From assembly GCA_016764895.1 (NCBI GenBank), contig JAESRA010000189.1, positions 1 to 43,912 of the forward strand: a stretch of 43,912 bases of DNA. Direction: 5' to 3'. Below the pieces are notes generated by a model. That model ran no database searches. It was given only the letters and a program-made list of their open reading frames with translations, and was not told the origin of the DNA. Source of the stretch: Phycisphaerales bacterium (lineage in GTDB: Bacteria > Planctomycetota > Phycisphaerae > Phycisphaerales > UBA1924). The translations under genes and the position numbers were made by a program. This document shows, piece by piece, positions 1 through 43,912 of this stretch (position 1 is its first letter; every line of letters starts with the position of its first letter).

Positions 1-1560
1 CTTCGATTCGACGACACCAACCCCGCTCAAGAAGAAGTCGAGTTCGTCGAGTCGATCAAGCATGATCTGCAGTGGCTTGGCACCAAGTGGGACGGCGAGG
101 TGTGCTTTGCATCGGATTACTTTGGGCAGATGTACGACTGGGCCGTGGAGTTGATCGAGAAAGGGTTGGCGTATGTTGACGAGTCCACGCCCGAGCAGAT
201 CCGCGAAATGCGTGGCAAGGTCGGACATGCGGGGACGGACTCTCCGTTCCGTGATCGTCCGGTGAGCGAGTCGGTTGATTTGTTTGCCAAGATGAAGGCC
301 GGGGAGATTGAAAATGGCAAGATGGTGCTCCGTGCTAAGATTGATATGGCGAGTACCAATCTCAACATGCGCGACCCGGTCATGTACCGTGTCGTCAACG
401 CCTCGCACCACCGCACCGGCGACCAATGGCACATTTATCCAATGTACGACTGGGCCCACGGCCTCGAAGATTCCATCGAAGGCGTGACCAACTCGCTCTG
501 CTCGCTGGAGTTCCAGGATCACCGCCCTTTGTACGATTGGTTCATTGACGCTATAAACAAAGGCCGATCGATCGACGACGCGATTCATCATCCGCAACAA
601 ACCGAGTTCTCGCGGCTCTCGATCAGCTACACCAACATGTCCAAGCGGTACATGCGGCAGCTCGTCGAAGAGCACCGTGTCGATGGTTGGGACGATCCGC
701 GCATGATTACGCTTGCCAGTTTCCGCCGCCGCGGGTACACGCCAGAATCCATCAAAGATTTCGTTGTTGGCGTTGGTGTCACCAAGTTCAACGCGATGAT
801 GGACATGGGCCGGCTCGAAAGCGCGTTGCGTGATGATCTCAACAAGCGTGCTCCAAGGCGCATGGCTGTGCTTGATCCGATCAAACTGGTCATTACCAAC
901 TGGGGCGATGGTGGCGATGAATCACGCATCGAACAGATGGACGCGATCAACAACCCCGAAGATGACGCCGCAGGCACGCGCCAGATTCCGATCGGTAAAG
1001 AACTCTGGATCGAGCGGGCTGATTTCATGATTGACCCACCCAAAAAATTCTTCCGTCTTGGGGTGGGCCGAGAGGTCCGGCTCCGCTGCGGCTACTGGGT
1101 CAAATGTCATGATTTCAAGCAGGACGCCGATGGCAACATCACCCAAGTCCACTGCACCTATGACCCAAACACCCGAGGCGGCAACAACCCCCCACCCGAC
1201 GAAGAAGGCAAAGTCCGCAAGGTCAAAGGCACCATCCACTGGGTCTATGCCCACGACTGCATTGACGCCGAGGTTCGGCTGTTTGATCGCTTGTACAAAA
1301 CAGAAAAACCCGGCAAAGAAACCGGCGACCACCTCGACGATCTCAACGAAGATTCTCTCGAAATCCGCACCGGCTGCAAACTCGAAAAAACATTCCAGTC
1401 CATCACCCCCGACGAGCCACAATGGGCCGATGGCGTCCGCCGATTCCAGTTTGAACGCACCGGCTATTTCTGCATCGACAAAGACTCCACCGATGCCAAG
1501 ATGGTCTTGAATCGAACCGCCACCCTCCGAGATTCATGGGCCAAGAAACACCATAAATAG
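1..1560 (+). CDS. glnS: Glutaminyl-tRNA synthetase, 5'-truncated by the window edge
   Basis: Class I aminoacyl-tRNA synthetase that charges tRNA-Gln with glutamine in the cytoplasm. The reading frame is open from base 1 and begins LRFDDTNPAQEEVEF, the conserved segment that follows the HIGH motif. By comparison with the E. coli enzyme, roughly the first 60 residues, including HIGH, lie outside the window. The KMSKS-type loop is present as TNMSKRYMRQL, followed by GWDDPRM and FRRRGYTPESI, which are family hallmarks of GlnRS rather than GluRS. The C-terminal anticodon-binding beta-barrels are intact, ending at TAG 1558-1560. The next gene starts 43 bases downstream on the same strand. The GTG at 100 is an internal codon, not the start. 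Confidence 0.97.
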   Translation, partial: LRFDDTNPAQEEVEFVESIKHDLQWLGTKWDGEVCFASDYFGQMYDWAVELIEKGLAYVDESTPEQIREMRGKVGHAGTDSPFRDRPVSESVDLFAKMKAGEIENGKMVLRAKIDMASTNLNMRDPVMYRVVNASHHRTGDQWHIYPMYDWAHGLEDSIEGVTNSLCSLEFQDHRPLYDWFIDAINKGRSIDDAIHHPQQTEFSRLSISYTNMSKRYMRQLVEEHRVDGWDDPRMITLASFRRRGYTPESIKDFVVGVGVTKFNAMMDMGRLESALRDDLNKRAPRRMAVLDPIKLVITNWGDGGDESRIEQMDAINNPEDDAAGTRQIPIGKELWIERADFMIDPPKKFFRLGVGREVRLRCGYWVKCHDFKQDADGNITQVHCTYDPNTRGGNNPPPDEEGKVRKVKGTIHWVYAHDCIDAEVRLFDRLYKTEKPGKETGDHLDDLNEDSLEIRTGCKLEKTFQSITPDEPQWADGVRRFQFERTGYFCIDKDSTDAKMVLNRTATLRDSWAKKHHK

Positions 1561-1603
1561 GCCAATCCAAAGCCGCCAACTCCTCGCCGACCTACCATCG
1601 CCC

Positions 1604-2527
1604 ATGAGTTTAATAGTCACAGGCACCATCGGAATCGACACCATAGAAACCCCAGACGGCCAGCGGCGCGAGGACCTCCTCGGCGGCTCGGCGGTCTACT
1701 TCTGCGCGGCGTCGTCTTTTTACACCAAACCCCGCCTCGTCGCCGCCGTCGGAGATGATTTTCCTGAGTCCTTCATGGACACACTCAAGTCATTCGAGGC
1801 CGTCGACCTAGCCGGGCTCGAAGTCCGCCAGGGTTCAAAGACCTTCCGCTGGGGCGGCAAGTACATGGAAGACATGGACCGCCGTGAAACACTCTTTACC
1901 GAACTGGGCATTCTCGAAGAAGCCCCGCCGACGGTTCCCGATGCGTTCAAAGATTCAAAGGTTCTGTTCCTGGCCAACTCCCACCCAATGGTCCAACTCG
2001 GCATGCTCGAACAACTCGGTGAACTGGAACTGTCCGTCGTCGACACGATGGACCTCTGGATCACCATCGCCAAGCCCGAACTGACCAACCTTCTGGGCAA
2101 GGTCAATGGCCTGGTCCTCAACTTCGACGAGGCCGAGCAATACACCGGACACCGCAATCCCGTCACCGCCGGAAGGCACCTCCTCGAACTGGGCCCAAGA
2201 TTCGTCGTTATCAAAAAAGGCGAACACGGCTGTATCCTTGTTCACAAGGACGGCATCTGCGCCCTGCCCGCGTACCCAACCGAACGGGTCGTTGACCCTA
2301 CAGGCGCAGGTGATACCTTCGCAGGCGGTCTGATGGGGCGACTCGCCGCCCGAGGCGGCCATGACCTGGGCTCCTTCGAGTCCGTTCGTGAAGCCCTCGC
2401 CCATGGCACCATCATCGCGTCATTCAATGTCGAGTCCTTCTCCCTCGAACGCATGCAAGCGATCACCCGCAAAGACATCCACGACCGATTCGATCACTAC
2501 GCCTCGATGATGCGCCTGGGCGAATAA
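1604..2527 (+). CDS. PfkB-family carbohydrate/nucleoside kinase
   Basis: A 307-residue kinase of the ribokinase/PfkB fold, which transfers phosphate from ATP to a sugar or nucleoside hydroxyl. The N-terminal GGSAVYFCAA segment matches the substrate-binding glycine motif, and VLNFDEAEQYTG (about 171-182) resembles the central conserved block. The C-terminal signature DPTGAGDTF (231-239) carries the anion-hole glycines and the catalytic base D237. The substrate cannot be told from sequence. Homologues of this type are often annotated as ribokinase-like or adenosine-kinase-like. The gene sits 43 bases after glnS and 3 bases before the methyltransferase, so the three are probably co-transcribed. 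Confidence 0.9.
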   Translation: MSLIVTGTIGIDTIETPDGQRREDLLGGSAVYFCAASSFYTKPRLVAAVGDDFPESFMDTLKSFEAVDLAGLEVRQGSKTFRWGGKYMEDMDRRETLFTELGILEEAPPTVPDAFKDSKVLFLANSHPMVQLGMLEQLGELELSVVDTMDLWITIAKPELTNLLGKVNGLVLNFDEAEQYTGHRNPVTAGRHLLELGPRFVVIKKGEHGCILVHKDGICALPAYPTERVVDPTGAGDTFAGGLMGRLAARGGHDLGSFESVREALAHGTIIASFNVESFSLERMQAITRKDIHDRFDHYASMMRLGE

Positions 2528-2530
2528 ACC

Positions 2531-3187
2531 ATGTCGCCCGACTCGTCATACCTCGATCCCTACCGCGACGCCGTCGCTGAAATGGGTGCCGGGTTTGAGG
2601 CCCAACTCTGGCTCTCAAAAGATGCCCAAGCCAAACGATTCAAAGTCATCGCCGATGCCATCAACCAGCACAGCACCATCGCCGATCTCGGCTGTGGCCA
2701 AGGCGATCTCCTGATCTACCTCCAACAACACAACCAACTCCCCAAACACTTCATCGGCATCGAAGGCGTCCAGGAAATGACCACCCACGCCCAGCAGCGT
2801 GTCGATGCACTCGGCATCAAAAACGCCGTCTTTCAAACCCACGATTTCGTCGCTGACACCAAACTTCCATCCCAACTCGTCAAAGATGCCGGGGTTGAGT
2901 GCTTCATTTTTTCAGGTTCACTCAATACGCTCAGCATGAATCAAGCCCAAGCAGTGCTGGCCCAGTTCTACAAAGCACTCGAAAAATCCGGGCGCGGAAC
3001 CCTGATTTTCAACTTCCTTTCCAATCGCCACGACAAGCAACGCACCCCAGCCCAGCACCCGGCCGTCCGGTTCGATCCAACCGAAATGCTCGACTGGGCA
3101 CTCAACCAAACCACGCGAACACAGCTTCGACACGAATACCTCGCCGGTCACGACGCAACCATCGTGATGCAAGTGCCAAACGATTAG
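2531..3187 (+). CDS. Class I SAM-dependent methyltransferase
   Basis: A 218-residue protein with a Rossmann-type methyltransferase core. Motif I is visible as ADLGCGQGDLL (about 51-61), followed by FIGIEGVQEM, where the acidic residue would bind the SAM ribose. The rest has the alternating strand/helix pattern of a small stand-alone methyltransferase. The acceptor is unknown. The ATG lies 3 bases after the kinase stop, which suggests translational coupling. Its TAG stop (3185-3187) overlaps the TAA stop of the convergent protease gene, so there is no room between them for a terminator. Confidence 0.85.
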   Translation: MSPDSSYLDPYRDAVAEMGAGFEAQLWLSKDAQAKRFKVIADAINQHSTIADLGCGQGDLLIYLQQHNQLPKHFIGIEGVQEMTTHAQQRVDALGIKNAVFQTHDFVADTKLPSQLVKDAGVECFIFSGSLNTLSMNQAQAVLAQFYKALEKSGRGTLIFNFLSNRHDKQRTPAQHPAVRFDPTEMLDWALNQTTRTQLRHEYLAGHDATIVMQVPND

Positions 3188-4668
3188 TTCTCCCAAATTT
3201 TCAAGAACCGGTCTGATCCCTGACGACGAATCGAGTTGTCCTCGAGCACCTCTTCGGTCGATTCGAGCAACTCCTCAGCATTGAAAATCAAAGACTCCTG
3301 GCTCCGATCAAAGAACTCAAACATGAATGATTCTTCTTCGTTGTCACGCAGCACTTCAACCAAGTGTGACACCGAGTCAATGTCAATCCCATTGACCGAC
3401 TTGAGCGTCGGATTCCCAAAGACCTCATAGCCCTTGGTGATCGCATGAGGCAAGAAAGTCGCCGCCAATACAACATACTCCTGCCCAGGCATCTTCCGTT
3501 CTTCGTTGATATGAAGCCCCACCGGCGAGCCATCAATGATCCCGTACCCAAGATACAAGTTCATAAAATGCTCCCGACGAACCGGCGTAAAAATCATCGG
3601 GCCCACAATAAAGTACTCAGGATAGTTATTGCCAATAAACGGTACCAGTTCATCGCGGTCGTTGCTCACCGAAAGTTCAATCTCGATTGACTTCCCATCA
3701 CGGATCACCGTCACAGGCACATTCCCATCAACAGCAAGCTCACGAATAAAGTACCGCCAGTGCAAACGCAAATCATCGTCCCGTGTCACCATGCCCGCGT
3801 TGTCGATGTCGTGTTGCCCGATCATGTCGAGCAAGTCCCACTCTTGAAGCAAGAGTTTTGAATCTTCGCTAGGCCGAGTGTAGACAATGCCGGTTTGATC
3901 CTTGCTCAGTCCGAGATACGCACGCAGCGCGTCGTTCTCGCAGGTCTGGAACCGGGCTCCGTGCAGTTCTGGTGGGCCGTTGTATTGGCCGTCCTCGATG
4001 TCACTAAGAAACAGGTGTACCTCGGAGGCGGGGATCACATATCCAATATTCTCGGCGTATTCAATACCGCTAAACACCACCCCGCAGACCTTATCGTCGA
4101 AGATTACAGGTCCTCCGGAGTTTCCGCGATTGAGTGCTGCGTCGACCTGAATCCGCAACCCGCGTGCTTCCATGTTGTATTCGGTGTACTCGATCCGCGA
4201 GACCACGCCCTCGGTGATCGAGACTTGCTCGCCGCCCATCGGGTAGCCGATCGCCTGAACAGTCGATCCGATCGTCGGGAGCGTGTCGCTGAGTTCAAGC
4301 ACTGGATGGTTCGCGTGGAACTCCTCGCGTTCGGTGACTTTCTTGATCTGGATCAGCGCAAGGTCCATTTCCTGCGAGATCCCGATGACCTCTGCACGAA
4401 GTTTGTCCGCGCTGTTCGGCGGCTGGATATAAATCCGCGTCGCCTGCTCAACGACATGGGCATTGGTGATAAACCGATCGCCCTCGATGACAAACCCGGT
4501 CCCGGAGAGTTCCTGCGGTGCCTGCTTGGTCCAAGGCCGAGCAAAGTCTGGACCCCGGTAAGTCGCAAAAATCTTGACCACCGAATCCCGAATCTCAGCA
4601 GTGTCCTGACTCGCCTGCCCGCTCAAAGTCATCACACAAATCAGCCCAATCATCATCCATACGCGCAT
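3184..4668 (-). CDS. Secreted Deg/HtrA-type serine protease with C-terminal PDZ-like regions
   Basis: A 494-residue trypsin-fold protease, probably periplasmic. I chose the ATG at 4668 because GAGGAG lies just upstream and the protein then starts MRVWMMIGLICVMTLSGQA, a signal peptide. Upstream in-frame codons lack this logic. The catalytic triad is visible as H71 (TNAHVV), D102 (MDLALI) and S184 (RGNSGGP). The C-terminal half (about 225-490) resembles the extended PDZ region of the plant-type Deg2/Deg9 branch more than the two neat PDZ domains of E. coli DegP. Proteins of this family degrade or refold damaged envelope proteins. Its stop overlaps that of the convergent methyltransferase gene by two bases. 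Confidence 0.9.
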   Translation of the reverse strand: MRVWMMIGLICVMTLSGQASQDTAEIRDSVVKIFATYRGPDFARPWTKQAPQELSGTGFVIEGDRFITNAHVVEQATRIYIQPPNSADKLRAEVIGISQEMDLALIQIKKVTEREEFHANHPVLELSDTLPTIGSTVQAIGYPMGGEQVSITEGVVSRIEYTEYNMEARGLRIQVDAALNRGNSGGPVIFDDKVCGVVFSGIEYAENIGYVIPASEVHLFLSDIEDGQYNGPPELHGARFQTCENDALRAYLGLSKDQTGIVYTRPSEDSKLLLQEWDLLDMIGQHDIDNAGMVTRDDDLRLHWRYFIRELAVDGNVPVTVIRDGKSIEIELSVSNDRDELVPFIGNNYPEYFIVGPMIFTPVRREHFMNLYLGYGIIDGSPVGLHINEERKMPGQEYVVLAATFLPHAITKGYEVFGNPTLKSVNGIDIDSVSHLVEVLRDNEEESFMFEFFDRSQESLIFNAEELLESTEEVLEDNSIRRQGSDRFLKIWEN

Positions 4669-4783
4669 AGTCGTCTCCTCAAGCACGCCCGACAATGAAC
4701 GGCTCAACCATCATAGATCACCTATTCAACGCATGCTTAGTGGCAACATTTGGCCCAAATACACGACCATTTCAAAACAGTTC

Positions 4784-4822
4784 AAAAAAAACACCGGCGA
4801 CCCACACGAAGAGTCGCCGGTG
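4784..4822 (-). terminator. Rho-independent terminator after the peroxidase gene
   Basis: Perfect 10-bp inverted repeat CACCGGCGAC/GTCGCCGGTG (4792-4801 and 4813-4822) around an 11-base loop. On the minus strand it is followed by eight consecutive T (4784-4791). It starts 44 bases past the stop of the cytochrome c peroxidase gene and therefore ends that transcript before the protease gene. This is the clearest intrinsic terminator in the window. Confidence 0.92.
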
Positions 4823-4865
4823 CATATATGAACTACGCCCTCTCCAGAGCGGCGCAGAGCAGACA

Positions 4866-6416
4866 TCAGTCGAACATCGGAAGCCCAGAAGGAACCGACT
4901 GAGGAATCTGATCACGAAGATCAATCGATGATGGATCCGTCAAAGCGTTGAGGAAATCCATCAAGTTGTTGAACTCATCATCAGTGAGATAAGTCGCGCC
5001 AAGTTCACTGGCTTCAAGAATCCCATGAAGTCTGGCTTTGTCGTTCATGACCATCATGTCTTGCTTGGCAAAATCATCGCGGTATGGCAAAATGACCTGA
5101 CTCTGATCATAGTTGAACAACGAGTAGGCGGGATTCAAGTGATGCCGAACCATCGCCTCAAGCGTACCAAACGCACCATTGTGACCCCAAGGCCCAGTCA
5201 ACGCAACATTGCGAAGCGAAGGCACACGGAACTTAAAGTTGTCCGCAGGGTTCCCAGTCTCAGCACCAAGTCCAAGATCATCATACCCATCGGTGTATCC
5301 AGGTTGATTGTGACCCTTACCCGGCCCAATCTGAGGCATACCAATAGAAGCAAAGCTTTGGTTCGTCTGGAACGGCCCAGAGTGACAACTCACACAACTC
5401 GCTTGGCCATAGAACAAAACCATACCCTGAATGGCACCCATCGACATCGCTCCACTGTCCCCACGCAAGAAACGATCAAATGGCGAATTGTCCGAACGAC
5501 CAATAAAGAACTCGTATTCAGCAATCGCATTGGCAATGTGGGCGTAGGTAATATCCGAAGCACCAGAAACATCTGGATACACCTTGGTAAAGAGGTCTAC
5601 ATAGCCTGGAATTGAAGCAACCCGCGTCGCCAGCAACGACCACAGCAAAGGTAAATCACCCGCTGCAGCAGCATCGGCGATTTCATTTTCGCCCGCCTGA
5701 CCAGCCATCTCAGTCCCAGAAGTCACCGGGAAACACGCCTGTGCAGCCACGGCTGAATCCAACCCCTCAATCAAATCCATCCCAGCAGGAGTCGAAAACC
5801 CCTTCGGGTGATTCGGATCAGCAGCAATCCGACCATCATGCATCATCACAGTAAACTCATGAGCACCAAGGTTGAACACATGCGGAGCATTCCGAGGCAC
5901 ACGCTCGACAACCGCATCAATCCCAAATCCCGTATCACGGAATGGACCAACACCATTGCCGCCTTCCCCAATAGGAAGCGACAAACCATCACTCGTGTCG
6001 GTCACCAAAGTGTGGCAAGTCGAGCAAGAAATATTCATATTGCCCGACAAAATCTTATCGTGAAACAACAGCTTCCCAAGCTCGGCCTGACCCTCATCAA
6101 TGGGATGGTAATCCGCATCCGTTGGTGCATCAGGCAACCACGCAGCATTGGATTGATCGCTTTGCTCAAGCGAACGAATCAACTGACGCACGACATCCAC
6201 CTTGGTCGTCGAAGAAGCCGCTGTTGGGGCGACTTTTGATTGAACTGTTGATTTGACCGCTGGTTGAACCACAGGCGCCTGCTTGGCACCCTTGGCACCC
6301 TTGGCTTTGGGCGCACCCTGAGCAACTCCCGCTGAGACCATCAAAGACACGCAGGCCAATGATCCAATACACAACCCTGAGAGCCCGCGACGGGCTCCTC
6401 GTTTCTTCATATTCAT
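4866..6416 (-). CDS. Di-haem cytochrome c peroxidase (MauG/CcpA family), secreted
   Basis: A 516-residue periplasmic enzyme of the bacterial di-haem peroxidase family, which reduces hydrogen peroxide with electrons from small cytochromes; some members oxidise other substrates. Two covalent haem sites are visible: C131-S-T-C134-H135 and C341-V-S-C344-H345. The C-terminal block around residues 396-426, with RVPSLRNVALTGPWGHNG, is typical of the family. The ATG at 6416 has GAGAGGG seven bases upstream. It yields a basic N-terminus and a signal peptide ending near AQGA. An Ala/Lys/Pro/Val-rich linker (about 35-75) then precedes the first haem domain. The gene is probably monocistronic because a strong terminator follows. 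Confidence 0.93.
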   Translation of the reverse strand: MNMKKRGARRGLSGLCIGSLACVSLMVSAGVAQGAPKAKGAKGAKQAPVVQPAVKSTVQSKVAPTAASSTTKVDVVRQLIRSLEQSDQSNAAWLPDAPTDADYHPIDEGQAELGKLLFHDKILSGNMNISCSTCHTLVTDTSDGLSLPIGEGGNGVGPFRDTGFGIDAVVERVPRNAPHVFNLGAHEFTVMMHDGRIAADPNHPKGFSTPAGMDLIEGLDSAVAAQACFPVTSGTEMAGQAGENEIADAAAAGDLPLLWSLLATRVASIPGYVDLFTKVYPDVSGASDITYAHIANAIAEYEFFIGRSDNSPFDRFLRGDSGAMSMGAIQGMVLFYGQASCVSCHSGPFQTNQSFASIGMPQIGPGKGHNQPGYTDGYDDLGLGAETGNPADNFKFRVPSLRNVALTGPWGHNGAFGTLEAMVRHHLNPAYSLFNYDQSQVILPYRDDFAKQDMMVMNDKARLHGILEASELGATYLTDDEFNNLMDFLNALTDPSSIDLRDQIPQSVPSGLPMFD

Positions 6417-6576
6417 TTCAATACCCTCTCGAAAAATCCGACGCAACCGGCTTGGCCAAAACTGCATGGCCTCGTGGCGAACAAATCCGGTTGCTACACC
6501 CAAGAACCTATCAGATCAGTACCTAGGCGTAAAGTGTAAAATATGCAAATTTAAGTAAATTCCATAGGTGTCAGGA

Positions 6577-9500
6577 TCAATGGGCGTTTGGAGCCGAATT
6601 CCGCATGGTTGTGTCCGAAAAAATACGACTCGTTCCATCAATTTCACCCAAATCCTGCAACGCATGAACCCCCCAAACTCCTGCACGCAACGCCTCGATG
6701 GCATGAATCGCCTGCCCCGCAGCCGTCGCCGTGGTAATCATCGGAATCCCAAGCCGCACCGCCGTCGCTCGAATACTCCCCTCATCAGTCTGCCATCCCG
6801 TCCGCGTCGGCGTGTTGATCACCAACTGAATATGCCCATTTTGCATCAAGTCCATCACATTGGGACGAGCCCCCGCCTGAATTTTCTGCAATACCTTGGG
6901 CTGCAATCCATGGCGTGATAACTCATCAGCCGTCCCCTGCGTGGTAAACACCTTGAACCCCATCGCCATCAATGATCGAACAACCGGGATCATCGCCGCT
7001 TTATCTTCCTGCCGAACCGACACAAATACTCCGCCGTCCTTAGGCAGCGATACTCCCGCCGATTCCATCGCTTTGAGATACGCCATAGGCAGCGAAACAT
7101 CGACCCCCATCACTTCGCCGGTCGATCGCATCTCAGGCCCAAGCACAAAATCCACCCCAGGAAATTTCTTAAACGGAAACACCGGAGCCTTGACAGCAAA
7201 GAACCCCGCATCAGGAATCTCTCTTGTCCTTTGATCTTTGAGCGAAACCCCCATCATCGCCTTGGCCGCCACCGATGCCCACGCCACACCCTTGGCCTTG
7301 CCCGCATAAGGCACCGTCCGTGATGCACGCGGATTCACTTCAATGATGTACACCGTGTCATCCTTGACGGCCATCTGCACATTCATCAGCCCGCAAACCT
7401 TGAGTTCCTTAGCCAGTATCCGGGCGATCCGTTTGACTTCAATCAGCACCGAACCCCGAACCGTCGTCGTCGGAATCATGCAGGTCGAATCCCCAGAGTG
7501 AACCCCCGCATGTTCAATATGCTCCATCACCGCCGCGATGTAGGCATGCCCGTCGTCGTCTGTAAAATCAGCAACGACATCAATATCCAGTTCAATCGCA
7601 TTATCCAAGAACTGATCAATCAGAATCGGAGCGTCATCCAAGCCCGAAACATCCACCGCCGTCAGCATGTAATGCCGCAACGCCTTCTCATCGGGACAAA
7701 TCTCCATTCCTCGCCCGCCCAGCACATAACTCGGCCGCACCAAAACCGGATACCCAATCCCCCCCGCAATATCCACGGCCGCATCAATCGACCGAGCAAT
7801 CCCCGACGCAGGCCGCTTGAGATCAAGCTTGGTCAACATCTGATCAAACCGATCCCGATCCTCCGCCCGATCAATCGCCTCAAGCGAAGTCCCCAACATC
7901 GGCACCCCCGCCAGATCAAGCCCATGAGCAAGATTCAAAGGCGTCTGCCCGCCATACTGCACTATCGTCCCGTGCAACGACGCCTCAAGTTTCTCCGTCA
8001 CATTCAATACATCCTCAAGCGTCAATGGCTCAAAGAACAACAAATCACTCGTGTCATAATCCGTACTCACCGTCTCCGGGTTCGAGTTGATCATCACCGC
8101 GTCGTAGCCCAGTTCCTGGGCCGCAAAGGCCGCATGGACACAGCAGTAATCAAACTCAATCCCCTGCCCGATCCGGTTGGGCCCGCCACCAAGGATAATA
8201 ATTTTCTTCTTCGGATCAATCTTGGCCGCCATCCGATCGCGCAACTCACACTGGGCCGGCACTTCAACCACCGATCCGTCTTCAAGCACCTTGCGTGACC
8301 CGGCTTGGTAGGTCGAGTAGTAGTAGGGCGTCAAGGCCTCAAACTCAGCGGCGCAAGTATCCACACATTTGAATACGGCCTCAACACCAAGGCCCTTCCG
8401 ATGCGCCCGCACATCTAGAATAGTCTCGGAGCTGATCTTGCCGAGATACAAGTACGCAAGCTGCGCATCAGAGTATCCCAGTTCCTTAGCCCGTTGCATC
8501 AACGCCCGATCAACCTGTTCCAGCGATTCAACCGCCATCAACTCATCTTCAAACTTGACAAGCTCCGCTAGCTGATACAGAAAGAACCGATCAAACCCAG
8601 TCAGGTCATTGATCCGATCAATCGTCCATCCCATCTTCATCGCATAGCGAACAAAGTACAGCCGCCCCTGCGAGGGCACCGACAACTTCCGCGTGAGTTT
8701 GTCTTCGTCAATCGGCCATTCGATTTCCGAGTTGCCGCTTTGTCTTTGAGCGTTTAGCCAATCGTCGTTCTTATCAAGCCCAAACCCAAACCGCTTGAGT
8801 TCCATCGACCGGATGACTTTTTGGAACGACTCTTTAAAGGTCCGCCCGATGGCCATCGCCTCGCCCACCGATTTCATCTGCGTCGTCAGTGTTTCATCCG
8901 CTTCTGGGAACTTCTCAAAGGTCCATCGTGGCATCTTGGTGACGACATAATCAATCGCAGGCTCAAAGCACGCGCTCGTCGTCCCGGTGATGTCGTTGCG
9001 GAGTTCATCAAGCGTGTACCCCACCGCCAGCTTGGTCGCGATCTTGGCGATTGGGAATCCGGTGGCCTTGGATGCAAGCGCAGAAGACCGCGACACCCGC
9101 GGATTCATCTCAATCACCACAAACTCAAACGGCGGCTCAGACCCATCTTCAGTAGGTTCAGGGTTTGGATTGATTGCGAACTGCACATTGGACCCCCCAG
9201 TCTCCACCCCAACGGCTCGCATAATCTTGAGCGAAGCGTCCCGCAGCACCTGGTATTCCTTATCCGTCAGTGTCAGGCACGGCGCAACGGTCACCGAATC
9301 ACCCGTATGCACCCCCATCGCATCAATATTTTCAATCCCACAGACCACGATACAGTTGTCCTTCTTATCGCGGACAACTTCGAGTTCATATTCCTTCCAC
9401 CCGATGAGCGATTTATCAACCTGAATTTGCCCGATCATCGAGGCCCCAAGCCCGCGCGTCACAAGTTCTTCAAGTTCAGCATAGTTGTACGCAATCCCTC

Positions 9501-10050
9501 CGCCCCAGCCCCCCAAAGTGAAGGCCGGGCGAATAATCGCAGGGAGACCAATCTCATCGACAAATGTGATCGCCTCAGCAAGCGTCTCGACCGTCACCGA
9601 TTCAGGCGTCGGCAATCCAATTTCCGCACAAATGTCATTAAACACCTGCCGATCCTCAGCCCGATGAATAATCGCCCGATCCGCCCCGATCATTTCGATT
9701 CCAAACTCTTCAAAGATTCCCAAATCGCTCATCTCACACGCACAGTTCAGGGCTGTCTGCCCTCCAAGCGTCGGCAACACCGCATCAATCGGGAATCCCA
9801 GTTCGATTTCCTTCTCGATAATTTTCCGAACAGACTCCGGCGTGATCGGCTCAATATAGGTCCGATCCGCAAATGCCGGGTCCGTCATGATCGTTGCGGG
9901 ATTGGAGTTGACCAGTACAACCCGGAACCCCTCGTCCCTGAGCGATTTACACGCCTGGGTGCCCGAATAATCAAACTCGCACCCTTGTCCGATGACAATT
10001 GGGCCAGATCCGATCAGAAGAATGGTATTGAGATCATCGCGTCTGGGCAT
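6577..10050 (-). CDS. carB: Carbamoyl-phosphate synthase large subunit
   Basis: A 1157-residue cytoplasmic enzyme that makes carbamoyl phosphate from bicarbonate, ATP and ammonia, feeding pyrimidine and arginine synthesis. It shows the expected internal duplication. The first ATP-grasp half begins [21 protein letters not shown] and the second begins [23 protein letters not shown]-terminal MGS-like allosteric domain (roughly 1010-1140) contains [13 protein letters not shown]. It is somewhat longer than the E. coli protein of about 1073 residues, partly through insertions such as the acidic stretch in the first half. The ATG at 10050 has AGGA upstream. The small subunit carA is not in the window. 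The gene diverges from glmS. Confidence 0.97.
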
Positions 10051-10298
10051 TCAGTGGATTCCTGTGGGAAAAAGGTCCGAAAATGTCGTTGTTGTCGCGC
10101 AAACTGGACAAGTCTAGCCCTCCCATTGTCCCAAGATCGCTTCAATCCATAACGATCATCCGCGTCCGAATTGCTGAACTCTGGGCTTCTTGGCTCGTAC
10201 CATACCCAACCGCTTCGAATCTGGACGATGTGCCTATGTCCGTACATTGTTTGTGCATTGTCTGTGCATCAATCGAGGCCTCTACTGGAGAACCGCAT
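10051..10298. promoter_or_regulatory. Divergent carB/glmS intergenic region
   Basis: A 248-base region holding the start signals of both flanking genes. An 11-bp tandem pair, ATTGTTTGTGC and ATTGTCTGTGC (10246-10267), differs at one base and lies about 30 bases before the glmS start. On the carB side, CTAGACTTG (minus strand of 10110-10118) recurs at a similar distance before secG. I cannot assign firm -35/-10 boxes. No glmS ribozyme was recognised. Confidence 0.4.
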
Positions 10299-12140
10299 AT
10301 GTGTGGCATCGTCGCCTACATCGGAAACAAACCCGCCCAGCCCCTCCTTCTCGAAGGACTCAAACGGCTCGAATACCGCGGCTACGACTCCGCAGGCATC
10401 GCCGCCATCAACGGCAAAGGCCTGCAGATCATCAAAGCCGTCGGACGCGTCATGAATCTCGAAAAAGAACTCGAATCCATCGGCGGAATCGAAGGCTCCA
10501 TCGGCATCGCGCACACCCGCTGGGCAACCCACGGCATCGTCAACCACGCCAACGCACACCCACACCAAGACCGCGACCACGGCATCTCCCTGGTCCACAA
10601 CGGCATCATCGAAAACTACGCCTCGCTCCGCACGCTCCTCGAAGAAAAAGGCCACCAGTTCCACACCGAAACCGACACCGAAGTCCTCGGCATGCTCATC
10701 TCACACTTCTACGACCTAGGCGCGGGCATGAGCCTCGAAAAATCAGTCCAAGCAGCACTCAGAGAAGTCCGCGGCGCCTACGCCATCGCCGTCATCTGCC
10801 AGCAGGAACCCGATGTCATGGTCTGCGCCCGCAAGGGCTCACCCCTCTTGATCGGCATCGGCAACGGCGAGTACATTGTCGCCTCAGACCCCAGCGCGAT
10901 CGTCGCACACGCCACCACCGCCATCACCCTCGATGACTACTCCGTCGCACGCCTCACCCGCGACGGCTTCCGCACCACGACCGTTGACAATGTCGAACTG
11001 ACCCCAAAGATCATGGAACTCGAAATGGAACTCGAAGAAATCGAGCTCGGCGACTTCCCGCACTACATGCTCAAAGAAATCTACGAACAGCCAGAGGCCA
11101 TCGCCCGCTGTCTCAAAGGCCGCCTCGACAAAAACGAAGGCAAGGTCGTCCTCGGCGGGCTCATGAACTTCTCCAAAGAACTCGTCAAGAGCCGCCGCAT
11201 CATCCTCACCGCCCAAGGCACCGCCCTCCACTCGGCCATGATCGGCGAGTATCTCCTCGAAGACCTCGCCAAAATCCCCGCCGAATGCGAATACGCCTCC
11301 GAGTTTCGCTACCGCAACCCGATTATCGAAGACCGCTCGGTCGTCATCGCGGTATCCCAGTCCGGCGAAACCGCCGACACCCTCGCCGCCCTCCACGAAT
11401 CCAAAGACCGTGGGGCCTTGTCCCTCGGCGTCATCAATGTCGTCGGCTCCACCATCGCAAGAGAAACCGACACCGGGGTCTACCTCCGCGTCGGCCCAGA
11501 AATCGGCGTTGCCAGTACCAAAGCATTCACCGGCCAAGTCGCCGTCCTCACCATGATTGCCCTCTTCATGGCCCGCCGCCGGATGATGTCTCCCGAAGCC
11601 AGCGCCCGCCTCATGCGAGAACTCGACCGCGTCCCCGACATGATCCAGCAGGTCCTTGAAACCAACGACCGCATCAAAGAGATCACCGCCAAATATGTCC
11701 ACCGCGAGAACTGGCTCTTCCTCGGACGCGGCTACAACTACCCAACCGCACTCGAAGGCGCCCTCAAACTCAAAGAAATCTCCTACATCCACGCCGAGGG
11801 CATGCCCGCCGCCGAAATGAAGCACGGCCCCATCGCCCTCATCGACGAAGGAATGCCCGTCGTCTTCATCGCCAATCAAGGCAACCAGTACGAGAAGGTC
11901 CTGAGCAACATCGAAGAGGTCCGCGCCCGAGGCGGCCATGTCATCGCCGTCGCCACAGAAGGCGACAAACAAATCGAATCCCTCGCCGAAGATGTTCTGT
12001 ACATTCCGCAGGTCGAAGAGTGCCTGAGTCCAATGGTCGCCGTGATTCCACTCCAACTTTTGGCCTACCACGCGGCTGTTCTAAGAGGCCACGATGTCGA
12101 CAAACCAAGGAACCTCGCCAAGTCCGTGACGGTCGAGTGA
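10299..12140 (+). CDS. glmS: Glutamine--fructose-6-phosphate aminotransferase (isomerizing)
   Basis: A 613-residue enzyme, close to the usual 609, that converts fructose-6-phosphate and glutamine to glucosamine-6-phosphate, the first step of UDP-GlcNAc synthesis. I placed the start at ATG 10299 because the product then begins MCGIVAYIGN, with the catalytic N-terminal cysteine at position 2, and GGAG lies eight bases upstream. An in-frame start at 10083 would bury that cysteine. The glutaminase domain covers about 1-220, with the signatures EYRGYDSAGIA and HTRWATHG. Two SIS isomerase domains follow, with SQSGETADT visible, and the protein ends LAKSVTVE as in the family. UDP-GlcNAc is also the usual substrate of WecA-type enzymes such as the one at 22947-24248. 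Confidence 0.97.
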   Translation: MCGIVAYIGNKPAQPLLLEGLKRLEYRGYDSAGIAAINGKGLQIIKAVGRVMNLEKELESIGGIEGSIGIAHTRWATHGIVNHANAHPHQDRDHGISLVHNGIIENYASLRTLLEEKGHQFHTETDTEVLGMLISHFYDLGAGMSLEKSVQAALREVRGAYAIAVICQQEPDVMVCARKGSPLLIGIGNGEYIVASDPSAIVAHATTAITLDDYSVARLTRDGFRTTTVDNVELTPKIMELEMELEEIELGDFPHYMLKEIYEQPEAIARCLKGRLDKNEGKVVLGGLMNFSKELVKSRRIILTAQGTALHSAMIGEYLLEDLAKIPAECEYASEFRYRNPIIEDRSVVIAVSQSGETADTLAALHESKDRGALSLGVINVVGSTIARETDTGVYLRVGPEIGVASTKAFTGQVAVLTMIALFMARRRMMSPEASARLMRELDRVPDMIQQVLETNDRIKEITAKYVHRENWLFLGRGYNYPTALEGALKLKEISYIHAEGMPAAEMKHGPIALIDEGMPVVFIANQGNQYEKVLSNIEEVRARGGHVIAVATEGDKQIESLAEDVLYIPQVEECLSPMVAVIPLQLLAYHAAVLRGHDVDKPRNLAKSVTVE

Positions 12141-12142
12141 GA

Positions 12143-12640
12143 ATGACTTGGTTCACGCTCAAAAAACAGATGGTTCGACGAAGATGGAGCCGGCGTGCGA
12201 CGGTTGGCGTGGTGAAACCGTTCCGGAAGAGTGCAAAGGTTCGTGCGGTGTCGAAATGCTACTCCATCGGATGGATGATTCTGTCCTGGTGGTATTTGCT
12301 TATAGTTGGATACTGGGGGGGGTTATATCTTGTACTTCGGATCGCGGTCGACAAAGAGTCTGATCAACTCAACAAAGTAATCTTTGACAATCTCCATGGC
12401 TACCTCTATGGATTTTATGTGATCCCGATTTTGGTACCACTCGCATTCCTGCTAGTTTTCTTTGGCCGAAAGAAAGTGTCGCGTGCGGTGATCCGCACTC
12501 GCGGGAATTTGTGCCTCAACTGTGCTTATGACCTCCGAGGCCGAGCTCTAAATGATCATGTTTGCCCTGAATGCGGGAAGATATCACCCCGCCGAGAATG
12601 TGTCCGCCTCTGGGCCAAACTCCTCCGTTCCCGGATCTAA
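12143..12640 (+). CDS. Small membrane protein with C-terminal zinc-ribbon-like motif
   Basis: An unrecognised 165-residue protein. It has a strongly basic N-terminus, two hydrophobic segments (around residues 45-65 and 88-108), and a C-terminal paired-cysteine module CLNCAYDLRG...CPECG that looks like a small zinc ribbon. In my experience this CxxCxYDLRG/CPxCG tail is common in uncharacterised Phycisphaerae proteins; I have not checked a database. The ATG is 2 bases after the glmS stop, so expression is probably coupled to glmS. No enzymatic motif is visible. A longer in-frame start at 12020 would overlap glmS and is unlikely. Confidence 0.65.
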   Translation: MTWFTLKKQMVRRRWSRRATVGVVKPFRKSAKVRAVSKCYSIGWMILSWWYLLIVGYWGGLYLVLRIAVDKESDQLNKVIFDNLHGYLYGFYVIPILVPLAFLLVFFGRKKVSRAVIRTRGNLCLNCAYDLRGRALNDHVCPECGKISPRRECVRLWAKLLRSRI

Positions 12641-12747
12641 CCCCAAGGTCCCCTTTTGAGTTCTCAGTTCCCATAAAACCAAAACTCCCCTCAAGTCCCA
12701 TATCAAAGGTTCCGATAGCCACTCAGTACCTCTGTAAAAGGACAGCT

Positions 12748-13344
12748 ATGAGCGTCATTCTCGCCACATCCCAACTCACCCGCAGGCCTCCCGTCGAGGT
12801 CGAAACCAACCCAGGCCTCACCGCCAACGGGATCACCCTCCGCCCACTCGGCTACGCCGACGAATCCGCCTTCATCGAAGCCCTCAACCGCTCCCGCCTC
12901 CCGCTCCGCCGTTGGATTCCGCTGGAAAAAACAGGCGAATCCCCAACCGACTACTTCCATCGCCAACTCCAAAAAACAATCCAAGGCGACAAATCAGGAA
13001 CCGCCTGCCGACGAGCGATCTTCCTGAGCGACAATACCTTTGCAGGCATGGTCAACATCATCAAGATCGAACGAGGCATGGAATGGACCGCCGAAGCCAA
13101 CTGGTGGATCGACTCGGCTTGTGCCGGCAAGGGTCTCGCCACCCAAGCCCTCCAGCTCCTCCTCGACCACGCAATGGCCGACATGCCCATCGGGCTCGGC
13201 CTCCACCAAATCCGAGCCATGATCTGCCTGGACAATCCGGGTTCAGTCCGAGTCGCCGAAAAACTCGGCTTCAAAAACTCAGGCAACACCGACCTCCTCG
13301 AAGTCAACAACGCCTTCATCACCCACCACGAGTTCCGCCTCTAA
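12748..13344 (+). CDS. GNAT-family N-acetyltransferase (RimJ/RimL-like)
   Basis: A 198-residue acetyltransferase. The N-terminal part ITLRPLGYADESAFIEALNRS and the acyl-CoA pyrophosphate-binding loop CAGKGLATQALQLLL are typical of GNAT enzymes of the RimJ/RimL type. The C-terminal NPGSVRVAEKLGFKNSG is the usual final strand-helix. The substrate could be a ribosomal protein N-terminus, another protein or a small amine and cannot be decided. The ATG at 12748 is preceded by AAAAGGAC, a good ribosome-binding site. An in-frame upstream start at 12571 is unsupported. Confidence 0.85.
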   Translation: MSVILATSQLTRRPPVEVETNPGLTANGITLRPLGYADESAFIEALNRSRLPLRRWIPLEKTGESPTDYFHRQLQKTIQGDKSGTACRRAIFLSDNTFAGMVNIIKIERGMEWTAEANWWIDSACAGKGLATQALQLLLDHAMADMPIGLGLHQIRAMICLDNPGSVRVAEKLGFKNSGNTDLLEVNNAFITHHEFRL

Positions 13345-13668
13345 CGAGCCGCGACCGTCAGGGAGTGGTCTTCTGCACTCCTAAACCGAACCCAAACAAA
13401 AAAACGAAATCACACCGCTTGCGTGAAAAACTTTCGATTTTTCAACCCCACTTTGCCATCAATTCAGCACGCCGTCCTCTGATGGATTCAAAGGCGATAA
13501 ATAGCTCTTTACTCCTGCGTAGGCAATGAATTGCGCCCATCTTGGGCGTGTGGCTGTGCGCCAAAAAATACAGGGTTTGGTCCATGGTCGGGTGCCCCAA
13601 ATTTGCCTTTGGAGCATTCACGCATACGGTCTAAGTTCGCATTCAATTCCAAAAAATGGAGCACCCAT
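13345..13668. other. 324-base intergenic region before the GH35-like gene
   Basis: No convincing gene. It contains a 6-bp hairpin GGAGTG/CACTCC (13362-13367 and 13376-13381) just after the acetyltransferase gene. A second hairpin, CGCCCA-TCT-TGGGCG, sits at 13534-13548. An A/T-richer stretch spans about 13383-13445. None is followed by a clean T-tract on the plus strand. The promoter of the downstream gene presumably lies here but I could not identify it. Confidence 0.3.
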
Positions 13669-16431
13669 ATGCCAACTGCAAACTTCGATTCCCGCACCCT
13701 TTCCATCGACGGCAAACGAATCTGGATCGTCTCAGGTTCCATGCACTTCCAACGCATCCCCCGTGATCTCTGGGAAGACCGCATCCGCACCGCCAAAGCA
13801 GCCGGGCTCAACACCATCGAAACCCCCATCTTCTGGAATCTCATCGAATCCCGCCCAGGATCCTTTGACTTCAAAGGCAACAACGACATCAAGCATTTCA
13901 TGTCCCTGCTCGCCAAGCACAACATGCAAGCCATCATCCGCCCCGGCCCATTCATCGGCGCCGGCTGGGACCTCGGCGGCCTCCCCGCATGGCTCCTCAA
14001 CATCGCCGATGTCAAACTCCGAGCCCCCAACCAACCATTCCTCGAAGCCGTTGGCAAATACTTCAACGCCCTCGCCAAACAAATCAAAACCATGCAGGCC
14101 TCCGTCACCCTCGGTGGCCCGCTCATCATGGTTCAAAACGAATCACAATGGGACTGCGACGATCAACTCGCCGCAACTAAATACCTCGGCGAACTCGCTC
14201 GCTACCTCCGCGAAGCAGGATTCACCGTCCCCAAGGTCAACGCCAACAACCTCTGGCAAGGCGTCGAAGGCGAAATCGACGGCTGGACCGGCGAAGGTGA
14301 CATGTTCGCCATTATGCGTCAGCTCAAAGCCGTTCGCCCAGACCAACCCACCGTCGTCATCGACTATGGCCCGCTCCGCCGTCCGATCTTCGGTCAACCA
14401 CTCGAAGAAACCGTTGACGGCTACACCCTCCAACGACAACTCGGCGAGATCATGTCCGCCGGCGGGCAGTTCAACCTCGCCAACTTCATGTCCGGCACTT
14501 CCTTCGGGTTCTGGGCCGGCCAAGCCAGCGCAAGCGAACCATGCGCCTACGCCCCAACTTACGATGCCGGCGCCCTCGTTGACGAGCATGGCCGCATGAC
14601 CAAAGCCATGGGGCCTGTCCGCCGCTTGCTCACCTTTGGGTCCTCGTTCTCAAGAGTCCTCGCCCATACCGAAAACGCAACTCCACCAGTCGTCATCGAC
14701 CCCGTCGTCGACGAAGACGCCATCCAAGGCCACATCGTCAACCAAATGAACGGCTCACAAGGCAACATTATCTTTATCTTCTCGCCACCAAAGGCACGCT
14801 CAGGCACCATCAACCTCCTTCTCGGCGACGGCTCATCCCTCCCCGTCCGTCTCGGTACACAACGCGTCCACTGGTGCCTGACCGAAGTCAATCTTTCACC
14901 AAAACACACCCTCGATTACACATCACTCTGCGCCCTCTCATCAACCGAAGACACGCTCGTACTTTTCGGACCGGGCGGCGCCACCGGCGAAGTTTCGATC
15001 AACTCCTCCCCGCTCGTCGTCGAGGTCCCCAAAGGCCGCAAACCCATCACCATCATGCACGAAGGGATCTGCGTCGTCGTCGTTTCAGAAGATGTCGTCG
15101 ACGAAACCTACATGCTCGGATCAGAGGTCTTTGCCGGTGTTCACGGGCTCACAGTCGACGGCGTCCCCATGCCCTCGCCAAACGGCAAAACCCACACACA
15201 CATCACCCCCGATGGTAAATCCAAGACCTCCAACACCAAGCCCGTCGACCGCGATCCACCAGAAAAACTCCCAAAAATCACCATGGGAAACTGGGAATGT
15301 GCAGAAACCCAAGAGCACACAGACGGCACAAGCCCCCGCTACGCAGTCATCCCAGGCCCAGCAGACCTCTCAGAACTCGGCACCCCCTACGGCTACGGCT
15401 GGTACAAAATTAATCTCAAATCAGCCCCAAACGGCAAAGTTAAATTCGCCGCACCACAATCCAGCGACCGCCTCCAGTTCTTCCTCGATGGTGAACCCGT
15501 CGGCATGATCGGTTCAGGACCCGCCGCAGGCGACACCATCACCGTGAATTTGAAAGCCGATTCCAAGAACCTCGTCGCCTTAGCCGACAACACAGGCCGC
15601 ATCTCAGGCGGTTCGGTCATGAACGAACACAAAGGGCTCTTCGGACACATCATCGAGGACATCGCATTCAAGCCGGGCAAGTCCAAAATCGTCACCGGTG
15701 ATCCGATCGATGTTCTCGCATACACCACCCCCGTCTTCGGAGTCCGCCAAGGCGAAACAACCCACCACAGCCGAATCCAATGGTCATTCAAGCACCTCAA
15801 AAAATCCTCGATCTACTTCGAGATCCCCCCAATCAACGCCAGACTCATCATCATCCTCAACGACGAACCAATCCGTCTCGTCGGAGCGATGCGCAGAACC
15901 ATGATCGAGCTTGACAATGAAACCATCAAACGCGGCAACAATGTCCTTGAGTTTGCGATCCATCTGGATTCACCAAGCCACGAGCAGGCCGACGAACTCG
16001 CCCAGGAAATCCTCGAAACATTGACCAAGCAAATCGCATTTGTCGAGGGTGCTAATGTCATCTCCGAAAAATGCGAATGGTCATTTGCCAAATGGGAAGC
16101 CCCGAGCGAGATCGATTTCGATACCGTTTCAAAGACCAAACTCGCCTCGACAGGCAAGCCAAGCTGGTGGAAAACCACATTCAAAGCACCCGCAATGGAC
16201 CTCGCTTTCTCGCTCGATACCGCCGGGCTCTCCAAAGGCCAGGCCTATATCAACGGCCACGCACTCGGACGCTTCTTCGCCTCGACCGTAGACGGCAAAC
16301 CAATCGAACCCGTCCTCGAACTCGCGATCCCATCATGCTGGATCAATGAAGACGCAAGCAACGAACTGCTCATCTTCGACGAACACGGCGCCTCACCCGC
16401 AAAAGTGAAACTCAATATTGACCGCATGTAA
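13669..16431 (+). CDS. GH35-like protein (beta-galactosidase family) with substituted catalytic residues
   Basis: A 920-residue protein. The first ~330 residues align with the GH35 TIM barrel: IDGKRIWIVSGSMHFQRIP, the ETPIFWNLIESRPG block, RPGPFIGAGWDLGGLPAWL, and ANFMSGTSFGFWAG. The remainder should form the beta-sandwich domains seen in large GH35 enzymes. Active GH35 enzymes have an ENE motif whose second Glu is the acid/base; here the aligned residues read E158-S-Q160. The nucleophile Glu in the SEFYTGW-type segment aligns to D232 (VVIDYGPLRRPIFGQP). No signal peptide is evident, so it may be cytoplasmic. ATG 13669 has GGAG upstream. It is either a GH35 enzyme with altered chemistry or a non-catalytic sugar-binding relative. 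Confidence 0.85.
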   Translation: MPTANFDSRTLSIDGKRIWIVSGSMHFQRIPRDLWEDRIRTAKAAGLNTIETPIFWNLIESRPGSFDFKGNNDIKHFMSLLAKHNMQAIIRPGPFIGAGWDLGGLPAWLLNIADVKLRAPNQPFLEAVGKYFNALAKQIKTMQASVTLGGPLIMVQNESQWDCDDQLAATKYLGELARYLREAGFTVPKVNANNLWQGVEGEIDGWTGEGDMFAIMRQLKAVRPDQPTVVIDYGPLRRPIFGQPLEETVDGYTLQRQLGEIMSAGGQFNLANFMSGTSFGFWAGQASASEPCAYAPTYDAGALVDEHGRMTKAMGPVRRLLTFGSSFSRVLAHTENATPPVVIDPVVDEDAIQGHIVNQMNGSQGNIIFIFSPPKARSGTINLLLGDGSSLPVRLGTQRVHWCLTEVNLSPKHTLDYTSLCALSSTEDTLVLFGPGGATGEVSINSSPLVVEVPKGRKPITIMHEGICVVVVSEDVVDETYMLGSEVFAGVHGLTVDGVPMPSPNGKTHTHITPDGKSKTSNTKPVDRDPPEKLPKITMGNWECAETQEHTDGTSPRYAVIPGPADLSELGTPYGYGWYKINLKSAPNGKVKFAAPQSSDRLQFFLDGEPVGMIGSGPAAGDTITVNLKADSKNLVALADNTGRISGGSVMNEHKGLFGHIIEDIAFKPGKSKIVTGDPIDVLAYTTPVFGVRQGETTHHSRIQWSFKHLKKSSIYFEIPPINARLIIILNDEPIRLVGAMRRTMIELDNETIKRGNNVLEFAIHLDSPSHEQADELAQEILETLTKQIAFVEGANVISEKCEWSFAKWEAPSEIDFDTVSKTKLASTGKPSWWKTTFKAPAMDLAFSLDTAGLSKGQAYINGHALGRFFASTVDGKPIEPVLELAIPSCWINEDASNELLIFDEHGASPAKVKLNIDRM

Positions 16432-16466
16432 GTTGCATGCAAGTTATATGTCATCAGGGTTCAGGT

Positions 16467-17591
16467 TCAGGGCGAAGGGACAATCGAATCAAACTCAGCG
16501 GTGAGCGTGTCGAGCTCGCTCTGCGCCTTGCGGAGTTCGTTGCCCGCTTTGGTGAGCTTGGCCTTGATCTGTCCATCGCCCCGGCCAGCATTCTCTTGAG
16601 CTTCAAGCATCGTGATTGCGTTGGTGAATAACTGGACCTGCATCTTGGCCATTCTCATTGCCCGGGACAACTCAATCCGCTTGGCCTGATCCATCGTGGC
16701 CTGGGCGTTGGTGCGGTTTGACCAAGGCTCGATCCGCCCGCGGATCACCGTCCCCACGCCGACATAAATATCCCGCGCCGACCCATGACTCACCACCATC
16801 GGCCAACGCCTCGCATTTGACGCCCGGAACGACCCAGGCTTCTCTGGATACCCCGCACTGAGCCAATCCTCAGCACGAATATGGTCGCCAAATCGGTGGC
16901 CCTCAGAAATCAAAATCCCACGCCTCGCCCAGCGGATAGCGATCGCCCGATCAGCAATTCCTCGCCCGATCGGAGCAGCCCCGGCCAGCAATCTGTACGA
17001 ACCCAAAGGCAAATCCATATCAAGCACCTGCTCGCCCCGCTGAATAAGCAGATTGAGCGTCTGGCCCGGCTCATGACTCAATATAACCGCTCGCAATTCT
17101 TCAGATGTAGTCAACGCTCTCCCATCGGCTCCAACAATCAAATCCCCAGGCATCAGCATCCCCGCTGCTGGGAAGCGATCAACTTCCTTCACAACCGTAC
17201 TAATCTCAACGCCCCCGTCCCGCACTGCTCCAAACCCAACCCCAAGCCCAGCTTTGGGTGTCTGTCCGAACAACTCACGAGCCGCAATCCGCAGCCGCGA
17301 CATCGCCTCAGAACTCAATCCGCCCCGATCCGGGTCGTTCGTCGAACCTTTGGCGATCACCTCAGCAAGCATCGCCAGTTCAAATCCTTCATTGGCATCC
17401 CCGATCATCCGCGTCGCCCGCTCGCGGACCTCCCAGGATTCATCATCGAGCAATTTAATAAGTTTAACCAAGCGTTGCTCATCCGAAGTCGCCGGTTGCA
17501 CGATCTGGCCAATCGCAGTATTGGGTACGATGACAACCGCAGCCAAACCCACCGAAAGAACAAGAACTAAAAGCCGCTTCAACATACGCAT
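16467..17591 (-). CDS. Exported PDZ-domain protein with HEAT-like N-terminal helices
   Basis: A roughly 374-residue protein starting MRMLKRLLVLVLSVGLAAVVI, a signal peptide or membrane anchor. Residues about 40-115 have paired helices reminiscent of one or two HEAT-like repeats (LVKLIKLLDDESWEVRERAT). Residues about 115-200 form a PDZ domain (FPAAGMLMPGDLIVGADG). The C-terminus (about 300-370) is charged and coiled-coil-like. No protease triad is present, so this is a binding protein rather than a DegP-type enzyme. The start is uncertain: no clear ribosome-binding site precedes ATG 17591, ATG 17585, GTG 17600 or TTG 17603. It is the last gene of a probable five-gene minus-strand run and converges on the GH35-like gene. 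Confidence 0.7.
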   Translation of the reverse strand: MRMLKRLLVLVLSVGLAAVVIVPNTAIGQIVQPATSDEQRLVKLIKLLDDESWEVRERATRMIGDANEGFELAMLAEVIAKGSTNDPDRGGLSSEAMSRLRIAARELFGQTPKAGLGVGFGAVRDGGVEISTVVKEVDRFPAAGMLMPGDLIVGADGRALTTSEELRAVILSHEPGQTLNLLIQRGEQVLDMDLPLGSYRLLAGAAPIGRGIADRAIAIRWARRGILISEGHRFGDHIRAEDWLSAGYPEKPGSFRASNARRWPMVVSHGSARDIYVGVGTVIRGRIEPWSNRTNAQATMDQAKRIELSRAMRMAKMQVQLFTNAITMLEAQENAGRGDGQIKAKLTKAGNELRKAQSELDTLTAEFDSIVPSP

Positions 17592-17626
17592 ATCATACAC
17601 CAATACGCAAGCGACCCCAAATCAGT

Positions 17627-18568
17627 TCATCGGCTCTCAAGAGCGCGGACGATTTCAGCGTTATGTTCATCGAGCCACTGGGCTTTTTTCAAGGCCGCAC
17701 GAACCAATGCCGAAGGCTCGCCCTGGGTCATAGGGCTCCCCGCCAGTGCTTCATCGAGCAGCACCGCAGGCATCAACGCCCCGATCAGTCGAGGGTTTGG
17801 CGTAAACTCGGATTGTTCAAGGTACCCGTTCCACACCGCCAGCAGATGTTCCATGCTGGGTTCAGCGGGGATTTCATCGCTTGCTCCAGCCAATCCTGCC
17901 GGGCGTTTCATCGAGAGGTACACCAACGCCTGGGCAAGTTCCCGGTCGCGCGATCCGAGCCGGCAGTTGTCAAAATCACAGATCGCAACAATCTCAGGGC
18001 CATCAAAGATCATGTTCCCAGGATGCCAGTCCCCGTGGATAATCGCTGCAGGCCGAGCGTTGGCGCGGTGGGCATCGAGCCCATATTCAAGAATCCGCTT
18101 TGCGTTCGCCTGAGATTCTTCAGAAAGCCCAAGCCCCGAGGCCCGCTCAGGATTGACCACGACCGATTCAACCGTCGCCTCAAAACTCGTCGTGATCGAA
18201 TCCATCGCCCGGTGCAACTCGCCCAGCAACATCCCCGATTGCCGTGCATGACCAACGGATTGATCAAACATCGTCCCCTCGATAAACACAAACAACTCGT
18301 AAGTCTTGTCCCCAATCTGACACATCGAGTTGTTATCCGCATTGGTCCCAATCAACGGCGGCACGCACACACCCTGAGCCAAACACCCCAGAATCACCTC
18401 ATGAGCAAACCCGACCAGCGTTGCGTACTCAAGCCCGCGTGCTCTCCTTTTGAGCAGCAGTTTACCGCGTTCACATTCGATCACCGCCTTGGGAGATTCG
18501 GCAGACCCCGCAATCATTTCTCGGATACTCTGGATTGATCCGATGGGGTAGTGCTTGAGCGCCGTCAT
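17627..18568 (-). CDS. Aminoglycoside phosphotransferase (APH)-fold kinase
   Basis: A 313-residue protein of the protein-kinase-like APH family. Visible features are a candidate ATP-binding Lys in the KLLLKRR strand (about K40), the catalytic loop HGDWHPGNM (H178, D180, N185), and the metal-binding CDFDN segment (D198 or D200). The family phosphorylates small molecules such as homoserine, choline, fructosamine, or antibiotics. The substrate here is unknown and a resistance role is not implied. I preferred ATG 18568 because the conserved domain begins right after it. A TTG at 18640, five bases past the yicC stop, would add 24 low-complexity residues and cannot be excluded. Confidence 0.82.
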   Translation of the reverse strand: MTALKHYPIGSIQSIREMIAGSAESPKAVIECERGKLLLKRRARGLEYATLVGFAHEVILGCLAQGVCVPPLIGTNADNNSMCQIGDKTYELFVFIEGTMFDQSVGHARQSGMLLGELHRAMDSITTSFEATVESVVVNPERASGLGLSEESQANAKRILEYGLDAHRANARPAAIIHGDWHPGNMIFDGPEIVAICDFDNCRLGSRDRELAQALVYLSMKRPAGLAGASDEIPAEPSMEHLLAVWNGYLEQSEFTPNPRLIGALMPAVLLDEALAGSPMTQGEPSALVRAALKKAQWLDEHNAEIVRALESR

Positions 18569-18645
18569 GATTTCGCTGCGCGCAAAGCTCGCCCGGGATG
18601 CAGGAGGTGTGGAAGGTGATGGGGTTGCTGGTGTTTGCAAACGCG

Positions 18646-19530
18646 CTACTCTGCGTTCTGGACCTGTTCTTTGATCCGATCAATCGCGCCCTTGATCTCT
18701 ACAATCAATCGGCTCATCGTTGCGTCAGGACTCTTTGACGAGATCGTGTTGGCTTCACGCAGGAGTTCCTGAGACAAGAAATCCATAGTTCGGCCGATCG
18801 GACGATCGTCGTTGTTCTCTAAGAGTTCGTTGAAGTGCTTGATGTGTTCCCCGAGCCGGACGATTTCTTCTGCAATATCCGTTTTTTCAGCATAAACCGC
18901 GATCTCGCGGATGATTTCTGCCTGATCGGCCTGTACATCAAACTCGCTCATCAGCGAATCCATCCGCGCTTTGAGCCGCTTCTCATAGTCAACCGCTACC
19001 CGCGGGGCGATCTCCTCGATCGTGGTCAGCCGCTCTGAAATGAACTGTAGGTTCATCGTCAGATCACTCGATAGCCCCAATCCCTCTCGCGTCCGCATCG
19101 AAACCATGTGCTCAAGAGCAAGCTCGACCAATGGCGAGAGTGCCTTGCGCGCTGATTGCAAGCGATTCTCTTCATTACCCGGCGGCTGAAGCACCCCCGG
19201 CAGGTTGACCAACTGCTCAACACTCACCTGATCAATCTTGCATCCCTTGGCATCAGCAATCTGCTGGGCATACGAGCGCAACGCGCCTTGATTAACCTTG
19301 AAGGCCGCCTTCTCGTTCTGCTCAGAACACCCGACCGTGATGACCACCGAACCACGCGAAACCTTCGAACGGATCATCTGTTCGAGTTCGGGTTCAAGTG
19401 TTTGGAGTCGTTCGGGAACACGCACCGTTGTTTTCAGATACTTGTTGTTCACACTGCGAACTTCAACACTGTAAAGTGAGCCATCAAACTGGCCCGATGC
19501 GTCGCCAAATCCTGTCATGCTTCGGATCAA
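18646..19530 (-). CDS. yicC: YicC/YloC-family endoribonuclease
   Basis: A 294-residue protein with both halves of the YicC family. The N-terminal part begins MIRSMTGFGDASG and contains SVEVRSVNNKYLK. The C-terminal DUF1732 region contains GRTMDFLSQELLREANTISSKS and ends EQVQNAE. Members of this family are reported to be RNases involved in RNA turnover. The start is a TTG at 19530. AGGAG lies seven bases upstream, and homologues begin MIxSMTGFG, so this non-ATG start is well supported over ATG 19518. The gene sits between secG and the phosphotransferase on the same strand. Confidence 0.92.
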   Translation of the reverse strand: MIRSMTGFGDASGQFDGSLYSVEVRSVNNKYLKTTVRVPERLQTLEPELEQMIRSKVSRGSVVITVGCSEQNEKAAFKVNQGALRSYAQQIADAKGCKIDQVSVEQLVNLPGVLQPPGNEENRLQSARKALSPLVELALEHMVSMRTREGLGLSSDLTMNLQFISERLTTIEEIAPRVAVDYEKRLKARMDSLMSEFDVQADQAEIIREIAVYAEKTDIAEEIVRLGEHIKHFNELLENNDDRPIGRTMDFLSQELLREANTISSKSPDATMSRLIVEIKGAIDRIKEQVQNAE

Positions 19531-19578
19531 GTGTGGGCTCCTGGTGCGTGTATTGCAGCGTGTATAGAACGAGTTCGA

Positions 19579-20088
19579 TTACGGGGTGGTTGGAGGAACA
19601 GTCTCATCAACCGCTTGGTCAGCTTCCTTGGCCGCTTCTTCTGTAGCATCTACAGCGGCATCTTCAGCAACATCTACAGCATTTTCGCCCTCTTGAGCCG
19701 GGGTCGACCCAGCAGCCGCTGGCGATGTGATGATCGGCTGAGGCGGACGCGATTGAGCCGGACGCGTTGCAAAGTTTAGAATAATAGCAAAGACGACAAA
19801 CATCACAAAAATTGCGATTGTTCCCCCGGTCAGTACATCACCGGTTTTGGTACCAAACGCGGTTTGGCCGGCTCCGCCGCCACCACCACCCCCGCCGCCC
19901 CCGCCTCCGCCGAATGCTCCGCCGAGTCCACCACCCTGAGGGCGTTGAATAAGCACGATCAGGATCATCACGATCGAGATCGCCACAAAGCCACCAACAA
20001 GCAGGTTGATGACATACGGATTCATCTGTCCAAGAACGAGCTGGGAAGAAGCGAGGCCGAGCATTTGTGAAGTTGTATCTATAGTCAT
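19579..20088 (-). CDS. secG: Preprotein translocase subunit SecG with long poly-Gly loop and acidic tail
   Basis: A 169-residue SecG-like protein, the small accessory subunit of the SecYEG channel. Transmembrane helix 1 (about 25-45, LLVGGFVAISIVMILIVLIQ) is followed by the family motif RPQGGGLGGAFGG, a run of thirteen Gly, and helix 2 (TGGTIAIFVMFVVFAIIL). E. coli SecG is about 110 residues. The extra length here is a C-terminal Ala/Glu/Asp/Pro-rich tail (about 115-169). I set the start at ATG 20088 (MTIDTTSQM). GGAG lies 12 bases upstream, which is rather far, so the exact start is not certain. Neighbouring tpiA is a common partner of secG in many bacteria. Confidence 0.88.
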   Translation of the reverse strand: MTIDTTSQMLGLASSQLVLGQMNPYVINLLVGGFVAISIVMILIVLIQRPQGGGLGGAFGGGGGGGGGGGGGAGQTAFGTKTGDVLTGGTIAIFVMFVVFAIILNFATRPAQSRPPQPIITSPAAAGSTPAQEGENAVDVAEDAAVDATEEAAKEADQAVDETVPPTTP

Positions 20089-20210
20089 TGGCGTCAAATT
20101 CTCCAAGGGAACACCCGTATCGAGTTTTTTGTCCCGCAATCAAAGGGGTGGCAAGTCTAGGCAGCTGCGCCCCTTGAAGCCGCAGTCCCAACACCCATTC
20201 ACACGCCGAT

Positions 20211-20984
20211 TCATCCCACCAGCGATCCCCGGGCCGCCTCGATAATCCCATAAAAATCATCCGCCTTCAGGCTCGCCCCGCCAATCAGCCCTCCGTCAAC
20301 ATCCGTCATCGCCATCAACTCCCCAGCATTGCTCGGCTTCATGGATCCTCCATAAATAATCCGCATCGCCCCGCCAGCCGCCGGGCTGTACATCCCGCAA
20401 ATCAACGCTCTGATCGCTGCATGGGCGTTCTGGGCGTCCTCCGGGGTGGCGGTTTTGCCAGTCCCAATGGCCCAAACAGGCTCATACGCCAGCACAACCT
20501 TCCCAAGTTGCTCCTCGCTGATCCCAGCGAGCCCCGCCCGGATCTGCCGTTCATTGACAGCATCGGTCTCCCCGGCTTCACGCTCCTCAAGCAGTTCACC
20601 AATACACAGCACCGCCGTCAGTCCAGATTCCAAGACCCGCTTGGTCTTGAGGTTCACCAGTTCATCAGATTCCCCGATCACATGCCGCCGCTCAGAGTGC
20701 CCTGTAAGCACTGTGTTTACGCCGCAATCATTGAGCATTTCAGCCGAGACTTCCCCCGTAAAGGCTCCGTTCCCGTTGTGCCAGATATCTTGAGCTCCAA
20801 GCAGAATCCCACCCTTGATCCGCTCACCGATCCCCATCAGGTACGGAAATGGCGGAAACACCGCAACATCCACGCCTCCGTCCTGCATCAGCCCCCCGAT
20901 CGCGTCGATGAGAGCAAAGCCTTCCTGGGCGTTGGTGTTCATTTTCCAGTTGCTGCCGACAAACGGGGTGCGTTGAGTGTTCAT
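20211..20984 (-). CDS. tpiA: Triosephosphate isomerase
   Basis: A 257-residue TIM-barrel enzyme interconverting dihydroxyacetone phosphate and glyceraldehyde-3-phosphate in glycolysis and gluconeogenesis. The active site is intact: K14 in GSNWKMN, H96 in LTGHSERR, and E168 in YEPVWAIGTG. The phosphate-binding IYGGSMKPSNA segment is near the C-terminus. The length is typical. It heads a probable minus-strand run with secG, yicC, the APH-fold kinase and the PDZ protein. The gap to secG is 122 bases, so secG may also have its own promoter. The gene diverges from the halogenase-like gene. Confidence 0.97.
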   Translation of the reverse strand: MNTQRTPFVGSNWKMNTNAQEGFALIDAIGGLMQDGGVDVAVFPPFPYLMGIGERIKGGILLGAQDIWHNGNGAFTGEVSAEMLNDCGVNTVLTGHSERRHVIGESDELVNLKTKRVLESGLTAVLCIGELLEEREAGETDAVNERQIRAGLAGISEEQLGKVVLAYEPVWAIGTGKTATPEDAQNAHAAIRALICGMYSPAAGGAMRIIYGGSMKPSNAGELMAMTDVDGGLIGGASLKADDFYGIIEAARGSLVG

Positions 20985-21115
20985 TGGGATCGCTCTTTCA
21001 AGTTCTTATGGGACCCAGATGGTGTAGAATCTGGATATCCTTGTTCACAATTCAATCAGAATAGTGTAGTCTGGATGCACGCACAGAACTTATTCATCGA
21101 TCATGGAGTCTCATT
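20985..21115. promoter_or_regulatory. Divergent tpiA/halogenase-like promoter region with a direct repeat
   Basis: A 131-base divergent spacer. A repeat of the form GTGTAG(AA)TCTGGAT occurs at 21022-21036 and 21064-21076, with the ends 40 bases apart, near four helical turns. A weak plus-strand promoter candidate, TTCACA-17-TAGTCT, overlaps the second copy. These could be operator half-sites or paired promoter elements. Only the repeat itself is seen. Confidence 0.35.
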
Positions 21116-22867
21116 ATGTCTGATCAGCCAACCCATTACGACATCGCCATCATCGGAGGCGGCCCATCGGGCACCACCCTCTCGTCGCTGGTGAAAAAAT
21201 ACAACCCCGACCTCTCGATCCTCATCATCGAAAAGGAAAAATTCCCTCGCGAGCATGTGGGTGAATCCCAACTCCCGGGAGTTTCAGTGGTGCTTCACGA
21301 GATGGAGGTTTGGGATAAGGTGGAGGCCGCGAATTTTCCGATCAAACTCGGCGGCTCCTACACCTGGGGCTCAGACAATGGCGCATGGGACTTTGACTTC
21401 TACCCAGCCGAAGAGTTCTCCGACGAAGAACGCCCCGCCAAGTATAAAGGGCAACGCACACACACCGCTTTCCAGGTCGAACGCGACCGCTACGACGAGA
21501 TTCTCCTCCGTCATGCCGAAAGTCACTGGGGCGTTGAGGTCCGCGAAGAAACCATGGTCCGCGAGATCCTCAGAGAGGGCGATCGTGTCATGGGGCTCAA
21601 GCTCGATACGGGCGAGGTCATCACCGCAACCCACTATGTCGATGGTTCTGGTCACCCCGCGCTGCTCCGCAAGGCGATGGGTGTCGAATCCAAACCAACC
21701 GACGGGCTCAAGAATGTCGCCTTCTGGGATTATTACGACAACGCGACCTGGGCCGTCGAGATCGGTATCGGGGGCACTCGTGTCCAGGTCCGTTCACTCC
21801 CCTACGGCTGGATATGGTTCATCCCACTCGGCCCGTCCCGCGCCTCGGTCGGCTTGATCTGCCCAAGCGATTACTACAAAGAATCCGGGCTCACCCCCAA
21901 AGAACTCTTCCACAAAGCACTCAAAGAACAACCCGAAATCAGCGAACTGCTCAAGGATGCCAAAAGTTCAACAGATGAAAATGTGCTGACGACCAAGAAC
22001 TGGTCGCACCTCGCCGACCGCCTCGCCGGGGAAAACTGGTGGATCATCGGCGAAGCCGGCGGGTTCGCAGACCCCATCCTCGCCGCCGGGCTCACCCTCG
22101 CCCACGGCTCGGCCCGACACGCAGCCTATTCGATCCTCGAAATCGAACGCGGCGAGCAAGACACCGAATGGATCAAATCCTTCTACGACGAAAAAAATCG
22201 ACGGAATGTAAACCAGCATATTCGCTTCGCCAAATATTGGTACGCCGCCAATGGATGCTTCACCGATCTCCAAGAACACTGCCAGAAAATTGCCAAAGAC
22301 GCCGGGCTCAAACTCAATCCCTCCCAAGCATGGAGATGGCTCGCCCAAGGCGGGTTCTCAAATCAGAACATCGAGACTGCCGCATTCGGAGCCTTTGATC
22401 TTGGCTCATCGAAAAAACTCGTTGAAATCTTCTCAGGTAAAGAAAGCAAATTTAACATCACCAAGTTCAACCATCTGACGCTCAATCTTAAAAATACCCA
22501 GCAGATAACCCAAGGCAAACTCGCCAACGGAAGCATCGAACAGGTCAAGTCCTATCAACGCGGCGAAGCGATCCTCCCCTACACAGGGCTCTGGAAGCAG
22601 ATTATCGATGTTCTCAAGGTCGAAACTGATTTTCAAACAATCTTCGAGAGTCTCCAAGCCGCCGTGCTTCAAGGGTCGGACAAAGGGGCCCAGAAGACAA
22701 TCATGTTTCAGTATGTCCAGGTTCTGGAAGCGATGCTCATTGACGGATGGATCATTGGAAAGCACAACAAGAATCGCCCAAAGTTCACTCTCAATACGGG
22801 TGGCAGCCGCATGATCCGATCGGCAGCGGAAGGCCAACAAGCGGTCAAAGATTCGAAATCCAGATAG
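21116..22867 (+). CDS. Flavin-dependent halogenase-like oxidoreductase
   Basis: A 583-residue FAD enzyme. The Rossmann dinucleotide motif GGGPSG is at 14-19. HVGESQLPG (48-56) follows as in FAD-dependent halogenases and related monooxygenases. The halogenase hallmark WxWxIP is exact at 232-237 (WIWFIP). K77 in FPIKLGGSYTWG sits where halogenases carry the Lys that holds hypohalous acid. The FxxPxxSxG motif is present as F317-ADPILAAG325, with Ala replacing Ser at 323. The Glu specific to tryptophan halogenases is absent, so a phenol/pyrrole-type or unexplored substrate is more likely. The last ~180 residues are unassigned. No carrier protein or biosynthetic cluster is adjacent. It could also be a halogenase-fold monooxygenase. 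Confidence 0.8.
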   Translation: MSDQPTHYDIAIIGGGPSGTTLSSLVKKYNPDLSILIIEKEKFPREHVGESQLPGVSVVLHEMEVWDKVEAANFPIKLGGSYTWGSDNGAWDFDFYPAEEFSDEERPAKYKGQRTHTAFQVERDRYDEILLRHAESHWGVEVREETMVREILREGDRVMGLKLDTGEVITATHYVDGSGHPALLRKAMGVESKPTDGLKNVAFWDYYDNATWAVEIGIGGTRVQVRSLPYGWIWFIPLGPSRASVGLICPSDYYKESGLTPKELFHKALKEQPEISELLKDAKSSTDENVLTTKNWSHLADRLAGENWWIIGEAGGFADPILAAGLTLAHGSARHAAYSILEIERGEQDTEWIKSFYDEKNRRNVNQHIRFAKYWYAANGCFTDLQEHCQKIAKDAGLKLNPSQAWRWLAQGGFSNQNIETAAFGAFDLGSSKKLVEIFSGKESKFNITKFNHLTLNLKNTQQITQGKLANGSIEQVKSYQRGEAILPYTGLWKQIIDVLKVETDFQTIFESLQAAVLQGSDKGAQKTIMFQYVQVLEAMLIDGWIIGKHNKNRPKFTLNTGGSRMIRSAAEGQQAVKDSKSR

Positions 22868-22871
22868 CTCA

Positions 22872-22886
22872 CTCGTTAGAAACGAG
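22872..22886. terminator. Small hairpin after the halogenase-like gene
   Basis: Inverted repeat CTCGTT-AGA-AACGAG begins 5 bases after the stop codon at 22867. The stem is 6 bp and there is no T-tract on either strand. It may be a weak transcript end or an mRNA-protecting hairpin. The call is tentative. Confidence 0.3.
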
Positions 22887-22901
22887 AACCTGCAATCATC
22901 G

Positions 22902-22951
22902 CGGGGTCAAACGGGGTCAAACGGGGTCAAACGGGGTCAAACGGGGTCAAA
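22902..22951. repeat. Five perfect tandem copies of a 10-bp unit (CGGGGTCAAA)
   Basis: Five identical consecutive decamers lie between two convergent genes. The last unit supplies the TGA stop (22947-22949, minus strand) of the WecA-type gene. The period is close to one DNA helical turn. It is not a CRISPR array: there are no spacers and the unit is far too short. The array may vary in copy number between strains. Confidence 0.95.
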
Positions 22952-24248
22952 CGGATTTGTTATTGCCCGGGACCTGCGTCTGCGCTTCGTGCTGTGATCG
23001 GCGAGCGATCTTAATCGCATACACCCCGATGTAGAACGCAACAAGCAGCACCAAAGCATATATAAACCGCGCCTGGAACTTGCTCAAAAGCACGCCCAAT
23101 ACACAGAACACAAGCCCGATCCCGTAGAGCGCAAACACCGCCCCCTTGACTCCCAGCGAACGCTTGAGCATATGGTGCAGATGGTCAGCATCGGGATCAG
23201 ACATCTTCTTGCCCGCAAGCTTGCGCCGGATAATCGCCAGCATCGTGTCGATGATGGGGATCGAATAGATAATCAATCCCGCAAAAACCAAGCTCGTTTG
23301 GCCTGTATCACCCAACGACAAAATCATCAGCGCCGAGCAATACCCCAGCAATAACGACCCGGTATCCCCCAAGAAGATCGCAGCCGGATTAAAATTATGA
23401 GGCAAGAACCCCATGCACGCCCCAAGAATCGCAAGCCCAACAATAATCCGAGGCCCATCCATCGGCCCATTGTCAGCAAGCGCCATCCCCGCAGCAATAA
23501 ACAAGAACCCGACCATCGCAATCGAGGTCACACCGGTCAGCAACCCATCGAGCCCGTCAATAAAATTCGACGCGTTGGTCGCCCCAAGCACAAAGACCGC
23601 GATCACCACAGTCCCAGACCAATATATAAAGTCCAGTTCCACCGAAGCCCCAAAGCCAGGAATGGTCATCGGGAGCGGAATCTCATAGATAAGCTCTGGA
23701 TTATGGAGCAGCCGACCAAGCGTGGGCCTGAGCACCCCTTCAGCAACATTAACACCCACATCACCGATCGCCAGAGCCGCAGCCGCCATCAACTGCCCGC
23801 CAAGCTTGACGCGCGCTGAAACACCTTTGATATCGTCGATCAATCCGACAATCACAATGATCGTCATCCCAAGGGCAATCCAAGGCGGCACCTGAGGCGT
23901 AAAGACACCGTCCGTAAGATTTTCAGGTCCGATCTCGTGGTATTCGATCATGCCAGGAACTGAGTCGGCAAAGTACGAATACATAATCCCGGCCATGATC
24001 CCGACATACACCGCAACACCACCAAGATACGCGATCGGCATCTTGTGCTGCTTGCGAGCTTCATCAGGATGATCCACAATCCCATTGGAAATCGCTAAAC
24101 GACGAACCAAAGGCGTAATCAAAACCGTCACCAAAAACGCGATCACAAAGACCCCGATGTACCCCTGGAGAATCCCCAATGCAGGCGCTGGGGCCGACGG
24201 TGGAGTTTCGACGACCGCCGGGATGACATTGAGCAGAGAAAGAAGCAT
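22947..24248 (-). CDS. WecA/MraY-type polyprenyl-phosphate glycosyl-1-phosphate transferase
   Basis: A 433-residue polytopic membrane enzyme with about ten to eleven hydrophobic segments. It would start glycan synthesis by moving a sugar-1-phosphate (often GlcNAc-1-P) onto undecaprenyl phosphate at the inner membrane. The magnesium-site motifs are visible: GLIDDIKG, NFIDGLDG, FLGDTGS, and the His-rich loop DADHLHHMLKR. It resembles WecA/TagO more than MraY of peptidoglycan synthesis, and it lies in an export locus. ATG 24248 overlaps the stop of the upstream epimerase gene (TGATG), with AAGGGG nearby, so translation is probably coupled. Its TGA stop is formed by the tandem repeat. Confidence 0.92.
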   Translation of the reverse strand: MLLSLLNVIPAVVETPPSAPAPALGILQGYIGVFVIAFLVTVLITPLVRRLAISNGIVDHPDEARKQHKMPIAYLGGVAVYVGIMAGIMYSYFADSVPGMIEYHEIGPENLTDGVFTPQVPPWIALGMTIIVIVGLIDDIKGVSARVKLGGQLMAAAALAIGDVGVNVAEGVLRPTLGRLLHNPELIYEIPLPMTIPGFGASVELDFIYWSGTVVIAVFVLGATNASNFIDGLDGLLTGVTSIAMVGFLFIAAGMALADNGPMDGPRIIVGLAILGACMGFLPHNFNPAAIFLGDTGSLLLGYCSALMILSLGDTGQTSLVFAGLIIYSIPIIDTMLAIIRRKLAGKKMSDPDADHLHHMLKRSLGVKGAVFALYGIGLVFCVLGVLLSKFQARFIYALVLLVAFYIGVYAIKIARRSQHEAQTQVPGNNKSV

Positions 24249-25270
24249 CACGAGGCCCCTTCCGTCATCTGCGATCCTGATCGTGCAAACTCGGCCATAT
24301 CGTGGATCGTGTCTTTGAGTCCATAGTCATATTCAAACTCAACAAATGAACGCAGTCGTGTCAGGTCAGGCCTCCGGTGCCGGAGATCTTCAAACCCGGC
24401 GGGGTACGCCTCTGAATACTCCACCCGTTGAATGGTTGACGAAGAGTTCAGTTCTTGGATCACAAGTTGAGCCAGTTCAATGATCGAGATGGAGAGATCA
24501 GATCCCACATTGATCACCTGTCCATGGGACTCAGGGCATGCAAGGAGTTTGGGAAGCACTCCAACAACATCCCGCACATCACAGAAGCACCGTGATTGCA
24601 GCCCATCGCCGAAGACCCGCAACGGCTGCCCGTCAAGTGCCGATTGCACAAACCGCGGGAGCACCATCCCATAGCTGCCAAGCTGCCTTGGCCCGACCGT
24701 GTTAAAGAATCGGGCGACCACCACAGGCAACTGATGTTGTTCCCCGTAGGCAAGAGCCAAGTATTCATCAATGGCCTTGGTGTGTGCATACGACCATCGT
24801 TTGATCGAGGTCGGTCCATAAATAGAGTCGTCTTCTTCAGAGAAGACGCTGGCTCCGGGCTTGCCGTAGACCTCTGAAGACGAGGCGATGAAAGTGGGGG
24901 GGGATCCGTTCTTGCTTGCAAACTCAAGGATCGCGTCGGTCTGCAGAAAGTTGGTTCTGATCGATCCGATGGGATCTTTGAGCACAAGGTCCACCCCGAC
25001 TGCGGCGGCAAGGTGATAAATCAGATCAAACCGAGCATCATCACCAGAGAGATCATCAAGCCCATCGCTGAGATTGCTCCGGGTAAACCCGACCCGTTCT
25101 CCATGGTGGCTCAAATTGTCTTGAGTACCGGTCGAGCAGTTATCGATCACGAGAATTTGATCGCCCATCGACACATGATGATCCACCAGGTGCGAGCCGA
25201 TAAACCCCGCCCCGCCGGTGATCAGCACTCGCCTGGAGCGAGCCTGTGGTTCTGGGGATAAAGATGCCAA
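24248..25270 (-). CDS. NAD-dependent NDP-sugar epimerase/dehydratase (extended SDR)
   Basis: A 340-residue sugar-nucleotide enzyme. It has the NAD-binding motif TGGAGFIG (about 18-25), the SSSEVYG active-site Ser/Thr strand (about 130-136), and the catalytic Y161-AHT-K165 pair. It further shows RFFNTVGPRQ and a FGDGLQSRCF-CDVRDVV segment, as in UDP-glucuronate decarboxylase or UDP-glucose/GlcNAc 4-epimerase relatives. The exact substrate cannot be fixed. The start is a TTG at 25270 with GGAAGG about eight bases upstream; no ATG precedes the conserved fold. It would supply a sugar nucleotide for the polysaccharide made by this locus. The spacing to the upstream Wzz/BY-kinase gene is 39 bases. 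Confidence 0.9.
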   Translation of the reverse strand: MASLSPEPQARSRRVLITGGAGFIGSHLVDHHVSMGDQILVIDNCSTGTQDNLSHHGERVGFTRSNLSDGLDDLSGDDARFDLIYHLAAAVGVDLVLKDPIGSIRTNFLQTDAILEFASKNGSPPTFIASSSEVYGKPGASVFSEEDDSIYGPTSIKRWSYAHTKAIDEYLALAYGEQHQLPVVVARFFNTVGPRQLGSYGMVLPRFVQSALDGQPLRVFGDGLQSRCFCDVRDVVGVLPKLLACPESHGQVINVGSDLSISIIELAQLVIQELNSSSTIQRVEYSEAYPAGFEDLRHRRPDLTRLRSFVEFEYDYGLKDTIHDMAEFARSGSQMTEGAS

Positions 25271-25309
25271 TGGTGTGCCTTCCGATCGCAGCGGGTCTAA
25301 GCGATGAGT

Positions 25310-27535
25310 TTACGCCGCTGTATCTTTGGGAGAGACTTTGGATGTCTCCTCTTTGGATCGATAGTTGAATGAGGTGCGGATATTCTTGCGCATGTACCCG
25401 CCCGCAGCACTCCGTACCGCGTTGACCAGTACCCCAAGGAACTCGGCACTGCTTTCATTGAACTCACGAGACATCCGGGCGACTTGCCCGCGTTTCTCGC
25501 TCATTGCGCGTACTACAAGCATCGAAGCATCCGCCATATTGGACAAGATGACCGCGTCACCAGCGACGATCGCCGGAGCGACATCGATCAGCACGAGGTC
25601 ATAGTTCTCCTTTGTTTGCTGGAGAAGTTGCTTCATCTTCTGACTACTCAGTTGCTCGGCCATGCGATTCTTTGAACTACCAACCTGCAGCACACTGAGC
25701 CCGTCGTTGACTTTAATAACACAAGATTCCAGCGAACTCTCGCCTGCAAGCACATCACTAAGCCCAGGTCCAGCCTTGAGCCCAAGAGCCGTATGGATTC
25801 CAGGCCTGCGAATATTGGCATCGATGATGAGCGTCTTGGTGCCATTGGCCACCAAAGACTGAGCCAGATTCGTGATCACACTCGTCGCCCCGGATTGAGG
25901 CATCGCCCCAACAACAACCAGCGAATGATGCCCGGCTCGATGAATCGAGGCACTGACATTGGTCCGGAGTTGTCGAATATGCTCAGCAAATACAGAATCG
26001 GGTGCATCGGCAAACGCGGTACTGATGGTTTTGGGTGCCGATGGATCCTCACAAGCATCCAAAAGCATTCCGAGCGATCGTGTTCTGGGGATCATTCGAA
26101 TATCAGATGCACTCTGAATCCGTTGATCGAGCATTTCAAAGAGAACGATCACGCCGACGGTCAGACCAACAACAATAAGCATGCCCGCAGGGACGATGAC
26201 AAAGAGGACCGGGAAGGTCGGAAGATCAGGAACCGTTGCGGCCACCTTAACCTCGACACGCTGCGCGCTGGTCAAGCCCGCCGCGGCCTGAAGATCAGAG
26301 AGTGATTTCTCTTGCTCACCCATCTGCGCAATCCGGGCATCGATCTGGCGATCTATATCAGAAATCTCTTCGCCGATACGAGTAAGCTCTGTCAGCTTCT
26401 CTTCGAGAACTTCTTTCTGTGCAAAGAGTTCAGATTCCTGAGCCCGAAGTTGCTGGATCGTAATGATGGTACTCTGCACGCGAGACTCGAATGCCTCACG
26501 GAGCAACTCTTCGCGAGCACCCTCAATCTTCCGATTGTGCGCATCAATTTGAGCAATAGTCTGCTTGTACTGGCGGTGGTCAGGCTGAATGCCGGTTGCC
26601 TGAAGCGCAACTAGAGATGTTTCAAGCCGCTTGATTTCCTGTTTAAAGGTCAGCATCATGACCGATGTTTCGATCTGGGCACGCAGCGCAGAATCGTACT
26701 CGATCCCGGTATCTCTCTGGAGCTGGGCATCATCGTTTGCACGAATTACAGAGAGTGCTTCAAGCGATTGCTGAATCCCGAGCAGTTCCGAGTTAATAAG
26801 TGTCAACTGCACCGAGGCTGTGGACTCGTCAGACTGAATCGAATCGATCCGCCCTTCGCGCACCAGCCGTATCTTTTGCCCTGTGAGTTCTGCAATCGAA
26901 ACATTGGTTGCCCGGATCGAATCCTGAATAGCCTTGCGCCGAGAGACAATGTCTCGTTTGTATTGTGTATCAAGATCGCCGAGGTACGCATCCTTGACCA
27001 TGGTCACAAGACCCGCAGCATCATTCCTGTCGCGAGTTGTTACCGCAAGGCGGATGAGAAAGGTGTTGGGAAGACTGTACGCCCGGACCATGCTTTCGAA
27101 ATCTTTGATCGCATTGACGACATCAATGTTTCCTTGTTTCATGTAGTGGCTGCTCCAGCGAGGCGCAAGACTCGTGAGCCGAGGGTCGTTGATGACCTTA
27201 CTCAGAATGTAGGTGTCCTTGATCGTTGCAACCTGTGTCCCGATAAACCGATCCATCTCGGTTTCATCAACCCGCGCCACACTAATCACTTCAACGGCCT
27301 CTTCAGCCGGAGAACATTCGAAGATAATCTCAGAAGTATACAGCGGGGCAAGCCGGGCAAGGGCAAAGTACGAAACGATGCCAACGACAACCCCTACAAA
27401 CACAGAAGCAATAAGCGTGAACTTGTACTTATGAAGAAGTTTAATAGGGTCAATCGAAACCCCGGCCGCAGCACTCGGTGCTTGGGGAGGGCGATTGGCG
27501 GGGCCAGGCTTGGCGGAAGGTGGTGTATTGCTCAT
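25310..27535 (-). CDS. Wzz/BY-kinase fusion with degenerate ATP-binding site
   Basis: A 741-residue inner-membrane protein of the polysaccharide co-polymerase type. It has a Pro-rich N-terminus, a first transmembrane helix (about 38-60), and a long periplasmic coiled-coil region. A second helix (about 445-470) precedes a cytoplasmic MinD/BY-kinase-like ATPase domain. Such proteins set chain length and couple synthesis to export. The Walker A site should read GxGK(S/T) but reads S-G549-A550-T551-S552, so the invariant Lys is Ala. Walker A' reads IID572-A-N574, with Asn for the second Asp. Walker B (LVLIDVAPA) keeps its Asp. The C-terminus has only two Tyr and no tyrosine cluster. Autokinase activity is therefore doubtful. 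Confidence 0.9.
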   Translation of the reverse strand: MSNTPPSAKPGPANRPPQAPSAAAGVSIDPIKLLHKYKFTLIASVFVGVVVGIVSYFALARLAPLYTSEIIFECSPAEEAVEVISVARVDETEMDRFIGTQVATIKDTYILSKVINDPRLTSLAPRWSSHYMKQGNIDVVNAIKDFESMVRAYSLPNTFLIRLAVTTRDRNDAAGLVTMVKDAYLGDLDTQYKRDIVSRRKAIQDSIRATNVSIAELTGQKIRLVREGRIDSIQSDESTASVQLTLINSELLGIQQSLEALSVIRANDDAQLQRDTGIEYDSALRAQIETSVMMLTFKQEIKRLETSLVALQATGIQPDHRQYKQTIAQIDAHNRKIEGAREELLREAFESRVQSTIITIQQLRAQESELFAQKEVLEEKLTELTRIGEEISDIDRQIDARIAQMGEQEKSLSDLQAAAGLTSAQRVEVKVAATVPDLPTFPVLFVIVPAGMLIVVGLTVGVIVLFEMLDQRIQSASDIRMIPRTRSLGMLLDACEDPSAPKTISTAFADAPDSVFAEHIRQLRTNVSASIHRAGHHSLVVVGAMPQSGATSVITNLAQSLVANGTKTLIIDANIRRPGIHTALGLKAGPGLSDVLAGESSLESCVIKVNDGLSVLQVGSSKNRMAEQLSSQKMKQLLQQTKENYDLVLIDVAPAIVAGDAVILSNMADASMLVVRAMSEKRGQVARMSREFNESSAEFLGVLVNAVRSAAGGYMRKNIRTSFNYRSKEETSKVSPKDTAA

Positions 27536-27615
27536 GACGGTTCTGTCGTCCTGTGTTTCGGCCAGTGACCGATTCTGGGTATATTTGGGCGTACTCTAAT
27601 TATCGTCCCAATTCT

Positions 27616-30600
27616 TTATTCGGCTGAGTCGATCTTGACTTCAATCTCATCTACTTGTTGTTCAAGTCCAATATCACGCGTAGGAATGGCCCGAAGCAAG
27701 GATCGAATATCGAGAAGCTTCGATTTTGCCTCCTCAACATTTCCTTTAGCCAAATCAATGTTGATCTGGGCGATGATCAGCGTGATGCGGGCTCGGACCG
27801 ATAATGTGTACTTCATGCCCTCGTTGAGCATATTCTCCGCCTTGTCATACTGACCAAGTGCGGTATAAATGTTCCCAAGTGTATCATATGGCTCTGACCG
27901 ATTCGGGTTCGATGCAATCGCTCGCTCGGCAAGCTTCAACGCACGCTCATGCTCGCCCATCTCTGCGGATAGCACATAAGCAAGGTTATTGCTCATCTCC
28001 CAGTCATTCGGAAAAAGCTCGGCACCCTGAGACCAAATTTCCGAGGCCTTGACGAACTCATCGGCAGTATACAAAGTCGTGCCGTAGCTCTGGAAAGAAA
28101 TCAACTGCAACCTAGGCTGATTGCTGACCTGCATCAGACGCTCGTAAGTTGAAATGGCAAAGTCACGCTGTGACCCGACACTAATCAACCGCTGGGCGAT
28201 AAAGAGATCAATCCAGTTCAGCACTTCCTGGTTCGGGTTCCGTCGCTTGAGCGTCTCCAGATAGTTGATCTGGTCCTGCATCGACTGCCCCTCGAAGTAG
28301 CGAGTAATATTCCCAGACCACTGGATGAGCAACTGGTCAGAGTTTGACGAAAGATCAAAGGCCTTGGTTAGCTGCTGGACAGCAAGCTGGTCCCGCCCGC
28401 GTGCCTTGAGAACAAGAGCCTGTGCTGCAAGAAGTCCGGGGCTCGAATCGACCTGACCGGCGATTGCCGTCAGGTCGTTGATGACCGCATTGGCAAGTTT
28501 CGTGTCTGGATTTCGCGTCCGAACGATCGCATCAATCAACGCCGAACCCGCGCTGGGCGAGCGTTGAGCATCCCAAGCAAGCTTGTAGAAGGTCGTTGCA
28601 TGATCCCAGTCGTCTCGTGATGAGAAAAGCTGGCCGAGTTGATTGATCAACGATGCGTTCTGGCTCCGGAGTTCGACGATCTCTTGGGCAAAGTCGAACG
28701 CCTCGGCGTTGCGACCATCAATCATAAGCTCATTGATAATCCCGAACAATGCCTGGTCCAGCATCGGGTTGAGCCGAACGGCACGCTGCAGATCACGCAT
28801 CGCGTTGTCACGCTGGTCAACAGCAAAGTACCCCGCAGCCCGGACCCGGAACGCACGCCAATCGTTGGGATTGATCTGGAGGGCCGCATCGACATCAGCC
28901 AGCATGTCAGCCATATCCTCTTCAGAACCCGAAAGGAACTCGGCTCGTTTAACAAACACAACCGAATTGTCAGAATAGCTGGCAACCGCTTGGTCAAGTA
29001 AATCTCTTGCCTTCTGCAAATTGCCCAAGCCTTCTTCGATCTCAGAACTTTGCAGCAAGGCAATCATTGTGTCTTTCTTCGATGAATCAAGAAGGTTAAA
29101 CTGGACACGAGCATCTGCGAACTGACGCGTCCGGATCTGCATGTCGACAAGCCGGAGCCGGTAGAGGTCATCCTCATCGATGCCCGCATCAACAACAGTC
29201 CGAAAAGCATTCGATGCGTTGGTAAACTGATTGAGCATCATAAACAAATCGCCCAGAAGCTTTGTCCCCTCGAGTGTCTCGGGGTTCTCTCGGCTCACAG
29301 CATCCATAGCCGCCTGGATCGCAAGATTATGATGCCCGCGTTCAAGCATAAACCGAGCCAAGCCAATGTAAGGCCTGGTAGATCCATCGTCTTGATGGGC
29401 TTCAATGTAATCAAGATAGATCTGCCGGGCGGCCAACAGCCCGTCCTTGTCTCCGACACGCCCTTGATTGGCGTACCATTTTGCTTCGAGCTCAGCATAT
29501 TGAAACTTGTCCTCAGAAGCACGCAGGTCGTCGATCAAAACCCGAGACTCATCCCAGCGGTCCGTCGAGACATACAGGTTGGCCAGAGCAAACTTGTTTT
29601 CGATGTTGTTGGGGTCGAGTTCTAGGAAATTTTCTCGCTGCCGGATCGCGTACTCCTGCCCTTCAACGCCGCCGTAGCCGCCCTCTAAAGAGAGCCACAT
29701 CGACACAAACTGAGGGTCTTCGTTGGCGTATCGCTGGAACCGGCGTGCAATATCAAGCGCGTCTGTATACCGACGCATCCGAATCAGGGCATTTATATAA
29801 GTGAGAATGCTCGATCGGTCATCGGGCCGGATACTCAATGCTTGCTCAAAGGATTCAACCGAGGCCTCGATTTGCCCCAGCATCATCTGCTCAATAGCGA
29901 GCATCTTGTACAATGACGAATCGGCAGCACCACCAGAAATCGCCTGCTGATAAAGCTGAATGGCTTGCTCATGGCTTTCTTCATAAGAAGCCAGCCGGGC
30001 CTGGTAGCTCAATCCATTGACGCGATCAGAGTTATGTGTCTGGGCGTTCTTCGCTATATCCTTGGCTTTGTCGACTTGATCCAAGGCCAGTGCGCGAACA
30101 AAGGACATATCAATGACCCGATAGTCGTTGGGGGCAAGTTCTACAAGTTGCCTGAGCGTGTCGTCAAGAATCTCAACTTTACCTCGTGCTGAAGAAATAC
30201 TGGCGATCGAAATGAGCTGTTCCAACGGGTCCGTCTTTGAGTTTTTGAGTATTGAAATGAGAATCTCAAACTCGTCATCACTCTGGACTGCTTCAAAGAG
30301 ATCGGCAAGTCCTTGGTCGTCTGGGTTGGCTTCAACAGCAAGTTTCAGCAGGCTTCTTGCCCCAATAATATCTCCCTGATCGAGCAGAACAGTCGCCAAC
30401 TCTCGGGTGATTCTCGGAGCATAGTTCACCGATTCAATGCCCTCAGTAAGGACCGAAATCGAAGCCGACAAATCGCCGGGATTCTCATTGTTGCCCCGGC
30501 GAAGACTCCGGGAGGTGAGAATGAGTTCAAGCACGGGGTCATTAAGCAATGATGGATCTTCAATCGCGTTTAGATTGATAATCCCATTGCGGGCTATGCG

Positions 30601-32253
30601 GTTGTCAGGATCGTAAATCAAAACCTGCTCGTACAGTGTTTTGGCCTTTCGGAAGTCTTGGAGCTTTGTTTCGATATTGGCAAGCATAAGCAAGGCGCGA
30701 AGATCATACTGTTGATGCTTAAGCAGATTTATCAAAGCCGTGCGAGCGGTACCGTTCTGGTTCAGCTCAGTTGCTGCCAAGGCCTCAAACCAAAGTCCGC
30801 GTGCCTTCGACCTTGGGTTGTCGTTCAGATCAACAAACTGCTTAAACAAGCGCAAAGCGTCTTCTGTTTCGCCGTGGGCATATGCAATCTGTCCATCGAT
30901 GAGCATCAGGGGTGTATTGTCTTCGGTGACCCGCTCGGCATAACGATCACGAGCTTGAATCGCTTGGGCAAGAATCTCGGCAACCTCATCTTCACTGGCA
31001 TCTTTGCTTAGGCTCAGCCGTTGATATTCTTCGAGCTTCATCGATGCCTTGGTAATCAACGCTTCGCGCTGGGCACCAAAGATATGGACACCTTGAGTAG
31101 AAAGAGGTGGGATGGGGAGGTTGGTGATCTGTTCATAAACTTGGGCAGCTTTGGCTGTTTCTCCAGTGGTGATGTAAATCGACGCCGTCGCGAGCAATAG
31201 GTCCGATGATGAAGGGTTCGCTTCGATCAGTTTCTCGAAGATCGTGATAGTCCGGTCAAATCTGCGAAGTGGATCAGTCAAATATTCAACCAAACGAAAA
31301 TTGTTTGCCGCCGCAAGAGACAACTCGGCTACAGGCATGTCCATCAATGCAGTATGGATAGCCTCAAGCCGTGGCGAGAACCCAAGTAGCACCTCCTGCA
31401 CAGCCTTTGTTCGAGCAGATTCGTTGATCGGATGAGCTTCATAGGTAGCCGATCGAGCCAGTTCCATCTCGATCATCAATGTTGTCACCAGCGTCATCGG
31501 CGAGTTGGGATGCTCTTGATAGTGCTTCTTGCCCATGGCGACCGCTTCGGTGCGTGCCGCAACAACGCCGGATTTGTCATCATTCTTAACTGTCTGGGTT
31601 TGTTCATAGACCGTCCATCGCATCAACGCACTTCTGGCACGATCATCGTTTGGGTTGGCCAAGAGCGCGGCGGTTAGATCATCACGGACCAACTCGTACT
31701 CATCTTCTTCAATAACACCATTGGAAGCAGAAATCCGTTCCCATGCAAGCCCGCGATACCGGCGGAGCGTAGGCCAATCCTCATCAACGCCGGGGATGCC
31801 GTCAAAAAATCCGAGTGCCTCGGTTGTTCGCCGGATGAGTTGGTCCGCTTGGTTGCGGTTATATCTCCGTGCCAGTGCGTCGTAGGTAATCCCAAGTTCT
31901 CTGTGATACGCTTCAAGATTATTCCGCTGAACAATCGAGGCCTGACGAATAGCCCCGAGGTAATCGATCCGGAATGCGTCGTAGTACGCGGTCTCGGTTT
32001 CAGGAGTCCACTGTTCCAAGGAACTGATCCACTTATTGATATTCTCGGCAACGGTGGGATCCTTATTGACCGCCTTTGAGTAAAGCTTGCGGGCAAGATC
32101 AGTGTCCCCCTCCACCATCGCTTTATCGCCTAAGGCCACAAGGTCATCGGCAGTCTTGTACACCGCAGAATACGCCGCAAAGAGCATCCCCAGCATCGCC
32201 ACGACAGCCACAATCAAGATGATGACAAACTTAGTATTCACACGCGATGCCAT
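27616..32253 (-). CDS. Very large membrane-anchored TPR protein (1545 residues)
   Basis: A single-pass protein whose N-terminus TKFVIILIVAVVAMLGMLF (about 7-25) is a transmembrane anchor. The rest is almost entirely helical repeats of tetratricopeptide type, for example LVALGDKAMVEGDTDLARKLY near residue 38 and GNIYTALGQYDKAENMLNEGM near the C-terminus. TPR solenoids act as protein scaffolds. By position it resembles the large TPR proteins (PrsT-like) of exosortase/PEP-CTERM loci, but those are lipoproteins and this one has no lipobox. ATG 32253 has GAGG nine bases upstream. It lies 80 bases before the Wzz/BY-kinase gene and 121 bases after the EpsI-type gene. A periplasmic location is inferred. 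Confidence 0.88.
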   Translation of the reverse strand: MASRVNTKFVIILIVAVVAMLGMLFAAYSAVYKTADDLVALGDKAMVEGDTDLARKLYSKAVNKDPTVAENINKWISSLEQWTPETETAYYDAFRIDYLGAIRQASIVQRNNLEAYHRELGITYDALARRYNRNQADQLIRRTTEALGFFDGIPGVDEDWPTLRRYRGLAWERISASNGVIEEDEYELVRDDLTAALLANPNDDRARSALMRWTVYEQTQTVKNDDKSGVVAARTEAVAMGKKHYQEHPNSPMTLVTTLMIEMELARSATYEAHPINESARTKAVQEVLLGFSPRLEAIHTALMDMPVAELSLAAANNFRLVEYLTDPLRRFDRTITIFEKLIEANPSSSDLLLATASIYITTGETAKAAQVYEQITNLPIPPLSTQGVHIFGAQREALITKASMKLEEYQRLSLSKDASEDEVAEILAQAIQARDRYAERVTEDNTPLMLIDGQIAYAHGETEDALRLFKQFVDLNDNPRSKARGLWFEALAATELNQNGTARTALINLLKHQQYDLRALLMLANIETKLQDFRKAKTLYEQVLIYDPDNRIARNGIINLNAIEDPSLLNDPVLELILTSRSLRRGNNENPGDLSASISVLTEGIESVNYAPRITRELATVLLDQGDIIGARSLLKLAVEANPDDQGLADLFEAVQSDDEFEILISILKNSKTDPLEQLISIASISSARGKVEILDDTLRQLVELAPNDYRVIDMSFVRALALDQVDKAKDIAKNAQTHNSDRVNGLSYQARLASYEESHEQAIQLYQQAISGGAADSSLYKMLAIEQMMLGQIEASVESFEQALSIRPDDRSSILTYINALIRMRRYTDALDIARRFQRYANEDPQFVSMWLSLEGGYGGVEGQEYAIRQRENFLELDPNNIENKFALANLYVSTDRWDESRVLIDDLRASEDKFQYAELEAKWYANQGRVGDKDGLLAARQIYLDYIEAHQDDGSTRPYIGLARFMLERGHHNLAIQAAMDAVSRENPETLEGTKLLGDLFMMLNQFTNASNAFRTVVDAGIDEDDLYRLRLVDMQIRTRQFADARVQFNLLDSSKKDTMIALLQSSEIEEGLGNLQKARDLLDQAVASYSDNSVVFVKRAEFLSGSEEDMADMLADVDAALQINPNDWRAFRVRAAGYFAVDQRDNAMRDLQRAVRLNPMLDQALFGIINELMIDGRNAEAFDFAQEIVELRSQNASLINQLGQLFSSRDDWDHATTFYKLAWDAQRSPSAGSALIDAIVRTRNPDTKLANAVINDLTAIAGQVDSSPGLLAAQALVLKARGRDQLAVQQLTKAFDLSSNSDQLLIQWSGNITRYFEGQSMQDQINYLETLKRRNPNQEVLNWIDLFIAQRLISVGSQRDFAISTYERLMQVSNQPRLQLISFQSYGTTLYTADEFVKASEIWSQGAELFPNDWEMSNNLAYVLSAEMGEHERALKLAERAIASNPNRSEPYDTLGNIYTALGQYDKAENMLNEGMKYTLSVRARITLIIAQINIDLAKGNVEEAKSKLLDIRSLLRAIPTRDIGLEQQVDEIEVKIDSAE

Positions 32254-32374
32254 GGGCTATATCCTCTTCACTATTTTCCGCACACTGCGGCCATTTCATG
32301 TCCAACGGGCTGTTCCCGCCAAGTTCTTACAATTCATCTTCGCACTCACGGAACACCCGTGGGCGACAGAGTAG

Positions 32375-33277
32375 TCACTCCACCGGAGGTGGATAAACCC
32401 CCTGCTGCACATCGACCCAGTCCGGGGTGCAGCGCATCATTTCGCCAAGTAAATCACTTATAAGCTGTCCCGAATATTCGACAAACTCCTCCATCGAATC
32501 AGCGGTCACACAGTTCAACTGAATCTTCAGGTAATACGCATAATCATCCGTCAAGTTAAACGCCAAGGTGCGAACCTCGTTGGCGTTGGCCTTGGTGCCC
32601 CCATTGGCAATAAAGAAATACCCCGCATAAATCTTACGGTCATCCCCGATAGTAAACTCAGAGCACCGCATCAGCAAATCATTCTCAGGCGTCACATCAC
32701 GCGGCAGCCGGATACGCTGCCCAGGGGCATCAGTCCATTTCCGATTATTGCTCAGTCGCACGGAATACAACTTGCCAGAGAGCCCCGCCAGTTCTGCGGG
32801 CACCGAACTGTCGTGACGCCATGAACTCGTATCAAGATCAAGCTTTATATTCCGTGAAGATTCGCTCTGTTGCAATCCCCCGCCCACAAAACACCGTTCA
32901 GGCACATGAGGCACCGTATCAATCATCCCCGTGTAATACGCGGCATGGAGTTCAACGACAACAGGGTTCTTGGTGTTCTGCGAATCTTTCCGAATGTAAT
33001 CACGCGAAACATAGTTCTGGGTGCCCAATGTCTCGATGACCTCGCTCGACGAGATCCGATCAGAACCCAGCCGAATCCAGTTCTTGGTTTCTGTTGGGAT
33101 TGCAGAAACTTGCCGGTTATTCTCCGGGTAGATCGGAATCTTCTGCATATGCAGATCCGCGAACTTGATATACGCGCTGATCCCAACGGTCGCCCCGATC
33201 ATCACGATCGCAGCGAGTGCCGGCGCCAAGATGCTCCCGTTTCTTTGCGTATTTCCTTGACCGTTTTTTCGATTCAT
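32375..33277 (-). CDS. Exosortase-associated EpsI-family protein
   Basis: A 300-residue protein with one N-terminal transmembrane helix (about 18-37) and a periplasmic EpsI-type domain. The family hallmark is visible as YYTGMIDTVPHVPERCFVGGG, with H124 and C129 in the conserved H-x-P-E-x-C arrangement. EpsI proteins are fused to, or encoded beside, exosortases and are needed for polysaccharide export in some species; their biochemical role is unclear. ATG 33277 overlaps the exosortase stop codon (ATGA), so the two are translationally coupled, which strengthens the assignment of both. Confidence 0.9.
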   Translation of the reverse strand: MNRKNGQGNTQRNGSILAPALAAIVMIGATVGISAYIKFADLHMQKIPIYPENNRQVSAIPTETKNWIRLGSDRISSSEVIETLGTQNYVSRDYIRKDSQNTKNPVVVELHAAYYTGMIDTVPHVPERCFVGGGLQQSESSRNIKLDLDTSSWRHDSSVPAELAGLSGKLYSVRLSNNRKWTDAPGQRIRLPRDVTPENDLLMRCSEFTIGDDRKIYAGYFFIANGGTKANANEVRTLAFNLTDDYAYYLKIQLNCVTADSMEEFVEYSGQLISDLLGEMMRCTPDWVDVQQGVYPPPVE

Positions 33278-34227
33278 GCCGGCTGCTCCTGACCGCTACC
33301 AATAATCCGGTTAAGCATCCAAACTACACCCATAAACAACCCGAGCGAAGGGACAAGCAATAAAGTCCCAATGATCGTGTGGGCATCGCCCGAGGCAAGA
33401 TCAGGATCAACCAATGTGAGCAATCCCAGCACAGTCACACGAACCATATTCATCAAAATCGCAACAGGACCAGCCAAAAGAATCAATGCGATTCGCTGCC
33501 ACCACTGCGTGCAACCAAGCAACGCAACCGCCCCGGCCAACGCATAAAAAGCCACCACCATACGCATCCCCGAACACGCCTCGGCAACATTAAGTGGATG
33601 CAGTTCCCCAGAACTCGTCAATATATCAAGCCGATTACCCACCAGATCAACAGAGAACCAACCAAACGGCTCACCAATCACACTCAGCATCAGCCAAGAG
33701 CCTTGCGAGGCAAGCATCTGGAGTTTGAAAGTCACCTGAAGCATAATCGCTTCGGAAATTGTGATCATCAAGAGTAAATATAAAATCGGCAAGAAAGCAT
33801 ACCGCAACATCGCCGGTCCGGTAATCATCAACACCATCGAGCCCAAACTCAACACCATCGAAAAACCCTGAAGCATCGGATTGCTAATAAAGAACAAATT
33901 ATACGAATACGCAAATATCCCAACCAAGAACGGCACGATCGCAGGCCAAAACACCCGCACCTCCGTCTGCGCAATCTTCTCACGACTCAGCCACAACAGA
34001 TACCCAGATATAAACGGAATCACCAACGCATGACCCCAGTCCTCTTTGTTCTCCCAACTCATCTTTAGCTGGAACAAAAACCACTGGTGAAAGAGCCAAA
34101 CAAACAACACGCCCAGCACACCAGTAATCACCAGCCCTCGCCGGGTGAACATACCAAGTATCAACCCTTCGTCATCGCTGGACGACTGAGCTGGAATCGG
34201 GTTGGGGGATGTACTCTGGGTAGTCAT
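33274..34227 (-). CDS. xrt: Exosortase (transpeptidase-like membrane protein-sorting enzyme)
   Basis: A 317-residue integral membrane protein with about eight hydrophobic segments. It carries the three invariant exosortase residues in the expected context: C218 in VAEACSGMRM, R263 in ILMNMVRVTVLG, and H283 in GDAHTIIG. Exosortases recognise a C-terminal PEP-CTERM-type tail, cleave it and are thought to transfer the protein to a surface partner. The catalytic set is complete, so it should be active. No matching substrate tail was found on any protein in this window. No strong ribosome-binding site precedes ATG 34227. The exosortase subtype is not assigned. Confidence 0.93.
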   Translation of the reverse strand: MTTQSTSPNPIPAQSSSDDEGLILGMFTRRGLVITGVLGVLFVWLFHQWFLFQLKMSWENKEDWGHALVIPFISGYLLWLSREKIAQTEVRVFWPAIVPFLVGIFAYSYNLFFISNPMLQGFSMVLSLGSMVLMITGPAMLRYAFLPILYLLLMITISEAIMLQVTFKLQMLASQGSWLMLSVIGEPFGWFSVDLVGNRLDILTSSGELHPLNVAEACSGMRMVVAFYALAGAVALLGCTQWWQRIALILLAGPVAILMNMVRVTVLGLLTLVDPDLASGDAHTIIGTLLLVPSLGLFMGVVWMLNRIIGSGQEQPA

Positions 34228-34410
34228 AATCGGGTAATAACTGATCGGCCAACAAAGCCGGATTCTTTGGTCTGCTTCCTAAGGACAAGATGATTGGCGC
34301 ACAATCTCGCGCGTTCGAGGCGCACGCAAGAATAGCTGCACCAAATCCGATACTCCGCCTACTCACCGTCTACGAAGAGCAAGGCCCAAAGGTTCAAAGA
34401 ACGCGACAAA

Positions 34411-35970
34411 TCAGTTCGTTCTACTAAACGGCGGAGGACCAAACACATCATTACCAAAGTTGCGGTCAAGCAAGAACCCAAACCCGTAACTCGTCCGGAA
34501 TCCGCCTCGAAGCACCGCCAGAGGCGTCGCCCAGAAATTCGTGCCCACATTGATCCGGTCATCAGGCTTGATGTACACATCAGGCTGCGTCCCCTCCTGA
34601 ATCGCCCGGAGATTCAGCATAATCGTCGCCTGCTCATTTACGCCCACAATTCGGGTCAAATCGACCCGTTCAGGGATTGCAAGGCCATTGAGCCCGCCCG
34701 CACTGGTAATTGCCCGTGTCAGGGTCAAACGCCCGGCCACAGGCAAGTTGTACACGCCAGGCCCGTTGACCTGACCATCAATATACACATTGCCAATCGG
34801 TGACGGAGGCACACTCACAATGTCACCAGGCCGAATCACAATATTGTATCGAGCGTCCCCAGCAAGCAAAGGCTTCACCGGGATACGGATCTTCCGCTGC
34901 GTAAAGAGTTGCCCACGAGAATCCGTTGGTGTCATCCTGCCGTCGGCAGCCGGGATCATCCGTCTGGCCGCGACCGGGATCGACTCACGAACCCAACGCC
35001 CATCGACAAACCGCCACCGAGGCGTCAGCATGGCAGAACTGGATTGGGTGATGTTTTGGCCCTCAAAACCAGCGGAATCAGCGGATTGACCGTTATGCTG
35101 GATCGGCTCAATCAGATCAATCAGCGGGTCATGACCACCGGGTGCCGAAGGAGCAATCAAACCATTGCCAGAGCCTGAGATCATCCCAGGGCTCGAAAGA
35201 TCATCAATCACATCAAGCAGGTCTTCACCATCAGGCTCATCGAACAGATCAACCGAGGGAACACTCGGCAACGATTCCTGCTGAATCGTGCTGAGTGAGT
35301 CATCTAAAGGGACCTGTCGAATCACATAAATATTCTCGACAAACTGAGGAATCCCGCCAGCACTCACAAGTCCTTGGAGAATCCTAAAGTCTGAACTAGG
35401 AACAAGATACGGCCCAGGATTCGACACATTGCCCATCAAAAAGAATGTCTGCTCACTTCGTTGCTCAACAACCACCGAAACAAGGGGGTCGGCCACCAGG
35501 GTAATCATCGTTTCGGCGATTCGTTCGCTGACTTCTTTTTCGGTTAATCCGGATATAAAGATCCGTCCAAGTTGGGGGACTTCGAGGTATCCATTGGGAT
35601 CAATCTGTCGAATCAAGATTTCAACCTGATTTGTCGCGATCAGGTCCCAGATACTCAGCGTGAGTACATCGCCTGCAGACACTCGATATACCGTTGATTG
35701 TGGGATCAAATCTTCATTGGTAATCTCAGAAATTTCAACCCATTCATCGGCCGGAGCCTCGATGGCGGCCAGATGCTCAAGAATCGGAACGCGCGTCGGG
35801 GTGTGCTCCCAGCGTCCGGTAATACTCGGGTTCATGAATGAATCATTGACGATACATCCACCCAGAGGTACCAACAGGGAAGCCAATCCGGCCATCATCC
35901 CAAACTTGAATATCGAGCAAAGCTGGCTCTGGGTTCTCAATACACCGGGTTTCAAAGTCTTCTGGGACAC
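34411..35970 (-). CDS. Outer-membrane polysaccharide export lipoprotein (Wza/SLBB type)
   Basis: A 519-residue export protein. The start is taken as GTG 35970 because AGGAG lies exactly seven bases upstream. The product then begins MSQKTLKPGVLRTQ with a hydrophobic stretch ending in the lipobox LGGC, placing the lipid on C39. A longer frame from 36024 would put residues before a poor signal. The polysaccharide export (Poly_export) domain follows (about 95-190, YRVSAGDVLTLSIWD). Two SLBB-like regions come next, one with FFLMGNVSNPGPY and one with VYIDGQVNGPGVYNLP. A variable Asp/Gly/Ser-rich insert separates them. It would form the outer-membrane channel partner of the Wzz/BY-kinase protein and appears to be the first gene of the locus. 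Confidence 0.92.
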   Translation of the reverse strand: MSQKTLKPGVLRTQSQLCSIFKFGMMAGLASLLVPLGGCIVNDSFMNPSITGRWEHTPTRVPILEHLAAIEAPADEWVEISEITNEDLIPQSTVYRVSAGDVLTLSIWDLIATNQVEILIRQIDPNGYLEVPQLGRIFISGLTEKEVSERIAETMITLVADPLVSVVVEQRSEQTFFLMGNVSNPGPYLVPSSDFRILQGLVSAGGIPQFVENIYVIRQVPLDDSLSTIQQESLPSVPSVDLFDEPDGEDLLDVIDDLSSPGMISGSGNGLIAPSAPGGHDPLIDLIEPIQHNGQSADSAGFEGQNITQSSSAMLTPRWRFVDGRWVRESIPVAARRMIPAADGRMTPTDSRGQLFTQRKIRIPVKPLLAGDARYNIVIRPGDIVSVPPSPIGNVYIDGQVNGPGVYNLPVAGRLTLTRAITSAGGLNGLAIPERVDLTRIVGVNEQATIMLNLRAIQEGTQPDVYIKPDDRINVGTNFWATPLAVLRGGFRTSYGFGFLLDRNFGNDVFGPPPFSRTN

Positions 35971-36512
35971 GGGCTTGCTCCTGCATTCATTCAAACCATA
36001 ATCGACATATTCAAACACGATCAAACATGATCAACAAGACCCAAGCGGTCAATTCAGATCATGGCACAAATTACATCGAGAACATGGCGTAAACGCCTCG
36101 AATGCAACAGTGTAGCACCCGCCAAGCAAATCGCTTGGTTCTCTGATTCGCTCCATCGACCACCAACGCCCCTCAAGTTGATTTCAACACCGAAAAACGC
36201 ATAATTTTCGGGCGTTAAGACAAGATTGCGCCATACTTCGGTGTCAAACCAAGCCTCTTGAAGATTGGCAATGATCTCAGAAACGAATCACTCCGATATA
36301 TACGACGCAAAGATTCCCCTCGTTCTTACAAATCAGCTCTCTCGGACATAAACTCTCCCGTGCCAAACAATCCTTCAAACCCGTCGCCGCCTTCTCAGAG
36401 TGATTCTCCAAAAATACCAGAATCCAGCCAATCCCGCACCCTGAGCCGCCACCCAAGACCCCTCGGAGGCGACCCCATCGCCACCCTCAAACCCGCCTTC
36501 TCCCTGGGCTCC
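35971..36512. promoter_or_regulatory. Divergent region between the export locus and lipA
   Basis: It contains several short inverted repeats: GATCA-AACA-TGATC (36019-36032), GGCGT-AA-ACGCC (36086-36097) and CCAAGC-AAATC-GCTTGG (36122-36138). A plus-strand promoter candidate for lipA is TTGATT (36178-36183), a 16-base spacer, then CATAAT (36200-36205). Bases 36258-36512 are open in the lipA frame but encode a Pro/Ser-rich stretch unlike LipA; I leave it outside the gene. No other gene is seen. Confidence 0.4.
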
Positions 36513-37430
36513 ATGATCCTCAACAACCAAAACGACGCGATCCACCACCTCAGCATCAAAAAGAAACCAAGCTGGCTCAAAGCCAAACTCCCAGGCGGCA
36601 AAAACTTCCAAGCCACCAAATCAAACATCGACGCCCACAACCTCCACACCGTCTGCCAAGAAGCCGCCTGCCCAAACATGGGCGAGTGCTGGGCCAAGGG
36701 CGTCGCCACCATCATGATCCTCGGCGACACCTGCACCCGCGCCTGCGGCTTCTGCAATGTCAAAACCGGAAAACCCGCCGCCGTCGACAAAGACGAACCA
36801 AGACGAGTCGCCGAATCACTCAGCGGCGCAGGCCTCAAACACATCGTCATCACCTCCGTCGACCGCGACGACCTCCCCGACGGCGGCGCCGGCATCTGGG
36901 CAGAAACCATCCTCCGCACAAGAGAGGCATGCCCAGACATGTCCATCGAAGTCCTCATAGGCGACTTCAAAGGCGACCAGGCCGCCCTCCAAATGGTCAT
37001 CGACGCCAAACCAGAAATCATCGCACATAACTTAGAAACCGTCAAACGCTGCCACCCCGCCGTCCGCCCAAGCGCAAAGTACGAACGAACCATGGAACTC
37101 CTCGCCCGTGTCAAAGCCCAAGGCACCGTCACTAAAACCGGAATCATGGTCGGCATCGGCGAACGCAAACAAGAAGTCTTCGAAATGTTCAACGACCTCG
37201 TCTCCATGACTTCTCACAACGGCGACGCCTGCGACATCATCACCATCGGGCAATACCTCCAGCCAACCCGCAACCACCTCCCCATCGACCGCTGGGTCCA
37301 TCCCGATGAGTTCGACGAGTACATCAAGGTCGGCCAAAGCGCCGGCATCAAACTCGTCGTCTCAGGCCCCCTCGTCCGCTCAAGCTACCTCGCCGACGAA
37401 CAAGTCGAACGCTTCCACAACCGCGACTAG
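36513..37430 (+). CDS. lipA: Lipoyl synthase (radical SAM)
   Basis: A 305-residue iron-sulfur enzyme that inserts two sulfurs into the octanoyl group on lipoyl-dependent proteins such as pyruvate dehydrogenase E2. Both clusters are intact. The auxiliary cluster ligands are C48, C53 and C59 (CQEAACPNMGEC), and the radical-SAM ligands are C74, C78 and C81 (CTRACGFC). The spacing equals that of the E. coli enzyme. The C-terminal RSSY motif (VRSSYLADE) that ligates the auxiliary cluster is present. ATG 36513 gives the usual length. Earlier in-frame starts (GTG 36360, TTG 36258) would add a low-complexity extension. Confidence 0.93.
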   Translation: MILNNQNDAIHHLSIKKKPSWLKAKLPGGKNFQATKSNIDAHNLHTVCQEAACPNMGECWAKGVATIMILGDTCTRACGFCNVKTGKPAAVDKDEPRRVAESLSGAGLKHIVITSVDRDDLPDGGAGIWAETILRTREACPDMSIEVLIGDFKGDQAALQMVIDAKPEIIAHNLETVKRCHPAVRPSAKYERTMELLARVKAQGTVTKTGIMVGIGERKQEVFEMFNDLVSMTSHNGDACDIITIGQYLQPTRNHLPIDRWVHPDEFDEYIKVGQSAGIKLVVSGPLVRSSYLADEQVERFHNRD

Positions 37431-37435
37431 TCACA

Positions 37436-38335
37436 TCAAATCCGTTCAAATCGCAGCGTCATCGAACTCTTGAGCGTCTCCCCAGGCTCAAGAATCCGAA
37501 CCCCAGTATCCGCGCGATCGGTCATCCGATTAAACCCATCATTGACCATCGACACCGGCTCAACACACACCCAAGGCAGTGGGGCGGTGTCGTCCCCTGG
37601 CGTGTACATCACCAAATGCCCAAACACATCACAACACTCCATCACACACCGAACCCCGCTCTTGTCCCATTCCAAGACCGCCCTCCCATCAAATCCTCCG
37701 AACACATCATCAAGCCCCGGATCCCCGATCGCCCCGCCCGCTCGCAATCCCTTGCACACCTCATCATCAACCATCGGCCCAACCGGAATCTGATCCTCGC
37801 ACGGATACCGCCCCCCGACACCCGCCTTGACCCGCAACTCATCGCCCTGGTCCCACAACGACCGTAAAAAATACGGGTGATGTCCAACCCCCCCAGGCAT
37901 CGGGCTGTCCCCAAGATTCGTCAGCTCCAGATCAATCTCAACACACCCATCCCCGATCTCAATCCGGAAAACCGCACCGAACGCAAACGGGAAGTTCACC
38001 CTCTCGACCAGCCGAGAATCAAACACACACCGAGCCGTATACGGCGACCGATCCCCGATCATCCACCCATGATCCCGCCCGACCCCATGAATCGCCGAAC
38101 CATCAGGGTGATTGGGCCTGAGCCGATGCGTCTGGTTATCGAACCCGAACTTTGCGCCCTTGATGCGGTTCGTCCAAGGCACCATCAAGAAACTCCCCAC
38201 TCCATCAGCCCCAGACCGCAGCACCGGTTGCCATTGGCCATCAGGATTGGGCAACTCCAGCGCATCAATCCGGCATCCATTGGATGGATCAATCACCACG
38301 CGGATCGTGTCATTGGTAAGTTCAATCGGAGCCAT
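37436..38335 (-). CDS. Aldose 1-epimerase (mutarotase) family protein
   Basis: A 299-residue protein of the galactose-mutarotase-like beta-sandwich family, which interconverts alpha and beta anomers of aldoses or acts on hexose-6-phosphates. Visible features are WTNRIKGAKF near the substrate site, HGVGRDHGW, the catalytic-His block GGVGHHPYF, and the C-terminal CVEPVSMVNDGFN containing the probable base Glu. I chose ATG 38335 (MAPIELTND) because the fold begins there. Longer in-frame starts at 38368 and 38464 add residues without family likeness and also lack a good ribosome-binding site. It converges on lipA with only 5 bases between stops. Confidence 0.85.
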   Translation of the reverse strand: MAPIELTNDTIRVVIDPSNGCRIDALELPNPDGQWQPVLRSGADGVGSFLMVPWTNRIKGAKFGFDNQTHRLRPNHPDGSAIHGVGRDHGWMIGDRSPYTARCVFDSRLVERVNFPFAFGAVFRIEIGDGCVEIDLELTNLGDSPMPGGVGHHPYFLRSLWDQGDELRVKAGVGGRYPCEDQIPVGPMVDDEVCKGLRAGGAIGDPGLDDVFGGFDGRAVLEWDKSGVRCVMECCDVFGHLVMYTPGDDTAPLPWVCVEPVSMVNDGFNRMTDRADTGVRILEPGETLKSSMTLRFERI

Positions 38336-38586
38336 CCCCAACTCTAGCCCGAAACCTCCATCGGGCATGATCGGACCCGCAACCCAAGTCCGATTACCAA
38401 TCCCTCTCGCCCAATCGGAACAGCCGCTCCATCCTGCTGTACCAATCCAGAGATATTTGCGCATTGTTCGACAACATATAGAACATTCAAAGCAGCCGCC
38501 CGATGCACACTATTGAGACATCGACCCCGCCACAAATCGGGGCACGATCAGGACAGGGCGACCGAGGGACAGGGAGGATTTGTATC

Positions 38587-41031
38587 ATGACGGAAAACGA
38601 CAACCAATCAGTTCACAAAACCGGGCGACTCTCCCCCCGCACCAATAAAGCCAAGGGCTCTGACCCCCACGCCTCAGAGATCAAACCCCAGAAGGGGTCC
38701 GACGAGGTCCTCGGGGCGATCGAAGGCGTCGAGAAACAACTCAACGCCCTCCGCGATGCCCATGACGAACAACGCAGACTCTCCGACGAACTCGCCGACC
38801 GCCGCGCCCAGATCGAAGACACCGCCGAGCAGATCGAAGCCCGAGAATCCGAACTCACAGGCAGAGAGGTCGAGCTTGCCGAGATGCGTGAGGAACTCGA
38901 AAGCCGCGAGACCGAGATCGCCCAGCGGGCATCGGGTTTAGAGCAGCGTGAGTCCAAGGTCGCCCAGCACGCCGAGTCCATCGAAGAACTCGAGGTCGTC
39001 GTCGAAAACAAGTCCAAGCAGATCGATCAACGCGTCGAAGAACTCGACAAGCAGCTCCAAGGCATCTCCATCCGCAAAGAAGAACTCGGCAAGCTCGAGA
39101 AGCAAGCCAAGGAACGCATCGAGCTCGACAACAAGCTCGAAGCCGACATCGCCGCGCTCACCGAAGACCTCGATCACACCAAAGCCTCTCTCGGTGGCCG
39201 CGAGATCGAGCTCAAAGAACGCGCCAAAGTCGTCGAAGACCTCGCCGTCCAAGCCGGTCTTCTTGAAAAGAAAATGGCTCAACTCTCGGACAAATCCAGG
39301 GCCGACGAGGACGAATCACTCAAAATGGTCGACGAGATGCAGAATCAGCTCGACGATGCTCAACAAAAAATCCACGAGCATGACGACGCAATGCTCCGAG
39401 CCTTCCAACGCATCGACGAGCTCGAGCAGATCGCCACCACCCGCGCCGATGACCTGCTTGCCGCCAAAAACACGATCACCAAGCTCAACTCGGTCGAGCA
39501 AGCATACGCTGAGTCTGCCAAGCAGATCGTCGATCTTCAATCAAAGCTCGAAGGCTTCCAATCCAAGTTCCAAGCCGCCCAGACCCAGCTCAAATCCGCC
39601 CCTTCCGACGATCAGTTAAAGGGCATCCAATCCAAGCTCGACCAGTCCGCCGGGCAGCTCACAAAGGCCCGCGAGCACGCAACCGATCTCCAGAAACAAC
39701 TCGACGCCCTCGGCTCAAGCGCAACCGACGAACTCGAAACCTCCAAATCCCAAATCGCCAAACTCACCGCCGATCTGGCCCAAGCCAAGTCCGGGCTCAA
39801 GGACGCCATCGAGAGCCGCAAGCAGACCCAAGCCGATCTGCAATCCAAACTCGACGCCGCCATTAAGGCTGGAAAGCAGCACCAAAGCTCCTCAGGCTCC
39901 CACCAGTCGGCGATCAAAGAACTCGAATCCAAACTCGCCCAACGCAACGAGCAGGTCTCGGCCATCCGTTCCAAGTACGATGGCATCTCCGAACAACTCC
40001 TCACAGAACAAAAAAACACCGAGGAACTCGAAGCCCAAATCGAACGCCTCGGCGAACTCCTCGATGTCTCCAACGACCGCGAGAACGAGCTCGCCCAAGA
40101 AATCGTCGAGCTCAACGAGCTTCTTGAAAGTGCCGAGTCCCAAGAAGTCGTCAAGTCTGACGAATGGACATCGGCACGCAAAGAACGCCTCAGCCGCGTC
40201 AAGTCCATCCTCCGCATCCAGTCCGACAAGATCCGCCGAGCCACCGGAGCCCTCCGCGACCGCTACGACCAGTGCGAAAAAGTCCTCCTCAAACGCTCCG
40301 AACTCGTCGACGCATACCAAGCCATCTCAGAAGCCCAGGCAAAGCTCGCCAAACGCGAAGCACGCTCAGGAACACTCCTAGGACTCTCAGGGCTCGGACT
40401 GCTTCTCATGATGATCGCCGGTGGAAGCTGGTTCGTCGCAGGCCAAGTCGTCCCCGGTGCCTACGCCTCTCGGATCACCCTCACCGCACGCGCCGGCGAA
40501 CGCGTGATGACCACCGATGACATCGCCTCATGGCAAGGCTATATCGAAGGGCTCGTCACCGATCCACAGTTCATCGAAAAAGCCGCTCTCGGCATGAAAC
40601 GCAGAGGCATCGACGAACTCGCCATCGCGGGGAACCTCGGAGCACACATGAGTGAATCGCTCGATGTCGTCAGCGCAGAACCAGGGAAGATCGAGCTTGA
40701 ATACCGCGGCGACGGCCCCGCCCGCACACAGCGTATCCTCGATACCTACGCCCTGACCCTTACATCACAAGCCAACGCCGCGCGTGCACGCCGGATCGAT
40801 GGCGCCCTCACCTCGATAATCGAGTCCGCCTCAGTCGGCGAATCCCCCCTCGACACCGCCCGCATCGAAACCGCAGGCATGATCTTCGGTGGCTCCTCAT
40901 TGGCAACCTTCATCTTCGGAGGGCTCTTCTGGAGACGGATGGTCAAGCTCAAAGCAAACTTCGAACGCGACTCCCGTGTTGAACCACTCTTTGACGACAA
41001 CTCATGGGAAGTCGAAGGCAAAGACGCCTGA
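38587..41031 (+). CDS. Long coiled-coil protein with C-terminal Wzz-like membrane domain
   Basis: An 814-residue protein. Residues about 30-560 are a nearly continuous heptad-rich coiled coil of Glu, Lys, Gln, Leu and Ala, followed by a basic segment. A transmembrane helix at about 596-620 (LLGLSGLGLLLMMIAGGSWF), a ~140-residue extracytoplasmic region and a second helix at about 762-780 form a Wzz-like hairpin. In that region, ARAGERVMTTDDIASWQGYIE and DPQFIEKAALGMKRRGI recall the membrane-proximal part of polysaccharide chain-length regulators. The protein ends in a short basic/acidic tail. GGAGG lies nine bases before ATG 38587. The function is not established; a scaffold linking the cytoplasm to an envelope glycan machine is inferred. 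Confidence 0.75.
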   Translation: MTENDNQSVHKTGRLSPRTNKAKGSDPHASEIKPQKGSDEVLGAIEGVEKQLNALRDAHDEQRRLSDELADRRAQIEDTAEQIEARESELTGREVELAEMREELESRETEIAQRASGLEQRESKVAQHAESIEELEVVVENKSKQIDQRVEELDKQLQGISIRKEELGKLEKQAKERIELDNKLEADIAALTEDLDHTKASLGGREIELKERAKVVEDLAVQAGLLEKKMAQLSDKSRADEDESLKMVDEMQNQLDDAQQKIHEHDDAMLRAFQRIDELEQIATTRADDLLAAKNTITKLNSVEQAYAESAKQIVDLQSKLEGFQSKFQAAQTQLKSAPSDDQLKGIQSKLDQSAGQLTKAREHATDLQKQLDALGSSATDELETSKSQIAKLTADLAQAKSGLKDAIESRKQTQADLQSKLDAAIKAGKQHQSSSGSHQSAIKELESKLAQRNEQVSAIRSKYDGISEQLLTEQKNTEELEAQIERLGELLDVSNDRENELAQEIVELNELLESAESQEVVKSDEWTSARKERLSRVKSILRIQSDKIRRATGALRDRYDQCEKVLLKRSELVDAYQAISEAQAKLAKREARSGTLLGLSGLGLLLMMIAGGSWFVAGQVVPGAYASRITLTARAGERVMTTDDIASWQGYIEGLVTDPQFIEKAALGMKRRGIDELAIAGNLGAHMSESLDVVSAEPGKIELEYRGDGPARTQRILDTYALTLTSQANAARARRIDGALTSIIESASVGESPLDTARIETAGMIFGGSSLATFIFGGLFWRRMVKLKANFERDSRVEPLFDDNSWEVEGKDA

Positions 41032-41062
41032 CCAACACTGATCTGAAATCCTTAAACACAAA

Positions 41063-41091
41063 CCGCCGCATCAAGATTCTTGATGCGGCGG
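41063..41091. terminator. Bidirectional hairpin terminator between convergent genes
   Basis: Perfect 13-bp inverted repeat CCGCCGCATCAAG-ATT-CTTGATGCGGCGG with a 3-base loop. It sits between the stop of the coiled-coil gene (41031, plus) and that of the anti-sigma gene (41155, minus). On the minus strand it is followed by TTTGTGTTT. On the plus strand the following bases are only moderately T-rich. It probably ends both transcripts. Confidence 0.82.
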
Positions 41092-41154
41092 CTGTGTATT
41101 CGATTCATTATCCGAGTGCCAGAGAGAGGCCATACCCCCGAATCGATTCAGTCT

Positions 41155-41991
41155 TTACAGATTTGAATCAACACTCGAAACCACAGGCTCGGCGTTCTCG
41201 ATCGCGTCGTTGATCCCCTGATAGATCGCCAATCGACGATCGCTCTTGAGATTTACTTTAACCTCAAAGTCCTCGAGTTCGCCCTCCGAAGAGAAGGTCG
41301 CGACCTCGCGGACAATGTTGCCCTCGCCATCAAGCACGACCAAGCGGAACGGGTTCTCTTTGCTCGCCTTCATGTTCTTGACAAACAGCCGGGCAGAGTC
41401 CCAGTCAGGGTTATGCCAGACTGAGGCCACAGATTTCGATGATCCGTTTAAGGACACCATCGAGACCCGTTCGGTTGAAGGATCAAACAGCGTCGATTCG
41501 AGGAACTCAGCACCAATGTTGTCATACAACTGCCCGATCAATGCATCAGGCGATTGGTTGTACACCTGGTTATTGCTGGTCCACACGACACTCAACGCAA
41601 TCGTCGCCGCCGCAAACCCAATCGTCGAAGCACGCCACAAACGGTGCACCTTCGGGGTCGTGGAAATCTTCGGCTGTGCCCGGCGAGCAGACTCAGGATC
41701 AATCCGACCAACAATCGCTGGAGCAACTCCCGATGCGATCCGGAGATCGTTCTCTTGCTCACGCATCGCCGCGCGGACCGCAGAGATCACGAGCTCACGC
41801 AACGCCGGATCAGGTTTGTTATTGGGCATCAGATCACCAAAGTCGCCCATCCGCTGTGCTTCTTCACGCACCAACAGCTGAACCGATTCCGACGCCGCCT
41901 CAAACGCAGCCTCATACTCACGGATCTCAGAGTCTTCCAGAAGACCCAATGTGTGGAGCATCGTATTTTCAATAAGTTGTTGAGTGTTCAT
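41155..41991 (-). CDS. Anti-sigma factor (RskA-like membrane protein)
   Basis: A 278-residue protein with a cytoplasmic N-terminal helical domain (1-110), one transmembrane helix (about 122-140, TIGFAAATIALSVVWT) and an extracytoplasmic domain like the anti-sigma-K C-terminal family (SVWHNPDWDSARLFVKNM, FRLVVLDGEGNIV). Such proteins hold an ECF sigma factor at the membrane until a signal triggers release. The zinc-binding HxxxCxxC motif of ZAS anti-sigma factors is absent. The ATG overlaps the sigma stop codon (ATGA), as expected for a stoichiometric sigma/anti-sigma pair. The signal is unknown. Confidence 0.85.
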   Translation of the reverse strand: MNTQQLIENTMLHTLGLLEDSEIREYEAAFEAASESVQLLVREEAQRMGDFGDLMPNNKPDPALRELVISAVRAAMREQENDLRIASGVAPAIVGRIDPESARRAQPKISTTPKVHRLWRASTIGFAAATIALSVVWTSNNQVYNQSPDALIGQLYDNIGAEFLESTLFDPSTERVSMVSLNGSSKSVASVWHNPDWDSARLFVKNMKASKENPFRLVVLDGEGNIVREVATFSSEGELEDFEVKVNLKSDRRLAIYQGINDAIENAEPVVSSVDSNL

Positions 41992-42656
41992 GAGGGTACT
42001 TCTTTTTCTGTGCGCTCTCGGAGCCGAACGAGTGCCCGGCTGAGTGCTGATTTAATCGTCCCAAGTGGGGTATCGAGTTCTTCACTAATCTGCCTGAGCG
42101 TCTGACCACCCAGGTACGCACGCATAACAACCGTGCGTTGGAGTTCTGGTAAGGTGTTGACACGGATCATCAACGCCCGAAAATTCTCATCTCTTTCCAT
42201 CCGGGCAGAGATATCTTTGATCGCAGGGGTGTTCCGCCCGTTCCCTCTGGCTCCCGTGCTCCCCTCGTCAAACAGCGAGGTCTTGATCCGTGCCCGCTTC
42301 CGACGCAACTTATCCACAAGATGACGCCGGGTCAGCAGCATCACCCAAGTGACCAGCGCCGCCTTGCGAGGATCAAACCGGTCTGCGGTCTTCCACAGCC
42401 GAACAAAGATCTCCTGAACCGCATCGTCCGCCTCGTCCCGCGTAGGGAGCGATTGGATCGCCATACGGAACACCAGCGACCCGAAACGGTCGTAGAGTTC
42501 GCCGACACCGGCCTCCTGGTTGGCTGCTACACGCTGCATCAACTCAAAATCAATCCTGCCTTGACCCGTAAAATCGCTCGCCTTCATAGCAGGCGTAGGA
42601 GCCGCACCACCTTTGGATGGTCGATTCTGTCCGGGTTGTTCCGATTCTCTATTCAT
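41988..42656 (-). CDS. ECF-family RNA polymerase sigma factor
   Basis: A 222-residue sigma-70-family factor lacking regions 1 and 3. Region 2 is visible around LYDRFGSLVFRMAIQSLP and DDAVQEIFVRLWKTADRFD, with core-binding and -10 recognition residues. Region 4 is LPELQRTVVMRAYLGG followed by the helix-turn-helix TLRQISEELDTPLGTIKSALSRA. A ~35-residue Pro/Gly/Ser-rich N-terminal extension precedes region 2. With the downstream anti-sigma gene it forms a SigK/RskA-like module. Sigma genes of this kind often regulate themselves and a nearby target; the divergent pseudopilin gene is a candidate, but no ECF promoter was identified. Confidence 0.92.
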   Translation of the reverse strand: MNRESEQPGQNRPSKGGAAPTPAMKASDFTGQGRIDFELMQRVAANQEAGVGELYDRFGSLVFRMAIQSLPTRDEADDAVQEIFVRLWKTADRFDPRKAALVTWVMLLTRRHLVDKLRRKRARIKTSLFDEGSTGARGNGRNTPAIKDISARMERDENFRALMIRVNTLPELQRTVVMRAYLGGQTLRQISEELDTPLGTIKSALSRALVRLRERTEKEVPS

Positions 42657-42985
42657 ATTTCCCGGGTTCCACGAGTGTGCCCGGCACCTGCGTAACGACC
42701 GCAGAGCACCTCCCTATACGCTATCACCACACATCGGATGCTTGCAAGTCCTTAAACGAAGTAAATTTCTGCTTATCGCACCCGAAATGTAAGGCAAATG
42801 TTCGTATAGAATACAATTCTGATTGAAATATCAGGACTTTGGGCTTGCATCAATTTCACGAACACACTATATTGGAAATGCGTTATGATAGTGGAGGCCG
42901 ATCGAATTCGGTACATCTGGAATCGGCGACTGCATCCCGCAGGCGTGCAATGCCGATACCCAGATATAGGAAAGTGGTCTATCTC
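42657..42985. promoter_or_regulatory. Divergent sigma/pseudopilin region with a sigma-70-like promoter
   Basis: For the plus strand, TTGCAT (42845-42850), a 17-base spacer and TATATT (42868-42873) form a good housekeeping-type promoter. It would start transcription about 105 bases before the pseudopilin gene. Short inverted repeats CTGAT/ATCAG and GAAT/ATTC cluster at about 42810-42835, just upstream of it, and could be a regulator site. The sigma-gene promoter on the minus strand was not resolved. No other gene is seen. Confidence 0.5.
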
Positions 42986-43753
42986 GTGAAAATGACATCC
43001 CTTCAACCCAGTACAAACCACGACGGGCAGACTCGCCCAAGTGGTTTTACACTCATTGATGTCTTGGTCTCCATTGCCGTCATCGCGATCCTCATCGGCA
43101 TCATGCTCCCCAGCATTAGCAAGGTCCGCGAGTCGGCTCGAAAGGTCATCTGCTCCTCCGACATGCGACAGATCGGTCTGGGCATGAATCTCTACGCCGA
43201 AGACAACAAATCCATACTCCCCTCAAGCGTCTTCCTCGATGATGACGGCGGACGCTTTGCCCAACCTCTCTTCCCCCAACTCATGGACACCATCCGCACC
43301 AATGAAGATCAATACGCCGATCGTCAATGGGGTCAATGGGACGGGCTCGGCCTGCTCTTCTACAAGGGCTACATCTCCGCTCCAGGGGTCTACTACTGCC
43401 CAAGCCACACCGGCTCCCACACACTCGACAAATACGAGGACCAGTGGAATCTAAACGAATCCACCGAAATCATCGCCAACTACCAATACAGAGGGATCGG
43501 CCCCAACGGCCAGCGTCACCTCTACGCAATGAACTCACTCGACGCATTGGTCACCGATTCACTCCGCTCAATCGAAGACCTCAACCATCAGAACGGCCTC
43601 AATGTTCTTGCCGCAGGCCTCTCCGTCAACTGGTTCGATGACATCAACAGCCAGGTCATGGAATCACTCTTGTCACGCACCACCGACTCTGAAGCAGATG
43701 ACACCGTCCAGACATGGCAAATCTTCGATGGCGGCTCAAACACGATCGACTAA
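42986..43753 (+). CDS. Type II secretion/type IV pilin-like pseudopilin
   Basis: A 255-residue protein with an N-terminal prepilin signal: a polar leader, then G20|F21-TLIDVLVSIAVIAILIG. The prepilin peptidase would cut after G20 and methylate F21. The usual Glu at mature position 5 is Asp (D25), a conservative change. The hydrophobic helix is followed by SKVRESARKVICSSDMRQIG and LYAEDNK, typical of the many pseudopilin-like proteins of Planctomycetes. The C-terminal globular domain is unassigned. The start is GTG 42986, which suits AGGAAAG 11 bases upstream better than ATG 42992; the choice is not firm. Confidence 0.85.
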   Translation: MKMTSLQPSTNHDGQTRPSGFTLIDVLVSIAVIAILIGIMLPSISKVRESARKVICSSDMRQIGLGMNLYAEDNKSILPSSVFLDDDGGRFAQPLFPQLMDTIRTNEDQYADRQWGQWDGLGLLFYKGYISAPGVYYCPSHTGSHTLDKYEDQWNLNESTEIIANYQYRGIGPNGQRHLYAMNSLDALVTDSLRSIEDLNHQNGLNVLAAGLSVNWFDDINSQVMESLLSRTTDSEADDTVQTWQIFDGGSNTID

Positions 43754-43757
43754 CCCA

Positions 43758-43912
43758 TCAGTCCATCTGAACGGGCATCTTCCGTTTAGGCTCAGGAAGG
43801 CAAATTTCCCCCAAGAAAAATTCACCCTCGAATTGATCTTGGATTGCCTCAGAGGGGCGACCCTCGCCTTTGTTTCCCGGGTGCTCGAGCCGGCCAAGCC
43901 CTACATCGAGAA
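43758..43912 (-). CDS. C-terminal fragment of an unrecognised gene, cut by the window edge
   Basis: The minus strand is open from the right edge to TGA at 43758-43760. It encodes about 50 residues that begin LDVGLGRLEHPGNKGEG and end PEPKRKMPVQMD. The composition (balanced, charged, no long low-complexity run) looks like a real protein C-terminus. It converges on the pseudopilin gene with only a few bases between the stops. I do not recognise the family from this fragment. Confidence 0.5.
   Translation of the reverse strand, partial: LDVGLGRLEHPGNKGEGRPSEAIQDQFEGEFFLGEICLPEPKRKMPVQMD

Follow-up and report, generated by a model that had tools for sequence, protein, structure and literature searches.

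Can a polysaccharide co-polymerase serve its exosortase locus when the kinase domain fused to it has lost the Walker A lysine? To produce long polysaccharide, co-polymerases are thought to depend on repeated rounds of tyrosine phosphorylation. The window, meaning the whole 43,912-nucleotide stretch analysed here (contig JAESRA010000189.1 of a Phycisphaerales bacterium), encodes on its minus strand a 741-amino-acid co-polymerase of the PCP-2a type (25310..27535), with two predicted membrane helices, a long helical stretch between them and a C-terminal BY-kinase-like domain that lacks the Lys of Walker A. This domain, placed by the AF2 model and Z scores (residues 505-727 for the conservation count; 25355..26023), carries an EX2RX2R motif (E518-H-I-R521-Q-L-R524; 25964..25984), which in BY-kinases is the oligomer interface, followed by a degenerate Walker A (P546-Q-S-G-A550-T-S552, codons CCT CAA TCC GGG GCG ACG AGT; 25880..25900), a Walker A' (D572-A-N574-I-R576-R577; 25805..25822), a Walker B (V648-L-I-D651; 25583..25594) and a C-terminal tail (G712-G-Y714-M-R-K-N718-...-Y725; 25361..25402), all on the minus strand. 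An earlier note on this DNA had put A550 in the place of the essential Lys, and a phmmer alignment to Wzc, gapless at Walker A, confirmed this by setting A550 opposite residue 540 of the K540M chain. Compared with an active BY-kinase, the protein has A550 instead of the Lys of GK(S/T), DANIR instead of DxDxR, with N574 in the second Asp slot, and two tail Tyr (Y714 and Y725) instead of a C-terminal cluster. The Walker B Asp is present, as the note had said (D651, 97/97 aligned order members).

In the full-length AF2 model (mean pLDDT 86.3), helices 38-62 and 444-469 were taken as transmembrane, with long helices in between; by this prediction, two TM helices, a periplasmic helical part and a fused BY-kinase domain make up a PCP-2a architecture. 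The top PDB match was Wzc K540M (E 7.6e-28) over nearly the whole length, with a TM-score of just 0.32 because the domain angles differ. The model of residues 468-741 had a mean pLDDT of 94.1 and gave Z scores of 33.8 with CapAB (3bfv), 33.7 with CapAB K55M (2ved) and 32.4 with Wzc K540M (7nhr). The first 19 rows of the fold ranking were all BY-kinases (Z 33.8 to 24.8), MinD coming next at 16.8, and a tail helix (715-731) was modelled at lower confidence. Pfam's Wzz domain (PF02706) was absent from the matches at E<=0.01 for the 741-residue protein, the family being remote. The NCBIfam 'tyrosine autokinase' model TIGR01007 (eps_fam) scored 114.2 bits against a cut-off of 108.05, so automatic annotation would name the protein a kinase; our results suggest that this name is wrong for it and for similar proteins.

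Position 550 was occupied by neither Lys nor Arg in any of the 119 orthologues examined from the order to which the window belongs (97 aligned and 22 read later, the latter outside the tree and the column counts). The same was true of all 80 named-record loci, which were the top 80 among 535 relatives and come from genomes that may overlap with the 119. The nearest relative among the matches listed (L217, 82% identity) also has Ala. Close relatives with an intact GK(S/T), which the earlier note had named as grounds for assuming a strain mutation or sequencing error, did not appear among these order orthologues. The residues found at 550 in the 97 aligned order members were Ala (37), Thr (32), Ser (11), Val (11), Gly (3), Cys (2) and Asn (1). 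Outside the order, 38 of 61 members of the class had Lys and 19 of 61 had Arg, in a chosen sample comprising 35 from the better matches listed and 26 for family spread, with family f20 left out; all 20 outgroup planctomycetes from outside the class had Lys. The alignment held 158 rows after removal of one duplicate (G397). We encountered 124 order genomes, of which G402, G403, G405 and G413 were left out; G066 (family f2) truly departs from the others in gene content, its best match being just a kinase of a different type that carries the Lys (L119).

A tree (LG+G4, quick search), unrooted in its first version and then rooted with the 20 outgroup rows, placed a single ancient loss of Lys at the base of the order, weakly shared with the sister family f8 (support only 77 for the order plus f8), and one separate case (G008); it carried a long-branch join warning among the outgroup rows, which did not form one clade. 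At the sequence level, the comparison showed that the Lys of Walker A was already gone in the common ancestor of the order, the gene staying in its slot in the exosortase/EPS locus.

That slot was examined in 81 loci (65 from the order and 16 others); the first search had given 29 loci besides the window's own, with little flanking sequence. All the neighbours described here lie on the minus strand. Upstream of the gene are a TPR protein resembling PrsT, below the cut-off (27616..32253; 57/65 order loci and 7/16 others), a DUF3485 protein (32375..33277; PF11984, 34.1 bits; 63/65 and 12/16), the exosortase (33274..34227; PF09721, 145.7 bits; 77/81 loci) and an SLBB/polysaccharide export protein (34411..36024; PF02563 and PF22461; 61/65 and 14/16). 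Downstream are an NAD-dependent epimerase/dehydratase (24248..25270; PF01370; 41/65 and 1/16, the latter 7 kb off) and a WecA-like family 4 glycosyltransferase (22947..24251; PF00953; 60/65 and 0/16), so that an EPS locus with its export protein surrounds the gene. The export protein, exosortase and DUF3485 gene lay at similar upstream distances in Lys-less and Lys/Arg-bearing loci. In the four loci without an exosortase (L039, L060, L100 and L106), the upstream stretch ran past the contig end. Choosing homologues as best matches to a Lys-less query could favour Lys-less paralogues, but the exosortase in 77 of 81 loci speaks against such a bias. The locus had been called a complete exosortase locus: the exosortase and EPS genes are there, but the wording is loose, as a Pfam scan of 28 ORFs in the window showed no Wzx or Wzy family.

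The rest of the nucleotide site has been kept. Across the 97 aligned members of the order, G549, S/T551, N574, R576 and D651 were each present in all 97 and D572 in 94, the other three having a residue other than Asp; among the 22 later rows, L346 lacked R576, and L352 and L354 had Glu at D572. Eleven of the 223 domain columns were at least 99% identical, including G549, N574, R576, G619, D651 and Y725. Against L217, the domain had a dN/dS of about 0.06 at a dS close to saturation, and domain values ranged from about 0.06 to 0.12, from comparisons whose dS was near or over saturation. Judged from the alignment, the P-loop Gly, S/T551, the DxN and Arg of Walker A', the Walker B Asp and the two tail Tyr showed strong constraint. 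N574, which the earlier note had counted as a second changed catalytic residue, does occupy that Asp slot, but it was also found in 60 of the 61 class members sampled from outside the order, among them Lys-keepers, and is therefore no mark of kinase death; we ruled it out as a sign of decay. DxN may already weaken catalysis in the Lys-keepers, in which case loss of the Lys would not have been the deciding step.

The tail has changed unevenly. There is no C-terminal tyrosine cluster, as had been noted, but Y714 (96/97) and Y725 (97/97) were kept, and 83 of 97 order members had two or three tail Tyr. N718 was present in 93 of 97 order members versus 6 of 38 Lys-keepers. A YxY at 723/725 was found outside the order in 31 of 38 Lys-keepers and 16 of 19 Arg-bearing members; within the order, it was found in 4/4 members of f2 and 7/13 of f3, and in 2/45 of f1, 0/30 of f4, 0/4 of f5 and 0/1 of f28. 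A tail that was never phosphorylated would not need two near-invariant Tyr. In EX2RX2R, the Glu was present in 96, the first Arg in 97 and the second Arg in 63 of the 97; with the last Arg in only 63, it is uncertain whether rings form in f4 and f5.

Taking the lost Lys together with the retention of most of the remaining ATP site, we consider the domain probably an assembly scaffold and not an enzyme. Our preferred reading, to which we give a probability of roughly 60%, is a PCP-2a co-polymerase whose BY-kinase domain has turned pseudokinase, retaining its Mg-nucleotide site, not autophosphorylating and serving to hold the ring. The earlier suggestion of a kinase-dead fused domain in an exosortase locus is supported as probable for the whole lineage, given that changing K540 abolishes phosphorylation of Wzc (PMC8285477, in the part of that paper used here). 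The same part describes Wzc K540M as a stable octamer that binds MgADP (PMC8285477), and the Lys-less domain would be its natural analogue; by this analogy, we infer that the site binds Mg-nucleotide without autophosphorylation. In the open state of Wzc, the Lys forms a salt bridge with the Walker B Asp (PMC8517177, as far as the excerpt goes). A domain without the Lys could not form this bridge, which would favour the closed, octamer-forming state. The domain's task would then be to keep the ring of co-polymerase subunits intact, and nucleotide state or partner binding would govern assembly in place of the tyrosine-phosphorylation ratchet. The near absence of YxY in f1, f4 and f5 fits phosphorylation-free assembly. 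Two features of the sequences would argue against a purely phosphorylation-free role: a phosphatase gene in 9 of 30 f4 loci and the invariance of Y725 (97/97).

The tail might instead receive its phosphate from another kinase acting in trans, with the Lys-less domain as the regulated partner in a split cycle, an arrangement we consider unlikely. At least 22 of 31 f3 genomes had a short BY-kinase-like frame (<=483 aa), the f3 stand-alone counts being lower bounds, and all 18 stand-alone f2/f3 BY-kinases read (from 17 genomes) had GK(S/T) and 3-11 Tyr in their last 45 residues; the Lys-less protein itself retains YxY in f2 and part of f3. Many f1, f4 and f5 genomes also had another fused paralogue, whose motif was GxGK(S/T) in 31 of 31 read (32 were fetched; L312 was left out of the motif readings for Walker A), but this paralogue had just 0-2 Tyr in the last 45 residues. 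Moreover, exactly one TIGR01007 match (E<=1e-12) was listed in 14 of 33 f1 and 21 of 31 f4 genomes (35/64 jointly; genome tallies counted by eye), and the window's own genome (84% complete) had no second match above the cut-off. The separate active kinase proposed in the earlier note thus fits f2 and f3 and finds no candidate above the cut-off in the genome for which it was proposed.

Alternatively, the protein could be an active tyrosine autokinase in which R624 or a residue of a neighbouring subunit replaces the Lys and the targets are Y714 and Y725 of the tail. Eukaryotic WNK kinases replace their catalytic Lys by another basic residue. At nine positions, Lys/Arg was more frequent in the order, or in f1, than among the Lys-keepers (472, 484, 486, 529, 530, 624, 681, 696 and 717; the window's own residues at 529 and 530 are A529 and S530). 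Of these, 624 is the most suspect as the site of a relocated Lys: an Asn-to-Arg switch gave R624 in 73 of 97 order members, with Lys/Arg there in 0/38 Lys-keepers and 0/19 Arg-keepers (0/57 jointly), and R624 could compensate for the missing Lys. It is, however, neither universal nor separable from ancestry, being confined to one clade. The near-invariant tail Tyr favour autokinase activity, but the near loss of YxY in three families and the effect of the K540 change on Wzc oppose it, and we hold it to be improbable.

Phosphatases bear on the same alternative. A low-molecular-weight (LMW) tyrosine phosphatase with an intact CX5R adjoins the gene in 9 of 30 f4 loci, all in one subclade, and 7 of these 9 genomes had no other TIGR01007 match listed at E<=1e-12; the enzyme could nevertheless have other substrates. 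We had considered missing phosphatases as support for a pseudokinase, but this test came out opposite: strong LMW-PTP matches (E<=1e-30) occurred in 18 of 24 order genomes versus 1 of 126 outside. PF01451 overall was found in 149 of 150 genomes, so the groups were separated by strong matches alone; the phosphatase was established as a stand-alone gene in the nine loci, and LMW-PTP and locus tallies beyond the scripted totals were counted by eye. G066, one of the 18, has no Lys-less orthologue. In a more specific version, which we think quite improbable, a site rewired to use R624 or the tail of a neighbour would slowly phosphorylate the two remaining Tyr, with the locus phosphatase reversing this in one subclade. 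If autokinase activity were real, an entire bacterial order would have a 'with-no-lysine' P-loop tyrosine kinase.

Neutral decay, with a vestigial kinase domain and only the membrane/periplasmic part mattering, would account for the drift among seven residues at 550 and the falling number of tail Tyr, but conservation of the remaining site in 97 genomes and the low dN/dS make it very doubtful. A mutation of this one strain, an error in the assembly or a frame wrongly aligned, conceivable in a fragmented draft of 268 contigs, is refuted by the agreement of 119/119 orthologues and 80/80 named-record loci and has a negligible probability.

Returning to the pseudokinase reading, we compared the domain with known systems. 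Wzc K540M and CapAB K55M (7NHR, 7NIH and 2VED) share its fold, an uncharged Lys slot and the rest of the site, but these are engineered point changes in active kinases with Tyr-rich tails, whereas the change here is natural, order-wide and accompanied by DxN. By its predicted fold and motifs, the domain would be a BY pseudokinase in the sense used for EcpK of M. xanthus and HfsB of C. crescentus, namely, a BY-kinase fold without kinase residues that serves a PCP-2 protein; the helical basic C-terminus of EcpK is a further likeness (PMC12004946, in the sections consulted). The same sections describe EcpK and HfsB as stand-alone and EcpK as lacking any Walker motif or tail Tyr, whereas the present domain is fused and keeps D572, D651, Y714 and Y725. 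Fused co-polymerases with a kinase-like domain judged inactive include several that PMC12004946 lists on the basis of Cuthbertson et al., S. meliloti SMc01795 among them, and R. leguminosarum PssP2 (PMC4182512), which is reported to be without Walker A, A' and B, unlike here. These belong to other phyla, and these excerpts describe no order-wide series. S. aureus CapB1 and B. subtilis PtkB are naturally inactive BY-kinases (PMC3795738, in the excerpt) but are paralogues beside an active copy, whereas the Lys-less protein is often the sole match listed in its genome. In titles and abstract openings of the matches listed, no Lys-less BY-kinase of Planctomycetota was reported.

One bacterial order has apparently long relied, in an old locus, on nature's counterpart of the usual laboratory mutant without kinase activity. 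Since relatives with Lys, with Arg and with neither can be compared, phosphorylation versus nucleotide-dependent ring assembly alone becomes directly testable. The exosortase-linked TIGR03018 autokinase and TIGR03007 chain-length protein have the same domain types, but the present protein is fused and below both cut-offs (104.2 vs 230.65 bits and 27.5 vs 278.85 bits), which ruled out membership in the XrtA kinase family. The ParA-like proteins BcsQ, TadZ and CpaE belong to the same superfamily and also have a Lys-less P-loop. They have no PCP part, and an identity of the domain with ParA, TadZ or BcsQ was rejected because the BY-kinase fold matches were far stronger than that to BcsQ (Z 14.6).

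The co-polymerase gene (25310-27535, minus strand) is an open reading frame of 741 aa whose product exceeded the TIGR01007 cut-off in a profile search and carries an EX2RX2R motif (E518, R521 and R524). Its Walker A is degenerate (P546-Q-S-G-A550-T-S552), the Walker A' region reads L-I-I-D572-A-N574-I-R576-R and Walker B reads L-I-D651. Alignment to the best-matching PDB chain, gapless at the P-loop, placed A550 opposite Wzc residue 540, an engineered Met (K540M) in that chain, confirming the earlier note's assignment of Ala to the Walker A Lys slot. The Walker B Asp, described there as retained, was present in the window protein and in all 97 aligned members of its order. The model of the BY-kinase-like domain (built for residues 468-741) had a pLDDT of 94.1, with lower confidence for helix 715-731, and its best structural matches were CapAB, CapAB K55M and Wzc. 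The full-length model (pLDDT 86.3, pTM 0.53) matched Wzc K540M lengthwise, although domain angles differed and the TM-score was 0.32.

Of the 397 genomes covered by a class-wide search, 393 contained a match at E<=1e-10. We extracted 159 proteins and dropped one copy of a duplicated genome, leaving 158 rows. Residue 550 in the 97 order genomes (families f1-f5 and f28) was Ala in 37, Thr in 32, Ser in 11, Val in 11, Gly in 3, Cys in 2 and Asn in 1. None of 119 order orthologues (the 97 aligned plus 22 from further genomes, with four order genomes unread) had Lys or Arg. A non-Lys residue is thus general in the order, though its identity varies, and the close relatives keeping GK(S/T) that would have pointed to a strain mutation or sequencing error did not appear among these orthologues. 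The Lys-less orthologue was not found in order genome G066 (f2); its best match (L119) is a fused kinase of a different type, Tyr-rich and with the Lys in place. Named records (best 80 of 535 relatives), mostly titled Phycisphaerales and at most 82% identical, had Ala in 59, Ser in 9, Gly in 6, Thr in 4 and Asn in 2. Record L238 (RHKP01000022.1), titled 'Cyanobacteria bacterium CYA', has a co-polymerase typical of Phycisphaerales and is likely a mislabelled or mixed MAG.

The 61 genomes sampled outside the order had Lys in 38, Arg in 19, Ala in 2, Thr in 1 and Ser in 1. Arg occupied residue 550 in all 17 sampled members of f14, f23, f24 and f25; this Lys-to-Arg change (GDGR/GEGR) was seen in separate class families, namely f14 (12/12), f24, f23, f25, f9 and one f18 row. 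Four proteins outside the order had neither Lys nor Arg (L178, L190 and L215 of f8; L180 of G008, f12), and all had Tyr at R576. Because 20 out of 20 planctomycetes from outside the class carry Lys at 550, Lys is the ancestral state; 19 of these 20 have Asp at 574, and their tails are mostly Tyr-rich. In the rooted tree, the class (support 95) and the order (support 100) each formed a single clade, with f8 sister to the order (support 77). Lys/Arg versus neither required two changes, the second in G008. All 97 order members had N574, as did 37 of the 38 Lys-keepers, every one of the 19 Arg members and the 4 others, but just one of the 20 outgroup rows; DxD therefore became DxN before Lys was lost. 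The altered second Asp of Walker A' was thus read correctly in the earlier note, but it predates the Lys loss and is shared with Lys-keepers. Residue 548 was acidic in 33 of 38 Lys-keepers and all 19 Arg members and was Ser, Ala or Gly in 95 of 97 order members; the acidic residue went together with the Lys. At position 624 (25664-25666, minus strand), Asn to Arg accompanies Lys loss, with Arg in 73/97 order members and Lys/Arg in 0/57 Lys/Arg-keepers. The YxY pair at 723/725, for which clamp and ratchet roles are described in Wzc (PMC11986026), was kept in f2 (4/4) and in about half of f3 (7/13) and almost entirely lost in f1 (2/45), f4 (0/30) and f5 (0/4); Y714 and Y725 remain.

The rest of the site was nearly constant among aligned order members: G549, S/T551, R576 and G619 were each present in 97/97, N556 in 96/97 and D572 in 94/97. 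Identity reached at least 99% at just 11 of 223 domain columns, including G549, N574, R576, G619, D651 and Y725. Exceptions among the 22 later order rows were L346, without R576, and L352 and L354, with Glu at D572. Domain dN/dS between the window protein and relatives L217, L218 and L219 was about 0.06, 0.12 and 0.11, rough values with dS near or over saturation. The kept residues and low dN/dS rule out decay of the domain.

We compared 65 order loci with 16 others. Lys-bearing and Lys-less loci shared the order of the genes upstream of the co-polymerase: those for the export protein, the exosortase, DUF3485 and, if it could be recognised, the TPR protein. Measured from the centre of the co-polymerase, the upstream exosortase was about 7.1-8.1 kb away in Lys-less loci; in Lys/Arg loci this distance was 6.9-7.7 kb, apart from one f18 locus (1.7 kb). 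This similar upstream context supports the view that the co-polymerase with and without Lys is one gene. A downstream epimerase (41/65 order loci versus 1/16 others) and GT4 (60/65 versus 0/16) are features of the order's version of the locus, and exosortase, TPR protein and GT4 were present in all 51 named loci having both flanks. In the window, a tryptophan-halogenase-like flavoprotein gene (PF04820; 21116-22867, plus strand; closest NCBIfam CmlS, below cut-off) adjoins the locus, and an 842-aa open reading frame (38503-41031, plus strand) had no match in Pfam at E<=1e-5.

Each Wzc subunit inserts its tail into its neighbour's site, and phosphorylation dismantles the octamer; K540M is reported as unphosphorylated, homogeneous octamers with MgADP bound (PMC8285477). 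In the open state, a bridge between Lys540 and the Walker B Asp642 is described as blocking efficient ATP-Mg binding (PMC8517177). Such a bridge would be impossible in a Lys-less domain, so a closed, nucleotide-loaded ring would be the expected default. By analogy, we infer that the order's protein is a ring former of this kind, nucleotide-loaded and without autophosphorylation, whose turnover may be governed by nucleotide exchange or partners. BY pseudokinases are already known: EcpK and HfsB, both stand-alone, and fused forms credited to Cuthbertson et al. (PMC12004946), PssP2 (PMC4182512), and the inactive kinases CapB1 and PtkB (PMC3795738). We found no report of an order-wide Lys-less BY-kinase of this kind in the literature searched; unlike the published cases, the order's protein, a probable BY pseudokinase, lost Lys order-wide atop an older DxN while its other site residues stayed nearly constant.

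A separate active kinase, as the earlier note had proposed, fits some families. Eighteen f2/f3 loci encoded a stand-alone kinase that has GK(S/T) and carries 3-11 Tyr in its tail. By contrast, a TIGR01007 search over 111 order genomes returned a single match (E<=1e-12) in 14 of 33 f1 and 21 of 31 f4 genomes, and in all 35 the Walker A of the gene lacked Lys. Where f1, f4 and f5 genomes had a second match, it was mostly another fused protein with intact GxGK(S/T), a motif seen in all 31 displayed second paralogues (32 fetched, one from f3), with 0-2 Tyr in the final 45 residues. Walker A' in these paralogues (L148-L158, L167 and L297-L316) was mostly DxDLxG instead of DxDxR. The second paralogue (Lys, no Tyr) and the window protein (Tyr, no Lys) thus look, by sequence, like complementary degeneration. 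Further Lys-bearing DxD kinases occurred in G096 (f1), G401 (f5), G397 (f28), G066 (f2) and G414 (f3); of these five, just G066 and G414 have a Tyr-rich C-terminus.

The finding that argues most against a phosphorylation-free role, with the caveat that LMW-PTPs can act on other substrates, is a low-molecular-weight tyrosine phosphatase (LMW-PTP) gene directly after GT4 in 9 of 30 f4 loci (L053, L056, L061, L064, L067, L068, L070, L072 and L074). These nine, all with a co-polymerase lacking the Walker A Lys, make up exactly one tree subclade, and their phosphatases retain VC(M/L)GNICRSP and the DPYYG loop. No other BY-kinase-like match was present in seven of the nine genomes; G167 has one, and G392 lay outside that search. 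The gene was found in none of 80 named loci (best 80 of 535 relatives). PF01451 occurred in 149 of the 150 genomes searched, with strong matches (E<=1e-30) in 18 of 24 order genomes versus 1 of 126 others.
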